DNA from: Cymbomonas tetramitiformis
Lineage: Eukaryota > Chlorophyta > Pyramimonadophyceae > Pyramimonadales > Pyramimonadaceae
Length of the DNA stretch: 64,000 nt
Assembly: GCA_001247695.2 (NCBI GenBank)
Contig: LGRX02035276.1
Coordinates: 5,665-69,664 of the forward strand
Direction: 5' to 3'
Shown here: piece by piece, positions 1-64,000 of the stretch
How positions within the stretch are numbered: the stretch's first letter is position 1
How the letters are laid out: each line of letters begins with the position of its first letter
Made by a program: the position numbers and the translations under genes
Notes under the pieces: model-generated
What the model was told of the DNA's origin: nothing
The model's input: the letters and a program-made list of their open reading frames with translations, nothing else
Database searches by the model: none

Positions 1-147
1 CACATAGCCGCAGCCCTTCCCAACCCCACTGCCGGCCACATAGCCGCAGCCCTTTACAACCCCATTGCTGGCCATGCAGCTGCAGCCCTTCAGACCCCCA
101 CTGCCGGCCATGTAGCCGCAGCCCTTCAGACACGCAATGGCAGTTAG
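1..147. repeat. 36-base minisatellite, about four copies
   Basis: The motif CAGCCCTT recurs at 11, 47, 83 and 119, an exact 36-base period, with moderate divergence between units. On the plus strand frame 1 is open from the window edge to a TAG at 145 and reads as four 12-residue repeats of the form H-x-AAAL-x-x-x-x-x-G. On the minus strand a possible acceptor (CCCTCACAG) lies just upstream of position 150, and the downstream frame stays open to the edge in the phase left by the last recognised exon of the transporter gene. The repeat could therefore be intronic, or could encode a 12-residue repeat in a loop of that transporter. I cannot choose between these. Confidence 0.75.
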
Positions 148-188
148 ATGCTGTGAGGGACACAAAGCGATGGATGTAGATGCCTCAC

Positions 189-3100
189 CCGCTTTGACGT
201 AAGTGAAAATGGTGAGAGCAATGGCGAGCAAGTTGACCAGGAGGATGCTGACCCAGGTGATGCAGGCCACGAAATATCTGCTCCAAGGCAATTGCCCGGC
301 TAGCATCACACCCACGCTCATCGAGTGGTCACGCCGACACAGGCCAGCCCAACCCCATTCCTCAAGTAGTATAAGCCAAGCTCAGCGAAGGCCTGAAGGG
401 CACTCGCAACAGGGGAGGTAGGCTGACACACGCCGCTGCTCTGCAAAAGATCGCACCAAGCCAGCCACTGCCTATCGACTTCTTCGAAGGCCCTCGGCTC
501 GGGATGAACTGAGGAGACGCAGGTCTTAGCCCTGGGGCCCGAGCACTATAAGACGAGGCAGCAGCGTGTGGTAGTAGCGCACCTAATGAGCACCAGCCAC
601 AAGAAGGAGAGGAAGAAAGAGACTACGCAGCCGCAGACCAGGATTACCGGCCATGCCTTCGCAAGGTCGGAAATGTATCGCTCGAACACCTGTTGGCATA
701 CAGCGCAGTGAGGAGCTGCGGCCGGAAATCGGGCAGAGGACAAAGTCAAGGGGTAGCATGCACGGATGCCCGCCCGTGTTGAGAGGCGGCTGGCAGGTGT
801 CTTCGTGAAGGAGGGAGCACAAGAGCCCCAAGCTCGCAGCCAGCCATCAGACATATGCGCGATCCGTACTACTCGATAACTGTGCACCCTAGGGGATAAC
901 TTATCCCGAAAGATAAAAGCAGTGGGCCCGAGCAGGCCAGCCAGGTATCTCCAAGAGGGGATTGTTCGAGGGCTCGAGGGCCCCACAAAGCCAGCTGAAG
1001 CTTCTTGGACGCTCCGAGTCCGTCGGGGAGCGCACCTTCGCGGGTTCGGACAGATAGTCTGAAATCATTTGCTCAATTTTATCGGCAACTTCCGACGTTT
1101 CCCCGTAGCTCTTGCCCTGCAGGACGCGACCAGTATCGCTGAGACCAGGGGGCTGGGCATGAGGCGGCGCTGCATGGTGAGCAGGGGACAGGAAGATCAC
1201 CCCTCTGCGTGCTCACTTGATCCAACTTGCCAACTCATTGCTTCCGACAAAGAGCCGCAACGACCTGCTTGGTAATAAGCAGGTAATACGCGGATGACGT
1301 GCTGTTTTCGCCAGACCTTCGTACGGCATTCTTTTGCGCGGGGATCATACATAGCATAATAGGCTCTTTATTCGCAACCTGTAAGCACCTACGGGTACAA
1401 CTTGGAGGGCATGAAAGCCATGGGAGGTGGGCATACTCCGAGCTCATTCCAGGCGTCCTTGGTGGTGTTGTCATATTCGCCAGTATACTGCAGGGTAGGA
1501 ATAAGACGCGTTCAGGAGGTCTCGCAGAAATACTTAACGAAAACTGAGGAAGGGCGAGATATCACGCGAGTGGCTAAGAGAGCAACGCGGCGAAAGTTTT
1601 CAGCAAGCAGTAAGTAAAATCTTAGCACGAGGTGTGAAATGTTTTATGAGGTGACAGAAGGCACCTGGCAGCTCCAATACTGCGAGGTGGACTCAAGGGT
1701 CACCGGCCAGCAGCTGCCATTGAAGTTCAGTGACTGCTGCTTGTCCTCATCCGAAAGCGTGTTGTAATAGTCGTAGTTCATGTCCGCCCATTCATCATAT
1801 GACTGCGGAAAAGCACAAGCACAGTCATAGGCACAGCCGTGAACAGCGAGGGATGTGGCGGGAAAGACAAGCGACAGAGACAGAGATCCCAGTGATATAT
1901 GGTGTGCTCGTGGTGACAGGCACGCACCATGACGTCCGAAGCTGGATACTTGCACACCCATGAAACCGTGCTCTGAGCGCCATTGACTGTGGCTTTCGGT
2001 GAAGGGCAACCTTTCAGACAAATGCTTGTCGCGTCTGCCAAAGAAACAGGAAGCCGTCAAACAATCCTACAAAAAAAAAACTTCGACTAAGTCGTTCACC
2101 TTTACAGGAACTGGCGGTTTCATCCTCGTTGTGTGGACAAAACATGGCAGCAATATGACGTATAAAAGGAGTGCTTAGATTTGGGAAGGCAGAATATGAA
2201 GGCCAAAAAGTGCTAGATAAGGGGCACGAGGAATGGTAAGCGTACCCCTCAGGGAATAGCCTAAATCGTTGATATCTGCGAGCTGAAAACAACAACGCCA
2301 ATAAAAAAAGGTCAGCTCTGTAGAATCGACGAGCAGTAATGCATCTGAATTCGGAGTAGCAATATCCAAAGCGTCATTGAGTTAACGTGTTTACTCGTGT
2401 CGTTAGGTTACCAAAACACACGTAAACAGCGCGGGCATCCTAGGGCTCTTGTGCAAGACAAGACGAAAGGTCTTGCCCCTCGTTTCTCGGGAGCAGCCGT
2501 GCTTCAAATTGCGCAGCTGGTTCAAGTCAAAGTTATACAAGCACGCCACGGGCAGTGAACGCGGTCTCCTGTGGTGTGGTAAGCGCTCGGCGCATACAAG
2601 AATATGTGAGAATGTAAGGCGAACAATCCAGGCGATTAAAGGCAAGGCATCATCAAGAGCTTAAATTTACCTGGTTTACGTCAGGCCAATATCTATTTTT
2701 GAAGCCTTTTAAGTCGCCTTTATTACAAAGATTGCCCTCGTAGTCGAGACCGAATATCAAGATCGTGGGATCGCCCTGCAAGAAGCTCCTCAAGTTCAGA
2801 AGAAGAAAAAATGTTGACAGCTAGAGGCAAGGAGGCGTTCCACAGCAAAAAAATATAGTTTTCAAAAAAAATGGGAGAAAACGGGTACGCAGCTTACACA
2901 AACTTACAAAAAGGGTATGTCTGTTCTAATATTCGAATTATATGTTACATACGGGGAAGACACGGCCATTCTGAGGCTTACTGTAAACTACAACTTTTGT
3001 ATTAATTCGGACACAAACGAGCTAACGATTAATATGACAACGGAGGGTTATACCTCAGACCATCCGATCGAAGCAATGATAATCATACCAATCCAAAACA

Positions 3101-3239
3101 TAAAAAAAAGTATCAAGAAAGGCAAGTCCCTGCATCTGCGTTCGGGACGGATTTTGCTCATGGTCATCACGGAATCCAGCTTAGCCTTCGATGTTGTCTC
3201 CGGATCCTCATAGCTAGGATTCATTTCAGCAGTAGCCAT
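189..3239 (-). CDS. Choline transporter-like protein (CTL/SLC44 family), multi-exon, 3' end beyond window
   Basis: Exons with GT-AG borders and matching phases: 3239-3054 (ATG, 62 codons, basic stretch then the first membrane helix, ending GWSE), 2775-2671 (GDPTILIFGLDYEGN, the family's hallmark after helix 1), 2516 to about 2412 (tentative end), 1802-1665 (GSCWPV and YWSCQ, Cys-rich outer loop), 1487-1393 (GVCPPP), 1138-1036, 689-583 (second membrane helix ending WLVLIR) and 277-189 (third helix ending TYVKAG). From 1802 downward the phases join perfectly (0, 0, 2+1, 0, 2+1). One or more short exons between 2411 and 1803 are unresolved. CTL proteins are multi-pass membrane proteins linked to choline transport and phosphatidylcholine synthesis in animals; the substrate here is unproven. 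It is the only confident host gene in the window. The C-terminal half lies left of position 1. Confidence 0.85.
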
Positions 3240-4559
3240 ATTGAAAACTGCAAAAGATTCTTACAACCCTACTTAAAACTCAAGCCCAGCCCAAGCGGCA
3301 GAACAGAAGAGCGTTGCGAGTTGAATCTGGTTTCTTGCTACAAGTATTCAGCTATAAGTATAATCTATATTATTAAGTCGCCTAATATGCTCTTTTTGAG
3401 CCTTCCGATTCAGAAATGCCGATCTGCCGCATCGTGTCGGCTGTCCTACTGCAGACGTCGGCTGTCCTACTCCAGATTTTGCGAGGAGCTCACAGACGCT
3501 GCTCATCTGACCAATCATATTCACAGTACTTCATTAAATTCGTAACTTTTTCATACCCGATCTTCCATTCAGGTCAGGTATTGGTTCGAAAAATTCGAGC
3601 CAATGATGTTTTAGATTCTAGCCTAAAATCAGGTTATCGTCCGATTGAATCTTAGATGGTTACGGGCGTCAGATCCGGATATTTCCTGGACTCTCATCGT
3701 TAATTTTTCCTACTATCCATGAAGCAGGTTCATGGAACCTAATCCTGAATCGAGAATGCCGCGGACCCGCGTATGACGGTATGAGTGTTTGACCGAGCAC
3801 CCGTTCCAAATATGTTCCGCGCCTTGCCAACGTTACATTCATTATTCACCAGGAGCGCCCACCCTGCACTACTGCACTGCACGCAGACCTGAACTGCCTG
3901 TAACTCCAGCTTTATACTTTTCACTATTTTTCACTTTTCACTATTTTTCATTGTTTATGTGTAAACTGAAAGCGCGGTTTGTGGGCGTGTCGGAGATTGT
4001 GCAGGTTGCCCGTGAGATTCAAAGCTCCAATTTACGGTACGTTGGTTCCTAGCTCTCTGTTTTCCCGTTTCTCCGTTGCTGTTTGTACGGCTGCTTCACA
4101 AGTGGTCCTGGCCGTATTTGTGAGCAATGAATGTTCTTATGGAAGTTTTCAATTTTGCACGTTTTCTGCGGCAATTTCCGCGACTGACTCGATTTTGCAA
4201 ATATGGTGTATGCCGAAACAGTTCACCGCAGTGCGCCCGCCCATACAGCCCCACTCTTTGTTGGTTTGTTCCTACTTACTTTGTGCCTGTTTTTCCCACT
4301 GACGTGGGTGTAAAAGTTTGTTATTGTATTTGAATTGCGTGCTAACCCTTTCGTCAGGTTTCGCTTTCGTTGGGGTAGATGGCGCGTGGCAGTTCACCTT
4401 TGCGACCAACCATCCTCTACCGCCATGATTTCCTTCGAGCCCTTGAGCTCCTTGAGCTCCCTTCGTTTTTCTCATCACATTTTTTTGTATTTGGCACGCA
4501 TAGTCAACTTGAAATATTTCACGCGACTTTTTTATGCTGTTTTCAATAGTCATGTAATA
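3240..4559. other. Intergenic, no gene recognised
   Basis: Presumed promoter side of the minus-strand transporter gene, followed by T-rich sequence. Short open frames exist, but none has family motifs or splice-consistent continuation. A short direct duplication (GTCGGCTGTCCTACT, near 3436-3475) is visible. I see no repeat borders or RNA gene here. Confidence 0.5.
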
Positions 4560-4627
4560 TGGCATGCATGGTGTCCGGGATGTAAGCTGAATACATCCCG
4601 GATTGGGTTCGAGTCCCAACATGCCAA
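4560..4627 (+). ncRNA. tRNA-like hairpin with canonical T arm
   Basis: A 7-bp acceptor-like stem (TGGCATG with CATGCCA) encloses a 10-bp hairpin (CCGGGATGTA with TACATCCCGG), then a perfect T arm (TTGGG, loop TTCGAGT, CCCAA). The loop matches the Pol III B-box consensus GGTTCGANTCC. There is no D arm or A box, so it is not a standard tRNA. It may be a tRNA-derived short interspersed element (SINE) or a degenerate tRNA. A related copy lies at 7153-7216. Confidence 0.45.
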
Positions 4628-7152
4628 CTGTATCCTAATGAATATGTCAGTGGTCGTTTTCTGAGATGTGACGAAGCATAGATGTTGTCGCAACCACGGG
4701 AGCATGAGGAACACAACACTAAACATAGTGTCAAGACATTCTTGAAAACGTGCATACCCGCGCGAACTCACACTCCCGAGCGCTCATTATTTCCCCCATG
4801 GTTCAAGAGAATTGCTTACTTGATCCGAAGAATGTTGGTACCCGTGGGTTACTGACAGTCCAGGGAATAAGATACGAACCATATGCGTTCTCAATATCAC
4901 GCAGATAGTTCATATCCATCAAGTCAAATAAGGGCTGCCTGCCCTTTCCGCTCAGCGACGGAAAACCAAAAAGAATGTTGCGATATCATGTCTCACTCGA
5001 CGGTCTCAACGTCTGCGTCTCAACCGCACGAGGAAATAAATGTGTGTTAGCGCTAGCGTCTGACCTTCCGAATCGCTGAATTGCAAATCATGATTGTTGA
5101 TTCTGTCATGTTCGGCGGTTCTGGGCCGTCATCGACATCGACATCGCGATGTACATGTCATGGCCATGGCCCATTGCAATTTGCAAAGCTTTACAGTAGT
5201 ATGTGGCACCAGCGAGGGCGCATCTCTATAATTATACAAAAACAGTAGTATGTGGCACGCCGGGGTTTTCCCCCCAAAGGTTCCTACGGTAGTGAGTGAC
5301 ACCTGACACGTCTCAGTAGCGATTCGCCACGATGCGTGAATTCTGAATGTGAATAGGTGGAGGGAATCCATGAAGTGACACCGCTGGCGCTGCCATCTAT
5401 ATTTATACTTAAAAAGCCGACTGGATACAATTATACAATAGACGTGTGTCACGGTAAAGATTGTTAGATTCAAGATAGAATATTACGAGAGGAATAGATG
5501 CACCTTCGGTGCGACAATTTTTAATTATTTTAAACATAGAATAGTCGATAGTGTCAAGTGTCTACTCCGGTATAAATCCAAAACGCGAAAGAGAGAGAGT
5601 GTTCAGTGTATGGAAAGGGGGGGGGGATCTATATTTAATTATTCCAAACCGTGACGCGAACACCCTCATACCGAATGCGGGCCCTACGGGTAGTAGCTAG
5701 TAACGTCTAAACGTCTAAACGAAAACGGAAAGCCAAGCGAGGGGGTGACACGCGACGGGTGTACCCCTCCCTGCTCTTGAAAAGGACGAACCCGGGCAAA
5801 TTACTTACATAAATACCTAATCAAAGCTCGAATCCCAACGGGCGACACCAACGAAATTTCAATCTGACGACGGCCAAACGATACCGATGACATCGCCAGT
5901 TCGCCAGTTCGCCAGCGCCATCGCCAGTTCGCCAGTTCGCCACTGCATTCGCGTACGTGTGCCGCGACGCGACGCCACCCAGACGTTATGGCATGGCAGA
6001 CGTGGTGTTCAGAGAGACAGAATATAGAATTGCAATCGTCAGAATAATAAAGCCCGGTTACTAATCGTATCGTGCCAGTGCCGTCCGATCGCAAAATGAC
6101 GTCAAATATTCGGTCGCAGGCCTAGTGGAGATCTTTAGATCGACGGGCCTAGTATAAACTATTGTTACTAGGTGGTGGACGGGGGGCGTATCGACCCCCA
6201 TGTGGGGAAGAAGGGGTCGACAACACGATATGTCCTTATTTAAATTATTGACGGGGGGGAGAGGTACCCCCCATACATCGAAAACACCTTATTAAGGGGA
6301 TTTTTGACCCCCCCCAATCACACATCGGATCGTTGGATCGAAGGATCGAAGGATCAAAAATCATATTTTATGGAAGATCTTCCGTTGTTCACTCTTCTGG
6401 GTCTCGTTCCCTGTCGAATCTGAGCAATTTATACACTCGACGACGGGGATTTCGATCGGCGGATATCATATGGATATCAGTTCGAGGCGCTAACGCGAGC
6501 GCGGGCGTTGTGTATCGACGCGCAAGGGTTTCAACCCCCCGCCCCTCGCGATCCTCGATCCTCGATGCGGCTCGATGCTCGATTTGATTCGATTCGGGTT
6601 CTTTCGGGGGTCGGGGGGTCGTCGCGCGACAGTTGACCCACAATTATAATCACAAGCCAGTCTCGTAGCTTGAGGCAGCAAATAGCGCTTAAGCTCAGCC
6701 GCCTTCTCACTTTATTTCCAGCGTTCAAAATACCCCTGTGCCGCGCTTGCTTTTTTGCTTTGACAATTTCTAAGTGAGTGTGTGCAGGTTTCCGTTTCCT
6801 TAGGTGCATATTATCCTGCCAGCTCGCTAACTTCGTCTGTTTTCTCCGCATCCTGTTTTGCAGCATCTGGCGTTTTTTTTCGCATGTCGTCGCAGGATTG
6901 CAGGATTGCGCGCCTCGACGTCTTTCTTCTAGCGTATTTCTTGATGCTGAAATATTCTTGAAGAGGCCTGTTGACAGATGCCTGTTTTCTAGCCTTTTCA
7001 GGAAATACATATATGGCGATCTCTTTTGTGCACTACTGCGGGTTGGGCTGTCGAGATGCTTGCTGCCTGCGACCCTGCCGATTTATTTTTGCGAATTCTT
7101 TGTGCTAATTATCCTGACGTCGGTGCTTTTTCCTTTGTTATTCTGCTTACAA
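4628..7152. other. Intergenic; short repeats only
   Basis: No gene is supported. Visible structure: an 8-9 base tandem motif GCCAGTTC at about 5896-5942; runs of G and C with local inverted pairing at about 6179-6322; a GGATCGAA mini-repeat at about 6328-6356; and GATCCTCGAT repeats at about 6550-6585. Base composition swings between AT-rich and GC-rich blocks, which suggests decayed mobile sequence. Confidence 0.4.
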
Positions 7153-7216
7153 AAGAATGCTTGGAGACCGTCGGGCACCTTGCCCGTCGGGTTGGGTTCG
7201 ACTCCCAACATTTCTA
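7153..7216 (+). ncRNA. Second tRNA-like hairpin, related to 4560-4627
   Basis: It shares the consensus GC-W-TGG-W-G-W-CCG, then a variable long hairpin (here around GTCGGGCA/TGCCCG), then CGG-R-TTGGGTTCGA-S-TCCCAACAT with the first copy. The T arm is perfect. The outer stem pairs imperfectly with a one-base bulge. Again there is no D arm. The conservation of the T arm with a freely changing central hairpin is the notable point. Confidence 0.4.
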
Positions 7217-7977
7217 TTACTAACTAGCGTGTTGTATTTTGCAGAGTATGCGGATATTTTTGGGTTTTGTTCACATTGCACAGTTTTCAGCGTAATTCGA
7301 CTCTCCATTCTCTAGTCGCTGACTTCGTAAATTTGATAATAATAATAATAAAACATTTACGTCGATGAGTAAGGCAATGCCTTCGGAACGATCTACTCGA
7401 GTCTGTTCCCCTCATACATGACAGTCTGCAAGGCAGGAAGCATTCCACAGAGCATGGAAGCATGGGTGACAAGGCACTAATTAAGCGTGTCTGCCACCAG
7501 CGTCGGAAAAAACATCAGAGGGCCGCGGAGCTGATGCACGATGGTGATGTAAATTTGTGCGTGCAGGAAATCGGAATGCTGTGTTTCGGAGATATTAGTA
7601 GGGTGATAGTGTAGGTTGTAGTGTTGTTTATTTGATGTTCATAGAAAAGTAAGTGTAATAATAGCTTAAAGCTGTAAATTTGGTTCGTGATTTGTAATGA
7701 CTGCTTTCGTATCATACCGTGCGTGAGTTCTCGTGTATGCATGCGTTCATCTCCGTTGATCCCGCTAGGTTCTACTAGCTTTTCAATGTTGAGCTTCATC
7801 CGTTCATCATGCACGGAGTTTTTGTTAGTTGTTGGTCAGACCCCCCCTACTCGGCTGAAAGTGTTTCTGTATAATTCTTAAAATTTTAATAAATTTCTGA
7901 TAAGTTTTTGCGACAAAAACCACCTGGAAATCTATTTTGTCGCAGCTGCGACAAAACATACCGGCAGCATCATTGTT
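7217..7977. other. Intergenic, host side of the copia insertion
   Basis: AT-rich sequence with a short ATA microsatellite (about 7337-7350). No convincing gene. It ends with GCGACAAAA-type palindromic sequence and the TTGTT target copy at 7973-7977. Confidence 0.4.
7935..7956. repeat. Perfect 22-base palindrome (TTTTGTCGCAG and its complement)
   Basis: The sequence TTTTGTCGCAG is followed directly by its reverse complement. Near-copies lie on the other side of the copia element, at about 16900-16920 (one mismatch in the palindrome), and as single arms GCGACAAAA at about 7908, 16923 and 16944. Removing the copia element brings these together into one cluster. Confidence 0.8.
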
Positions 7978-8233
7978 TGCTGAGATTCAGTAGTTCAGTA
8001 TCACGTATGACGTATGACAGTGACAGTGACAGTACAGTGACTTCCTACCTGTACTCAGTAGTTCGACTTCGGTAGCTTAGACTGTGACACACGATATGAT
8101 TGCCTAGTGACGGCCTCAGAGCTTAGATAGCCTGAGAGTCGTGTATTCATTTCTATCTTTTGATATACCCGATTGCCTCGCTCAAACCCTACGGCGTTCA
8201 GCGTTTTCACTGTGTCACTAGGACATTCTAGTA
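7978..8233 (+). repeat. Copia 5' LTR
   Basis: 256 bases, matched along its length by 16642-16897 with no differences seen by eye. It begins TGCTGAG and ends TTCTAGTA, so the 3' end is not the usual CA. Confidence 0.93.
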
Positions 8234-8903
8234 GGCTATAGGCCCACCACTTGCCTAAAGTGGTTTTGATTCAAAGCCACTAAATGGCTGGCTAAAGCTG
8301 TAGAGGGCCGAGCGTGGCTGAGTAGGTAGAATGTTGCGGGGTGCCGCGTTTTCGCGGCGCAACTGACTGTGTAGATGGAGAGGTAAGCGCGACGAGTGGC
8401 GGAGGAAAGTACGGAGAAGATGGGTCAGAGAGCGCTGGGGCCCCCGATGGTATGCAGCATTGCGCAGAGTTTGGTACTGAGTGCTTCGCGACACATTAAA
8501 AAGACCATGACCTCGGACATCGACAAGCGCGGAGACCTCGACTCTACTCTCCTACCTTCCGCCCACCCCCGCCGCTCCGCATTTTTCCTCACTGCTCTAT
8601 ACATCTTTACCCGTATCATTTTACCTTAATTTGCCACGCTTGCCGCTTGTTTGTGAACTTTGAGCGGATCTTCGAATCTTGCGGGCGACTTGGCCGTTTT
8701 TGACCGTTTATAACTTACGTTCTACTTGGGCTCGGACATTTTCCTTTGGAGAGTGTTTTTACTTCGCCATTACCGGCCGTGTTACCGAGTTTCGTGGGCA
8801 TCGGAGCAGATTTTGAATTTATCTTGGATTTGGCCCCTTCCTTGAAGGGGGCTCACCCTTATCGTTAGGGTTTCATCCCTTCGGTGCTTCGCTTGCAGCT
8901 GTC
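8234..8903 (+). other. Copia untranslated leader
   Basis: 670 bases between the 5' LTR and the gag ATG. The sequence after the LTR (GGCTATAGGCCCACCAC) does not resemble the initiator-Met primer site used by many copia elements. No long open frame runs through it into gag. Confidence 0.6.
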
Positions 8904-10613
8904 ATGGCTGCCATGGATCCTTCTGATGGGTTCACCACTCCAGTTCCGGCTGGGATCGACACGCGGAGGGCGCTTCCCTTCAGCGACGGCCCTGAAGAGC
9001 CTGTGCCCCCTACACCTGTGAAGCGTCGCCCGCTTGACAGTGATGACACGAGCGGTGCTGTGGTTCTCAGGGAGTTCCTTAAGGACTGCCAGACAATTCT
9101 CCGCGAGCCTGGTCACCGGGCCAGCATTATTCAGCAAGTTCGTGACCAGTGCCGGCCCACTCACATCAAGGCTTCGGAGTGGGTTTTTGACATCGACAAG
9201 ATCAAAGGCCAAGTGCCTCGGGAAGTTGCACTGGACCGCTTCACTAAAGCGGTACAGACCCAACTAACCGACTTCAATCTTCAGTTTGACACGGTATTCC
9301 ACCCGACTGACCTCACGACGGCTGTTCTTCCTGAGGCCACTCGCATTCTCTATCGCATCTTGACGTCGCTGGTGCGTGGGTCATGCCTTCGGCTCATTGA
9401 GGAGTCGGCTACGGTGTCTCCGGATGATGGGCGCCGTGCGTGGCTGGTCGTCTGCCGGGCCGTTGCCAGGCGACGCAGGCCGTGGGTTTCCCATGGTTAC
9501 CTGTTCGAGACAGCTCCTGCGATCGAGCTGCTGGAGGATGTAGACCCCGAGCCCTATATTAAGGGTTTCATGCAGCACCACACCGCTATCCGTTCTGAGC
9601 TCAGACCTGGTGTAGAGCCTGACGATGTGTGGGGTGTGGGGTTCGCCTTGGACCTCCTCACCCTTCGCATGTGCCCTCTGTATTATAAGGACCTTCTACA
9701 GGAGTGGAATTCTAAGACGGCCGAGGGCAGGGAGAAGCGGTCTCTCGGCATTCAACAGTTCACGTTGGCTGTGAAGGCCTTCCACCAACAGAAAACAGAG
9801 GAAAAGAAGCTGCTTAAAGAGAAGAAGAAAAAGGATGGGGTCTCCGCATTGGCGGCCTCACTTCTCTCTGGGGAGTCCCCTTCTGCCGCCCTTCTGGCCC
9901 GTGCGGGCGTCCCGCAGACTCGCATTGTTGGTGGCCGCAGGCGTGACGAGCCCAGGCACCCGCCACAGACTCGGGATGCTCAGCCGCAGGCGGCCGGACA
10001 GGGTGCTCACCGGTCTGGGGGCGACAGGGGTACAGCTCCCCGCGCCAGACCGGCCCGCGGTGGAAAGAATCGACAACAGAACATGAAGGGACACAGGAAG
10101 GGCTCTCACCCTTCCCCTCATGCCCCTCCGCCGCGGACTCAGGGGCAGCGGCAGCCTGCATCCGGTGGTTCACCGACTGCCTTGCGGGTGACGCGGGATG
10201 CACAGGGCCGCCACTCGGTCCAGTGCTGGGACTGCGGCGGCCCTCACTTCCGCCGTGACTGCCCTGGAGGGGTGCAGAGTGCTCATGTGGCGGGGTTCCA
10301 CCCCGAGGGCACGCCCATCGCAGACATCCTGTCAGAGTTGGATGCGGCTTTCCTCGATCCGGAGGAGGAGGTGTATGAGTCGTGCCTATACTCTTACTCA
10401 TTGGAGCTCGGGGAGGCACCACTTGACCTCCCCGCGGCTCAGGCGGCTGCCGTTGTGCCGCACTCTGCCGTTGACAGTGAGGAGCCGTGGACTGAGTCGG
10501 AGTGGGCTATCTGGGACTCATGTGGCCGCTCGGAGGAGCAGTACTATGACGCTGTCAACCGCTTCAACTCGTACCAGGACCCTGGCGATGGGGACGCCCC
10601 GACGGTGAGATGA
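8904..10613 (+). CDS. Copia Gag polyprotein with zinc knuckle
   Basis: 569 residues. The helical N-terminal two thirds are typical of nucleocapsid-forming Gag. A Lys-rich patch (about residues 299-312) and a Pro/Gly/Arg-rich linker precede one zinc knuckle at about residue 441 (CWDCGGPHFRRDC, C-x2-C-x3-H-x4-C, one residue shorter than the usual x4). An acidic C-terminal tail follows. The stop codon overlaps the ATG of the next frame as ATGA at 10610-10613, a configuration suited to termination-reinitiation. Gag packages element RNA in the cytoplasm. Confidence 0.88.
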   Translation: MAAMDPSDGFTTPVPAGIDTRRALPFSDGPEEPVPPTPVKRRPLDSDDTSGAVVLREFLKDCQTILREPGHRASIIQQVRDQCRPTHIKASEWVFDIDKIKGQVPREVALDRFTKAVQTQLTDFNLQFDTVFHPTDLTTAVLPEATRILYRILTSLVRGSCLRLIEESATVSPDDGRRAWLVVCRAVARRRRPWVSHGYLFETAPAIELLEDVDPEPYIKGFMQHHTAIRSELRPGVEPDDVWGVGFALDLLTLRMCPLYYKDLLQEWNSKTAEGREKRSLGIQQFTLAVKAFHQQKTEEKKLLKEKKKKDGVSALAASLLSGESPSAALLARAGVPQTRIVGGRRRDEPRHPPQTRDAQPQAAGQGAHRSGGDRGTAPRARPARGGKNRQQNMKGHRKGSHPSPHAPPPRTQGQRQPASGGSPTALRVTRDAQGRHSVQCWDCGGPHFRRDCPGGVQSAHVAGFHPEGTPIADILSELDAAFLDPEEEVYESCLYSYSLELGEAPLDLPAAQAAAVVPHSAVDSEEPWTESEWAIWDSCGRSEEQYYDAVNRFNSYQDPGDGDAPTVR

Positions 10614-11704
10614 CACCTGCTCAGCTCCATGTTGCCGTGCACCAGCCTTCGGACCCTGCCATGTCTATGCAGCACTTCAGTGTTGAGCCACAGCAGCCAG
10701 CGGTGCCGGCAGCCGACGTGCAGATCACAACAACCAACACCGAATTCCCTGGAGCTGTGCAGCTGGTGAGCACGGCACCGCCGTCCCGACCCAGGGGTCC
10801 GGGTGGCCCGGGCCGCGGGCCCTATGGGGCGGGTCATTTCATGTACATGAGTCTGCTGTGCATCCTGGCATTCTCTGGCGCGGCAGATGCGGTGCAGTCT
10901 GGTGGTGCCTCCGGTGCTGTGCTGGAGGTGCACCCACGAGCTCTGGTGTTTTGGCATGCTGTCACCTGGGGTCTGGCTATCTCGGCTTGTCTTCCTGCCG
11001 TTGGTGCCAGGACTCCCGTGCGCACCTGGCGACACCTTGTCAACCGGCGGTCACCAGCCGGGGCGGGCCCCAGCCCTCAACAACCCAGCCTCCGGCGGGT
11101 GAGCCCCGTACCTCTCGCCGCTCCTCACCGGTCTGGACTGCTATTCTGGTTATCTGTAGCCTGGCCCTGTGTACCTCGGCACTACTGTTTGGGTATTCTC
11201 TGGGTCTGCGGCAGTCAGTCAGACAGTCAGTCAGTCAGTCAGTCAGTCAGCTTACCCCGCCAGCAGGGGGGTCCGTCGGCCGTTCTGCTGGTCAGCTTTT
11301 CTCAGCTGATGGACTGGCTACCGGTGATACCGGCTTATGTCTGGTCTCTGGTTATGCTGTGGGTACTTATGCTTCTGTGGAGCTTGGTGTACTGTCTGGT
11401 CAGCTTGGGTCAGTTACGGTGGTATACCCTCTGGTACCCGCTGGTTATACTGGTATTCTGGTCTATGGCAGTGCAGAGTCAGTTCCGTTATATGTGCCCG
11501 ACGAGGAGTGGGCTGCTTCTGGATTCAGTTCTCTGGCCAGTGCTGTCCCTGCACCCGTCCGGGTTGACAGGGGCATCGTGTGTGACTCTGGAGCCACATG
11601 TGTCATGTGCGGGGACCTGTCGGCCTGCACCGACGTGGACTACACCCGTACGGTGGCCTTCACCATGGTCACGGCTGGGTCTCACAGGACGGATGCTACT
11701 GTGA
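10610..11704 (+). CDS. Copia ORF2, overlapping frame with hydrophobic segments (uncertain)
   Basis: 364 residues, starting at the ATG that overlaps the gag stop. A Pro/Gly-rich stretch leads to a hydrophobic, signal-like segment (FMYMSLLCILAFSGAADA, about residues 79-96) and later to a strongly hydrophobic segment. From about 10687 the pol frame is also open, so 1 kb is potentially read in two frames. The N-terminal part, up to the shift into the pol frame, is the most credible coding. The gag-only element at 17213-21083 has a comparable hydrophobic segment at the same place. It may be a bridging peptide translated before a shift into pol. No function is recognised. Confidence 0.45.
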   Translation: MTPAQLHVAVHQPSDPAMSMQHFSVEPQQPAVPAADVQITTTNTEFPGAVQLVSTAPPSRPRGPGGPGRGPYGAGHFMYMSLLCILAFSGAADAVQSGGASGAVLEVHPRALVFWHAVTWGLAISACLPAVGARTPVRTWRHLVNRRSPAGAGPSPQQPSLRRVSPVPLAAPHRSGLLFWLSVAWPCVPRHYCLGILWVCGSQSDSQSVSQSVSLPRQQGGPSAVLLVSFSQLMDWLPVIPAYVWSLVMLWVLMLLWSLVYCLVSLGQLRWYTLWYPLVILVFWSMAVQSQFRYMCPTRSGLLLDSVLWPVLSLHPSGLTGASCVTLEPHVSCAGTCRPAPTWTTPVRWPSPWSRLGLTGRMLL

Positions 11705-14700
11705 CATTCCATCTGTATGGGGTCTGTATCCAGGACGGAGCCATCGACCACTTCGTTCTCCCAAACTCACACTATAAAGCCGGCTGCCGCACTCTCCTGT
11801 CTTCTCGGGTTATGCTTTCCCTCGGCTTCGGGTCCCCTGACCTTGTATCCCTCACGTACACCCACCTGCCTACTGGCCGTGTCTATCGGATCATTGACTC
11901 TGGCACAGACTATATGTGGGCGGAGGTCCCTGAGGGGGCAGCCAGTGCACTCACCCAGACTGTATCACGTGTCCGCACCGGTGAGATCTGTGACTGGATG
12001 TGGGCACGCTCAGAGTATGCCAAGTGGGCTTTCCTGAAGGGCTCGCCTGCTGCCCTGGCCAAGACCGGGGAACACAACTTTGACATCTCCCTCTTCGGAG
12101 ACGACCTCCCCCCCGGCGTGGGTAACAACCAGACCTGCCCAGTCAGGTATTCACTGTCTGATTCCTGCTGGGGTCACCTCTGGGCCGGTGCCTATATATA
12201 TGGCAACCCGCCCTTTGACAGACTCACCTGTGAGCGGATGCTCAAGAAGGCCAACCGGGACTTTGCAACCGACCCCGAGCACACGGTATTCCTCTTCTTG
12301 ATTCCCCAGTCACACCTCAGTACATTCAGGCAGCACCTTATTCATTGGGAGGTGCTACATGTGTACCCAGCTGGCACAGAGGGCATATTCAGCTACCGTC
12401 GTGAGCACACCTATGCTGGACGGCCCCTTCAGTCGGCTGGCTCGGAGGGCGGGGGGGACCGTGTCTTCATTGCTGGTACCCCGTTCCCGGTGGCTATCAT
12501 CTACCGTGATCAGTACACGTCCATGAGGTTCACCCCTGAGAGGTGGTGCCATTCCGCATATGCTCATGCTCATGGTCTCAGGCTGGCTCAGCTCATGGAC
12601 CTTGGTGTTGACATCGCCCGACCTGGCACTACAGTTACCCGGGAGCAGCTGCTGGCTCACAGGACCTGTGCTGAGGCCTGTGCTGTGTGTGCCCGTATGC
12701 GGACAGTGCAGCCGAGTCCGAAGCACCCTCCGGCTGACAGATACAGGGCTCAGAAGCCTGGATCTATGTGGGCGGCTGATGCTACAGGCCCGATCACGCC
12801 TATTGGCTATGACGGGTCGAGGTACCGCTGGACCTTTGTGGAGTTCACTGTGAGGTTTACACTTTGCTACTTCTCTGCTGAGAAGTCGGCATACAGCTTC
12901 ATCCTGGCTCAGTTCCTGGCAGATGTTGTTCATCACGGCTTTGCCTGCACTGGCCTGGTCCTCCGCACTGATTGTGCCCCGGAGCTGTGTGACCCTGCAG
13001 CACAGGCTCTGTACAAACACCATGGCATCAAACACCTGCAGTCGTCACCCACCCTGCACTGGCAGAACTTCATGGCTGAATATGTGATTGGTAAGATCTC
13101 GTCGGTCTCCCGTGCACTCCTGGAGACAGCCGGTATGGACCTCACCTACTGGCCTCTTGCAGACAGTCATGCCTGCCTGCTATGGGATATCCTGCCTCAT
13201 GGGCGGGACGCCGTGGTGCCATTCTATCACCTTATGGGCTATCACTTTACCTACTCCCGTATCGAGATATTCGGCACCCTGTGCACTGTGGCCATGGATG
13301 CTCAGCAGATGCGGGCCCGCCATCCGGGGGTCTCCAAGAAGCGGCCCCCCCGGGCCTGGCAGGGGCGGTTTGTGGGCATCAGCCTCAGGTCCTCGGCCTA
13401 CAAGGTACTAGACCTGGAGAGGAACAAGGTTGTTTCCGAGGGCCGGCCAGACTTCATCAGAAACTACTCAGAGTTCGGGCAGGTGATGTCATCGTTCCCT
13501 GCCCCCGCTCCCGACGAGCAGCACTCCGCACCCGTGCCCGGTGACAGGCCGGAGCCGTGGAAGGACTACACCACTGACATGGTGGTGGTAGTCCATTCCG
13601 TGGCTGCCTATTATGACACCCGGGACGGTGAGACCTATGCCACCGTGCAGTTGCTTGACACTGGTTCAGCAGACACTTTCTGGACCACCGCCCAGCAGTA
13701 TGTCATGGCTGACCCTGCGGGCACTGCTTGGTTTGACTTGGTCCACTGGCTGGACCGCCGCAGGGTCATTGACTGTGTCAATCAACACTACCCGCTCTGG
13801 ACTCTGGCTAAGGCTCAGGAGGCCCGCGGTGATCCGCTGTATCCGGCACTCATTGTGTCCACGGACATGAGGCGGTCCAGGTCCTATGGGGTGCTCTTCC
13901 GGCCTATGGCCTACGGTGATGTGACTGCCCCACGTGCCTATGCCATGGACCTCCGTGCCAGTCTGGTGGTGTTCCCTGATACCCACAGTGCTTGCCACCT
14001 TCCCTTCTCCGACCACCCGGAGCAGGACCAGTGGCTCCTTCCGCACTATGTGGTCCCACCAGAGGACACGGTCGGTACATTGCCTGCCAGCGGCACACTC
14101 AGCTTCTGTCATATCTCTGCTGACCTCGCCGAGCGCCTGTACCACACTGCAGCTCCTGATCTGCCACTGCCAGGTGGGTACCGCCAGGCACTGTCTATGC
14201 CTGATGGGGCTCAGTGGGAGGAGGCTATTACCGGTGGGGAGGTGCAGCCTCTGATTGACCAGGGTAAGATAGAACCGGTGGAGGTGCTACCCGACGGTGA
14301 GATCGCCACCAGCACCATCTTTGTGCTGAATAAGCCCTGGAAGCCACGGGATGGTCTACCGCCCGTCCAAATTCATAAAGCTCGGATGGCCGTGGCTGCC
14401 ACATGGCACTGGGGCTACACCCAAGCTGAGACCGCATGCACGGTAGCAGACCTGCCCACCTTCCGCCTTCTCTTCATCCTGTCTATTATCTTTGCTGGTA
14501 TGGGGGTTATGGTCTATCACTTTGACGTCAGTCAGGCCTTTGTTCATGCCCGTCTGGAGGTTCCCATATATGTGCGGTTCCCCTCTGGGTATATGTATAA
14601 GGGCAGATATGGATATGCCAAGCTGCTCTATGCTCTCTACGGGCTACGGACGGCTGGTGCTTCCTGGCAGAAGCTGGCCAACAAATTCATGAAGTCCTTC

Positions 14701-16098
14701 ACCTATCAGGGAATGCACTTCACCCAGTCCACATATGACCCGTGCCTATACTATATTGTGACCTCTGTGTTCGTGGCCTTCGTGGCTGTCTACGTGGATG
14801 ACTTCGGGCTGACATGTGATGATGCCTTCCACCAGGCTTTCTGGGCAGCTTTCCAGGCGGCATTCAAGAGCAAGAATCTTGGCCGTATGACAGCCGTCCT
14901 GCAGCTTGCGGTTGACTATGATCGGTGGGGCATTGCACTGTCCCAAACCAGGCAGATCAAGGAGCTCATGTCCAAGTTCAAGCTTCCGGCCAAAACCTTT
15001 CACAATCCGATGGATGTGAACCTCGTTATCCAGAAGCCGGAGCACCCTGATCTCACCCTTGTCACCCCGTATCTCTCACTGCTTGGGTCCCTGCTGTGGA
15101 TTGCACGGTGCACCAGGCCAGATGTGTATTACTCGGTCATATATCTGGCACAGTTCTCCTCATGCCCCTCGGCTCAGGCCTGGGAGGCACTTCAGAGAGT
15201 GGCTCAGTATCTATACTTCACACGGCACTACCGTATCCGTTATGCTTACCCCAGTGCACCGCTTTCTGTGCTCACAATACAGGTGTATTCGGATGCTGAC
15301 CATGCTCGTGACAAACTGAACGGGTGCCTCTCCTACTCGGGAGGCATTGTATTCCTCAACGGCATGGTCCTTCATTGGGTATGTGCCCGCCAGACTGATG
15401 CTGAGATGTCCTCCACTGGATCTGAGTATGTGGCCGCCTCTGTGGTTGGGCAGCGGGCCATGTCTGCTATCCATATGATTGTGGAGATGTTCGGCTTTAT
15501 CAGAATTACGCAGCAGGAGCCGGGTGTGTCTGCTCTGGCTCTGTCTACGGCCTTCCCTGCAGCTGACACTTCTTGGATGCAGAGGGCGGCCACGTTCTTC
15601 GAGAATCATGCTATGGGTCATGGTCAGATGGGCCCCGCCTCCCCCCTACACTACCGGGAGGCTGAGCCTGTTCCTGACAGCAGCCTGTATGCCCTGCCTC
15701 ACGCGGTGCCGGTACCATATGATGGCACGGGCTACGAGGACGGTCCGCGGGAGTACCAATCTCAGCGGTCTGGCATGTATGGTACCTCTGGACCCTTCAT
15801 TCCCAGGCTGGAGCTCCCGGTGGCTGTCATGATTGACAACCAGGCGGCCTCTTCCATTCTGAGGAATGTCATGCTATCCACCAAGATTAAGCATGTGTTG
15901 ATCCGTTTTCACTGCTTTCGGGGGTGGGTGTGTGCTGGGTACCTAGTGCCTGTTTACATCAACACCTTACTCAACCTGGCTGATATCTTCACCAAACCTC
16001 TTCCTGGACTCAAGGACAAGGTGCGGGTGATCATCAGCATGATCGAGTCCTTCATGGACGTGATCCGCCCGCACCCCAGTGGTGCGGGTGACTCCTAG
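10858..16098 (+). CDS. Copia Pol polyprotein (protease, integrase, reverse transcriptase, RNase H)
   Basis: The frame is open from 10687; no ATG dictates a start, so it is probably reached by reinitiation or frameshifting from upstream. Domains in order: hydrophobic segment (TAILVICSLALCTSALLFGY); aspartic protease DSGA at about residue 243; integrase with H-H-C-C zinc site (HRTC, CAVC) and the core residues of ADATGP, RTDCAP and FMAEYV; copia reverse transcriptase (FDVSQAFVHA, LLYALYGLR, YVDD at about residue 1312); RNase H (YSDADHA, STGSEY, IDNQAA) ending ADIFTKPLPG. No internal stops occur in 1746 residues. An SQ-rich run is encoded by a CAGT microsatellite. It is in the +1 frame relative to gag. 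Confidence 0.95.
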   Translation: MHPGILWRGRCGAVWWCLRCCAGGAPTSSGVLACCHLGSGYLGLSSCRWCQDSRAHLATPCQPAVTSRGGPQPSTTQPPAGEPRTSRRSSPVWTAILVICSLALCTSALLFGYSLGLRQSVRQSVSQSVSQLTPPAGGSVGRSAGQLFSADGLATGDTGLCLVSGYAVGTYASVELGVLSGQLGSVTVVYPLVPAGYTGILVYGSAESVPLYVPDEEWAASGFSSLASAVPAPVRVDRGIVCDSGATCVMCGDLSACTDVDYTRTVAFTMVTAGSHRTDATVTFHLYGVCIQDGAIDHFVLPNSHYKAGCRTLLSSRVMLSLGFGSPDLVSLTYTHLPTGRVYRIIDSGTDYMWAEVPEGAASALTQTVSRVRTGEICDWMWARSEYAKWAFLKGSPAALAKTGEHNFDISLFGDDLPPGVGNNQTCPVRYSLSDSCWGHLWAGAYIYGNPPFDRLTCERMLKKANRDFATDPEHTVFLFLIPQSHLSTFRQHLIHWEVLHVYPAGTEGIFSYRREHTYAGRPLQSAGSEGGGDRVFIAGTPFPVAIIYRDQYTSMRFTPERWCHSAYAHAHGLRLAQLMDLGVDIARPGTTVTREQLLAHRTCAEACAVCARMRTVQPSPKHPPADRYRAQKPGSMWAADATGPITPIGYDGSRYRWTFVEFTVRFTLCYFSAEKSAYSFILAQFLADVVHHGFACTGLVLRTDCAPELCDPAAQALYKHHGIKHLQSSPTLHWQNFMAEYVIGKISSVSRALLETAGMDLTYWPLADSHACLLWDILPHGRDAVVPFYHLMGYHFTYSRIEIFGTLCTVAMDAQQMRARHPGVSKKRPPRAWQGRFVGISLRSSAYKVLDLERNKVVSEGRPDFIRNYSEFGQVMSSFPAPAPDEQHSAPVPGDRPEPWKDYTTDMVVVVHSVAAYYDTRDGETYATVQLLDTGSADTFWTTAQQYVMADPAGTAWFDLVHWLDRRRVIDCVNQHYPLWTLAKAQEARGDPLYPALIVSTDMRRSRSYGVLFRPMAYGDVTAPRAYAMDLRASLVVFPDTHSACHLPFSDHPEQDQWLLPHYVVPPEDTVGTLPASGTLSFCHISADLAERLYHTAAPDLPLPGGYRQALSMPDGAQWEEAITGGEVQPLIDQGKIEPVEVLPDGEIATSTIFVLNKPWKPRDGLPPVQIHKARMAVAATWHWGYTQAETACTVADLPTFRLLFILSIIFAGMGVMVYHFDVSQAFVHARLEVPIYVRFPSGYMYKGRYGYAKLLYALYGLRTAGASWQKLANKFMKSFTYQGMHFTQSTYDPCLYYIVTSVFVAFVAVYVDDFGLTCDDAFHQAFWAAFQAAFKSKNLGRMTAVLQLAVDYDRWGIALSQTRQIKELMSKFKLPAKTFHNPMDVNLVIQKPEHPDLTLVTPYLSLLGSLLWIARCTRPDVYYSVIYLAQFSSCPSAQAWEALQRVAQYLYFTRHYRIRYAYPSAPLSVLTIQVYSDADHARDKLNGCLSYSGGIVFLNGMVLHWVCARQTDAEMSSTGSEYVAASVVGQRAMSAIHMIVEMFGFIRITQQEPGVSALALSTAFPAADTSWMQRAATFFENHAMGHGQMGPASPLHYREAEPVPDSSLYALPHAVPVPYDGTGYEDGPREYQSQRSGMYGTSGPFIPRLELPVAVMIDNQAASSILRNVMLSTKIKHVLIRFHCFRGWVCAGYLVPVYINTLLNLADIFTKPLPGLKDKVRVIISMIESFMDVIRPHPSGAGDS
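11210..11250 (+). repeat. CAGT tetranucleotide microsatellite inside copia pol
   Basis: About ten CAGT or CAGA units in a row, translated as a Ser-Val-Gln-rich run in the pol frame. Four-base unit slippage here would shift the reading frame, so the tract sits at a sensitive spot between the dual-frame region and the protease. Confidence 0.85.
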
Positions 16099-16641
16099 GT
16101 TCTCTGGTCCTCTGTCCGGCTGAGCTGCAGGCCTATGAGCCGGCAGCGGTCGGGCAAGGGGTCTTTCTGGTCTGACTGGATTGATGCCCTTTGACGTGGT
16201 GCCCTTCTGGACTGGACTTTGTGTTCGTGGACGGACTGGTACCTATGACCTGCCCTATGAGACCTTAGACACCGACAGCTCTACTCTGACCTTAAGCACA
16301 TCTGACTGGATTATGGCCTTTGACTACATCCTGTACCTCTTTGACATCTTCCATGACCTCGAGTACTGGTTGACCGTCGAGCTGAGCAGCATCAGATGAG
16401 AGTATCTATCGGGGAGCGAGATCTGGCAGAGACCAGTTGCTATTTTCATATCCTTGTGGCAGTCCACCTAGTTGGCATGCATATACTAGTACTTTAGCAT
16501 TCGGTTTAGAGGGTTAGCCGGAAGCGGGGATGGCGGCAGGTCGGCCCTTTGGTTGATGTTGTCCTGATCCGTGGACGGGGACCTCTTAGTTTGCATTAGC
16601 TACCTGTTTCACATTCTTGTGCCACCTCAGCCGAGGTGGTG
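16099..16641 (+). other. Copia 3' untranslated region ending in a hairpin next to the LTR
   Basis: No coding signal. A motif (TCTGACTGGATT then CCTTTGAC) is present twice, near 16170 and 16301. The last bases form CCACCTCAG/CCGAGGTGG with a 2-base loop, followed by TG and then the LTR. No classical polypurine tract is visible; AGGTGGTG would be the plus-strand primer candidate. Confidence 0.6.
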
Positions 16642-16897
16642 TGCTGAGATTCAGTAGTTCAGTATCACGTATGACGTATGACAGTGACAGTGACAGTACA
16701 GTGACTTCCTACCTGTACTCAGTAGTTCGACTTCGGTAGCTTAGACTGTGACACACGATATGATTGCCTAGTGACGGCCTCAGAGCTTAGATAGCCTGAG
16801 AGTCGTGTATTCATTTCTATCTTTTGATATACCCGATTGCCTCGCTCAAACCCTACGGCGTTCAGCGTTTTCACTGTGTCACTAGGACATTCTAGTA
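16642..16897 (+). repeat. Copia 3' LTR
   Basis: Matches 7978-8233 base for base as far as read, and is followed by TTGTT, the second target copy. Confidence 0.93.
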
Positions 16898-16902
16898 TTG
16901 TT

Positions 16903-17212
16903 GTCGTAGCTGCGACAAAATAATCTGCGACAAAAAACCCCATCATTGCGACAAAAAAGATCCGCTACCGTCTGACCTTATGTTGGCAAGTTTTCACGGC
17001 ATTTGGACGAGTATCGCGTAAGTTAGGATTTGGGGGTACCTGGAGCCGGAGCGGGAAATGTGCTGCAGAAATGGAATTGTGCTGCAAGGATTGCGGCACG
17101 CATGTAGCACGTGTGCAGCACTGTGCTACAGACGTACCACAGGCATGTTGCAAGAGTAGATGTGCAGCACATATGCAGCTATCGTGCAGCACGTCTGCAC
17201 GCGGGTGACATC
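16903..17212. repeat. Host-side repeats rich in GCTGCA/TGCAGC
   Basis: It begins with GCGACAAAA arms, then a cluster of GTGCTGCA, GTGCAGCAC, ATGCAGCTATC and similar motifs that continue after the next element at 21084-21180 (CTGCAGCTATCC units). Dense subterminal repeats of this sort are typical of CACTA transposon ends, and a CACTA remnant lies just beyond, so this may be its subterminal region (inference). The ACATC target copy is at 17208-17212. Confidence 0.5.
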
Positions 17213-17381
17213 TGCTGGAAGTGACGCCCCGACTGTCATTCCTATAGTCAGGGTGTATGACTGCCACCGGTCCCGGAACCCTAGACCCCGAACATATAAC
17301 GGGAAGACTGATTATTCTCACCTGGAATCTATTCTGATTATCTGTCTCACCGAATATACAGTCCAGCTGATATATTCAGCA
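17213..17381 (+). repeat. 5' LTR of the gag-only element
   Basis: 169 bases, from TGCTGGAAGTG to GATATATTCAGCA. The copy at 20746-21083 has the same length once its MITE is removed. Confidence 0.9.
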
Positions 17382-17773
17382 GGTTTGGTCCCACGCACTC
17401 TTAATTTTACATTGCGACGTTGGCCATGATTGGCTAAATACCGACGCTTGAGATGGGGTGAGGACCCGTGTTAGAGAGGTTTTCGATATGGGCGGTATGG
17501 CTCAGTTACGGACGCGCGGTTGATTGGACATGATTGGGACGCGCGTTATGGCATCTTATTTTCCGTGCAGTATCGTTGGGCTGGATTTTGTTGTTTCTGG
17601 TCACTAGTACACCGTCCAGCATTGATCACGTCCTTTCGTCCCACACGACCGCGTATTATTTGCTGTTTCCCCGATTTATCCTCGACGACCCGCCACGACT
17701 CGCAAGCCGTCGCCCAAACCGTTAACCTCACCTCGCATTATTCACCTCACCCTATCTCTGTAGTCATTTCATC

Positions 17774-19272
17774 ATGGGCACTTCTACGAGATCTCACACT
17801 GCGGCCACACGCCGCTCCCTAGTTACCATTTTCGACGATGCCACAGCCAGACATGCGACTACACCAGCCACTCCTACAGTTGCGGCTGCTCCGGCTGCCC
17901 AATCGGCGGGGGCAATGTTCCTCGACGCGGTCAGACGTCTGGCGAAGGAGTCCTTCGACGAGCGTGCCGCCAAGCTCGTCATCAAGAAGGTGTACGACGA
18001 TAAACATGGACGTTTTGATGGTACGGAATCGAATGTCAGCTCCGTTTTCGCCCGTCTGGTTCTGGCGCTACGGGACATTTTCGTCACTGAGGAGGCCGTG
18101 TTTTCTTCTCTGTTCGACCTGGAGGATGCCACGCTGCCCGTTCGCGTTGAGGCGAACAAACTACTGTTTTCGACACTGGAGTACATTATCGCTCCGGTGT
18201 CACCCGCGGCAGACTGGATGGAGTCTTCGGCGGAGGCACACCCGTTTGATGGGAAACGGGTGTTGCCGGAGATCGCCAGGATGCTTCTGGATTCCGGCGG
18301 ACCCTTTCAGGGCACCGCAAACCTTCTGGCCATCAAGATCACCCAGTTCGACCCGTCGCGGACTATCGCCGCCTTCAACGCCGCTCTTCGGTCTGCTCGG
18401 AGGAAGAGCACCCTCGACGACATGGAGGTCGAGTCCCTCTTCATCAAGGCCTTCGACCCGGTTTTCTTTGCCCCGGTTGTCAACCGGCTCCTGTTGCACG
18501 ACCAGCGTGCGGCGGAGTCCCTTGCCACCATTCAGCGATGGACCCGTGAGTGCTACGCACAAAACGGGACGGACTCGCACGTCCCGGCTGCTGCGCGCAA
18601 GTACTCCGCCTTCGCCCTGATTGGACAGCACGACGACGAAGACTTCAAGACCATCTTCAGCGAGCTCCGTGACCAGCTATTCGACATGAAGAAGGAGATC
18701 AAGGCCCTCCACAACCGTATCGACGACACCAAGGGTTTCACGACCCGCAACGACAAGAAGAACGCCATCGGACGAGGTGGGCATGGTGACGGCAACCGCT
18801 TCGCTGCGAGCCTGCGACGCCTCTTCCCGAGCACGGCAACTTCCCGCAGAACTTCCGTGGAAAGCCTTCGAAGAAGGTGGCTTTATTCCACAAACCCACC
18901 GGTACGTTCGTTCGATTGTGCGGGAACCCTACATGCTCCGCCACGGCGGAGAAGCATTGGCATCGGGACTGCCCGCACGGCGGGCCACGTGGACATGTTG
19001 GCGCACACGGCTTCAGCGTAGCGGACAGCGAACATGACGTCTTCGCCACGCTGTTCCATAACGCCATGGAGAGCAACGACCCCGCTCGTTTCGACGCCGT
19101 CTGCTACATTGCAGACGGCAAACCGGAACTCTACGACACCGTCTCCGCCTTCTCCTTCGCTGTCGCCGAGGAGCGGGTGTCCGACACCATCGAGGAGTAT
19201 CTGGGGTGCTGCCAACCCGCTGACACGCCGCTTCAGGGTCTGCGCGGTTGGAGGTGGTGCTTTGAACATTAA
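17774..19272 (+). pseudogene. Gag-like gene with zinc knuckle, frameshifted
   Basis: The ATG at 17774 opens a mostly helical Gag-like protein that stays in frame to about 18826, where the homologous reading moves to another frame (18877-19272 track). That second frame carries a zinc-knuckle-like motif (CGNPTC then HWHRDC) in a Pro/Gly/His-rich context and ends at a stop at 19272. One base change therefore separates the capsid and nucleocapsid parts, unless it is a translational shift. The general layout (helical body, basic linker, knuckle, acidic tail) parallels the copia Gag at 8904, although I see no clear sequence identity. Confidence 0.7.
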
Positions 19273-20316
19273 CAACTTCAAGGTCCACGACAAGGTCCAT
19301 GCCGACGCTCTGGCCGTGCCACCGCCGCCAGCACCGCCTACCGCTCCGCAGTCGGTGGTGTCCGACGAGGGGATGTACCCCGTCAGCGCCCTGCACGCCC
19401 ATGAGTCGCACATGTCCTTCATGGACAAGTTCGCGGTAAATTTGGACCTGACTGGGCCGGAGCCGACCCTTGCGATGCCTTGCATGGGGCCCGTTGCACC
19501 CGTGGACTCTGTTTCAGTGGCAGGGGAGGACTCCGACGATGACGACGAGGGTCTTCCGCCACCACGGCAGACCTTGGGGTGCGGCAGACCGCCGATGGGT
19601 TTTGGGTTCTCCGCCCTTACATCCCTCGCAGTCTGCATGCTCTTCCTTATTTGTGCAGCTGCTGTGCCTACAGTAATCACTCACCTTTAAGAAAACCCGC
19701 CGATAAGAAACCAGCCAGCTTTTCAGGGGGGGGGTACGCAAGTTGGTGAGAATCGCTGACTGGTTTTTTTGAGCTATGAAATAGTCGAAAATAAGAAATA
19801 TGGGTGCTGGCGCCGCAGGCGGAAAATTTTGAAAATGTCGCCTTTTTAAGGGTTTATCATTGGATTTTTAAGAAAATTGCTGGCTGATTGAAAGAAAATA
19901 CTTGCTAATTCTTACCGATTCCATAGGACGCTGGCGCTGGCGGGGGGGGGTACGCAAGTTGGTGGAATTAGCTGGCTGACCCCAAATCTCTGGTTTTCTT
20001 AAAGGTGAGTGATTACTGTACCCAGAGTCACTCCACGCATGAATCATCAGCAACACCGGAGCACATCGGCGACGAGGTCGGTGGTGCTGGTGTGCTATCA
20101 CCCACGGCTGTCCCGCCGGCGCTCTATTGGCGGCCGGAGGGGTGGTACCCCAACGACCATGGAGATTACCTCGGCTCCCTTTGGACATGGTACCCGGGTC
20201 CCTCGCAACCGCCCGTATGTAGCGGCTCCGGCTCTTCCCGTGCCGCCCTAACCGGGTGGTGCTCCACCGTCACTGGACTATGCACCACCCACCTCAGACG
20301 GGGAGGACGAGGATGA
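19264..20316 (+). pseudogene. Second ORF of the gag-only element, split by a MITE
   Basis: Frame 2 resumes near 19264, runs through a Pro-rich and acidic stretch into a hydrophobic segment (SLAVCMLFLICAAAVPT), is cut at 19670 by the MITE at 19671-20018, and continues in the same frame from 20021 to a TGA ending at 20316. Removing the MITE and one TA restores one open frame across the joint. The position and hydrophobic segment parallel ORF2 of the copia element. No enzymatic motif is present. Confidence 0.55.
19671..20018. mobile_element. Pogo/Tc1-type MITE with 27-base perfect terminal inverted repeats
   Basis: The ends begin CAGTAATCACTCACC and are exact inverted repeats for 27 bases, flanked by TA duplications (19669-19670, 20019-20020). 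348 bases, no coding capacity, with a G-run (GGGGGGGGTACGCAAGTTGG) repeated internally near both ends. TA targets and CAGT termini point to the pogo/Tigger branch of Tc1-mariner. Related copies lie at 20791-20957 and 61597-62124. Confidence 0.88.
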
Positions 20317-20745
20317 ACCTTCTTCTTCAATCGAGCACAGGACCCGACTGGTTGCACACGGTGCGACTGACTACAGTACGGCAACATCGGCAATTTCTCA
20401 TTCTGCTCTACGCATGATTTGTCAGACAGTGGTACCAGCTCTCCTGGGCGCTGTAACAGTGGCATCGGCTCTCCCGGGCACTATCGACGTGGCTAGAGCT
20501 GACGGGATTGGATTAGCCTGCCTCCAGATCGAGATGCTGTTGGTTCAGGTTGCCCCAAGATGGGCTTAATTTAGGGTTTAACTGTATCTGTATTCTGCAA
20601 TATACCTCACTGACTGCTAGTTTCAGGAGTCGCCCTGCCAGAAAGGGCAGGTTCTCCTGTAGGATGCTTATTTCCACCGAAGCTGAGTAGGTGTTTGTTT
20701 CAGTTCCGTGGCCACCTAGTTTGCCAGTCACCACCCTAGGTGGTG
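20317..20745 (+). other. 3' untranslated region of the gag-only element
   Basis: No coding signal. It ends with CCACCCTAGGTGGTG directly before the LTR start, a hairpin like the one that precedes the copia 3' LTR. Confidence 0.55.
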
Positions 20746-21083
20746 TGCTGGAAGTGACGCCCCGACTGTCATTCCTATAGTTAGGGTGTACAGTAATCAC
20801 TCAGTAGTAAGAAAACCCGCCAATAAGAAAGTAGCCAGCTTTTTTGATTTCTTCACAATATTTAACACATAGCACTCCATATTTAAGATCTCTATATAAA
20901 TAAGAAAGTTGCTAGGCTGACCTAAAATTCCTTTTTCTTAAAATCGAGTGTTTACTGTATGACTGTCACCGGTCCCGGAACCCTAGACCCCGAACATAGA
21001 ACGGGAAGACTGATTATTCTCACCTGGCATCTATTCTGATTATCCGACTCACCGAATATACAGTCCAACTGATATATTCAGCA
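20746..21083 (+). repeat. 3' LTR of the gag-only element, interrupted by a MITE
   Basis: Outside the inserted 167 bases it matches 17213-17381 with a handful of substitutions. The insertion splits the LTR after GGGTGTA. Confidence 0.9.
20791..20957. mobile_element. Short pogo-type MITE inside an LTR
   Basis: 167 bases with imperfect terminal inverted repeats (CAGTAATCACTC against CAGTAAACACTC) and TA duplications at 20789-20790 and 20958-20959. The subterminal AAGAAAACCCGCC motif is shared with the MITE at 19671. It inserted after the LTR element did. Confidence 0.85.
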
Positions 21084-21560
21084 ACATCTGCAGCTATCAT
21101 GCGGCTATCCTGCGGCTATCCTGCAGCTATTTCGCAGCTATCCTGCAGTTGTCCTGCACTCGGGACATATTTGCAGCACATGTACAACACGTCAATCTGA
21201 TCCATGCCTCCAGTCGAGGCATACGCACACCACATATGCCACAGTCCTGACGCATACTTTCAACCCAGGGAATATGTACACGAAACCTATACCAATCATG
21301 CAATTATTCGGACATTCGAACATCCACATTGTTTACACTACATATGTAGCATACTGTATACAGAACATGCTAACAACATATTAAAGGTATGCTGCAATGT
21401 ATTTGCAAATCCTAGGAGTCACAGTGTTCCTTGCAGTACCACGATTCAATGGGTACGTCTGTGAGCCCAGCACATCGTAAATGCAAAGCCTCCCGACAGC
21501 CTGCCTGCTCACACATAAGGAGCTCACCATCGGACCCGCACTTTCCACAAGTGTCGAAGT
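21084..21560. repeat. CTGCAGCTATCC short-repeat cluster and AT-rich flank
   Basis: Seven or so degenerate units of (C/G)TGC-R-GCTATC at 21086-21150, continuing the GCTGCA-rich sequence seen at 17041-17207 before the LTR element inserted. The remaining bases hold no gene that I can support. Confidence 0.55.
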
Positions 21561-21572
21561 GCCCGTCACTAC

Positions 21573-22785
21573 CTATGGGCCTAAGAATGTCACCGTCCGG
21601 GCCAGTTTTTCCATGTTCCGATCGCTAGTATCCAGCACCACCGCGGATTCCATGCAGGGGTGCTTGGCTATCAACACTCGCGCTTGGACCTGATTGGCTA
21701 AGGGGAAGGGCTCTCGGTTGTCCATGGTGTACTCGGACGTGTCCCATGGGTTGAAGGTGTAGAAGGCCGTTGAAGTCTTGTCCACCCCAAGGATGGAATT
21801 CCTATTCCTGAAGTTGGTGATCTGGGTCGGTGTGGGCAGCGGCAGCCAGTCAGATTTTAAAAAAGTGTAGGATACACCGCCAATAGTTATCTGCATGATA
21901 GATTTGATGACACCATACCTGCAATATGCATGCAGCATATCCTTGAAGCGCTGCAGACGTACCAAAGTTATGATGCAAACGTATCACAAGAAAGTGGACG
22001 CGGGTAGATAGTTGTCGTGGTCGCACCTGTCAACCCACTACTCTGGACGTGCATTGCCATCACGTGTCTCTATCTGCTGGAAATAGAGCACAGATGAAGG
22101 ATAGCGATGCGCGTTTCCCCATATCCCCAATAGTAGTGCGAAAGACTTCACCTCCGATGGTCGCCTTAGTAAAAGCGCGACACTCGCGGATGGGGCCCAT
22201 CATGAGCATCTGCTAATAATCCGTGTACTGTCGACCAAGCCATCCTGTAGGGTCCACCCATGCACTGAAGCGGATCTCGGGCACAGGATCCCAAAATACA
22301 CGGCGACCGGCTGCTGACTTCGTGCGATCCGAGTTCTCCCTGTGAATTCGCCGTATTGTCAGTATATGTTCAACACATTGAAGACATGCTGCAATATCGC
22401 TGCAATACCGTTGCAAGATAGTACGGCGTGTAAGCAAGCAATAGTATTCCGAGGTGTACGTACCTTTGGCGGTAGATGTCATACTTCATGTTGTTGTACA
22501 AGCTTTTGGTATGTGGGAATACTCGCTCGCATCCAGCGTTTGAGTTCGTTGATATCGTCATCCGATAGCCATAGTTTCTTCCCGTCCTTACCGGGGGTGG
22601 TTACCACAATGCCGGGCTTCTGGGTCGTCAAAGCCCGCGGAAGACGGCGACGGGTTCTTCGATTCCCCAGCATGCTGATGATGCCCCGCAACGAGCACAG
22701 CATCTTCAATCTCCGAATACCGTTCATGATGCTTGCTACGGGGTACGCATTGTTCTTCACCCACCTAGCTATCTTGCCGTCTTCG
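21573..22785 (-). pseudogene. CACTA (En/Spm) transposase C-terminal remnant, DUF4216-like
   Basis: Two or three exon-like blocks on the minus strand. About 22785-22480 (KARWVKNNAYPV-like and basic; LSDDDINELKRWMR). About 22340-22110 (GPIRECRAFTKATIGGEVFR, resembling the 'G..Y..Y.ingy.F.T' block before DUF4216). And 21965-21573 (YCRYGVIKSIMQI, SYTFLKSDWL, PFPLANQVQARVLI), which follows the DUF4216 pattern YYG.I..I.EL, LFKCDW, PF.LA.QA.QV. Stops and a non-coding gap lie between blocks. In CACTA elements this domain follows the Tnp2 transposase; the catalytic part is not present here. The assignment rests on motif spacing, not on an alignment. Confidence 0.45.
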
Positions 22786-23255
22786 ACTCCTGGGTCAGCA
22801 CCTCGGCGTGAGCAGCTTGCATCCCCGTGCCTGAGCACCTGGGACATAGCCACTCGCCCTCGGGAACCTCTGATAACACTGGGTTGAGGCACCATAGATG
22901 ATACCCCTTGTTGCACGCGTCGCACAACAACATCTCTGCTTCCCCGTCAGCCTTCCTGCACACTTCACATGCAAGATGTTTGCTGGGTACAGCTGCGCTG
23001 CAGTCATACTGATCCTTGACCTGCAGATGACACGCGGTGCAATGCTTTGCACTCGGTGTTCTTCTCCCCGAGTCTTGCGGCGTCCTCGAGCACCACCACA
23101 CCATCCCGCTGTATCTTCACCAACTTAAGGATGGCTGGCTTGGTCGCTACCTCCATACCACTGCGAGGCTTCTGTCTGATGTACACGAAGTCCCCCACCT
23201 TGAACTGGTGTGGTTTGGTTGGGTTCATACCCACCACCCCTTCTGCCTTCATAAA
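22769..23255 (-). pseudogene. Gypsy integrase C-terminus with PHD finger (frameshifted, cut by MULE)
   Basis: Minus-strand sequence continuing the integrase fragment of 28808-29735 across the MULE. An SH3-like integrase tail (KVGDFVYIRQ, TKPAILKLVKIQRDG) is followed, after a frame change near 23060, by CTACHL and a canonical PHD finger (CEVC...MLLCDACNKGYHLWCL...WLCPRC, about 22972-22835). All seven Cys and the His of the C4HC3 signature are present. PHD fingers read histone H3 tails (established). Here the finger sits where chromoviruses carry a chromodomain, so a role in choosing insertion sites is likely (inference). The frame ends at 22769, where CACTA-like sequence begins. Confidence 0.75.
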
Positions 23256-23265
23256 GTAAGGTATC

Positions 23266-23398
23266 GGATTAATGGTGAAAACTCCACGGATTTTGGGTCA
23301 TTACTCCACGCCGTGTTTCACTCCACGGATTTTGGGTCATTACTCCACAAGTGACCTGCGGGTGTCATTCGCGAATGACCGCTGACCTACGGTCAATC
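23266..23398 (+). repeat. MULE left terminal inverted repeat
   Basis: It contains two direct 29-base repeats starting ACTCCACGGATTTTGGG and the palindrome GTCATTCGCGAATGAC, probable transposase-binding sites. The mirror copy is at about 28676-28807. Confidence 0.88.
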
Positions 23399-23511
23399 GT
23401 GAATGACCGCCAGAACGACATATCTTGAGCTACATTCACATAATGAGCGGTACTTGAAAAATATTTCGAATACCGTTTGCAATATACTTCAAGCTATCGT
23501 ATTCATTCGCC

Positions 23512-24000
23512 ATGGTGAAACGTATCAAGACACCGCTTCAAACTAATAAAATATCGTCATATTTCATGCCTTTACCCATTAGCAAAACACGTGAGTACTT
23601 CGTCTCTACGCAATATCCACCGCCAAGTCTTACCGGTGATCACAAAGGGAAACTCCCCACTCCAACTCAACGTGATATTCACATAGATACTTGCCGACTG
23701 CACTATGTCCTCGGCTACGAACCCGATTATGCATATGTCATAAGTGAAATATCACAACCGCAATACCTCATTCTCAACCGCATATTGCTAGCGGGGGAGG
23801 TATCTACCGAGTACCGTATTCGGTTGCTGTATGCATATGCCGTGCACCTTGTGGACAAGAACAAACAATCGGTATATTGTTATGCCAAGCAAGATATCCA
23901 GGTGAAACATAAGATATGTGCAAATATGGTGGTGCCATATGAACTTTGCTATCCGTGCTTTAACTACCTTGTCACTTCGATCGGCTATTTCAAACTTTAA
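23512..24000 (+). CDS. Hypothetical MULE-borne protein, 162 residues
   Basis: The only plus-strand gene in the transposon, divergent from the others. The basic N-terminus contains TNKISSYF (about residues 11-18), which has the hydrophobic-x-x-aromatic-aromatic spacing of a PCNA-interacting peptide but lacks the initial Gln at the right place. The rest is a compact alpha/beta-looking sequence with a CYAK and a C..C pair (ELCYPC) near the C-terminus. I do not recognise the family. Its place inside an autonomous element with an uninterrupted frame argues that it is a real accessory gene. Confidence 0.5.
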   Translation: MVKRIKTPLQTNKISSYFMPLPISKTREYFVSTQYPPPSLTGDHKGKLPTPTQRDIHIDTCRLHYVLGYEPDYAYVISEISQPQYLILNRILLAGEVSTEYRIRLLYAYAVHLVDKNKQSVYCYAKQDIQVKHKICANMVVPYELCYPCFNYLVTSIGYFKL

Positions 24001-24096
24001 CAAGGTGCTATTACAACTATGGCTCTCGGTTAGGATTTACTGAGCCAGACAGTACACAGGGGTTACAACTCTTGCGCTCAGCTAGGACATACTTAG

Positions 24097-24765
24097 TTAG
24101 ACCATCACTGGTGGCCAAAACCTTGGAGGTAGGCATGTTTGCCTGCTATCATACATTTTGAAAAAGCAAACACTGTAACTAATACCTTTGAAGCCGGCCT
24201 TCCTAATTCGATGCCAACCCCTTGTGTCACACTTCAACACCGGGTATGGGTCTCCTTCCTTCCGAGAACCGAAAAATGTTCGGTTGTGATCATCATATTC
24301 ACTCCCTCCGAAGTCCACAAACTCGTTTTCAAAGCATCCTAACTTAACCCAGTACTGGTACTGAACATTGAAAGCATCTTGGTGCCACTTTATTTCAGCT
24401 GCATCATCCTTGCAGGAGCAATACAGACACCACCCTCCCTCTTTGTACTCTGGATCAAGGTACTCTAGTACCATGTCCGCAAGCACCCATAGCTTTCTTC
24501 TAAACCATGTGTGCGAGGGCTGTATGAGTGGATCCTCGTGACAAACTCCCTTTCCCGAGTGGAAAGGATGGGGAAGAGTAAACTTTTGCTTCGGCTTCGC
24601 ATTGCATTTGCTTCTTGCGCGGCACGTGCTCCCCATGCTAAACGACCATAATACATTGAAGCCTGTCTTAGTGCGCTTGCCCGCTTGCCGCTCAATCGAA
24701 GACCCTTGGCGCCTTCGGGTCTCTTCCACTAGCATTTCCTCAATTCTCTTTAGCAGTGTTTGCAC
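24097..24765 (-). CDS. 2-oxoglutarate/Fe(II) dioxygenase-like protein borne by the MULE
   Basis: 222 residues. The iron-binding signature of the double-stranded beta-helix fold is visible: H128-x-D130 (KWHQDAFN) and a distal His at 185 (RGWHRI), 55 residues later, followed by a strand GISYSVCFFKMYD. In the TET/JBP and AlkB groups an Arg about 8-17 residues after the distal His binds 2-oxoglutarate; here Lys193 is the nearest candidate, so that residue is atypical. TET/JBP enzymes oxidise methyl groups on DNA bases and are known passengers of fungal KDZ transposons (established). A base-demethylating or hydroxylating role here is inference. It lies 39 bases from the methyltransferase-like gene, same strand. 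Confidence 0.55.
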   Translation of the reverse strand: MQTLLKRIEEMLVEETRRRQGSSIERQAGKRTKTGFNVLWSFSMGSTCRARSKCNAKPKQKFTLPHPFHSGKGVCHEDPLIQPSHTWFRRKLWVLADMVLEYLDPEYKEGGWCLYCSCKDDAAEIKWHQDAFNVQYQYWVKLGCFENEFVDFGGSEYDDHNRTFFGSRKEGDPYPVLKCDTRGWHRIRKAGFKGISYSVCFFKMYDSRQTCLPPRFWPPVMV

Positions 24766-24803
24766 TTCGATCGAACGACTTGGAAGTATGGCGCGCGGCC
24801 TGC

Positions 24804-25499
24804 TTATACACGTGTATCAAAAATAATTAGTCCTCTCGCTAGATTGCAACTCACTTTGTACTCTACTCCCTCAAAAACAACACGCCCAGCGTTGCAGGAC
24901 TGTGTAAATCTAATTGCGCATGCTAGAATAGCCTTTCTATCTTTCACGCCCTTGCCGCATACATACCAAGCCTCGATCTCCCCAAGCGCCTTCGTGTGAC
25001 CAGGGTAAGCGATGGGAGGCAACAATACTTTCACACTAACATATTGCAGTAGCAATTCCCGACCATCGCTCACTGCTGGACGCTCATAGGAGTTCAGCAA
25101 CTTCAGGCACAAAAAAGAAATGTTAGCATGCACTAGCCGCTCAAATAACGGTGTGCACAAACCGCGGCTATATGGGAGGGACGTCACTACGACATCTACA
25201 TTGCTATTCGACAAATCACTACGAAGTAAGTCACCCTCTCGAAACCCGCTTGCAGCATGTTTGTCAAACAATACTATTCCTTTCGCACCAAATTTCGCCA
25301 GCTGTGTATACACCATTGAGGCTTGCTTACCGCAACAGAAATCTCCAAACTTCAGTCCGTGCAAAAGTGGGCCGAATATTGCTCGCAATATCGCATACTG
25401 ACACGACTGTGTGGAGTAAAATGCTGTTTTCCGATTGCAAGGATTACTTGGAGTGGAAGGGTGCTCAAAAAACGTCAAAGGAGCACACCGCCTATCCAT
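24804..25499 (-). CDS. DNA adenine-methyltransferase-like protein borne by the MULE
   Basis: 231 residues with a Rossmann-type methyltransferase pattern. Motif I is FGDFCCGK (about residue 51, comparable to D-P-C-x-G-x-G of phage and bacterial N6-adenine enzymes). An acidic residue follows the second strand (IVLFDKHA), then GDLL, then VDVVVTSLPYS (residues 101-111), matching the D-x-I-x-T-N-P-P-Y-S catalytic loop with NPPY changed to SLPY. The motif I to IV order is that of the gamma/Dam-like group. The altered catalytic tetrad leaves activity in doubt. It may modify element DNA at its ends or host chromatin (inference). It is probably co-expressed with the dioxygenase-like gene. Confidence 0.6.
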   Translation of the reverse strand: MDRRCAPLTFFEHPSTPSNPCNRKTAFYSTQSCQYAILRAIFGPLLHGLKFGDFCCGKQASMVYTQLAKFGAKGIVLFDKHAASGFREGDLLRSDLSNSNVDVVVTSLPYSRGLCTPLFERLVHANISFLCLKLLNSYERPAVSDGRELLLQYVSVKVLLPPIAYPGHTKALGEIEAWYVCGKGVKDRKAILACAIRFTQSCNAGRVVFEGVEYKVSCNLARGLIIFDTRV

Positions 25500-25539
25500 T
25501 TCCGTTCGCGGCCTCTTCGTGGGGGGAGTTGCACTTGAT

Positions 25540-25959
25540 TTAACAGCTGCGGCCTTGACAACTGTTAGTAGGAACTATTTGCATTGACAAGAGGTCGTGC
25601 ACCCACGCATAGAAAGCTTTATTTTGATCGTGAGCTGGACAACACCACACTAAGGGTTTAGGTGGTGTAATCGTTTCGCATGCCTGAATAAAGCTTGCGC
25701 GGTATTCCGTATGATGTAAACTGTATTGCGCATATGAGCGCGTGATATCTAATAGAAAATCTGATTTCAGTGCGTTACAGTCCTTGGCAACTTTGCCATC
25801 TATCACGGGCGGAAACTCGTGTGAAACTGGCCAGTAGTTCGGGCGTGCTCCACCAACTAGTTGCGGCCACGAGCCAAGGAGAAATCTTACTAACTTCCGC
25901 AAGTCTTGTACACCTGGCATCTTTGGAGTAACTATTTGATTGCACACGGAACGAGGCAT
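25540..25959 (-). CDS. Hypothetical MULE-borne protein, 139 residues
   Basis: An open frame between the transposase and the methyltransferase-like gene, ending 40 bases before the latter. It is Trp- and Cys-rich (LLGSWPQL, YWPVSHEFPP, WCCPAHDQ) with a plausible globular composition. It might be an upstream exon of the methyltransferase-like gene, though I found no clean splice pair, or a separate accessory protein. No family recognised. Confidence 0.45.
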   Translation of the reverse strand: MPRSVCNQIVTPKMPGVQDLRKLVRFLLGSWPQLVGGARPNYWPVSHEFPPVIDGKVAKDCNALKSDFLLDITRSYAQYSLHHTEYRASFIQACETITPPKPLVWCCPAHDQNKAFYAWVHDLLSMQIVPTNSCQGRSC

Positions 25960-26370
25960 ATTAGTATACTTCCGTATCGTTCGAATACATATATATTGTC
26001 TGAACTTAACTTATCACATATCGCACTTGTAAACCTGGTGTGTATGAGTGTGTTGTCACATTCGACATGTATCCAAGGGCCTTACTCTAACGCTAGTATC
26101 GATCGAAGGCACCGAACATAATTGGGATACCGAACGGTGTTTCGCGCGTTGGATGCGGTATGACACACTATCCATGGTCGGAGATACACCGAAGAGGAGT
26201 ATCAGTATGCATACACGATAAGAGGGGTTGGCACGACGGGAAATAAAGTAGGACACAACATGCTTTGCTATATGCAACTTGCAATATTACACATATATCA
26301 CTGCTGTACATATATGGTATAAAATTACTGCCAGGTACTAAGGTATCAAATGTTTCCGTTTTCTAATAGC

Positions 26371-28590
26371 CTACTTCCCACCCTTCTTGGATCGTTTCGA
26401 TTTCTTCGCTGGAGAAGGGCCTTGCTTACTCCATGCACCCTTCGGTCGGCTCTTGCGCCCAGACTTTTCCCGCACGGGAAGATTGGTGCACATCTCCTTC
26501 AAGTCGACCTTCTTCTCCAAGTGCAATACCAGGTGAGAGTGGGAGCAAACCCCACTATGCCAGTAGCCCTTACAATCGCACACCCAACGATCGTTTTGCC
26601 ATTGTACCTTGTGAAGGGACATGTACTTATCGACGAAAGTGTCAATTGATTGTTGCACTCGCACTATTGCTTCACCTGAAAGGGATTCCTCATAGTCACT
26701 CACCCGCTCCGTTGTCACTTCAATGCCACTCGATTTCTTCGTGTTGACATAATAAGCCCCGTTAAGCCGTTTGTAATCTTTCGCTTCCAGTTTCGCAAAA
26801 GCATCGAACACGATCTCCGCAGGAACCACACCGCACGTACCGCTATTGATCGGTTCACATAGCCCATTGACGGCATCCAAGTATAGCCAGTTTGGTATTT
26901 GCTCGTGCATCATATTGTCCAACCGTGCACGGAGATGGTTTAGCCGTGTTGATTTGACTTGTTTCCAGTAACTCTCGATGGGTTGGGAGGAGGGCATACA
27001 GTGACATACCCCAGACGCAGTGACGTACCAGCAATCATATGGCGGGGAGGTGTACTCTTTGGAAACCAGGTTCGCCAAAACCTCCTCCTTTTGTTTATTG
27101 CGAAGTTGGTGATGCACTAGGCGCGCCAAGTGTTTGAATTGCGGGCGGGTGCGGCAAACGTGTAGGTGCTGTAGGAAACCGTTGCAAGCATCGATAACAG
27201 CGCCCTTGTCGGTGGACACCATATGCTTCACCCACTCCTTCCGCGGTTTCATCGAAATATGTGGCCAGCACGTCACCCATTTTGCTGACGGCCACACCGT
27301 GGCATACGCGGACTTTATGGCGTCCGCTTTATCACTCGCCACAGTGCAAAGGTCAATCGTAAACCCGTACAGTAGGAACACAGCACGTATGGTGCATTTG
27401 AAAAGGCGTTCGAACGCCTCGCGTGACTCGCCCTTGGTAAACATGTAGGAGATAGGGCGGAATTGATGGCTAATGGTGCAGGACTTGGCGTCGTAGTAAA
27501 CATGGTGGGTTCCGAACGCAAGGATGGGCCACCCACAATATAGGAACTTCCAGCTACCGTCACACTCCCCTGGAAACTTGCCACCCCACGCATCCCGAGC
27601 GCGCTCCGCATTTTTGAGTAGGTTTCGCGTCGAGAATATGAACCCGAATGCATCATCTCCGCATTGAAAGACGCCGTCCGGTAGGATAACTACAGCATTG
27701 ATATCACCTTCGAGTGCGTTAGGGTGTAGCTCCATGCCTTTGGTTATCTCCACCAAGTCGGCAACACTCTCGATTTTGATGGAGCCAGTAGCACGCCGAA
27801 CAATGTTCCGTTTGAAGTCTTGGATTTGTTGTTGCGTCGGAAGCTTGGCGAGCATGTTTTGCTGACCACGGTATTTCAAATGCAACTTGTTTAGTATCCG
27901 TTTCGGCACGTCGCCGGCTTCAATGTGCGTGGTGATTTTCTCCCGGAACTCGTGATATATTCCGCGTTCATCTTTGTCATTGCAAGAGGTCTCAGTAGTG
28001 TGCTCGACATCGTTACTCTCCACGACCCATTTGTCTTCGCCCTTCCGGGGTCCTCGAAATCGTATGCTAGCCGCACAATCGGTGTGTGAACGGCACACGA
28101 ACACTCCGCCCGTTTGACCTTGGTCTTTGTAAGCAGTAACTGAACGAGTAAATTGCCATTTAACACTATCTCCCTTGACATGTTTCCGGCACTCCTCCCG
28201 AGTTTCATACTGGCAAATAACCTTAGGGAACTTTTCGGTTTTCGTTTTTGATTTTACCGCTTGTTCGTCGTGGCCTTGTTCCGTGATATCCTCTTCGGTA
28301 TCGCTAGGAAAATACTCTCTATCTTCGCCTTCACCTACCTCGGAGCAGTCACTTTCCCTGTTGCTATGGGTGTCTCTTTCCGGGTCGCTTTCCGGGTCAC
28401 TTTCCGGGTCACTTTCCGGGTCGCTTTCATGAGTCGGAAGCTTTCGTTTCACGCTCTCGTTCACGAGTGCACACCGAGCAAGTGCATTAGCTTTACCAAT
28501 ATCAAATTCCTCTTTGGTAATAATACTTTCATTGAATAATGTATACAAACGACGGATATCCTTTTCGGCGGACTCCGAACACATCTTCAA
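26371..28590 (-). CDS. MULE transposase with SWIM zinc finger
   Basis: 739 residues, uninterrupted. An N-terminal Ser-Asp-Pro-Glu repeat (about residues 54-71) is encoded by GGTCACTTTCC-type tandem sequence. A DNA-binding WRKY/FAR1-like region follows (CRSHTDCAASIRF). The DDE core is clear: CDGSWKF (D344), SDKADAI (D420) with CWPH, and QPIESYW (E539). A SWIM finger near the C-terminus (CDCKGYWHSGVCSH, C-x-C..C-x-H) and a Lys/Arg-rich nuclear-localisation-like tail complete it. This is the standard architecture of plant and fungal Mutator-like transposases. All catalytic residues are present, so the element may be autonomous. Confidence 0.9.
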   Translation of the reverse strand: MKMCSESAEKDIRRLYTLFNESIITKEEFDIGKANALARCALVNESVKRKLPTHESDPESDPESDPESDPERDTHSNRESDCSEVGEGEDREYFPSDTEEDITEQGHDEQAVKSKTKTEKFPKVICQYETREECRKHVKGDSVKWQFTRSVTAYKDQGQTGGVFVCRSHTDCAASIRFRGPRKGEDKWVVESNDVEHTTETSCNDKDERGIYHEFREKITTHIEAGDVPKRILNKLHLKYRGQQNMLAKLPTQQQIQDFKRNIVRRATGSIKIESVADLVEITKGMELHPNALEGDINAVVILPDGVFQCGDDAFGFIFSTRNLLKNAERARDAWGGKFPGECDGSWKFLYCGWPILAFGTHHVYYDAKSCTISHQFRPISYMFTKGESREAFERLFKCTIRAVFLLYGFTIDLCTVASDKADAIKSAYATVWPSAKWVTCWPHISMKPRKEWVKHMVSTDKGAVIDACNGFLQHLHVCRTRPQFKHLARLVHHQLRNKQKEEVLANLVSKEYTSPPYDCWYVTASGVCHCMPSSQPIESYWKQVKSTRLNHLRARLDNMMHEQIPNWLYLDAVNGLCEPINSGTCGVVPAEIVFDAFAKLEAKDYKRLNGAYYVNTKKSSGIEVTTERVSDYEESLSGEAIVRVQQSIDTFVDKYMSLHKVQWQNDRWVCDCKGYWHSGVCSHSHLVLHLEKKVDLKEMCTNLPVREKSGRKSRPKGAWSKQGPSPAKKSKRSKKGGK

Positions 28591-28675
28591 GTAAAGTAAT
28601 GCGACTCAACTCGAATATCCTAAGTTATTTTGCCTTCACCGCATTAGTCATGAGTATGCCATGCCATATGACCTA

Positions 28676-28807
28676 TGCCGTCGTAGGTCAGCGGTCATTC
28701 GCGAATGACACCCGCAGGTCACCTGTGAAGTAATGACCCAAAATCCGTGGAGTAAAACACGGCGTGGAGTAATGACCCAAAATCCGTGGAGTTTTGACAT
28801 GCGACCC
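28676..28807 (-). repeat. MULE right terminal inverted repeat
   Basis: Inverted match to 23266-23398, including the doubled ACTCCACGGATTTTGGG motif and the palindrome. Only the outer 12 bases (GACATGCGACCC) diverge. Confidence 0.88.
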
Positions 28808-28817
28808 GTAAGGTATC

Positions 28818-29738
28818 TCGATGTTGCGCAACCTCAAGACTGCAGCCTGCATGTACCATCAGTCGCCTCACTACCTGAGCTCTCTGCAACAGGTCTTTAA
28901 CTCGGTGATCCTTGGCATCCTTCACCTCCAAATCGAAGTTCAAGTTGGGTGCCTTCTTCAGGTCAGGCGGCACCACAGCCTCCTGAGCAAACAGCAGCGT
29001 GAACGGTGCCACTCCCGTAGACTCGCTCCTGCCGGGCTGCGTTGTAACTCAGCACCAGTGACCAGAGCAACTCGTCCCACTCATAGTCAAGACCCTTCTC
29101 CAAGGCGAACTTCTTGAAACAGAACTTGATGGTGCGTACCACCCGCTCTGTGAGCCCATTGCCCTCTGGTGAGTCTGGTGATGTAACTCTTCTGTCTATC
29201 AGACAGTCCCTGCACAACTGCTAAAACGCACCCTCAAATTCCTTACCTCCATCCACCAGGTACTCGGCTGGCGCGCCGAAGACAGCCAGCACATAGTTGC
29301 GGAATGCCGCCGCGATGGTGCTCGCCTCCTTATCAGGAATAGGCATGCACACTATAAACATGGTGTAATGCTCAGTCATGATGAGCACTCTGCTGTTGCC
29401 CGACCTCGTCACTCTCTTCGAAGGCCAAGCCAAGTCCAACGACCAACGATACATAAACGATTTAATCTCCAAGGGGGACAAAACTGCCTCCTCCCTGGCA
29501 TAATGGGTCTTCACCCGTTGGCATGTCTCACATTGCGTGACCACTGCCTCCACGTCCTTCTTAAGGTCAGCCCATCAATGTCGCTGCCACAGAAGGTGTT
29601 GGGTACGCCTAATTCCCCAGTGACCAGTCCTGGCGTGGTATTCTCTCACCAATGCCAGGCGGTCGGCAGGCTTCGGAATCCTATCTCCTTGCCTGATAGC
29701 GTGATCATGTAGATCTCATCGGTAACCTCGTCTTATCG
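28818..29738 (-). pseudogene. Gypsy integrase fragment (zinc domain and core), disrupted
   Basis: Read from 29738 downward: an H2C2 zinc domain (ADRLALVREYHARTGHWGIR, LLWQRH, CETCQRVK) with an internal stop near 29577; the core with WSLDLAWP (first Asp) and YLVDGGKEFEG (second Asp), stop at 29221; then GNGLTERVVRTIKF (Glu) and SLVLSYNAARQ; and, in a shifted frame, the tail TPFTLLFAQEAVVPP and QHRDTL, cut by the MULE at 28808-28817. The sequence resumes at 23255 with the PHD-bearing tail. At least two stops and two frameshifts make it non-functional. No reverse transcriptase precedes it; the upstream sequence is DDE-transposase-like. Confidence 0.85.
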
Positions 29739-30246
29739 GTGTCTCTTCACTCGACGAGCTTCACCCTCTGGCAGCTCCACACTGCCATTGGATTTCAGCC
29801 ACCTGAGGCACCATTCATCATCGTATATGCCCCGATGCGTGTCCCTGTCGGCATGCTGTTCGGCGACACTGGCCACCAACTCTGTAAGTCTGGTGGTGCA
29901 TGTGAGTCTGGGGAGTCTCATCTCCTTCTCCTCACCAGGCGGGCTCCATGCTGGAACTTCGGTGCGCTTCTGTTGAGCTCCGCCTTCCCTCATAAAATGG
30001 CCTCTGTGCCTGCGGCTATACTGCTCAACAGTATGATGTTGCCACGGTTTCGTCTTGGTACCCGAGCGCTCCCCCGACGCCCCAAGTCCTCGCACACCCT
30101 TTTGCCCCTGTGAGCACATGGTCTGCAACCTCTCCTCCCAGTCGTGGCGACTCATAGTCTTTGCCACCTGCTGAGTATACGCGTTTGAATTTCCAACCCA
30201 CTTCGCCAGCAAAGCGTGTCTCTGCTGAGGGTCCGACCTCGCATGG
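29739..30246 (-). pseudogene. 3' continuation of the composite transposase ORF beyond the gypsy insertion
   Basis: When the gypsy element and one CATGG copy are removed, the minus-strand frame of 46097-44930 (ending NNWADH) continues here as ARSDPQQRHALLAKWVG and stays open for about 170 codons to a stop at 29733. The first part has no recognised domain. The last part (IYDDEWCLRWLK, PEGEARRVKRHR) resembles the linker that precedes the zinc domain of gypsy integrases. A transposase C-terminus and gypsy pol are thus joined in one open frame. Confidence 0.6.
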
Positions 30247-30884
30247 TGTACTAGGGTGTATCGCGAGTCAGACGAGAGACAGTCGTGTCTGAATGACGAG
30301 TGACAGCACCAGTGACAGTCACCAGTATGACCGCGAGGTATGACAAGGGTGACTGACAGCTTGTGACTTTTTGAACATCTGCAACCACAGCAGATCAGGT
30401 TGAGAGAATTGGTGGGAAACCATTTTATATTCAAACAGCCACACAGATCTGGAGGGAAACCAGGAGAGTCCCAGATCTTGCCACATCATCAGATCTATGA
30501 CTATTCAGTAATTCAGAGCAGAGATCACTGTATGACTGGCAGCTACAGCCCAAGAGCCAAATGACAAGACCTGTCAGAGGATATGTGAACATGAAGTGAC
30601 TGAGCATGTGACTGTCGAATTCGAATGAGATCTGAGGGAATTCGAGTCGACATGTTACTACTTAAAGAGCTGAGCAAGCTCTCATGGCAGTTTTTGAATT
30701 AGTTACACATTGGCACTGAGCTCTGGTGTCTTGTAACTTCAAACAGTGAAAGTTCACCTAAAGTTAAATGAAATATTCGACAGTATACAAAGCATCCCAA
30801 TATCACCCTATGGTTCCCAAACCATATTCTCTGTAAGTGTTACTTGCACCCTTGTGAGACTGGTTCAGTCCTCACAACCGAACA
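30247..30884 (+). repeat. Gypsy 5' LTR
   Basis: 638 bases, TGTACTAGGG to ACCGAACA, so it has the canonical TG...CA ends. No differences from 44292-44929 were seen, which implies a recent insertion. Confidence 0.95.
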
Positions 30885-30886
30885 AC

Positions 30887-30904
30887 TGGTATCAGCGTGG
30901 TCGT
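30887..30904 (+). promoter_or_regulatory. Primer binding site, initiator-Met tRNA type
   Basis: TGGTATCAGCGTGGTCGT begins two bases after the LTR. The first nine bases are complementary to the 3' end of plant-type initiator methionine tRNA (CTGATACCA). Confidence 0.8.
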
Positions 30905-31524
30905 GGTTCACGACACTCGTTAGTATCTGCGTTCCACAACGCGTTGTACAACACAATTTTAGCCTGAATCTTCCGCCTTTGAGCGAAAGTGTCGTGCCTC
31001 AACCAAAGCACGACTTGTTCTCATAAGAACACTACATATCTGTAAATTATCTCGACTTGTTTCCGCATAATGATGACGACTGCACGCCTTCAACAACTGT
31101 CCCGTACCAGCGTAAAAATTTCTCCAGCGACCTTCCCGCAAACCGGCGAAATTTCAGTTTGAATCGAATTTGTCGCTGGGCAACTTTTGACAGTTCTTGA
31201 ACCAACAGACACCGTACGACAGCACTTGAACTACGAGCTCAGCACCGTATTTTGGTGCCCTTCTTCTCGTGCGGTGATCTTCCTGCGCACTTTGCCCTCT
31301 AGTGGCGAAATCGTACGGAAATTAACGACTGCCGACGCCTCCCCCTTGCTGCCGTTTCCGTGCGCAAGGCTGAGAGCGTGATCGACTGCAGCTGCGTTTT
31401 GTTACGGAAGAATTCTTCTTTTCGGAGCAACCTTTCCGCAGGATTTAATTTTGCCGGCGGTTTGTGTCAGAAATTAATCGTATTCTAGCCGAGATTATCG
31501 CCAAAACGCGTCTGCCGTGCCGTA
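30905..31524 (+). other. Gypsy untranslated leader
   Basis: About 620 bases with no sustained frame into gag. It ends at the gag ATG-ATG-ATG cluster (31525). Confidence 0.6.
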
Positions 31525-34500
31525 ATGATGATGAACTCTTCGACTGACTACGGAGCGCAACAACCCGTCACTGGTGCGGGCGAATCTCCGCTACCGGAGA
31601 CGTCTTTCGGGCCGGCAGTGTCGGAATTAGGCGCCCACTTCGGGGTCCTGCCGTCTGCCGTACGACACACAGCTGGTTTTCCGCCGTCTCCGTACGACTA
31701 CAGCGGACAATTTGCTGCGTACCCTACGAGTGCTGCTTCCGACGCCGGATTAATGATGATGCCGCAGCAGCAGAATTTTCAACAGCAGCAATTTGTGAGC
31801 CAGCCGCAATTGTACCCGCAGACGCCGCAGCAACTTGTGAATCAGTCGCAATGGCAACCGCCACCGTCGCTGCACCTGGAGTTTCAGCAATTCGTGCACC
31901 AGCGGCAACTGGAACGGCAACGGCAACTCCTTTCGCAGCAACAACAACCGCACCAACATCAATTACAGCCGAGAGCGTTATGGCAAACGCAGGTTCCGGG
32001 TGCTTCAGTTGCTGTGAGGCCCATATCACCGGTCCCTTTCGGTGCCTTTACACCGGACCCAATGCCGCCTCCCTCTATACCTGCCTTCCTTGCTGCTTCT
32101 GGTCACTCTGCAGGATCCAGCCCTGAGGAGGGGGGAGGAGAGCCAACGCCAGTGGAACCCTTGCCGCAGGCTTCGCAGCTTAGTGCTGGTTCCTGCACAG
32201 TGTCTCCTGCGGTTTTCTTTGCTGACATTACGCAGGGCGACCCAGCGATTCTGGCTGCGTCATCGACTTCAGGACCTGCGCCTGCCGTTTCTTGCCCAGA
32301 AATGGGGGATTGGGTCCCCACGGCAACCAGGGCCGCCGGAGGCCCTGGCCAAAATTTAGCGACGTCAGAGGCCAGCGATGCAGTTTCTTGCCCAGAAATG
32401 GGGGATTGGGTCCCCATGGCAACCAGGGCCGCCGGAGGCCCTGGCCAATTTTCTGCGACGTCAGTGACAGGGGCCAGCGCAGCGGTGTCTTGCCCGACGA
32501 TGGGGGATCGGGTCCCCATGGCAACAAGGGCCGCCGGAGGCCCTGGCCAATTTTCTGCGACACCAGCGACAGCAGGGGCCAGCGCAGCAATGTCTTGCCC
32601 GACGATGGGGGATCGGGTCCCCATGGCAACAGGGGCCGCCGGAGGCCCTGGCCAAAATTCTGCGACACCAGCGACAGGGGCCAGCGTAGCGGTAGCAACG
32701 CCAGGGGGGGTCCAGCAGCAGCCAGCGGCAGCAGCAGCCAGCGAGGGACGCGCAGAACGAACCAGGAGGTTATCGGAGCGCACAGAGCTGCTGATTCAGC
32801 GCAGTAGAGCCATCGCAGGTGCTGCCTCAGCTGCCCGAGCAGGCGCTGCCCCAACGGCCCACGCAGGCGCTGCCCCAGCAGCCCTCTCAGGCGCTGCCCC
32901 AGCTGCTCAGGCAGGCGCCGTCCCAGCGGCCCACGCAAGCGCCGCCCCAGCCGCCCACGCAGGCGCGGTCCCAGCGATCCACGCAGGCGCAGCCCCAGCG
33001 GCTCACGCAAGCGTCGCCCCAGCTGCTCACGCAGGTGTTGCTCCAGCAGCCCATGCAGGCGCTGCCCCGACTGCGCACGCAGGCGCGGTCCCAACGACCC
33101 ACGCAGGCGCTGTCCCAGCGGCTCACGCAAGCGTCGCCCCAGCTGCTCACGCAGGCGTTGCTCCAGCAGCCCACGCAGGCGCTGCCCCGACTGCGCACGC
33201 AGGCGCGGTCCCAGCGACCCACGCTGACGCAGCCCCAGCGGCTCACGCAAGCGTCGCCCCGGCCGCTCACGCAAGCGTTGCCCCAGCAACCCACGCAGGC
33301 GCTACCCCGACTGCGCACGCAGGCGCGGTCCCAGCGGCCCACGCAGGCGCCGCTCCAGCGGCTCACGCGAGCATCGCCTCAGCCGCTCACTCAAGCGCTG
33401 ACCCAGCAACCTTGGCAAGCGCTGTCCCGGTAGTTCATGTGGGTGTCGTTCCAGCGGTTCACACGAGCGCTGCTCAGCTCAGTTACGTGGATGTGTTTCC
33501 CCAGCTGCCAGCACCCGGTAACCCTCCAGCACCGATGCCAGCGTCAGGTGACCTAGTCAGTCCAAGCTTAGTGACTGCGTTGGAGGCTCATGGATCGCAA
33601 CTGCAAGCAGGAGTGCGTTCGGTCAGACAGCTGAGAGAGACGCATGGGTTACAGCCTGCGGACTTGCCAGTTCACAAACCGGACCCAGCTGCACCCGCCA
33701 GTGGCTCAACCTCAGCACCTGCAGCCAGTACGTCATCCCGATCTTTCACCAGACCCCAGCATAAAGGCCCAGGAAGATTGTCTGAGCAAGATGTTCTCGG
33801 TAGAGTTCATAGAAGGAAAGGGCCAGATCAGAAGGTGAGGATACTGAAGTGGACTGAGGACGACAATTCCCTCTGGAGCGACCACAGTGGGGAGAGCGCT
33901 GGATCTCAGCGGAGCACCCCAGTTCGGCTGCAGTTGATAGCAGCTACCAGGAAGGAGAGAGAGACACTCGTACGTTGGTTTAATAATGAACCACGTACCC
34001 AGCCTGGCCGTTTGCAGTTGTACGCAGCCACGGTGACAAATCTGCAGGACCTGAAGGACCAAGTGAGCTCGAGGGAGTACGCTCGCATGTTGAGACATGG
34101 GGCTCTCAGACACGAAGGAGGGATTCCCATTAAGTTCTTTGCGGGAATTAACTTCGGACGAGCACGACCTCTGAACCGACGAGATGAGCAACCAGCTCAG
34201 AGCAACAGGTTTGCTGTGCTCCCTGAGGTTCCGTCAGATCAGTCAGCATCATTGGTGGCAGCACCCAGCAACAGCCAGCCGGCCCAGCGGGGGTCCCCTG
34301 AGGATGATCCCAGCAGCAGCAGCGGTAGCGAATCGTCGCTCAGTGGGAAATCAGTATCGCCAGAGCGAGAGCGCAGATACCGCAGCAGCAGCAGTGACGA
34401 CAGTGGAGAGCGGAGCAGAGGGCGGCGAAGATTCAAGAAGAAGAAGAAGAAGTCCAAGAAGCCCAAGAAGCGAAGCAAGTTCACTGCTGAGGAGAAGGGG

Positions 34501-36669
34501 AAGGCTAGGGCTGCTGTAGCGGCTGAGGAGAACCACTCCCTGACGCCAGAGATGGCGGTGAAAACCCTGCTGAAGGACAAGGCTCTTAGAGACCAGGCCT
34601 TCGAGTGTCTGCCTGCGGAGAGACAGCGGGCTATAGCCAGTGCGAAGGCCGCAGGGGAAGACGTGCACTGGGAGCAAGAGGGGTGGGAAGCTATGATGGC
34701 TGCCCAGAGGACAGTGCTGCAGGAGAGGAGTACCCCTCACCCGTTGCCAGTGCGTTCCCCCACACCGAAGGACACAGACTTGGTGTGGTACGAACACACC
34801 AAAGCCCTACACCCAACGCTGAGTGAGGATGAGGCATGGCAATTGGCGGTGCATAACCACACTGGAGCCAGCACAGCGCAGACCTCGGGGACAGGAGGAG
34901 GAGTGTCGAGTTCAGTATCCTCAGCACAACCTTCGGGCTCGGAGACAGCAGCCTTGGAGGAGTGGAGATACCCTTCAGTGCCTATCACTGTGGAACAAGG
35001 TATCCGGGACCACGTGAGGGTGCACAACTCGGGGGTGGAAGAAGCTACCGCCATTGCAGCAAAGTATTCCAACTTAGCTGTGAGTTATGGGCACGCCAAG
35101 AACCATAGAGTTCGTGAGACCCTGCCCGGTCCAGTGATGCAGCTCATCAGCGACACAGGTTACCCGGTACCCGAAGGCGCAGGGTGTGTCCGGTGTGGTC
35201 GCTTACTGCGATCGCCCGAGGGCCAGATCCGGGTCACTCCCGGATTAATCTGGGATGTGATGTTGGGCTCCAACCGGACCTGTGTGCAGGTGCCTCTTTG
35301 TCAGGAGTGCACTAAACCCCCCTGGACAGGAGCCTTAGCTCAGCTGCCCATCATTCCCACGCCCGATGTGACAACGCCACAGTCTCAGCCGCGGAGTACT
35401 AGTGATCAGCAGCCCCCGCCAGATCCAGACCCTTCTCCCCACAGAGACGCGCCTGAGCAAGAACGTGGACCTCCGCCTCGCAGAGACGCGTCTGAACAGG
35501 AACGTGAACCTCCACCGCGGTCAGAGACCGATCCAGCGCGGTTGGAGCAGACACGGCTGAAGAAGCTGGAGGCAGAGGACAGACTCCTGAGTACCTTACG
35601 GAAGCTAAGGGAGCGCATCACTACGTACACGTGTCCTCTGGATCAGGCAGCGGGAGAGAAGACATCTGGACATTTGCTGCAACCGTTAAAACTTCTGATG
35701 AGGGAGCTACAAGATTACTTCAAGGAGCCGCAAGTGAGGAGAGCGCTGGCCACGAAGAAGATGAACGAGGACGCCGATGGAAGTGAAGCCACGGTCACCA
35801 CCGTCCCTGAAGAACTGCGTCTGATCATCAGGGATAGGGTGGAAGGATCGGTCCAAGGACTGCTAAACCAGAAGGTTCTAACCAATCAGATGAATACGCT
35901 GGACGATCTGATCGGCACCCTCGCTCGATCTTGCATCAGCGACGCTCACCTTAGCATTCTACCCAGCATGTTGTCACGGTCTCGGCAGGCCTCGGGCAAG
36001 AACGCAGGAAGGAATGCGCGGACCTTCCACCACGCTCTAATGGAAGCGTTTGAGCTGATGGAATCCCTGCATAAGCACGGAGTCACCGGTCCAGTCAACA
36101 GAGCCTCGTTACCCGGCATCTTCCTCAGTGGACTGACACCAGAGTTGCACGCGAGGGTTCATAAGGAGCTGTTGGGCAAGGTAGACTTTCATCAGTCAAC
36201 TGGACCAGCTGGGTGGGAGGCGGAACTACTGCGCAAATACGTGGAGCAGGCTACATTGGAGGAGCGACGGGATCCGGTGGGACTGAAGGCAGCCAGGGAC
36301 CAGTCTCCCTTTCCAGTGGCTGCGCTGGTTGAGTGCCTCGATGAACACGTGGAGCAGTGCTTTGCGCTACCGACAGCGCCGGCAGAAGTGGAGGGCAGGC
36401 AGCTGCCTGGATCGTCTACGTACACTGGTTGCAGGAAATGCAAATCTAAGGAGCACTTGGCGAGGGACTGCCCGCAGCAGCACGACCAGCAGAAGAAAGC
36501 TGCATGGGTAAAGTGCATCTGGGATGAGGCGTTCGAGACCCTGGAGAACTCTGGCGCAAGCCCGGAACTTATGGAGGAAACGTTCGCAGTCATCGCGCAG
36601 GAGAGGGGCTCAGATTTTGGCGAGGGAGAGGCCGCGGGGGCCAGTTCCTCTCCCGGTCGCAAGGCATAG
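31525..36669 (+). CDS. Giant gypsy Gag with alanine-rich repeats and zinc knuckle
   Basis: 1714 residues, three to five times the usual gypsy Gag. Order: Gln-rich N-terminus (about residues 75-160); four tandem repeats built on SCPEMGDWVP and ATRAAGGPGQ (about 253-390); an Ala-His-Pro repeat domain of the form AHAGAAPA (about 433-650); a Ser/Lys-rich basic region (KKKKKKSKKPKKR, about 970-985); a Pro-rich acidic linker (about 1290-1330); a helical capsid-like region (about 1350-1600); and a classical zinc knuckle at about 1636 (CRKCKSKEHLARDC, C-x2-C-x4-H-x4-C). The repeat-rich N-terminal half has no recognised enzymatic domain. Pol overlaps the 3' end in the -1 frame. Confidence 0.85.
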   Translation: MMMNSSTDYGAQQPVTGAGESPLPETSFGPAVSELGAHFGVLPSAVRHTAGFPPSPYDYSGQFAAYPTSAASDAGLMMMPQQQNFQQQQFVSQPQLYPQTPQQLVNQSQWQPPPSLHLEFQQFVHQRQLERQRQLLSQQQQPHQHQLQPRALWQTQVPGASVAVRPISPVPFGAFTPDPMPPPSIPAFLAASGHSAGSSPEEGGGEPTPVEPLPQASQLSAGSCTVSPAVFFADITQGDPAILAASSTSGPAPAVSCPEMGDWVPTATRAAGGPGQNLATSEASDAVSCPEMGDWVPMATRAAGGPGQFSATSVTGASAAVSCPTMGDRVPMATRAAGGPGQFSATPATAGASAAMSCPTMGDRVPMATGAAGGPGQNSATPATGASVAVATPGGVQQQPAAAAASEGRAERTRRLSERTELLIQRSRAIAGAASAARAGAAPTAHAGAAPAALSGAAPAAQAGAVPAAHASAAPAAHAGAVPAIHAGAAPAAHASVAPAAHAGVAPAAHAGAAPTAHAGAVPTTHAGAVPAAHASVAPAAHAGVAPAAHAGAAPTAHAGAVPATHADAAPAAHASVAPAAHASVAPATHAGATPTAHAGAVPAAHAGAAPAAHASIASAAHSSADPATLASAVPVVHVGVVPAVHTSAAQLSYVDVFPQLPAPGNPPAPMPASGDLVSPSLVTALEAHGSQLQAGVRSVRQLRETHGLQPADLPVHKPDPAAPASGSTSAPAASTSSRSFTRPQHKGPGRLSEQDVLGRVHRRKGPDQKVRILKWTEDDNSLWSDHSGESAGSQRSTPVRLQLIAATRKERETLVRWFNNEPRTQPGRLQLYAATVTNLQDLKDQVSSREYARMLRHGALRHEGGIPIKFFAGINFGRARPLNRRDEQPAQSNRFAVLPEVPSDQSASLVAAPSNSQPAQRGSPEDDPSSSSGSESSLSGKSVSPERERRYRSSSSDDSGERSRGRRRFKKKKKKSKKPKKRSKFTAEEKGKARAAVAAEENHSLTPEMAVKTLLKDKALRDQAFECLPAERQRAIASAKAAGEDVHWEQEGWEAMMAAQRTVLQERSTPHPLPVRSPTPKDTDLVWYEHTKALHPTLSEDEAWQLAVHNHTGASTAQTSGTGGGVSSSVSSAQPSGSETAALEEWRYPSVPITVEQGIRDHVRVHNSGVEEATAIAAKYSNLAVSYGHAKNHRVRETLPGPVMQLISDTGYPVPEGAGCVRCGRLLRSPEGQIRVTPGLIWDVMLGSNRTCVQVPLCQECTKPPWTGALAQLPIIPTPDVTTPQSQPRSTSDQQPPPDPDPSPHRDAPEQERGPPPRRDASEQEREPPPRSETDPARLEQTRLKKLEAEDRLLSTLRKLRERITTYTCPLDQAAGEKTSGHLLQPLKLLMRELQDYFKEPQVRRALATKKMNEDADGSEATVTTVPEELRLIIRDRVEGSVQGLLNQKVLTNQMNTLDDLIGTLARSCISDAHLSILPSMLSRSRQASGKNAGRNARTFHHALMEAFELMESLHKHGVTGPVNRASLPGIFLSGLTPELHARVHKELLGKVDFHQSTGPAGWEAELLRKYVEQATLEERRDPVGLKAARDQSPFPVAALVECLDEHVEQCFALPTAPAEVEGRQLPGSSTYTGCRKCKSKEHLARDCPQQHDQQKKAAWVKCIWDEAFETLENSGASPELMEETFAVIAQERGSDFGEGEAAGASSSPGRKA
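32278..33430 (+). repeat. Tandem repeats within gypsy gag
   Basis: Two kinds: four copies of a roughly 95-110-base unit beginning TCTTGCCC (32290-32700), and 15-30-base units of CACGCAGGCGC type (32821-33430). Because the units are multiples of three, the frame is kept. Long open frames on both strands here are by-products of the repeats. Confidence 0.85.
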
Positions 36670-36749
36670 GTCCCGGAGCCAGCAGGGGGAGTACTCCGCC
36701 CCTTGCTGAGGCCGACAGGAGCGGGACCAAGCCTCTGGAGGAGAGGTCT

Positions 36750-39700
36750 GTGAGGGGGCGACACAGCCAGCCCTACCGGTGGAACACCCATTTCAGAGAA
36801 GACCACCGGATGAGGCATGGCCCGGGACCAGCCCAAAAGGCAACCGAGAAGCTGAGGCGAGCTGTGAGGTGGTTGAAGCGGACTCACCCGGTTACTGTGG
36901 TGGCTCCAAGCGAGATGGAGCCAGAAGTGGCACCAGCGCAGGCATCCACCCCAACAGAGGTACAAATCAGGTTCCCTTTGTTCGGGCAAGGAAGTCAGGG
37001 ACACCCGTGCACAAAAGGTGTGTACCAGCGCGCCTTGCAGCCATCAGGTGCCAGAAGGGTGAGGTTCAGGGAGGAGGCAGCGCCCCGGCAGCTCTTTGGA
37101 CGTGCGCTGCGACGACGACTGGACCGTGCCAAGCCGCCGCCGCTGTCGCGAGCACAACAGCGAGTGCAACGTGACAAACCAGCAGCGTGGGAGGCAGCCA
37201 GGACACTGACGAGCAGGCGGCGGGAAGCAGAGGTGCATCAGCACAGAGTCAGGAGTGCCATGGTACAGGTGAAGGGCCGCATAGAGCACCTGAGGAAGAT
37301 GATGAAGGTGAGCAAGGAGACGGCGACCGCCAGACCAGCACCCTGGCCAGATGATCCAGCGCCGGAAGACTCCATCACCAGGTCTGCCCGCTGGACTGCC
37401 CTGATAGCGGAGGCAGGCACTTACCACCTACCCGACGACAACTCTGACGAAGAACTGAACCCGCGGGAAGTGGAGCCAGGTTTGCACAAACTGGCCAGCA
37501 TCAGGCCGGACATAGGCGTGGACGCGGGAGCGGGGCGTTGGGGAGAGTGGCTGGACGAACATGTGCTAGCTGCCATGGATGCGTCCGGGCCCACTCTCAT
37601 GATCTTTTGGGCGTGGATTGGCAAGGTGAGAGTGAAGGTCCTCATCGATACCGGGGCCTCCTCCAGCTTCACATCCCTAGAGACTGTGAAGAAGCTCAAG
37701 CTTCAACCATCAGTCCATGAGAAACCAATGCGGGTGCAGGTTGCAGATGGCACAGTCTACGACGCCAACTCTTGCATTCGGCCCAAGCTCACGGCGGAGA
37801 CGCGGAAGGGAAGTTATGCCAAGCAGGTAACTCTGCGAGTGATGCCCTTATCCTTGGGAGTGGACGTGGTGCTGGGGGGTGACTGGTTACGAGCTCAGCG
37901 GCGGATCACCTTTGACTACGCACAGTATGGGAGTGTGCGGTTTGGCCATGGGTCACAGAAGGTAGTCATTGCGGGATGCAATCCAGGGTCGTCATCTACA
38001 GGGTCTGGGCAGGCCATGGGACTGGTAGAGGCACAGCTTATCAGTACTAAGCAAGCCAGGAAGGACCTGCGAGCCTTGAAGAATAGCGGCGAGGAGGCGT
38101 ACCTGATGTATCTGGCTCCAGATGGCACATTTAAAATGGAGGCCACCGACGACCCCAACTCTCCCTTAGAGGCCTCTGCAGCCCTATCAGAGTCATCTTC
38201 ATCCTCATCGTCGGAAGCAGAGGGTGACAACGCTAGGCAAAGGGGGGGGGAAGTTACCTCTGACGAAGAAGGCTACGACAGCGACAGCACAGTAGCAAGC
38301 ATAGCCACCCTAATCTCCGACAGCAGTTCGTCTGAATCTGAACAAGATGCAACAGAGCAGGAGGACTGGGCTCAGGAGCAGGTGTGTGCTCTGCGACCGG
38401 CGACGTGCCCCACATCAGCGCAACCCGCTGTGCGAGACTGGGGACCTTACCCCACAAGGGCCAGATGGGAGGCATTCCAGATGCTTCCACGAGAGCGCAG
38501 GGAGCAGGCTGCACAGCACCACGCGGAGGAATTGGAACCTGAGTGGGAGGAGGAGGCATACTGTCTGTGGAAAACAGGGCAGGCTCTGCGTCTGCAGCAG
38601 GAGCAACGGAGGAGCAGAGGGGTGAACCACAGGAGATCGCGCAGAGTTAGCGAGCCAGTACTGGCAGCACCTATAGCAGCTGAGGCAGGGCAAAGCAAAG
38701 ATGGGTATAGCTGTTTCAGGAAAGAGGCACCAGCTGCTGCAGCGACACCTAGTGAAGAGCAGAGCAGCGGCGCGGATGGCAAGGTCAAGCAGCACGAAGG
38801 CGAGACCAAGGAGGCTAAGCAGGATGAGGAGGACGCAGAGGTACCACAATGGATCCTGGACGAGCTGGTGAAGCTGAAGCAGTGGTACCAGGACGTGGTG
38901 GGCATGGAGCTCCCTAAGGGCGTCGTGGACCGCGACCACAAATCGCCGCTGCGCGTAGACCCCGAGTACCGTGATGGCGCACGGCACAAGAGGTGCTACA
39001 AGTTGTCCATGGAGGAGTTACGACAACTTCGACTGCAACTGGACGAGCTCTTGGCAAAGGGATACATCCGTCCCTCGTCTTCACCTTGGGGCAGTCCAGT
39101 CCTGATGGTGCCCAAGCCCTCCAACCCCAAGGAGCTGCGACTGGTGATCGACTATCGCCAGATCAACGAGATCACTGTGAAGGACCGTTACCCTCTCCCT
39201 GACGTGCAGTCCCTCATCGATGACCTCCAGGGAGCGACTATCTTCTCCACCGCGGACGCTCTGTGGGGATTCTGGCAGGTGCCCATGGAGGAGGACGCTA
39301 TCGAGAAGACAGCGATGACCACGCCGTTCGGAGCTTATGAGTGGCTGGTTATGCCCATGGGGTTGTCAAACAGTCCTTCTTGCTGGCAGCGTATGATGCA
39401 GAGCTACCTAGGACATCTCCCATTCGTAAGGGTGTTCGTGGACGATATCATGATCTTCAGTAAGAATCCAACTGAACACCTCGATCATTTGAAGCAGGTG
39501 CTGGAGGTCTGCCGTCAAAACAAAGTCCGGCTGAAGGAATCAAAACTGCGGTGTTTCAAGCGCTCGGTACGGTTCCTCGGGCATGTAATTGATCGAGAAG
39601 GATGCCGACCCCAGCAGGACAAGATCGCCGCAGTACGGGATTGGCCCAAGCTGGAGACGGTCAAGCACGTGAGACAGTTCCTGGGACTAGCTGGGTTCTA

Positions 39701-41906
39701 CAGGCGGTACATCCAAGGATTCTCTGACCTGGCGCACCCGCTCACCAAGCTGACCAAGAGCTTAGTGCCCTGGGAGTGGGGCCCAGAGCAGGAACGAGCA
39801 TTCGAACGGTTGAAGCACGCGTTGACCACAGCCCCTACGTTGATCCTGCCAGATCAGAAGGCAGCCCACAACGGCACCAGTCCATTCGTCGTACAGACGG
39901 ACGCCAGTGCGGTGGCACTGGCTGGCGTGCTGATGCAGGATCTAGGCAAGGGCCTGCAACCCATAGCCTTCGAGAGCAAGCAGTTCTCGTCTGCTGAGCA
40001 GAACTACCACGCAGGTGAGCGTGAGCTAGCCGCCATCCACCACTGCACTACGCAGACTTGGAGACATTACCTGATATTCACGGAGTTCAGGTTAATGGGG
40101 GATCATGCTCCTCTAAAGTGGTTATTCGCACCTGGACGGGAGCTCAGCCGACGCCAGGCTAGGTGGTACGAGGACCTGGTGGAGGTGGGCGTGCATGCGA
40201 TGGAGCATGTGCCAGGGCGCACGCTGGTGGTGCCGGACGCGGCCTCTCGCCGACCGGACTACGTGCAGACGACAGCGCGAGACGGGCTTAAGGAGGCGGG
40301 GTATGTGGACCCGAGCACCGACCAGCCTGTATCCGCGGAAGAGGGCCGAAGAGCAGCGGGAGCTAAGGGGAACCCAGCAGAAGTAACCAAAGCTAAGGCT
40401 GAGGTGAACGCAGCGGTAAAGGAGAAGAAGATGGGGAAGGAGGACCCTAGCTCTCCGCTGGACGCGGGGTTCAGTTCAGCAGACGAGGAGGACGAGGAGT
40501 ACCCTCCAGTGAACCCTCCTGTGGTGACTGGGAAGCTGACGCAGCTTAATGGACTGTGGTGGGCGGAGACCCCCGACCTGTGGCGCGACGCCATGGACAC
40601 AGTGGCCACGATGGCGGCAGTCTCTGCCCTTGCGGGCGTAACTACTAGAGCGGCAGCAGCAGAGCAATCAGCAACAGGTGATGACCCAGCGTCTCCCTTG
40701 GATGCAGAAGCCGTTCTGTCAGAGACACCCCCAGCACAACCGCCTGCAACAGTAGCTCAGAAGCCAGTAGCGGAGCAGCAGCAGCCATCAGCAGCAGTGC
40801 AGCAACCAGCAGCACAACCGCCAGCGACAGCAGCAGAGCAGCAGCAAGCAAGCCCAAGGATCCGACCTGGAGAACCGCTGGTGGACAAGCAGGATTGGAA
40901 GTTGATCTCCTCGGAGTTCGCTAGGCTGCAGAGCAAGTACTCTCGAGCACTGGGAGGACCATTCCAGGTGGATGCGTGCTGTGACGCTATGGGTCAGAAC
41001 CGACAGGTGAGCACATTCTGGACTGATTGCTTGAACGAGCAGTGGAGGGGTCGTATCGTCTGGTGCAACCCCCCCTTTTCAGACCCCAACGTGAGCATTG
41101 AGGACATTCTGCGACACTATGCATCTGAAGCAAAGCAGGACCCGTGCCACACAGCCGCCTTGTTCTTGTTGCCCGACTTCCCTCAGGCGAGTTGGCGACC
41201 GTTGCTACGTGAATTTGGCCTGGAGATCGTAGAAGTCATCCCAAGGGTGAACGAGCATGGTGAGCCCAACAGACTGTTTACCTCACCTGGAGAGGAGAGA
41301 GGTCACCGCTCGGCTCTGCAGGAACTGCCAGTCCCATGGCCAGTGCTAGTAGTGATAGCCAGGCCGCAGAAGCCATCCAGCAAGCTGGCCCCACGCGAGA
41401 GACCCACAGCGCAACCAGCAGTCACGCTCTCCGGAGCAGCAGCAAAGGTCAGAGACAAGTCGGGAACGGTGGAGCCAGGGGTGTTCTTGCGAGCGCTGAG
41501 AGCTGAGCACAGACGGAGCGAATATCTCAGGACCCTGAAGCAGGAGCTGCTAAATACCCAGCATCATCGCACAGAGCATTTCCGGTTGGTAAGCGACATT
41601 ATCTGGAGAGTGGCTGAAGGGCGCTATCAGGTGGTGCTGGCACCGGACTCGCCCTTGCGGGAGCTAGTGTTGAGAGAAGCTCACGAGGCACCATCCGCAG
41701 GCCACACCGGCAGGGACAAGACGCTGGAACGGGTCCGAAGACGTTTCTGGTGGCCGCGAATGGACCTAGATATAGCAGAATGGGTAAAGACGTGCGTGAC
41801 GTGCCAGCAGACCCAGCCGCGACAAGGGTATCCCATGGGGCTGTTGCAACCGCATCGAGTGCCAAGCAGGCTCTGGGAGGTATCGTTGTCAGCATCGATT
41901 TCGTAA
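36750..41906 (+). CDS. Gypsy Pol: protease, reverse transcriptase, RNase H, Dam-like domain, integrase zinc domain
   Basis: The frame is open upstream of 36750 into gag (no stop from 36603), in the -1 frame relative to gag, so a -1 shift or reinitiation is likely; no ATG fits the start. Aspartic protease DTGA at residue 300; reverse transcriptase DYRQINEI, WGFWQVPM, FVDD at 896; RNase H FVVQTDASAVA at about 1046 and DHAPLKWL. Residues about 1369-1560 form a Dam-like domain: FQVDACCDAMGQNRQ, then a Trp-containing segment, then VWCNPPFSD with NPPF at 1440. An integrase zinc domain follows (HTGRDKTLERVRRRFWWPR, CVTCQQ). The frame stops at 41906, just before the integrase core, which continues in another frame. 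Acidic, low-complexity linkers flank the Dam-like part. Confidence 0.92.
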   Translation: MRGRHSQPYRWNTHFREDHRMRHGPGPAQKATEKLRRAVRWLKRTHPVTVVAPSEMEPEVAPAQASTPTEVQIRFPLFGQGSQGHPCTKGVYQRALQPSGARRVRFREEAAPRQLFGRALRRRLDRAKPPPLSRAQQRVQRDKPAAWEAARTLTSRRREAEVHQHRVRSAMVQVKGRIEHLRKMMKVSKETATARPAPWPDDPAPEDSITRSARWTALIAEAGTYHLPDDNSDEELNPREVEPGLHKLASIRPDIGVDAGAGRWGEWLDEHVLAAMDASGPTLMIFWAWIGKVRVKVLIDTGASSSFTSLETVKKLKLQPSVHEKPMRVQVADGTVYDANSCIRPKLTAETRKGSYAKQVTLRVMPLSLGVDVVLGGDWLRAQRRITFDYAQYGSVRFGHGSQKVVIAGCNPGSSSTGSGQAMGLVEAQLISTKQARKDLRALKNSGEEAYLMYLAPDGTFKMEATDDPNSPLEASAALSESSSSSSSEAEGDNARQRGGEVTSDEEGYDSDSTVASIATLISDSSSSESEQDATEQEDWAQEQVCALRPATCPTSAQPAVRDWGPYPTRARWEAFQMLPRERREQAAQHHAEELEPEWEEEAYCLWKTGQALRLQQEQRRSRGVNHRRSRRVSEPVLAAPIAAEAGQSKDGYSCFRKEAPAAAATPSEEQSSGADGKVKQHEGETKEAKQDEEDAEVPQWILDELVKLKQWYQDVVGMELPKGVVDRDHKSPLRVDPEYRDGARHKRCYKLSMEELRQLRLQLDELLAKGYIRPSSSPWGSPVLMVPKPSNPKELRLVIDYRQINEITVKDRYPLPDVQSLIDDLQGATIFSTADALWGFWQVPMEEDAIEKTAMTTPFGAYEWLVMPMGLSNSPSCWQRMMQSYLGHLPFVRVFVDDIMIFSKNPTEHLDHLKQVLEVCRQNKVRLKESKLRCFKRSVRFLGHVIDREGCRPQQDKIAAVRDWPKLETVKHVRQFLGLAGFYRRYIQGFSDLAHPLTKLTKSLVPWEWGPEQERAFERLKHALTTAPTLILPDQKAAHNGTSPFVVQTDASAVALAGVLMQDLGKGLQPIAFESKQFSSAEQNYHAGERELAAIHHCTTQTWRHYLIFTEFRLMGDHAPLKWLFAPGRELSRRQARWYEDLVEVGVHAMEHVPGRTLVVPDAASRRPDYVQTTARDGLKEAGYVDPSTDQPVSAEEGRRAAGAKGNPAEVTKAKAEVNAAVKEKKMGKEDPSSPLDAGFSSADEEDEEYPPVNPPVVTGKLTQLNGLWWAETPDLWRDAMDTVATMAAVSALAGVTTRAAAAEQSATGDDPASPLDAEAVLSETPPAQPPATVAQKPVAEQQQPSAAVQQPAAQPPATAAEQQQASPRIRPGEPLVDKQDWKLISSEFARLQSKYSRALGGPFQVDACCDAMGQNRQVSTFWTDCLNEQWRGRIVWCNPPFSDPNVSIEDILRHYASEAKQDPCHTAALFLLPDFPQASWRPLLREFGLEIVEVIPRVNEHGEPNRLFTSPGEERGHRSALQELPVPWPVLVVIARPQKPSSKLAPRERPTAQPAVTLSGAAAKVRDKSGTVEPGVFLRALRAEHRRSEYLRTLKQELLNTQHHRTEHFRLVSDIIWRVAEGRYQVVLAPDSPLRELVLREAHEAPSAGHTGRDKTLERVRRRFWWPRMDLDIAEWVKTCVTCQQTQPRQGYPMGLLQPHRVPSRLWEVSLSASIS
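40850..41400 (+). other. Dam-like (DNA N6-adenine methyltransferase type) domain within gypsy Pol
   Basis: About 183 residues between RNase H and integrase. It matches the layout of the phage Dam family and of the 'MT' domain of DIRS retrotransposons (established for DIRS): an N-terminal D-A-C-C-D segment in place of the F-D-L-D-x-A-A motif, W..W..I.WCNPPFSD as the catalytic NPP(F/Y) loop, then a strand-helix region with LFLLPDFPQASW, a FTSPG segment and a final WPVLVVIARP strand. The Asn-Pro-Pro-Phe residues are intact. Whether it binds S-adenosylmethionine or only DNA cannot be told from sequence. Confidence 0.65.
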
Positions 41907-43999
41907 CCGGGCTTCCGATGACTCAGCGAGGAGTAAACGCCTTCACCACCTTCACCTGCAAGCTGAGCAAAATGGTACACGTGGTGCCAATGACCTACAA
42001 CGACAGCTCTGCAGAAGTAGTGGTAAGATTGTTCATGGACGCAGTATGGCGATTGCACGGAGCTCCAATGAAGATAGTGTGCGACCGAGACCCCCGCTTT
42101 CGCGACGCCATGACTCAGGAGTTCATGCGACTGATGGGCGTCAAGGTAGCTAGCACCACTCCCTATCACCCTCAGAGCGATGGGCAAGCGGAACGCAGCA
42201 ACCACACCGTGGAGCGTATGCTGCGCTGCTACGTGGCTGAGAACCAGGAGGACTGGGACCTCTGGGTGACACCTGTGGAGTACGCGATCAATGACTCCAC
42301 GTCAGCAGCGACTGGATTCTCTCCTTTTGAGTTGGTGTACGGACACGCTCCCGCAACTCAGCTGGACTTCTTCATGGACGCAGCCTTAGAAGGTGGGTCA
42401 AGACGAAGAAAAGGTGGGCGAGTAGCGGCAGATAAGAGAGGAACTGCGCACGAGCTGGCCAAGCAGTTCGCGCGGCAACTACAGGCAGCGCGGGTGAACC
42501 TGCAGATGGCCCAGCAGCGCATGATGGAGCAGTTCGACGCACGACACCGGCTACAGCACATTAAGGTGAATGATCAAGTATGGGTGGATGGTCAGCACCT
42601 GACTCTGCCTGGAGATCGGGGGATGAAGCCGAAGCTGCGCAAGCTCAGGCACGGTCCCTTACGTGTAGTAGAATGTCCGTACAGCGACAGGCAGCAAGAG
42701 CTGCCAGAGCAGGACCGTGGAGCCCCGTCAGCGTACAGGTTAGAGCTACCCGTGCATTGGAAGGTGCACGACGTGTTCACAGCGGATCGGCTTACCCCAG
42801 TTCAGTCGGGAGCCAAGCACTTCGTGAGCAGGCGGGAGGAAGTGGCACCACCACCAGTCTTGGTAGAGGGTCAAAGGGAGCGTGAGGTGGAACGCATCAT
42901 CAGTACTCGCTTCAGGAAGTTAGGTGGGAAGGCTGGCGGGACAGTGCAGGAGTGGCTAACCAAATGGAAAGGGCTGCCGCATAGTCACAGCCAGTGGCGA
43001 ACCCGAGAGGACTTGGAAGGGCGAGGGGGCAGGCTAGAACCACTGCGAGTCTTCGAAGCTGAGGAGGAAAGGCTGAAGAAAGCTCCAGAGAAAAGGCGAA
43101 GGGAGACTCACAAGGGCCAGGAGGAGCAGCGGGCACAGTTGATGGCCATGAGACCTCCCACCCCAACAGTCCGCAGCAGTAGCCAAAGCCGGGCCTATCA
43201 GCCCCACCTCTCGAGAGTGCAGCACCCTGTCAGGATTTTGGTGTTGTTCTGCGGTACCGGTTCAGTGGAGCAGCAGTTCCAACGTCAGTTTAGGGACTGC
43301 GAGGTGGTAACAGTGGACATCCTACCCAAGTGGCAAGCCACGTGCACGGAGGACATCCTTCACTGGAACTACAAGCTCTACCCGCGGCATCATTTCGACG
43401 TCATCTGGGCCAGTCCCCCCTGCAAGGAGTACAGCAAGGCGAAGACACTAGGAGCTCCAGATCTGAAGCTGGCGGACAGGCGCGTGCGACGTACCAGGGA
43501 GATCATTGAGTTTTACGATCCTGCGTATTTCTTCATAGAGAACCCAGCTGGCGACACGCTGCGAGGATTGCACACGCGCGCAGTAATGAAAGGTCTACCA
43601 GAGCCACTGTTGACCACCTATTGTAAGTATGGCGCACCGTACATGAAGCCAACTCACATATGGACAAATGCGGCACCCTCAGTACCTTTGTTACAGTGCA
43701 CCCACACGACTCCCTGTCCTGCGCGAGCAATGCTAGGAAGGCACGAGAACACGTCCCAAGGGGGCATCTCCTCGGCTAACACCCGCGGTATGGGTTCAGC
43801 CCAAGCAGTATATGCAATACCTCGTGCGCTGCTGTACCACCTGTTTTGCGAACTGAAGCTGAACGAGCGCATGAAGGAGGAGAGCGCACTCGCGGTAATG
43901 AACCTCATCTCGACGCTGACAGCAAGGACTGACATGTGCGAGTCTCAAGATACCGAGGCTGGTCAACCACGGGGCGCAATGGCCGCGGAAGACCCGTGA
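41750..43999 (+). CDS. Gypsy integrase core, chromodomain and cytosine-C5 methyltransferase fusion
   Basis: The coding part homologous to integrase starts near 41880. The catalytic triad SIDFVTG (D, 41897), CDRDPRF (D, 42083) and DGQAERSN (E, 42191) shows the D-D-35-E spacing. A chromodomain follows (REVERIISTRFRKLGG...WLTKWKGLPHSHSQWRTRE, about 42870-43015). Then comes a C5 methyltransferase: motif I LFCGTGSVEQQF (43244), motif IV SPPCKEYSK with catalytic Cys codon 43421-43423, motif VI ENPAG (43538), then TYCKYGAPYMKPTHIWTN and a YAIPRALLYHLF close. A separate target-recognition domain is not apparent. The frame is -1 relative to the preceding Pol; an ATG-started independent product is unlikely, so either a frameshift mutation or programmed shift joins them. 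Confidence 0.92.
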   Translation: MAANGPRYSRMGKDVRDVPADPAATRVSHGAVATASSAKQALGGIVVSIDFVTGLPMTQRGVNAFTTFTCKLSKMVHVVPMTYNDSSAEVVVRLFMDAVWRLHGAPMKIVCDRDPRFRDAMTQEFMRLMGVKVASTTPYHPQSDGQAERSNHTVERMLRCYVAENQEDWDLWVTPVEYAINDSTSAATGFSPFELVYGHAPATQLDFFMDAALEGGSRRRKGGRVAADKRGTAHELAKQFARQLQAARVNLQMAQQRMMEQFDARHRLQHIKVNDQVWVDGQHLTLPGDRGMKPKLRKLRHGPLRVVECPYSDRQQELPEQDRGAPSAYRLELPVHWKVHDVFTADRLTPVQSGAKHFVSRREEVAPPPVLVEGQREREVERIISTRFRKLGGKAGGTVQEWLTKWKGLPHSHSQWRTREDLEGRGGRLEPLRVFEAEEERLKKAPEKRRRETHKGQEEQRAQLMAMRPPTPTVRSSSQSRAYQPHLSRVQHPVRILVLFCGTGSVEQQFQRQFRDCEVVTVDILPKWQATCTEDILHWNYKLYPRHHFDVIWASPPCKEYSKAKTLGAPDLKLADRRVRRTREIIEFYDPAYFFIENPAGDTLRGLHTRAVMKGLPEPLLTTYCKYGAPYMKPTHIWTNAAPSVPLLQCTHTTPCPARAMLGRHENTSQGGISSANTRGMGSAQAVYAIPRALLYHLFCELKLNERMKEESALAVMNLISTLTARTDMCESQDTEAGQPRGAMAAEDP
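41870..41906 (+). other. Frame change inside the integrase coding region
   Basis: The Pol frame reads SRLWEVSLSASIS then stops; the other frame reads GIVVSIDFVTGLP, which is the integrase core. The homologous reading therefore moves by -1 (or +2) within about 20 bases. I see no canonical slippery heptamer. It could be a mutation, a sequencing error, or a deliberate split of Pol. Confidence 0.7.
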
Positions 44000-44082
44000 T
44001 CTGGTAGTGCTGAGGTTGCCAAACCTGATGAGCGTTGGCAGCGTGAGACGGTGAAGCGCCTTGGCGAACCCGGATTGCGGAA

Positions 44083-44178
44083 GGGGACCCAGACCCAAGG
44101 ACTGGGGGGCACGGACCCAAGAACCGTAAGGGGGACCCGGACCCGAGGACTGGGGGGCACGGACCCGAGAACCGAGGG
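44083..44178 (+). repeat. Two 48-base repeats in the gypsy 3' region
   Basis: Units starting GGGGACCC at 44083 and 44131. They contain GGGCACGGACCCAAGAACCG (44107-44126), a 20-mer also present at 55501-55520, downstream of the methyltransferase in the truncated second element. Confidence 0.85.
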
Positions 44179-44277
44179 CTTAGCAGCCCGATCTTGTCGC
44201 AAAGTGCATGCTAACCTTCCCTGACCATGTACATAAGAGCACGCAGGACAGCCTAGCGAGGACGTAGGCGCGCCGCA

Positions 44278-44291
44278 AAGGGGGGGAGAGT
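44278..44291 (+). promoter_or_regulatory. Polypurine tract
   Basis: AAAGGGGGGGAGAG then T, immediately before the 3' LTR; the second element has the equivalent AAGGGGGGAGAGT at 55649-55661. Confidence 0.85.
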
Positions 44292-44929
44292 TGTACTAGG
44301 GTGTATCGCGAGTCAGACGAGAGACAGTCGTGTCTGAATGACGAGTGACAGCACCAGTGACAGTCACCAGTATGACCGCGAGGTATGACAAGGGTGACTG
44401 ACAGCTTGTGACTTTTTGAACATCTGCAACCACAGCAGATCAGGTTGAGAGAATTGGTGGGAAACCATTTTATATTCAAACAGCCACACAGATCTGGAGG
44501 GAAACCAGGAGAGTCCCAGATCTTGCCACATCATCAGATCTATGACTATTCAGTAATTCAGAGCAGAGATCACTGTATGACTGGCAGCTACAGCCCAAGA
44601 GCCAAATGACAAGACCTGTCAGAGGATATGTGAACATGAAGTGACTGAGCATGTGACTGTCGAATTCGAATGAGATCTGAGGGAATTCGAGTCGACATGT
44701 TACTACTTAAAGAGCTGAGCAAGCTCTCATGGCAGTTTTTGAATTAGTTACACATTGGCACTGAGCTCTGGTGTCTTGTAACTTCAAACAGTGAAAGTTC
44801 ACCTAAAGTTAAATGAAATATTCGACAGTATACAAAGCATCCCAATATCACCCTATGGTTCCCAAACCATATTCTCTGTAAGTGTTACTTGCACCCTTGT
44901 GAGACTGGTTCAGTCCTCACAACCGAACA
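44292..44929 (+). repeat. Gypsy 3' LTR
   Basis: 638 bases matching 30247-30884, followed by CATGG, the second target copy. Confidence 0.95.
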
Positions 44930-47900
44930 CATGGTCTGCCCAGTTGTTGTCTACAGCGATAGGCTGTCCTGGGGAATTCTCCGCCACCGGAGACTCCTCG
45001 CTGTGAGGTAGCCCCTTTCTGCTCGCCTCTGCCACCGCCAACAAGAGCTCCACAGCTCTGCGGTCCATAGCCAAGCCCAAAATACTTGCCGACTCCTCGT
45101 CACTCAGGCCATCGGCCATGCGTAACTCGCTCGCGCTGTAGCCCATGGCTCGCGATTTCTCATCAAGGTTCACCTCTCGGACTTCCTCCTCTAACGCCTT
45201 CACCAAATAGTAGGGGTGATTAGGATCTCCCCCTGACAGCCTTGCAAAAGTGTTTCCTCGTCCAACCTTCACACTCACGTCATCGCGGGCCTCCGCGACT
45301 CTTGTTCTGGTGCGTCGGGCTTCGGTTTCGGTTGCCTCGGTCAAGGTGAACTGCTCCCAGCTGTCCACGTGACTCCGGTACAGGCAACCCTCCGTGTCAG
45401 GTTGTGCCTTCGCGCACTGCGCGTAACAATAATCGCAATAGCATTGTCGGTCCCGCTTTAAGCCCACCAACAACCCCACCCCTGCACGCACCGAGTGTAA
45501 GGCCAACGTCCGGTCACACCCAGGTCCAGAGATGTCCACGTCCTTGCCGTCAACCAGAAAGAACAATCTTTGCCCGAACTGAACACCCCTGTTGCGAGCG
45601 CTATCCTTCGGCTTTTGCAACCTTTCCATGCAGAACTCGTACAAGCTTTTGGCGTCCAGTATTTTACAATGCCATTTGTCGGTTGTGGACATCACCGCCA
45701 AGCTCGCCTCATGCTTCACCGCTACTCCCATCGCGTTTTGCTCACCTCGTGCATGTGACGTCCCAAAGAAGTTGCGCTGTGTCGGGATGCCAAGCCCTCG
45801 GGGCCACTCCGCCGACTCTTCCCGCCCGCTCTCCACCACATCGGCAAATGCGGTCGCGCATTTGTTTTGTGCCGCACTACCATCCGCCCACTCATGCATG
45901 AATTTGGGGAGAGGTATACCTCTCTTCACGAAGTACTCACTGACGATAAGTTTCCTCATATGTTGGATACCTCGGTGCGAGTGCGGCAAGGTGTCGCTAA
46001 TGAGGTAGATCAGGTCCTTCACTATTATTGGGTTGGCCTCGGTGGAAGTCTGACCGCGTCCACGGAACCAACCGCGTGCTGCCATAACACACAACACAGC
46101 AGCGTTGCTTGCTTCACTATCCAGTGCAACGACTGAATCGCCCTGGGAATGTTCAGAGCGTGGTTCTCGCTGAAGTCAAACAATATGAGGCAGTGCCCCA
46201 AAGGCAAGCTGGCCTTGCACTTGTTGAACATTGTCATGGAGTGCGTGGCCATGAAACAGTGGTAGGCATACGGCTTCAAAAACCGACACGGTTGGGCAGT
46301 AGGCACACCGACCAACTTCTCCAACCTCCAACTCCCGTCCGCCGCTTTCCGCACAAACGTGCCCGAACACACACAATTTGGGGACTCCCCTGGGGCGTGG
46401 CCAAGGAGCAGAGCTTGCAGTTTTGCAAGCAGCTCACCAGCAGTGGTCGTCTTTTGGACGAACTGCACCCGGTGCTTGTTCTTCCCGTCCTCGTCCACTC
46501 CGATATGAACGTTCTCGTAGGTGTGCCAGTCCAGCGTGGCAGTGTTGGAAACCGCCGCCGGACACAACGACCAGTTTTGCAGCCCCCCGCACCGTTTGCA
46601 AGAACCCTCCAAGCAGGGCATGTCGTGGTGGTCCTCGTGCTCTCCGTTCGACCGCTGTCTTGGACACAGCAGCGATGCCGTGAAACCGGAGGTTGACCGT
46701 CCCACCTCCACTCGACCACACTTGAAGTCCGGGAAAGCAGGAAATGGTTTACGGGCGGACAGCCGTGCCCGAAGGCCTCCAACGCGAGGGCAACACGACG
46801 CGTCCGTGCACTTGCAGCCGGAGTGGCCCACCTCCTGGAAACGGGCATACGCCTCCACCACCAACCGCATATCCTCGTGGTACCTGCAGCAGCAGGAAAT
46901 GGTGTCCCTTCGGGTGAGTCGTTGCACTTGCCTCGGCTTCCGAGTCTCAAAAGCTCGGAGTTCGATCTTTTCGGCGGGTTCCTTCTTCTTGAACTTACGG
47001 AACACCTCCAACTGTGTCATTTCCCACCACTGCTTCGACACCTTCTCCACGCTTCCATCAATATGCCGCAGCTGGATCACGTCCCGTTTACAGGTGGACA
47101 CCCGACTGATCCCAGCACTCAGCCAGAAGGCTTGGATATCTTGTGGGCCAGCTCCGCGCTTATAGCACGGTTGGCCATGTGCAGGTTTTCCAGGACCAAC
47201 CCTGCCAGAAGACCGGCATTAAGCCGTTGCGCTGTCCCAAGGGCAGCTCCCAACAGCAAGTTGCGGTGCCCAACGAGTTCATCCTTCACCAGCACTTTCA
47301 CATTTATCGCCAAGATTCTTGCAACAGCACCCTCAACACCCTCCACGTCTCTGCCAAATACCATCGCTGCGCCCGCCATGCGCGTGGCAGCGTTCTGCCT
47401 GGAACCATAGCCAGCTAGAGCGGCGAACGAAGCCCGCAAGCTCGACACGATCGTTCCTCCTACGCGATCCTCCTCTGACAGAAATCTTAGCCGCACAGCT
47501 TCTTTCTCTTCCGCGGGTAAGGTGCTCACAAAGTTCGAGAGCGCCCCACCAATAAGATGCGGCTTGTTCATGAAAACCTCCTTGAGCTTGTCGTTCCAGT
47601 GTGCTTTACTTCCATCAGGCACCGGGCAACCCACCGCTGAGGCTCCTGCGGAGGCTGCTGTGGCGCCTAAGGGACCCATCGTCGATTTTCCCCGTGCTTG
47701 AGGCGCAAAGACCTCCACCGCGTCCTTGCCCAAGTCTAAACGCTTCCTAGAGCGAGCTTCCCTCCTTCGCGCATTCTGTTCAAGGCGCCTTTTCTTAACG
47801 GTACTGGTAGGTGTGGGCGCATTCCTCGCATTCCTCCCAACCCCACCTGCATCTGCCTGCAGCACGCTAGGATCTCTGCTCGGTTTATCCAGTTAAAACA

Positions 47901-48091
47901 TTCCATTTATCGACGAACTCCGAGATCTGCCCCGCTAGTTCTGTTGCATGATCCACATTCGTTGGTGCAAAAGGAAACTTCAAAGGCAAGTTGCGCGCCA
48001 TGTCGCCGAAGCTCACGAGCCATGGCGATACATCCACAAGGTAAGAAGGAGGAGGCATCCCTTTTCGAAAAACGCCACTCAAAAGCGGCAA
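44930..48091 (-). pseudogene. Degraded DDE-type transposase gene of an unclassified widespread family
   Basis: Minus-strand blocks in three or four frames: 48091-47885, 47865-47119, 47101-46025 and 46097-44930, with one-base shifts at the joints near 47110 and 46070. Recognisable blocks in order: FWLSAGISR; Cys-rich C..C....CC; MPCLEGSCKRCGGLQNW; a DFSENHALN acidic motif (Asp codon 46175-46177); SLHWIVKQATLL; EWADGSAAQNK (Asp codon 45882-45884); RNFFGTSHARGEQNA; and a closing LHSVRAG then CYCDYC. This series matches a family of uncharacterised transposase-like proteins known mainly from animals, where the equivalents are DFAENY, FSDGCAAQYK and FFGSRHGKG. The name of the superfamily escapes me. 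The frame continues at 30246 beyond the inserted gypsy. Confidence 0.65.
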
Positions 48092-48289
48092 ACATGTAAG
48101 GAGTCTACGGGCGAATGCACGCCTTTAATAAACATATTTGCATATCAGAACTTTTAATGAACGGACACCCACATACATCAGGAATAATATGAATAGTCGT
48201 TTCACGTTCCTGGAAAAGTATCCGTAGCGTAAGTATCGCCCCCAGGATGGAATGACTGTTGCCGCTGGTTCGATCGTGGGGGCGTTTCG
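48092..48289. other. Short spacer, no gene seen
   Basis: Sequence between the transposase remnant and the 117-base repeats, with no coding or RNA signal that I can support. Confidence 0.4.
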
Positions 48290-48565
48290 CCATTTCTTGA
48301 TTTATCTCCCGGGCATGTCATATTTGACGTAGCTTGTGTATCGCACCCACGATCAACTGACGCCTCGATCGTGCGGGCGATTCATAAATTTCGATTCAAG
48401 ATTCGATCGTGTAATGATTTATCACCCGGACATGTCATATTTGACGTAGCGTGTGTATCGCACCCACGATCAACTGATGCGTCGATCGTGCGGGCGATTC
48501 ATAAATTTCGATTCAAGATTCGATCGTGTAATGATTTATCACCCGGACATGTCACATTTCACGTG
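48290..48565. repeat. 117-base tandem repeat, about 2.4 copies
   Basis: CATGTCATATTTGACGTAGC starts at 48314, 48431 and (diverged) 48548, an exact 117-base spacing. Each unit contains GATCGTG and CACGATC arms that can pair. Confidence 0.85.
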
Positions 48566-48626
48566 GCGCGCACACCAGTAAGTATTAATGTTAATATAAT
48601 GTTAAAAAGTGTTAATAAGGTGTTAA

Positions 48627-49466
48627 CCTCTTAGCCGGTAACGCTATTTCCGGCCAAAAATGCATGTTTTGTGTGGGAAGCGGGTGTGGTGCTCACATAC
48701 ATAAGCATGCCACGGTGATTATATATGTTTTCGACACCTATCGCAACTACAAATTGAGCTATTGTATGAATATCTATGGCATATATATCGTGAGATATAC
48801 CGATTATACAAGCAAAACTTCTCCAAATTTTAGCAATCGATTTTACGCAAAAGCGATTCTTGGTCGCCTAAGGTCTCTTAAGCGGTTGCCGTTAGTACGA
48901 TGCTATCGGCCTTGGCCATGTTTAAACTTTTGTCAGTCATATGTTGAGTTAAATGTGCCTACATCTCGATATACGTGGCCTTTTTACGAAAAAAACATGA
49001 AAAAAACATGCGATTCTTCAATGTTTTTCATACTTAAGCAATGTTTTCCATACTTAAGCGATTAGTCTGCGTGTATTTCACATATAAGCGAGGATGTATA
49101 GCCCTTAGCACCCATATATCGATATGTGATGGTTGAATGTGGCATACCCTGAACATATATGGTCATGCACATTCATATCAATGTCAAAGTTGTCTAGATC
49201 ATGCAGATTTGAGCCGATTTCCGTTTCAGAATTGGCTATAAAAAGCATTATTGTCGGTTCAAATTGTTATGAATATGATAAGAGTGTATGTGTATCCCAT
49301 ACAAATCTGCCATGGAGTGATGCATGCATGCTCACTATGCACACATACCCTAGGTTGTATCATGTCTAGAGTTCGTCTAACCCTTTTTGGTGAGCACACG
49401 TGCATGCGAAACCAAAAGGACCGCGGGTGGTTTGTTACGATATCGTAACGGCTACCGGCTAAGAGG
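48627..49466. mobile_element. piggyBac-like MITE, 840 bases
   Basis: A 14-base perfect terminal inverted repeat CCTCTTAGCCGGTA, flanked on both sides by TTAA (48623-48626, 49467-49470), the signature target of piggyBac. No transposase is encoded. A shorter relative with similar ends (CCCCTTAGCTGCC) lies at 60773-61312. Confidence 0.82.
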
Positions 49467-49820
49467 TTAAAAAGTGTTAAAGTACCGGAAGTGTTAATAG
49501 TGGTGGTATAAATTCCTACGGTAACTGTTTATTGGCCTGGGGCAGTTTTTAACACTTTTCGAGAATATAAATTTCACGTTTAACACTTTATTAACACAAT
49601 GTTAACAGACACGTGGGGATGTTGACACTTTATCGGAGGGATCCTAGAGGGGGTTGAAATAGGCCCCCCCATGCGAGATTCTGACACATGTAAGGAAGAT
49701 TAACACAAAATTTAACACTTTTCGTAGAAGCATACACGTGGCGTTCAAATTAACAGATTTGAAGGGAATTAACACTTGGCAAGCTATGAATGGCCATAAA
49801 TTGACATATTCAAGTAAATC

Positions 49821-49950
49821 GTCCACGTGGCATATTGATTAACACTTGCACCACTAAATATTAGCAGATTTTCTAGATCGGTCCACGTGGCATGTCTATT
49901 AACACTTGCACCACTAACTATTAGCAGATTTTCTAGAATGGTCCGCGTGG
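49821..49950. repeat. 60-base tandem repeat, 2.2 copies
   Basis: GTCC(A/G)CGTGGCAT begins at 49821, 49881 and 49941, each followed by TTAACACTTGCACCACTAA. Confidence 0.88.
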
Positions 49951-49960
49951 CATGCTAGAA

Positions 49961-51511
49961 GGGGCTGCCGCTGCCACTAAGCATACCACTGCAACAGATT
50001 ACCAATACTAACACGCATGTATCCCAGCGAACGGTCGATGCACTTAGGATTACATAACGACCGTTCGCAAGCGGACAATACCGCGCGCACCGAGGGGAAC
50101 ACTATCCCGCAATACGGTGATGTCTACTAACATTGTACTAGCATTTTAAAAGCAACTAAAGCGGGTTGAACCCAACAACTTGCATTCTTTTGCCGTTAAT
50201 TACACAAGAACAACCGTTACAAGGCTTGCACAAACTAGTGGTGGTTGCAATCGGGATGGACGAGGGTGCTGTGGAGCTCGGGATACCTTGGGGGCTCGGC
50301 GTCGGCGGGTGCCGCCAAAGGTGCGGCATTCACGGCCACTGGAGCAACACCTTGCCCCTGCAAGAAATGCCTCTCAAGAACGACATGCCCCCGGTTGGCG
50401 TTCAGCGAACGAGCTACACAAGTTTGCCCATTGCCCGGTCAGCGACGTAGGCTGAGGGTTACGTTTCTGCACGGTGCGCACTTTACGACGCAATGATATA
50501 TCTCGCACATGCGTCATATGTTAATCACACGATGATGTGCCGCATTCCATGTTTGTCACGGTCTGGGTGATCCTGAATGCCTCTAAAATATGGTGTCATA
50601 TCAATACATTTGTATTCGATGTGGTGGTATTTTTAGAGTGATATAATAGATGTAGGATGCACATGTGTGCACCCATGCGCGCAATATCTAATGTGGGTTT
50701 ATGTCAGTGTGAATATGTATTCATCCACAATCATGCGCACGCACACTGCACGTCGGCACGCCGGCGAGACCCGCTGACAAAGACCGACCTTTCATCACGT
50801 ATCCCAGTGGATATGAAAAACATGCGGCAACAGGGCAGGACATCGGCCTTGACTAGATGCTACCCCCAGTGAAAAAAAAGCAAGTGTGACAAATGCCGTT
50901 CCGTTTGTGCGCCGTCGTTTGTGCGCATCCAATGTTGCAACTCACGTACCCTGCATCAATGATGCATGCATGCAAGTCGTTTGATGCATAAAAATGCTTT
51001 ATTTTGTACGGTGCGACTCTGTGCATTTTGCATAACAAATAAATGGGAAATTTTAGTACTTTGCCACGGCAGTGCATACATTTGAGTGCTGGGTATCTCG
51101 AGTTGCGACAAAATATAATCCGACGAAGTGGCACTTTAAAAACCATTATTTCCAAAAAATGATTTCTAATCATTTGCCACAAATTATGCAGTGGTGAAAA
51201 TATGTCCCATTTAATTGCATGCGGTACTACTATTAGAGGTTATCGCAGCTTTATACATCCCGGTGGGATCAAGTTGGGGCGTCCCGCCGACCCACTTTGG
51301 GCTTCCGGCACGAAGCGGATCGCGGGATGCGGTACCACGCCATAACTTGGGTGTTTAAGCACACTGAGTTATACCAAGGTGCCATATGAGTTGTGCCAAG
51401 CCTTTCTTGCGTTCATTTGGGGGCAGAATGTTCAGAGGACGTACGTTGACCCGAGCGTTGACCCGATCGGAACTCCCCGGATGTCCGCGCCTTCCATGCA
51501 CCTCGGTTGAT
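49961..51511. other. Intergenic, no gene recognised
   Basis: Short overlapping open frames at 50166-50496 contain C-x-C-x2-C pairs but no family pattern or splice support. The remainder is AT-rich. The sequence just before the gypsy fragment (51240-51511) shows no LTR. Confidence 0.4.
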
Positions 51512-52747
51512 CATGGGAGGCGCGGGCAGCCGGTGACCCACCTACTGGATTACCGACAATTGAACCAGCAGACGGTGCGGGACCGGTATCCACTACCGGA
51601 CATCCAACTGATGTTTGACGAGATGCAAGGGGCAGCGTTCTTCTCCTCCTTTGACGCGGTGGACGGATTCTGGCAAGTGCCAATGGCCGAGGAGGACGTG
51701 GAGAAGACCGCGTTCACCACCCAGATGGGGGCCTATGAATGGTTGGTGATGCCCCAGGGCCTGCAGAACTCTCCATCTCAATATCAGCGGCGAATGCAGC
51801 GCGCACTCGGTCATCTCCCCTTTGTACGGATTTTTATCGACGATGTGGTGGTCTTCTCACGCACGGTGGAGGAACATTACGACCACGTACGTCAGTTCTT
51901 GGACACTTGTCGAAAGAAAGGGGTATATCTGAAGGCATCCAAGGCGCAGATGCTGAAGGAGTCTCTACGGTTCTTGGGCCACACTCTATCCGCCGAAGGA
52001 TGCCAACCTACTCAGCATGACAAGGTGTCCTCCATCAAGGACTGGCCGAAGCTGGAGACGGTAACCCACGTCAGACAGTTCCTTGGACTAGCGGGTACTA
52101 CCGCCGGTTTGTGCACCGGTTCTCGGAGATTGCCCAACCCTTGACCTCGCTCACCAAGACCGACGTACCGTGGCAGTGAGGAGAACTCCAGCAATGGGCC
52201 TTCGACGAGCTGAAGACCGCTCTCTCCTCAGCCCCAGTATTGGCGTTGCCTGACATGAAGGCAGCCGCGGATGGGTCAGCGCCGTTTTTTGTACAAACGG
52301 ACGCAAGTGGAGTTGCTTTGGGAGGCGTACGCATGCAAGATACGGGAGACGGTATGAGGGTAGGTGATAGCCTACGATAGTCGGCAGTTTTCTGCAGCGG
52401 AGCAGAATTACCACACCGGCGAAAGGGAGCTCTGCGCGTTGCACCATTGCACCACCGTCACCTGGAGGCACTACCTGTTCTCCTCCGACTTCCGGTTACA
52501 AGGTGACCATCGCCCCCTGGAATGGCTAATGTCCCCGGGACGAGAGCTTAGCCGACGACAGGCACGGTGGTACATGGACCTGGTGGAAGTCGGTGTCCCA
52601 CGAATGGAGTACGTCAAGGGAGCCCTCCTTCTGGTCCCCGATGCGCTATCCCGCCGACCTGACTACGTGACCAAGGACCCGCGAGAAGGGCTCAAGGAGG
52701 CCGGTGTCGTACCCGAGATCTTCTTGGCATCGTTAGGCACAAGTTGA
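51512..52747 (+). pseudogene. Reverse transcriptase and RNase H of the second gypsy
   Basis: Homology starts near LLDYRQLNQQTVRDRYPLPD (51540) and includes DGFWQVPMAEED, GAYEWLVMPQGLQNSPSQYQ and FIDDVVVFS (active-site Asp pair), then FLGHTL. A frameshift at about 52095 (in the LAGYYRRF block) and a stop near 52180 break it. RNase H resumes with FFVQTDASGVALGG, a further shift near 52360, then YDSRQFSAAEQNYHTGEREL, DHRPLEWL and VPDALSRRPDY. It ends at the stop at 52745-52747. Confidence 0.85.
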
Positions 52748-53520
52748 GCTATCGAATGCCTTGATAGGGAGTGTCCAAGGGGTCCAAATGGGCGTTTGCG
52801 GGGGGTAAATCGATCGATTTCAATGTCGTTTCCGCGTGAGATTCTAGTATAGGAGTTAATAATGGATAACATGAGTATAGGGGGGAGCATGCATAACTTG
52901 CAATGAAGCCCTGAGGGCCTGAAAGGCCTATTCAGGGCCTGGAAAGTCATTTTCAGGGCCTGAAAATGGTTATCAGGGCCTGAAAATGGTTATCAGGGCC
53001 TGAAAATGGTTTTCAGGGCCTGAAAATGGTTTTCAGGACCTGAAAATGGTTTTCAGGGCCTTAAAACTCGTTTTCAGGGTCTGGAAACGAGTTTTCAGGG
53101 CATGAAAAGGCATTTTTAGGCCTTATGTGAATTTTCAGGGCTTGGAACACTGTAAAAGTTCAGGCCCTGAACTTTTGTTTCAGGGGGCAAGATGGGGACA
53201 TGAGAATATAATTCTAAACTTTATATAACACGAAAAGTGAATAAAAAGTTCAGGCCCTGAAAAAAAAGTTCAGGGGCATCTTAAGAGTGTGAATTCCAAA
53301 TTTTCAGGCCCTGAACTTTTGTGTAAAACTTATATTATCCATGAGGCTTTTTCTAAGGTGTATAACTAGCCTAGTATAAAACAAGTTCAGACCCTGAAAG
53401 TGATTTTCAGGGCCTGAAAATCATTTTCAGGCCCTGAAAATGGTTTTCAGGGCCTGAAAAAAAAGTTCAGGGGGCAATTTTTCAGGGGGCAAAAAAAAGT
53501 TCAGGGGGCAATCGTAAGTA
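52746..53520. repeat. Palindromic CAGGGCCTGAAAA repeat array replacing part of the integrase
   Basis: TTTTCAGGGCCTGAAAA, a 17-base near-palindrome with one unpaired central base, recurs roughly twenty times in exact or decayed form. From about 52935 to 53060 it forms a 20-base tandem array (CAGGGCCTGAAAATGGTTAT); later copies appear as TTCAGGCCCTGAA in both orientations and as TTCAGGGGGCAA near the 3' end. Integrase coding stops before it and resumes after it, with about 200 residues missing. Confidence 0.8.
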
Positions 53521-54262
53521 GCCCCCCATCTGCCGGATGTACTCCATTCTGGAAGGAGCTCATGCGATTGATGGGGGTTCGGGTTGCCTCCACGACGCCG
53601 TATAACCCTCGCTCGGATGGGCAGGCAGAGCACACCAACAGAGTTGTGGAAGACATGTTGAGATCATTTGTTGATGTCAACCCAGGGGACTGGGATCTCT
53701 TTGCCACCAATGTCGAGTTCGCGGTGAATGACTCCCGAAGTGATGTCACAGGCTTCACCCCGTTTGAGCTCTGCTACGGGGTTTCGCCGATGTCTCAGCT
53801 GGGCCTCTTCTTGGAGGCGGCTGTGCAGCCTGGCTCGGCACAACGAACTGAGGGGGCAGGAACAGCCCTTGATATGGCTTCTCGTTTTTCGTCGCAGCTG
53901 CGGGACGCACGGAGCAGGCTGGAGCTGGCGCAGCAGAGGCAGCGAGCCCAATTCGACCAGCGGCATGTGCATCGAGAGTACGCGGTGGGTGACATGGTGT
54001 GGATTGAGGCACGGCACTTGACGGAGAGCTTGATGGACAGGAAGATGTGCAGGAAGCTCACCAAACGCTGACACGGTCCGGTTCCAGTGGTGGAACGCGT
54101 CTACAGCGGTTTGCAGGCCGAACTCCCCGAGGCGGACCGTGGTGCGCCCGTGGCATATCGCCTTGCACTGCCTCCGCACTGGCGCATTCACGATGTCTTC
54201 GCGCAGCACCGGCTGAAGCCCCACGTGCAGGGCTCGGAGTCTTTCGCTTCGAGACAACCCTA
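53521..54262 (+). pseudogene. Integrase 3' half of the second gypsy
   Basis: It resumes at TPFWKELMRLMGVRVASTTP with the catalytic Glu segment SDGQAEHTNRVVEDM, then GFTPFELCYG and AVGDMVWIEARHL. An in-frame TGA at 54069 splits KLTKR from HGPVPVVERVYSG; the frame then continues to RLALPPHWRIHDVF and a stop near 54260, where a one-base shift leads into the chromodomain frame. Both catalytic Asp residues are lost in the replaced part. Confidence 0.85.
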
Positions 54263-55398
54263 AGCCAGAAGCAGTGATAGTGGATGGTCAGGCGGAGGCA
54301 CAAGTGGAGAAGATCCTGGCGCATCGTGTGCGGTCACTGCGAGGGAAACAGATTAAAGAGTGGAAGGTGCGTTGGACCGGCTACTCAGACGCGCATGATC
54401 AGTGGCGTACACGGGAGAAGATGAATCGCGGTGGAGAGAACCAGCAACTTAAGGAGTTTGAGGCAGCTCGACTGGATGCTCAAGTCAGAACGAGGGACGC
54501 GGCGGTACAGCGTCGATCGTACCAGCACAACGCCACCACCATAATGTATCTGGGAGCCACTTTTGCAGAGCTGCTGGAGCACCCCTGTGATGCTTTCGAA
54601 GCCCACTCACCGGAAGATGGGTGTCTACCCTGGGAGCATGTGGAGGTACTAGATGATGGTGAGCATGCCAGAGTAACTGTGGTGGATGTGGAGGCACACC
54701 GATCAGCTAGAATACTTGTGATGTTCAGTGGGACGGGTTCGGTGGAGAGGGAGTTTGTGCGTTGCTATCCCACAGCGTCCGTAGTCACCTTAGATCACGA
54801 CCCAGTGTGGCAGCCCACACACATTGCAGCAGTGGAGGATTGGGACCCCGGACAGTACAGACCTGGATTTTTCGATGTGGTGTGGGCCAGTCCACCATGC
54901 ACTCAGTACAGTCAAGCACGCACCACGGGAGGACCCCCAGATCTGGTGTCGGCAGACGCGTGCGTGCAACGCACGCTGGATATTATCGATTACCTGAAGC
55001 CTAAACACTGGTTTCTGGAAACCCCTACAGGACGTTACCCAAACGCCCTGCGACTGCGATCGGTAGTCAGTGAATTATCTCCACCCCTGTTTTGCACTTA
55101 CTGCAAGTATGGCGAGCACTATCGGAAGCCAACTTGCATTTGGACAGACTCGCCACCACCGCAGCCATTGCTAGAGTGCACATCAGATAACCCCTGCGCG
55201 TGTAAGTGGGCCACTGGCGGACACCCTGAGACCGCCCAAATGGGACCTCACCCGTCACAGCCAGGCGCGGGTAAATCACACGCAGTGTATCCCATACCGG
55301 GTCCCCTGCTCTACCATCTGTTTCACCATCTGAAGTTCAGCGAGTGGAGTGAGATCGACATGGAGGCCCACCCTGGTGAAAACTTGCCGCTCGAGTAA
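54263..55398 (+). CDS. Chromodomain and cytosine-C5 methyltransferase of the second gypsy
   Basis: Open for about 375 codons; the ATG at 54274 lies in the preceding linker, so the part could still be made alone. Chromodomain: AQVEKILAHRVRSLRG, EWKVRWTGYSDAHDQWRTRE. C5 methyltransferase: motif I MFSGTGSVEREF (54721), FFDVVWASPPCTQYSQ with catalytic Cys codon 54898-54900, motif VI LETPTG (Asn of ENV replaced by Thr, Glu kept), FCTYCKYGEHYRKPTCIWTD, and a YPIPGPLLYHLF end like the first element. All core residues for C5 chemistry seem kept although the rest of the element is broken. A stray ORF with intact methyltransferase could be domesticated or merely recent. Confidence 0.85.
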
Positions 55399-55661
55399 AA
55401 CAGGTGGACAGTGCCCGGCCGCGACAGCGGCAGGAGGCGCAATAATCAACGGCCCGCACCATCGAAGTGGCCACGCAGATAATCCCTGTCCAATTGAAAA
55501 GGGCACGGACCCAAGAACCGAACAGGCGCCGACCTAAGGACCGAGCCTTGTCAGTTCATGCCTAGTGCCCATACTGATCCTTGTGCAATAGCTGATTCCA
55601 CTGCCGATACAATTGTGAAGTGGGTGCATCAGGGGATAGCCACCCCTTAAGGGGGGAGAGT
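55399..55661 (+). other. 3' untranslated region and purine tract of the second gypsy
   Basis: Contains the 20-mer GGGCACGGACCCAAGAACCG (55501-55520), shared with the first element, and the purine tract AAGGGGGGAGAG (55649-55660). Confidence 0.75.
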
Positions 55662-55960
55662 TGTACCCGGAGGTACATGCGAAACGAGAGAGATCCGTGT
55701 ATCGAACCGTATCGAGGGAATCGTAACTGTGTCATCGGGACGTTGGGGACATGGCACAGTATGACCGAAATGCTAGATCGAGATTGTTCATGTTCGGTTA
55801 GGGAAGATCCCGTAGGCCGAACGTCTACTTATTCAGGAACGGTTGTAAGAGACGGCATTATTGAAAAGACAAGAAATAGCAACAACGTAGTCAACGAACA
55901 GAAATGTCGGTATACAGTTCCTAGTGATATACTGAAAGTTTGACAGTATACATATGTGTA
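55662..55960 (+). repeat. Putative start of the 3' LTR of the second gypsy
   Basis: TGTACCCGG follows the purine tract exactly as TGTACTAGG does in the first element. The body is not alignable by eye with the first element's LTR. The end is arbitrary here because no partner LTR is available. Confidence 0.45.
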
Positions 55961-56331
55961 TTACAAGTGTATTCGAAGCTACCGGAGTGCCTGGTTCACG
56001 CTCAGGTTTGGTCACTCGAAGCGAATCTCGGCTTTTCGGGGTCCCCACTTCGAGTGGCGATGAGCGGTGAGCGGCATCCTCGAAACGCCATGCCCTTGGT
56101 CTTCTGACCAAGGGAGTGCGTGCAAATAATGGAGATACCTTGTCTGATATATATTTCACTTAAACACGCGTAGATGCGCTTCATCCGCTCATTTCGTTCG
56201 CGGCATGAAGCACGTCTACCGCTGGATCTCCGCGTTTCTTCATTAGGCGCGCGGAGCAATAAGCTCAACACACAACACTATTAGGGGATGTTTAAGAGAT
56301 AATATCCAAAGGAAAATGTGCTTAGAAAACT

Positions 56332-56643
56332 TTGTTCGGAGCAAAATTTGAAGGCCATCTTCCAATTTTGCGCAGAGGCTGCCAACGGCTGCCCGGTGCC
56401 AGCAGCACCGCTTACGGTTCCGTGGGGTTCTTTGACACATATGAATTAATCGCACGGAAATTCGGCCCGAATAAAAGTTGCGTTTTGTCATTCTGTTCAC
56501 CTGGGTACTTTCAAAAATGGCATACGTTGCGTATTCCAGGAGGATCTCAGTCAACATTGGATAAAGGCGGCTCAAACAAAGTATTCGGATTTCCGTCTTA
56601 TTTTGACTGCGGTAAGCTTTACAACCTGAATTTCTGCAGATAA
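56332..56643 (+). CDS. Hypothetical ORF, possibly a terminal exon
   Basis: About 103 residues. The C-terminal two thirds (VGFFDTYELIARKFGPNKSC, then Cys-containing SFCSPGYF and YFDCGKLYNLNFC) have a protein-like composition with four Cys and balanced aromatic content, unlike surrounding random frames. A stop follows at 56641. No family recognised and no upstream exon found; it could be chance. Confidence 0.2.
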   Translation: MFGAKFEGHLPILRRGCQRLPGASSTAYGSVGFFDTYELIARKFGPNKSCVLSFCSPGYFQKWHTLRIPGGSQSTLDKGGSNKVFGFPSYFDCGKLYNLNFCR

Positions 56644-56783
56644 TATCCTGGGAAATTATATCGACTTATATCACGAAAGTTTTCTTAAATATAGGCTTAT
56701 CGCGTAGTAGCACCACTGGAGAATTGTGCCATGTGTCGCCCTATCATGACATCCCACATCGGCTGGAGTACCCAATGCGGTAT

Positions 56784-56905
56784 GGTAGTATGCGCGTAGG
56801 CAAATGATTTTAATGTAGTATGCGCGTAGGCAAGTGGTTTTAATGGTAGTCTGCGCGTAAGGTAAGCAAATGATTTTAATGGTCATCTGCCCGTAGGCAA
56901 ATGAG
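56784..56905. repeat. 31-39-base tandem repeat, about four copies
   Basis: Units of the form GTAGTATGCGCGTAGGCAA followed by ATGATTTTAAT, at roughly 56786, 56816, 56846 and 56881, with small insertions. Confidence 0.75.
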
Positions 56906-59432
56906 ATTAAGGATAGGGTTCCGTGGTTTTAGGTATTTGATTTCAGTTTTTATTTTATTCAAGTAAATCATAGCGGTAAGGCTATTGGGTTTACGAAACT
57001 AGGAGATTGGGTTTACGAAACTATTTTCACTTGGGAAACATTAGACCTTAGGGTGTAAAAAACGATGCAAGGCGGTTTGCAAAATATGGCCATGTACGGG
57101 TTTAAATGGTCATTTTCGTAGGCGGAGGTTCCGCGTGTAAATATGTTGCAGGATGTGGCACCGTAACTGTCACACTCGAGTTGTTTGTATCGTTGTGTAC
57201 GTTGTACTCCGTATAGTATAAGGTGACAGTATGTAGGGTTCGGCATATTTCCACTAGCGTCGTTTATCAGTTGACAATGTATGTTTATTATGTTCAGTTC
57301 ACACACGATAAAAATGTACGGTGGTATATCTCAAAGGTTATGGTGCATACGCACCCTTCTTCACTGCTTCGTTTTTATAGCGACGAGTGTCTAAGCCACT
57401 CCGCGGCTTGGTGGGGCGTCGTTGGGGGCCAACATGTGATGGTATTCGTATTTGGGACATTCGGAGGCGAAGCGTGCGGAGTGCTCGTGTCGTTCGATTG
57501 GATTAGTTTTTCGGGTGCCCCTACGTAACGAATTTCAATCAAAGGTCAGAATCGTTTTGAAACTTCAAACCTCTTTCAATCCGATTGGCAGATATTGTTC
57601 GGTTCGGACGTTTTCGGGAAAGCTAATAAGACATATTAACAATATCGAATAGTATAGGAGTGCGTGAGTTTAAACACGGTGTCACGAGTAGGACTTGCCA
57701 GATATGTCATATCAGCCTGTCATAATGCGACAGCCCGATAGGCAGATTCTAGCACACCACCTCATACGAGGTGGTGCCGTGTACACATCACACCACCTAA
57801 TCTAAGGTGCCCATGATCCACAGCGGCAAAGTTATAACGAACATCCCACTCAGTACATCTGAGTTTTTCGAGTGTGCCGATATTTCGCATATTTATTCGA
57901 ATCGTGCCACTCCAGAATATTGGACACAATCTGAAACAGGCGTATAAAAGGAATATAATCCTCGCGACAAGTCATTTTTGAATCATTATACGCGAGTGAC
58001 GTCAGACTGTATAAATCACACGAAACGTCTTTTTCGAATAAAAATTTAGGAGTCTCATCATCCACGAGGTTGACGTTATCGGTCGAGTATAATAAATCAT
58101 TACTGGACGCACATTCCGTGGTACCTTGGTGCGTACCGTGATGGCATTACTGTATATTTTCACTTTTCGGATTCGACTGTGTTTAAACGTGTGCAATATA
58201 TTATTCATCGATTTGTGACTCGCGTTGCACATAAAGGTAATACGGTGAACGAGATGATGCTATAAATCTTCCAATTGAACATTCGGCCGTTATTCTACGA
58301 CAGTAGGACGATGGGCAGTAAATCGGTAAGTCTTGCGAATCATCGCGAATATATAAGTATCGTATAAATTCTGACAATTTGATGCAATTTGGAATAGGCG
58401 GGGGTTCTTCTGTTGTCCGTCCAGTATCCTATAAATATGCATATACAATAATTGGCAGTGATCATACTACAGTTGTACGACGAGCGGTAAATGGATAAGT
58501 CATGCGGATGATAGCAGAAATATACGTATTAAATCAATCCCGAAGGCCAATGCAATTTGGGATTGGCCGAAATTCATTTATCGTCGTCCACTATTCGACA
58601 AATGACGAAAGTCGCATCGGGCAGCATCTTGGGTCGAAGAATCAGAGCGTCGTCCCGTGACGGGAGTGATCGAAACGATGCCGATCGGGCGCAATGCGGC
58701 CTTCATGCGGAAAACATTCGCTCAGTGACAACATCCGGTGTCGTCTGTTCGTTACTGTATGATTGTCGGTGAATTTGAATGCATAATGAGATCGAATTCT
58801 ACTATGTAGAGTTAATTTCAAAAAATGTTGGGCGTAAGGCGGTCAAAGGTGCTGCAGCAGGAAATGGCTTAACCGTGTCCTTGTCGCACGCAGCTTAAAC
58901 TCGCGGGAATATCCCAAGCGAATGAAATAAGGGCGCGAGGTAAGATTTTGTTCGCCGCTTGGAATGAGAACTCACTTTGGCAATTTAGGGTTGCGCTGCT
59001 TTGCTGTTGTTTGAGGGCTCCACTCGCTCGAATTCGAAGGGCGACCTTCGATTGCATATATGTGAAGACGTGATTGTGCGAATCTCCGAGTTCTTTGGTG
59101 ACGTGCGGACATAGAGAACATGTCTTAGAGGAGTTGATGACTGTGACGAGCTATACGAGGGCCTCCGATAGTAGGACCGGAATTTCAACTTGATTGAAAC
59201 CGAGCGAATGATCTTTTATCGCTTGAGCAACGTGTTTAAAAACATTATTTTCAAGGTCGTAGGCGCAGCGGTGTCGGAACTCTAGATTCCGCCTGAGAGG
59301 ACGTAATTGTGGCAGGCTTTGGCAATCGTGCCACAGTAGGAGGGCCTACACAGACGATACGAAATTCGATCATCTGTAATCCAAGAGAGTGACCTTTTAT
59401 AGTGTGTGTATATCGCATATGAAGCTAAATTT

Positions 59433-59501
59433 GTGGCATTGGCTCAAGTAGAGCACCCGACTTTACGACGGGAGGTCTCAGATCGAATCTGAGATGCCAC
59501 A
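59433..59501 (+). tRNA. tRNA-like gene or pseudogene, 69 bases
   Basis: A perfect 7-bp acceptor stem (GTGGCAT/ATGCCAC), discriminator A, a D stem GCTC/GAGC whose loop is only AAGTA (the GG of a normal D loop is missing), an anticodon arm CCCG/CGGG with an A-A mismatch, and a T arm CTCAG/CTGAG whose loop ATCGAAT starts with A rather than T. The loop would present TTA, which would read the UAA stop codon. These faults suggest a pseudogene or SINE head rather than a working suppressor. Confidence 0.5.
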
Positions 59502-60219
59502 CTCTCAGGGTGCGCGTCCTCTCTGCCCCCGTTTTTCCCGCTTCTCGCTGGCTTCCGCTAGTTATCCTTGCACACTATTGTCAAGGAGGTTACGTGTGTA
59601 ATATGTGACATTCATTAATTTGTCACGGTGTCTGCTCGTCAATCAAAGAGCACCAAACTCTCTGTGTGGAGATTTGTATTGCCAACTGCGAATGGCAGTT
59701 GGCCATTCGTAGTTGGCCAACTGGTTCATGTGTGAGAGGTATCGCGCATCGTTGTAGGTTGTGGCGCCCTTGGCGATCCTATACGTGCGATCGCGCCCCT
59801 TGCCCAAGGTGCAAGAGAGTGCTCACTTGGGACGTGAAGTTAAGACGGGAGGTCTCAGATCGAATCTGAGATGCCACACTCTCAGGGTGCGCGTCCTCTC
59901 TGCCCCCGTTTTTCCCGCTTCTCGCTGGCTTCCGCTAGTTATCCTTGCACACTATTGTCAAGGAGGTTACGTGTGTAATATGTGACATTCATTAATTTGT
60001 CACGGTGTCTGCTCGTCAATCAAAGAGCACCAAACTCTCTGTGTGGAGATTTGTATTGCCAACTGCGAATGGCAGTTGGCCATTCGTAGTTGGCCAACTG
60101 GTTCATGTGTGAGAGGTATCGCATCGTTGTAGGTTGTGGCGCCCTTGGCGATCCTATACGTGCGATCGCGCCCCTTGCCCAAGGTGCAAGAGAGTGCTCA
60201 CTTGGGACGTGAAGTTAAG
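59467..60219. repeat. 377-base tandem duplication containing a tRNA 3' half
   Basis: 59467-59843 and 59844-60219 are nearly identical (a two-base gap, GCGCATC against GCATC). Each starts with the anticodon-to-acceptor half of the tRNA-like gene, so copy 2 has a tRNA 3' half without a 5' half. A final block (GTGCGATCGCGCCCCTTGCC to GTGAAGTTAAG) appears a third time at 60297-60361. Each unit also holds a GCCAACTG/CAGTTGGC inverted pair. Confidence 0.88.
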
Positions 60220-60772
60220 AAGCCCTTCCTGTCGTTGTGGTATTTCACCGTGTGGTGGTTACTTGAAGTAGTATACCCAGGCGCCCTTCACAATCCTATA
60301 AGTGCGATCGCGCCCCTTGCCCTAGATGCAAGAGAGTGCTCACTTGGGAACGTGAAGTTAAGGAACCAGGGCACAAACTTCGTCTTACATAGGGTTGTAA
60401 ACTTGACTATTGAGCATAGTGTGGCAAGTGTGATTTAACGAAGGATGTGCCTTGTAGGTTTGGGGTGTACCGACCTCGTCCTGGACCTCGTTCTGTTTAA
60501 GATATAACCGGTAAGGCGGTAACGTATCCCGACAGGACCACTTACATATATCTGTGTAACTCGTTGTCTTGATATATCACGACCTTGAAAAACTTGGGTC
60601 TCATCATCGATTTCGAACTTATAAGAAACATATATTTTCAGCATCTAACTCGATATATGCGTACAACTTTGTATCATATTATATATCATCGTAGGAACGA
60701 TATATCTTCGGTTTGAACCATATCTGATACACGCTTGTCGCGGAGTCGGGATGCTTCATATCAACCCTAAAA
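60220..60772. other. Intergenic; third partial repeat block
   Basis: Includes the partial copy at about 60283-60361 described with the 377-base duplication; the rest is AT-rich with ATATATC motifs and no gene. Confidence 0.45.
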
Positions 60773-61312
60773 CCCCTTAGCTGCCGGAGGAATTTTCTGG
60801 GTTTTGAAAATTTAGGTTTAATTACAATAACTTTGGCATAAGGGTCCTGCCTCAACTTTTGAAAATACTGTCGGAAAGGTCTTCTCAAGGCGAATCACAT
60901 GCAAACGTTGAAAATACATGACACTTGATCCCGACGACGTGATTGTCAACTGAAAAATGTTGATGGATGTGCACATCGTTAACAATGTAAGCCCTAATAT
61001 TGACCCTATACCTCCAGGTATAATCTTACCGAGCGCTCAACATGCGGTTAGGGCTGCTTATATTATTAGGGGCTTGTAACACTACGACACGTGTGCCCTA
61101 GATGTAACTCATTATGGTCAAGCTAAAATAGAGTGCGTCTGGGAAAATATTTAGAGCATCGTCGCATCATCGTTAGTCCCAAGTGCATGGCTGCATGCGG
61201 CTCGATGAGAGCTTTTCAAAACTGTCTTCAAAAGTGAATTTGAGTTATTTGTCGCCGAGAAAATCGATTTTGAGTGTATGATGGACATGTCCATCAGCTG
61301 GCAGCTAAGGGG
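60773..61312. mobile_element. Probable piggyBac-like MITE, 540 bases
   Basis: A 13-base terminal inverted repeat CCCCTTAGCTGCC, similar to the ends of the element at 48627. TTAA follows on the right (61313-61316); the left flank reads CTAAAA, so one target copy seems to have mutated. No coding capacity. Confidence 0.55.
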
Positions 61313-61319
61313 TTAAAGT

Positions 61320-61594
61320 AAGATGGATCCTTTCCGAATGAAACCCGACATATGAAAATTACCTTTATACACGAACACCGGCATATGTTGTATGTCATTA
61401 TAGGAACTATAATATGTGGATGTATACTAACCGTAAATAAGAGGGTTTCTCGACCGTGAATAACTTTTGAGTCACGAGGTCTTTTCGAATGAAACTTTGC
61501 ATACATAAAGGTCATTTATAGACGAACACAACGATACATTGTTTGTTGTGATAGGATACGTGAAACCCAAAATCTGATACCCATTTCTTGTCGC
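61320..61594. repeat. Satellite-like repeat of about 150-175 bases
   Basis: The string GAATGAAAC..GCATA and TATACTAACCGTAAATA recur with a 150-175-base spacing at 61334-61558. The array continues at 62127-62189 and 63918-64000 once the MITE and foldback elements are removed. Minor differences separate the units. Confidence 0.65.
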
Positions 61595-61596
61595 TA

Positions 61597-62124
61597 CAGT
61601 AAACACTCGGTATTAAGGAATTCACCGTTAAGGAATCAGCCAGCGTTTGGGGGGGGCGGGGGTCACGATTTTAATGATTTGGCTGGCTGGACCCCAAAAA
61701 ATCAGAAAGAGGTCCGAAATAAGGAAGGCTCGCTGGCTGGCATGCTTTCGGCAATCTTAAAATAAGAAATTGACGCTGGCATAGTTTGACGCGGTACACA
61801 TGGCATTAGGCTAAGCGAGTCGCATCATTTTGCTGTAATCATTGGTGTTACGGGGTATACACCATCGTATAAGCTATGTATATGATGCCTACTCGTTGGG
61901 CCCATTTTACCACGTTCGAAAAGTCAGCACACAGGTTTTCTCGAAAATTTCAGTTTGTGAGGCTGAGGAAGATAACGAATGGCGCTGGCTGGCTCATGAA
62001 TCGGGTTCCTTCTAATGAACGAATTCGTTAGCACGCTGGCGCTGGCGAGGGGGGGGGGTCACGATTTTAGTGATTTGGCTGGCTGGCGCCAGATCTCTGT
62101 TTCATTAAATATGAGTGTTTACTG
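61597..62124. mobile_element. Pogo-type MITE, 528 bases, inside the satellite
   Basis: Ends CAGTAAACACTC in inverted orientation, TA duplications at 61595-61596 and 62125-62126. Internal GGGGTCACGATTTTA..TGATTTGGCTGGCTGG segments near both ends are directly repeated. Same family as 19671-20018 and 20791-20957. Confidence 0.82.
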
Positions 62125-62189
62125 TATATACTAACCGTAAATACTAGGGTTTCTTGACCGTGAATAACTTTTGGGTCATGAGGTCTTTC

Positions 62190-63917
62190 GGTAAACGATA
62201 TTTGACACGAAGTGGGAACTGATTCCGCGCGATCGAGATGTCATCAGACCTGAGACAGGTCGTCATCGTCATTTCGCCGGATCCGAGGTGCCACCGCTCC
62301 GAGGTGCACATGGTAAAGCTGCGAACGGAAGGTCAAAGGCAAAGCGAAAGGGGAAGGCAAAGGGTTTAAGATTTAGCGGCAGTAGGAATAGTTTTCAGAA
62401 GCATATGGAAAGTATTCTAGTGCTTCTGAAAACTATTCCTACTTCTTCTATATCCTAAACCCTTTGCCTTGCCTTTTACTGCTGCACGCGACCGGCAAGC
62501 ATCTTTGAAACCGAGTTTTAAAGATGCGTTTTGTATTTTGGGTGCACCCTAAAATTACAAAACAGCCGAGCGCTTCCCGTTTGTGCGGGATATTCACATG
62601 TATTCCATGGCATATTTCGTATGAATTAACACACATGCACACGCAGGGGAAACCCTCGGCTGCTTGGCATCTTTGGGTTTGGGTTCGAACCCAAACTCGA
62701 ACCCAAAACATCTGCCTTAGAAATAAATTGCGCGTTTCGCGCACAAGTAACTTGAAGCCTTGAGCTTCAGGTAACTTAAAGATATATCCCTTGGCAGTAT
62801 TTGTGCCAAGCTTCGTGCTCTAGGACGCACGGGAAGCCCTCGGCTGCTTGGCATCTTTGGGTTTGGGTTCGAACCCAAACCCAAACCCAAAACATCTGCC
62901 TTAGAAATAAATTGCGCGTTTCGCGCACAAGTAACTTGAAGCCTTGAGCTTCAGGTAACTTAAAGATATGTACCTTGTCAGTATTTGTGCCAAGTTTCGT
63001 GCTCTAGGACGCACGGGAAGCCCTCGGCTGTTTGGCATCTTTGGGTTTGGGTGTCACGTTCGAACCCAAACCCAAAACATCTGCCTTTGAAATAAATTGC
63101 GCGTTTCGCGCACAAGTAACTTGAAGCCTTGAGCTTCAGGTAACTTAAAGATATGTACCTTGTCAGTATTTGTGCCAAGTTTCGTGCGCTAGGACGCACG
63201 GGAAGCCCTCGGCTGTTTGGCATCTTTGGGTTTGGGTACGTTCGAACCCAAACCCAAAGGCAAAGGCATAGGACAGTTTCGTAGATTCTGTCCCGATGCC
63301 TTCGCAACCTCACATGCTAACTCATATCATAATGAATATTCAACATTCAAGCGATGGATACCCCACGCCAACGGGAAGCGCTCGGCTGATTTGTTATTTG
63401 GGTATGCGCACCCAAATGACCAAAAACGCATCTTTGAAACTCGTTAGTTTCAAAGATGCGTGTCCGATGCCTTCGTGCTTATGTGTATATTTCATATGAA
63501 ATATGCCATGGAATAAATGTGAATATCCCGCACAAACGGGAAGCGCTCGGCTGTTTTGTAATTTTAGGGTGCACCCAAAATACAAACTCGGAACAAGTTT
63601 CAAAGATGCTTGCCGGTCGCGTGCAGCAGTAAAAGGCAAGGCAAAGGGTTTAGGATATAGAAGAAGTAGGAATAGTTTTCAGCAGCACTAGAATACTTTT
63701 CATATGCTTCTGAAAACTATTCCTACTGCCGCTAAATCTTAAACCCTTTGCCTTCCCCTTTGCCTTTGACCTTCCGTTCGCAGCTTTACCATGTGCACCT
63801 CGCAGCGGTGGCATGGCACCTCGGATCCGGCGAAATGACGATGACGACCTGTCTCAGGTCTGATGACATCTCGATCGCGCGGAATCAGTTCCCACTTCGT
63901 GTCAAATATCGTTTACC
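62190..63917. mobile_element. Foldback-like element with terminal inverted repeats of about 440 bases, 1728 bases
   Basis: The outer ends GGTAAACGATATTTGAC pair with each other, and the inverted arms extend to about 62640 and 63478. The flanks carry an 8-base target duplication GGTCTTTC (62182-62189, 63918-63925), which fits hAT-like or P-like integration. Each arm has its own internal hairpin (AGGAATAGTTTTCAGAAGC against its complement). The middle consists of 184-base tandem units. No transposase gene, so non-autonomous. Confidence 0.88.
62646..63262. repeat. 184-base tandem repeats at the centre of the foldback element
   Basis: CGGCTGCTTGGCATC or CGGCTGTTTGGCATC starts at 62657, 62841, 63025 and 63210. 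Each unit contains a GGGTTTGGGTTCGAACCC-type palindrome and TTGCGCGTTTCGCGCAA, so each unit has two hairpins. Confidence 0.88.
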
Positions 63918-63925
63918 GGTCTTTC

Positions 63926-64000
63926 CGGCTGAAACTTTGCATACATATAGGTATTTTATAGTCGAACACAACGATATATTGTTTGTTGTGATAGGATAAG
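63926..64000. repeat. Satellite unit continuing to the window edge
   Basis: Matches 61485-61558 (GAAACTTTGCATACAT and ACACAACGATATATTGTTTG) with a few substitutions. Confidence 0.7.

Follow-up and report, generated by a model that had tools for sequence, protein, structure and literature searches.

A Ty3/gypsy-type retrotransposon of Cymbomonas tetramitiformis carrying a chromodomain and two methyltransferase-type domains in Pol

In a 64,000-nucleotide stretch of the genome of Cymbomonas tetramitiformis, a prasinophyte green alga of the Pyramimonadales (hereafter the window), we identified one Ty3/gypsy-type retrotransposon that carries a chromatin reader, a chromodomain, together with two methyltransferase-type domains, one Dam-like and one of the C5 cytosine type. 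This combination, already proposed in a first-pass annotation of the same DNA, is well supported: sequence profiles and predicted folds agree with it, the motifs are conserved and under selection, and relatives show it again. The explanation we favor, with a probability of roughly 0.53, is a gypsy family that has two putative writers and one reader in Pol and marks its own DNA, yielding host-like copies. That both enzymes would be active on the element’s own DNA is the part of this explanation that we infer.

Repeat comparison, open reading frames (ORFs) and flanks across the 64-kb window delimited an LTR retrotransposon at 30247–44929. The first-pass annotation had outlined 36750..43999, which lies within the element but leaves out, among other parts, a 1,714-aa gag-like ORF. 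The element comprises the following features.

30247–30884, plus strand: 5′ LTR (TG...CA), 638 bp, 100% identical to 44292–44929, with CATGG just before it
30885–30910, plus strand: probable primer binding site, TGGTATCAG..., adjoining the 5′ LTR
31525–36669, plus strand: gag-like ORF, 1,714 aa, with a CCHC knuckle and tandem repeats rich in Ala and Pro (ORF, Pfam, repeats)
36750–41906, plus strand: pol part 1 with protease, reverse transcriptase (RT), RNase H, Dam-like domain and integrase zinc-binding domain (ORF and Pfam); first ATG at 36810
37617–37904, plus strand: aspartic protease (PF13975, 1.3e-8)
39108–40181, plus strand: RT and RNase H (PF00078, 1.5e-32; PF17917, 4.8e-27)
40875–41384, plus strand: Dam-like (N6-adenine methyltransferase type) domain, NPPF at 41067–41078
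41646–41822, plus strand: integrase zinc-binding domain (H2C2; PF17921, 6.7e-23)
41750–43999, plus strand: pol part 2 in another frame, with integrase core, chromodomain and C5 methyltransferase (ORF and Pfam)
42884–43021, plus strand: chromodomain (PF00385, 4.6e-8, 33.3 bits versus a cutoff of 25.1)
43217–43861, plus strand: C5 cytosine methyltransferase domain, ~215 aa, FCGTGS from 43247, PPC at 43415–43423, ENP at 43538–43546
44271–44291, plus strand: polypurine tract, adjoining the 3′ LTR upstream
44292–44929, plus strand: 3′ LTR, identical to the 5′ LTR, followed by CATGG

The two 638-bp LTRs are identical at 638/638 positions, end in TG..CA and are bracketed on either side by the target duplication CATGG. 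The primer binding site at 30885–30910 is presumably of the initiator-Met tRNA type. The zinc knuckle of the gag-like ORF scored 20.3 bits against PF00098 (5.8e-4; cutoff 20.8), and the same ORF contains in-frame tandem repeats at 32262–33545 with units of 24 and about 96–105 bp. According to Pfam, Pol runs from protease through RT, RNase H, Dam-like domain, integrase zinc-binding domain, integrase core and chromodomain to the C5 methyltransferase. TG..CA LTRs with a short target duplication and the order protease–RT–RNase H–integrase place the element in the Ty3/gypsy type; this assignment is made from LTRs and Pol order, the RT tree described below being composed of methylase-bearing elements only. 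The chromodomain is fused to the integrase end, behind rve, a chromovirus-like trait as judged by the domain alone. Chromoviruses carry a chromodomain at the integrase C terminus. A DIRS retrotransposon was ruled out as the element’s identity by the integrase domains H2C2 and rve, both present, and by the lack of any tyrosine recombinase match in Pfam. The window copy is young, yet not intact: the first-pass view of a young and structurally complete element held for its age, given identical LTRs and CATGG, but not for its completeness, since the Pol frame switches inside the integrase, after its zinc-binding part and ahead of its core. On the minus strand at 44910–47865, just past the 3′ LTR, lie three sizeable ORFs (395, 358 and 248 aa) without significant Pfam match.

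The Dam-like domain with its NPPF lies between RNase H and integrase, where it had been annotated. It matched PF05869 (E = 2.1e-6, 28.0 bits, just under the curated cutoff of 28.1) and PHROG 111 (E = 5.3e-10), and the domain of a relative, P0003, exceeded the PF05869 cutoff with 41.2 bits. Against the NCBIfam model phage_N6A_met, the window domain reached 16.5 bits, far below the cutoff of 97; sequence searches against solved structures gave no match below E = 0.1, and IMG/VR returned one weak Dam match (L001) and no confirmed C5-domain relative. A class I methyltransferase fold was predicted with confidence (pLDDT 87). The structural VIA list for this predicted fold was headed by adenine-N6 methyltransferases, and its top Foldseek matches were protein and small-molecule methyltransferases, beside PCIF1. 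Because the best structural match was an RNA cap adenosine methyltransferase, the substrate may be either DNA or RNA, a choice that the shared fold does not decide.

Behind the integrase, the chromodomain is followed by a C5 domain with motifs I, IV and VI, again as first annotated. The profile match was similarly close to threshold (PF00145, E = 1.5e-4, 21.8 bits, just below the curated cutoff of 22), and the domain also matched PHROG 363 (1.8e-11) and PHROG 757 (2.6e-11); two relatives, P0016 (28.1 bits) and P0022 (24.7 bits), passed the PF00145 cutoff. Across 24 aligned rows, the GTGS, PPC and ENP columns are invariant, and 32 of 33 proteins contain PPC; the remaining one, P0004, stops before that motif. 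As for the Dam-like domain, structure prediction gave a confident fold that matched methyltransferases, with the Cp-933R prophage enzyme, DNMT1, HaeIII, DNMT3 and HhaI heading the lists. DNMT3 was the best fold match in one of them, while the sequence comparison covered phage relatives only (26–35% identity) and the C5 tree held no eukaryotic host DNMT sequences.

Three homolog searches with Dam or C5 queries yielded 47 related Pol proteins, 20 of which have PF05869 in a precomputed Pfam list. The closest of them (group A, P0001–P0028) pair a C5 domain with a Dam domain placed after RNase H and before integrase in 28/28 cases; the C5 part is incomplete in the P0004 and P0021 records, although a genome copy of the P0021 type has a complete one, and lies at the N terminus in P0013. 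With a five-seed Dam profile (seeds among the 28), the lowest group A score was 67 bits, compared with at most 2.3 bits for reversed sequences. In the RT tree (27 group A rows including the window, with P0006 and P0021 omitted because their RT stretch is too short, 18 group B rows and P0029), group B (P0030–P0047) separated from group A with an SH-aLRT of 100, and P0029 stood apart. All 18 group B proteins contain C5 and at least seven contain Dam, in the order Dam–C5–RT (P0034, P0036, P0038 and P0039) or C5–Dam–RT (P0031, P0044 and P0047). Their Dam domains scored 23.5–33.5 bits against PF05869, three of the seven above the cutoff; Pfam was run on nine of the 18 proteins, and the remaining nine were judged by the precomputed list together with the group A profile. 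In P0029, C5 is present and Dam absent. Co-occurrence of the pair is conditional on the query: C5 queries retrieved proteins with Dam in 26/30 cases in one search and in 7/15 in another, and P0001, P0002 and P0004 were found through the Dam query. Judged from these sequences, the pair is no isolated case, being found in two gypsy groups that are distant from each other. The Dam tree likewise separates group A, group B and phage; we do not claim independent Dam capture in groups A and B, as this tree is unrooted and has long branches. Some relatives carry further domains: a PHD finger, a histone reader other than the chromodomain, lies between Dam and integrase in P0012 (residues 1137–1181, 1.6e-11) and is listed by precomputed Pfam for P0015; the gypsy Pol P0029 has a NUDIX domain (4.6e-6) and a weak Tudor match (0.003); and residues 553–623 of the group B Pol P0031 match a histone-hairpin-binding (SLBP) RNA-binding domain (6.4e-23).

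Motif conservation differs between the two enzymes. Of 30 aligned Dam rows (29 from group A plus P0031), 24 retain NPP[FY], among them 23 of the 29 in group A, and NPP[FW] occurs in the seven group B rows. The six group A rows without NPP[FY] (P0007, P0016, P0018, P0020, P0022 and P0028) belong to otherwise open Pol proteins that retain PPC and ENP in C5. Adenine methylation, if any, would therefore be dispensable in some lineages.

We searched the host genome (851.7 Mb, 25,745 contigs) for copies. From 16,221 first-look candidates, 60 places were scored, and all 60 matched the 3′ ORF at 95–100% identity; 25 sit in open frames of at least 2,400 aa, although one such frame is interrupted by a TAG. 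At one scored copy, C3244, the frame length equals that of the window copy (793 aa), and it is similar at C3655 (784 aa). Twelve genomic stretches were taken, ten picked for long frames and two without long frames (L024 and L028). Protease, RT, NPPF, integrase and C5 motifs share one frame in the former ten but not in the latter two. P0001–P0003 likewise have the domain order of the window element in a single frame. A second type, represented by residues 968–2130 of P0021 (C. tetramitiformis CYMTET_48393), matched at 99–100% (rounded) in 18/18 genome places scored.

Selection was assessed with Nei–Gojobori counts for 19 loci, representing 16 distinct places (L010 = L028, L013 = L017 and L016 = L018), each against the window copy, the pairs having common ancestry. 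The pooled dN/dS of C5 was 0.03 (204 synonymous and 21 nonsynonymous changes), which in these sequences is strong and clear purifying selection. For Dam, pooled over 18 loci, the ratio was 0.20 (26 synonymous, 18 nonsynonymous), not below the 0.16 of the linker between RNase H and Dam, and in several near-identical copies every Dam change is nonsynonymous (two each in L021–L023, four in L026). Versus L024, the most divergent copy in Dam and C5 and itself not intact, dN/dS in Dam was 0.030, with 18 synonymous against 2 nonsynonymous changes (P = 1.3e-10); the ratio was 0.058 for C5 (P = 5.7e-16) and 0.42 for the linker (70 codons, not significant). A relaxed linker as contrast to Dam was dropped, as it appears in the L024 pair and not in the pooled counts. 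Constraint on Dam is thus suggested mainly by the L024 pair and by conservation among distant relatives. Across 26 group A elements, RT, Dam and C5 distances co-vary (r = 0.86–0.88); by this sequence measure, Dam and C5 are inherited jointly with RT. Relative to the window copy, L021–L023 are mosaic, with 92.5–94.4% identity in RT–RNase H, 99.6% in Dam and 98.5–98.8% in C5, a pattern pointing to recombination between subfamilies.

Two further features in the window concern the same domains.

51386–55398, plus strand: another element of this kind, now decayed, with RT in pieces over several frames, integrase, chromodomain and C5
11992–12498, plus strand: Dam-like domain with NPPF (about 12205) in the Ty1/copia Pol ORF 10858–16098 (five-seed profile)

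In the decayed element, the RNase H is 99% identical to that of P0008 and the ENP of C5 is changed to ETP; no Dam match was found there at the E = 0.5 level, and 20-bp repeats occupy the expected Dam position. For the copia Dam-like domain, located upstream of the integrase, the five-seed profile gave 36.6 bits (E = 1.9e-10), and a shuffling control gave 42.1 bits versus a best of 6.2 among 2,000 shuffles. The nearest relative of this domain is P0015 at 31%, and neither Pfam (E = 0.01) nor PHROGs gave a methylase match. The copia element has LTR-like repeats at 7975–8233 and 16639–16897 (99.6% identical), and a search for a C5 domain in it found none. Elsewhere, at 62641–63258, the window contains a tandem array of a 184-bp unit with GGGTTTGGGTTCGAACCC-like stretches.

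The CpG observed/expected ratio is 0.41 in the LTR, 0.75 in the element’s internal part and 1.03 in the rest of the window, and the depletion in the element is accompanied by an excess of TpG and CpA. Two of 481 flanking windows reach a value as low as that of the LTR, and both cover the repeat of the second element. This pattern is consistent with transposons having carried 5mC in the past; it does not indicate the agent of methylation. CpG depletion was dropped as proof of self-methylation, as the copia element is depleted too (0.63). The GATC count in the LTR (6, versus 0–5 for the other 15 palindromic 4-mers) was too small to use.

Under the self-marking explanation that we favor, the Dam-like domain would travel with RT and RNase H and mark the cDNA, while the C5 domain would travel with integrase and chromodomain and mark the cDNA, the target chromatin or both. 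As the former domain adjoins RT/RNase H and the latter integrase and chromodomain, both could reach the insertion site with the cDNA. New copies would arrive bearing host-like marks, a form of self-methylation that de Mendoza et al. proposed for the cDNA of other retrotransposons with DNMTs (PMC5890265). The likely benefit would be that marked copies are not recognized as foreign and determine the chromatin state in which they sit. In a eukaryote survey (PMC12695648), 6mA is described, for the species studied so far, as marking permissive chromatin close to start sites, prasinophyte 5mC as lying in gene bodies, and transposons of the species surveyed as not enriched in 6mA. We conjecture from the first two points that writing both marks could mimic a host gene. 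A bolder extension, which we consider doubtful, holds that retrotransposons of this alga and of further hosts assembled a two-mark kit with a histone reader more than once, in varied domain orders and with Dam also in copia, and that copies carry both 6mA and 5mC and are gene-like and expressible. On this bolder reading, the element would have a self-issued chromatin identity and would not merely be a methylated transposon.

Other explanations account for parts of these data. The Dam-like domain might methylate RNA, at an adenosine near the cap or within the element’s genomic RNA, with C5 alone acting on DNA; the RNA cap enzyme among the structural matches leaves room for this, but annotations of the domain’s phage relatives name DNA methyltransferases, in several cases specifically for adenine (26–28% identity among the 20 listed of 179 records), and PF05869 and PHROG 111 also argue for DNA. 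We consider an RNA substrate unlikely. A catalytically idle Dam-like domain, kept for binding or as a spacer beside a working C5 enzyme, would suit the loss of NPP[FY] in six group A rows whose C5 motifs persist. It gains weight from the similar pooled ratios of Dam and linker, which take some from self-marking. The motif’s retention in most group A rows and in the group B rows, and the low Dam ratio versus L024, speak against idleness, and we regard it as quite unlikely. It is also improbable that methylation serves self-restraint, new copies being silenced and the host spared, an option mentioned by de Mendoza et al. (PMC5890265). The many copies with open frames and the CpG depletion with TpG/CpA excess would agree with restraint, but identical LTRs and many 99–100% copies mark a recently active family, and the CpG-depleted copia element lacks a detected C5 domain.

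An artifact, whether chance similarity, misassembly or two nested elements, is extremely improbable. Speaking for it are the Pfam scores just under cutoff and the frame break near the junction of the two ORFs. Chance motif matches were ruled out by the seed-only profile with reversed controls and, for the copia domain, by shuffles, and both folds are confident. Misassembly and nesting are refuted by the single identical LTR pair and single target duplication that enclose everything, and by the one-frame order in P0001–P0003 and in ten of 12 stretches (chosen partly for long frames), so both domains lie in one element, as the first-pass annotation had assumed.

Several known systems share individual parts with the self-marking gypsy family proposed here. 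KnitGypsy-Dnmt3 of Klebsormidium nitens is a gypsy element whose Pol includes a cytosine methyltransferase; the motifs of this enzyme are conserved and its Ka/Ks is under 0.2 (de Mendoza et al. 2018, PMC5890265). The charophyte parallel drawn in the first-pass annotation stands for the kind of element and enzyme but is loose: KnitGypsy has a Dnmt3 enzyme and a DIRS-like repeat arrangement, with Dam not mentioned in the available part of that paper, whereas the window element has ordinary LTRs with a target duplication, a short C5 domain (~215 residues) behind a chromodomain and an extra Dam-like domain. SymbioDIRS-Dnmt3 and SymbioLINE-Dnmt of Symbiodinium are retrotransposon-encoded C5 methyltransferases as well; they reside in DIRS and LINE elements, and the same part of the paper mentions no Dam and C5 pair for them. 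SymbioDIRS DNMTs established CG methylation de novo in yeast, and those of KnitGypsy and SymbioLINE gave none, a result its authors call inconclusive (PMC5890265). DNMT3 is also mentioned in LTR copia and DIRS elements (PMC12344493). DIRS1-like elements resemble the window element in a methyltransferase (MT) domain directly behind RT–RNase H in Pol (PMC3266345); by their published description, they have a tyrosine recombinase and inverted repeats, in contrast to the DDE-type integrase, LTRs, chromodomain and C5 domain found here. In Ectocarpus, chromodomain gypsy lineages have the chromodomain at the integrase C terminus, with no methyltransferase mentioned in the part of the source available, and Sola1, another algal mobile element, has a prokaryote-type methylase predicted to be N4C or N6A but is a DNA transposon with a ParB–methyltransferase protein as a separate gene (PMC12477816).

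Sequence relatives of both domains occur in phages, with Dam in Klebsiella phage pK8 and a short C5 in Bacillus phage BM15. The blocks GP[FY]..DA..D..N, DCL..W and NPP[FY] of Dam and C.YG...KPT..WTN of C5 are common to phage and element, but the phage enzymes are stand-alone genes with 26–35% identity. The first-pass annotation knew of no description of both domains in one gypsy element, and our searches of openly licensed papers showed no LTR element with both; an earlier mention elsewhere may exist. Retrotransposon cytosine methylases and Dam-like domains were known singly before, in different element classes. One LTR family with both, long kept, present in many near-identical copies and joined by a second lineage, makes the purpose of the domains testable. 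Compared with the systems seen, the parts are of known kinds, while their pairing, the fact that the pair occurs in two separate gypsy groups, and the copia Dam-like domain are apparently new.
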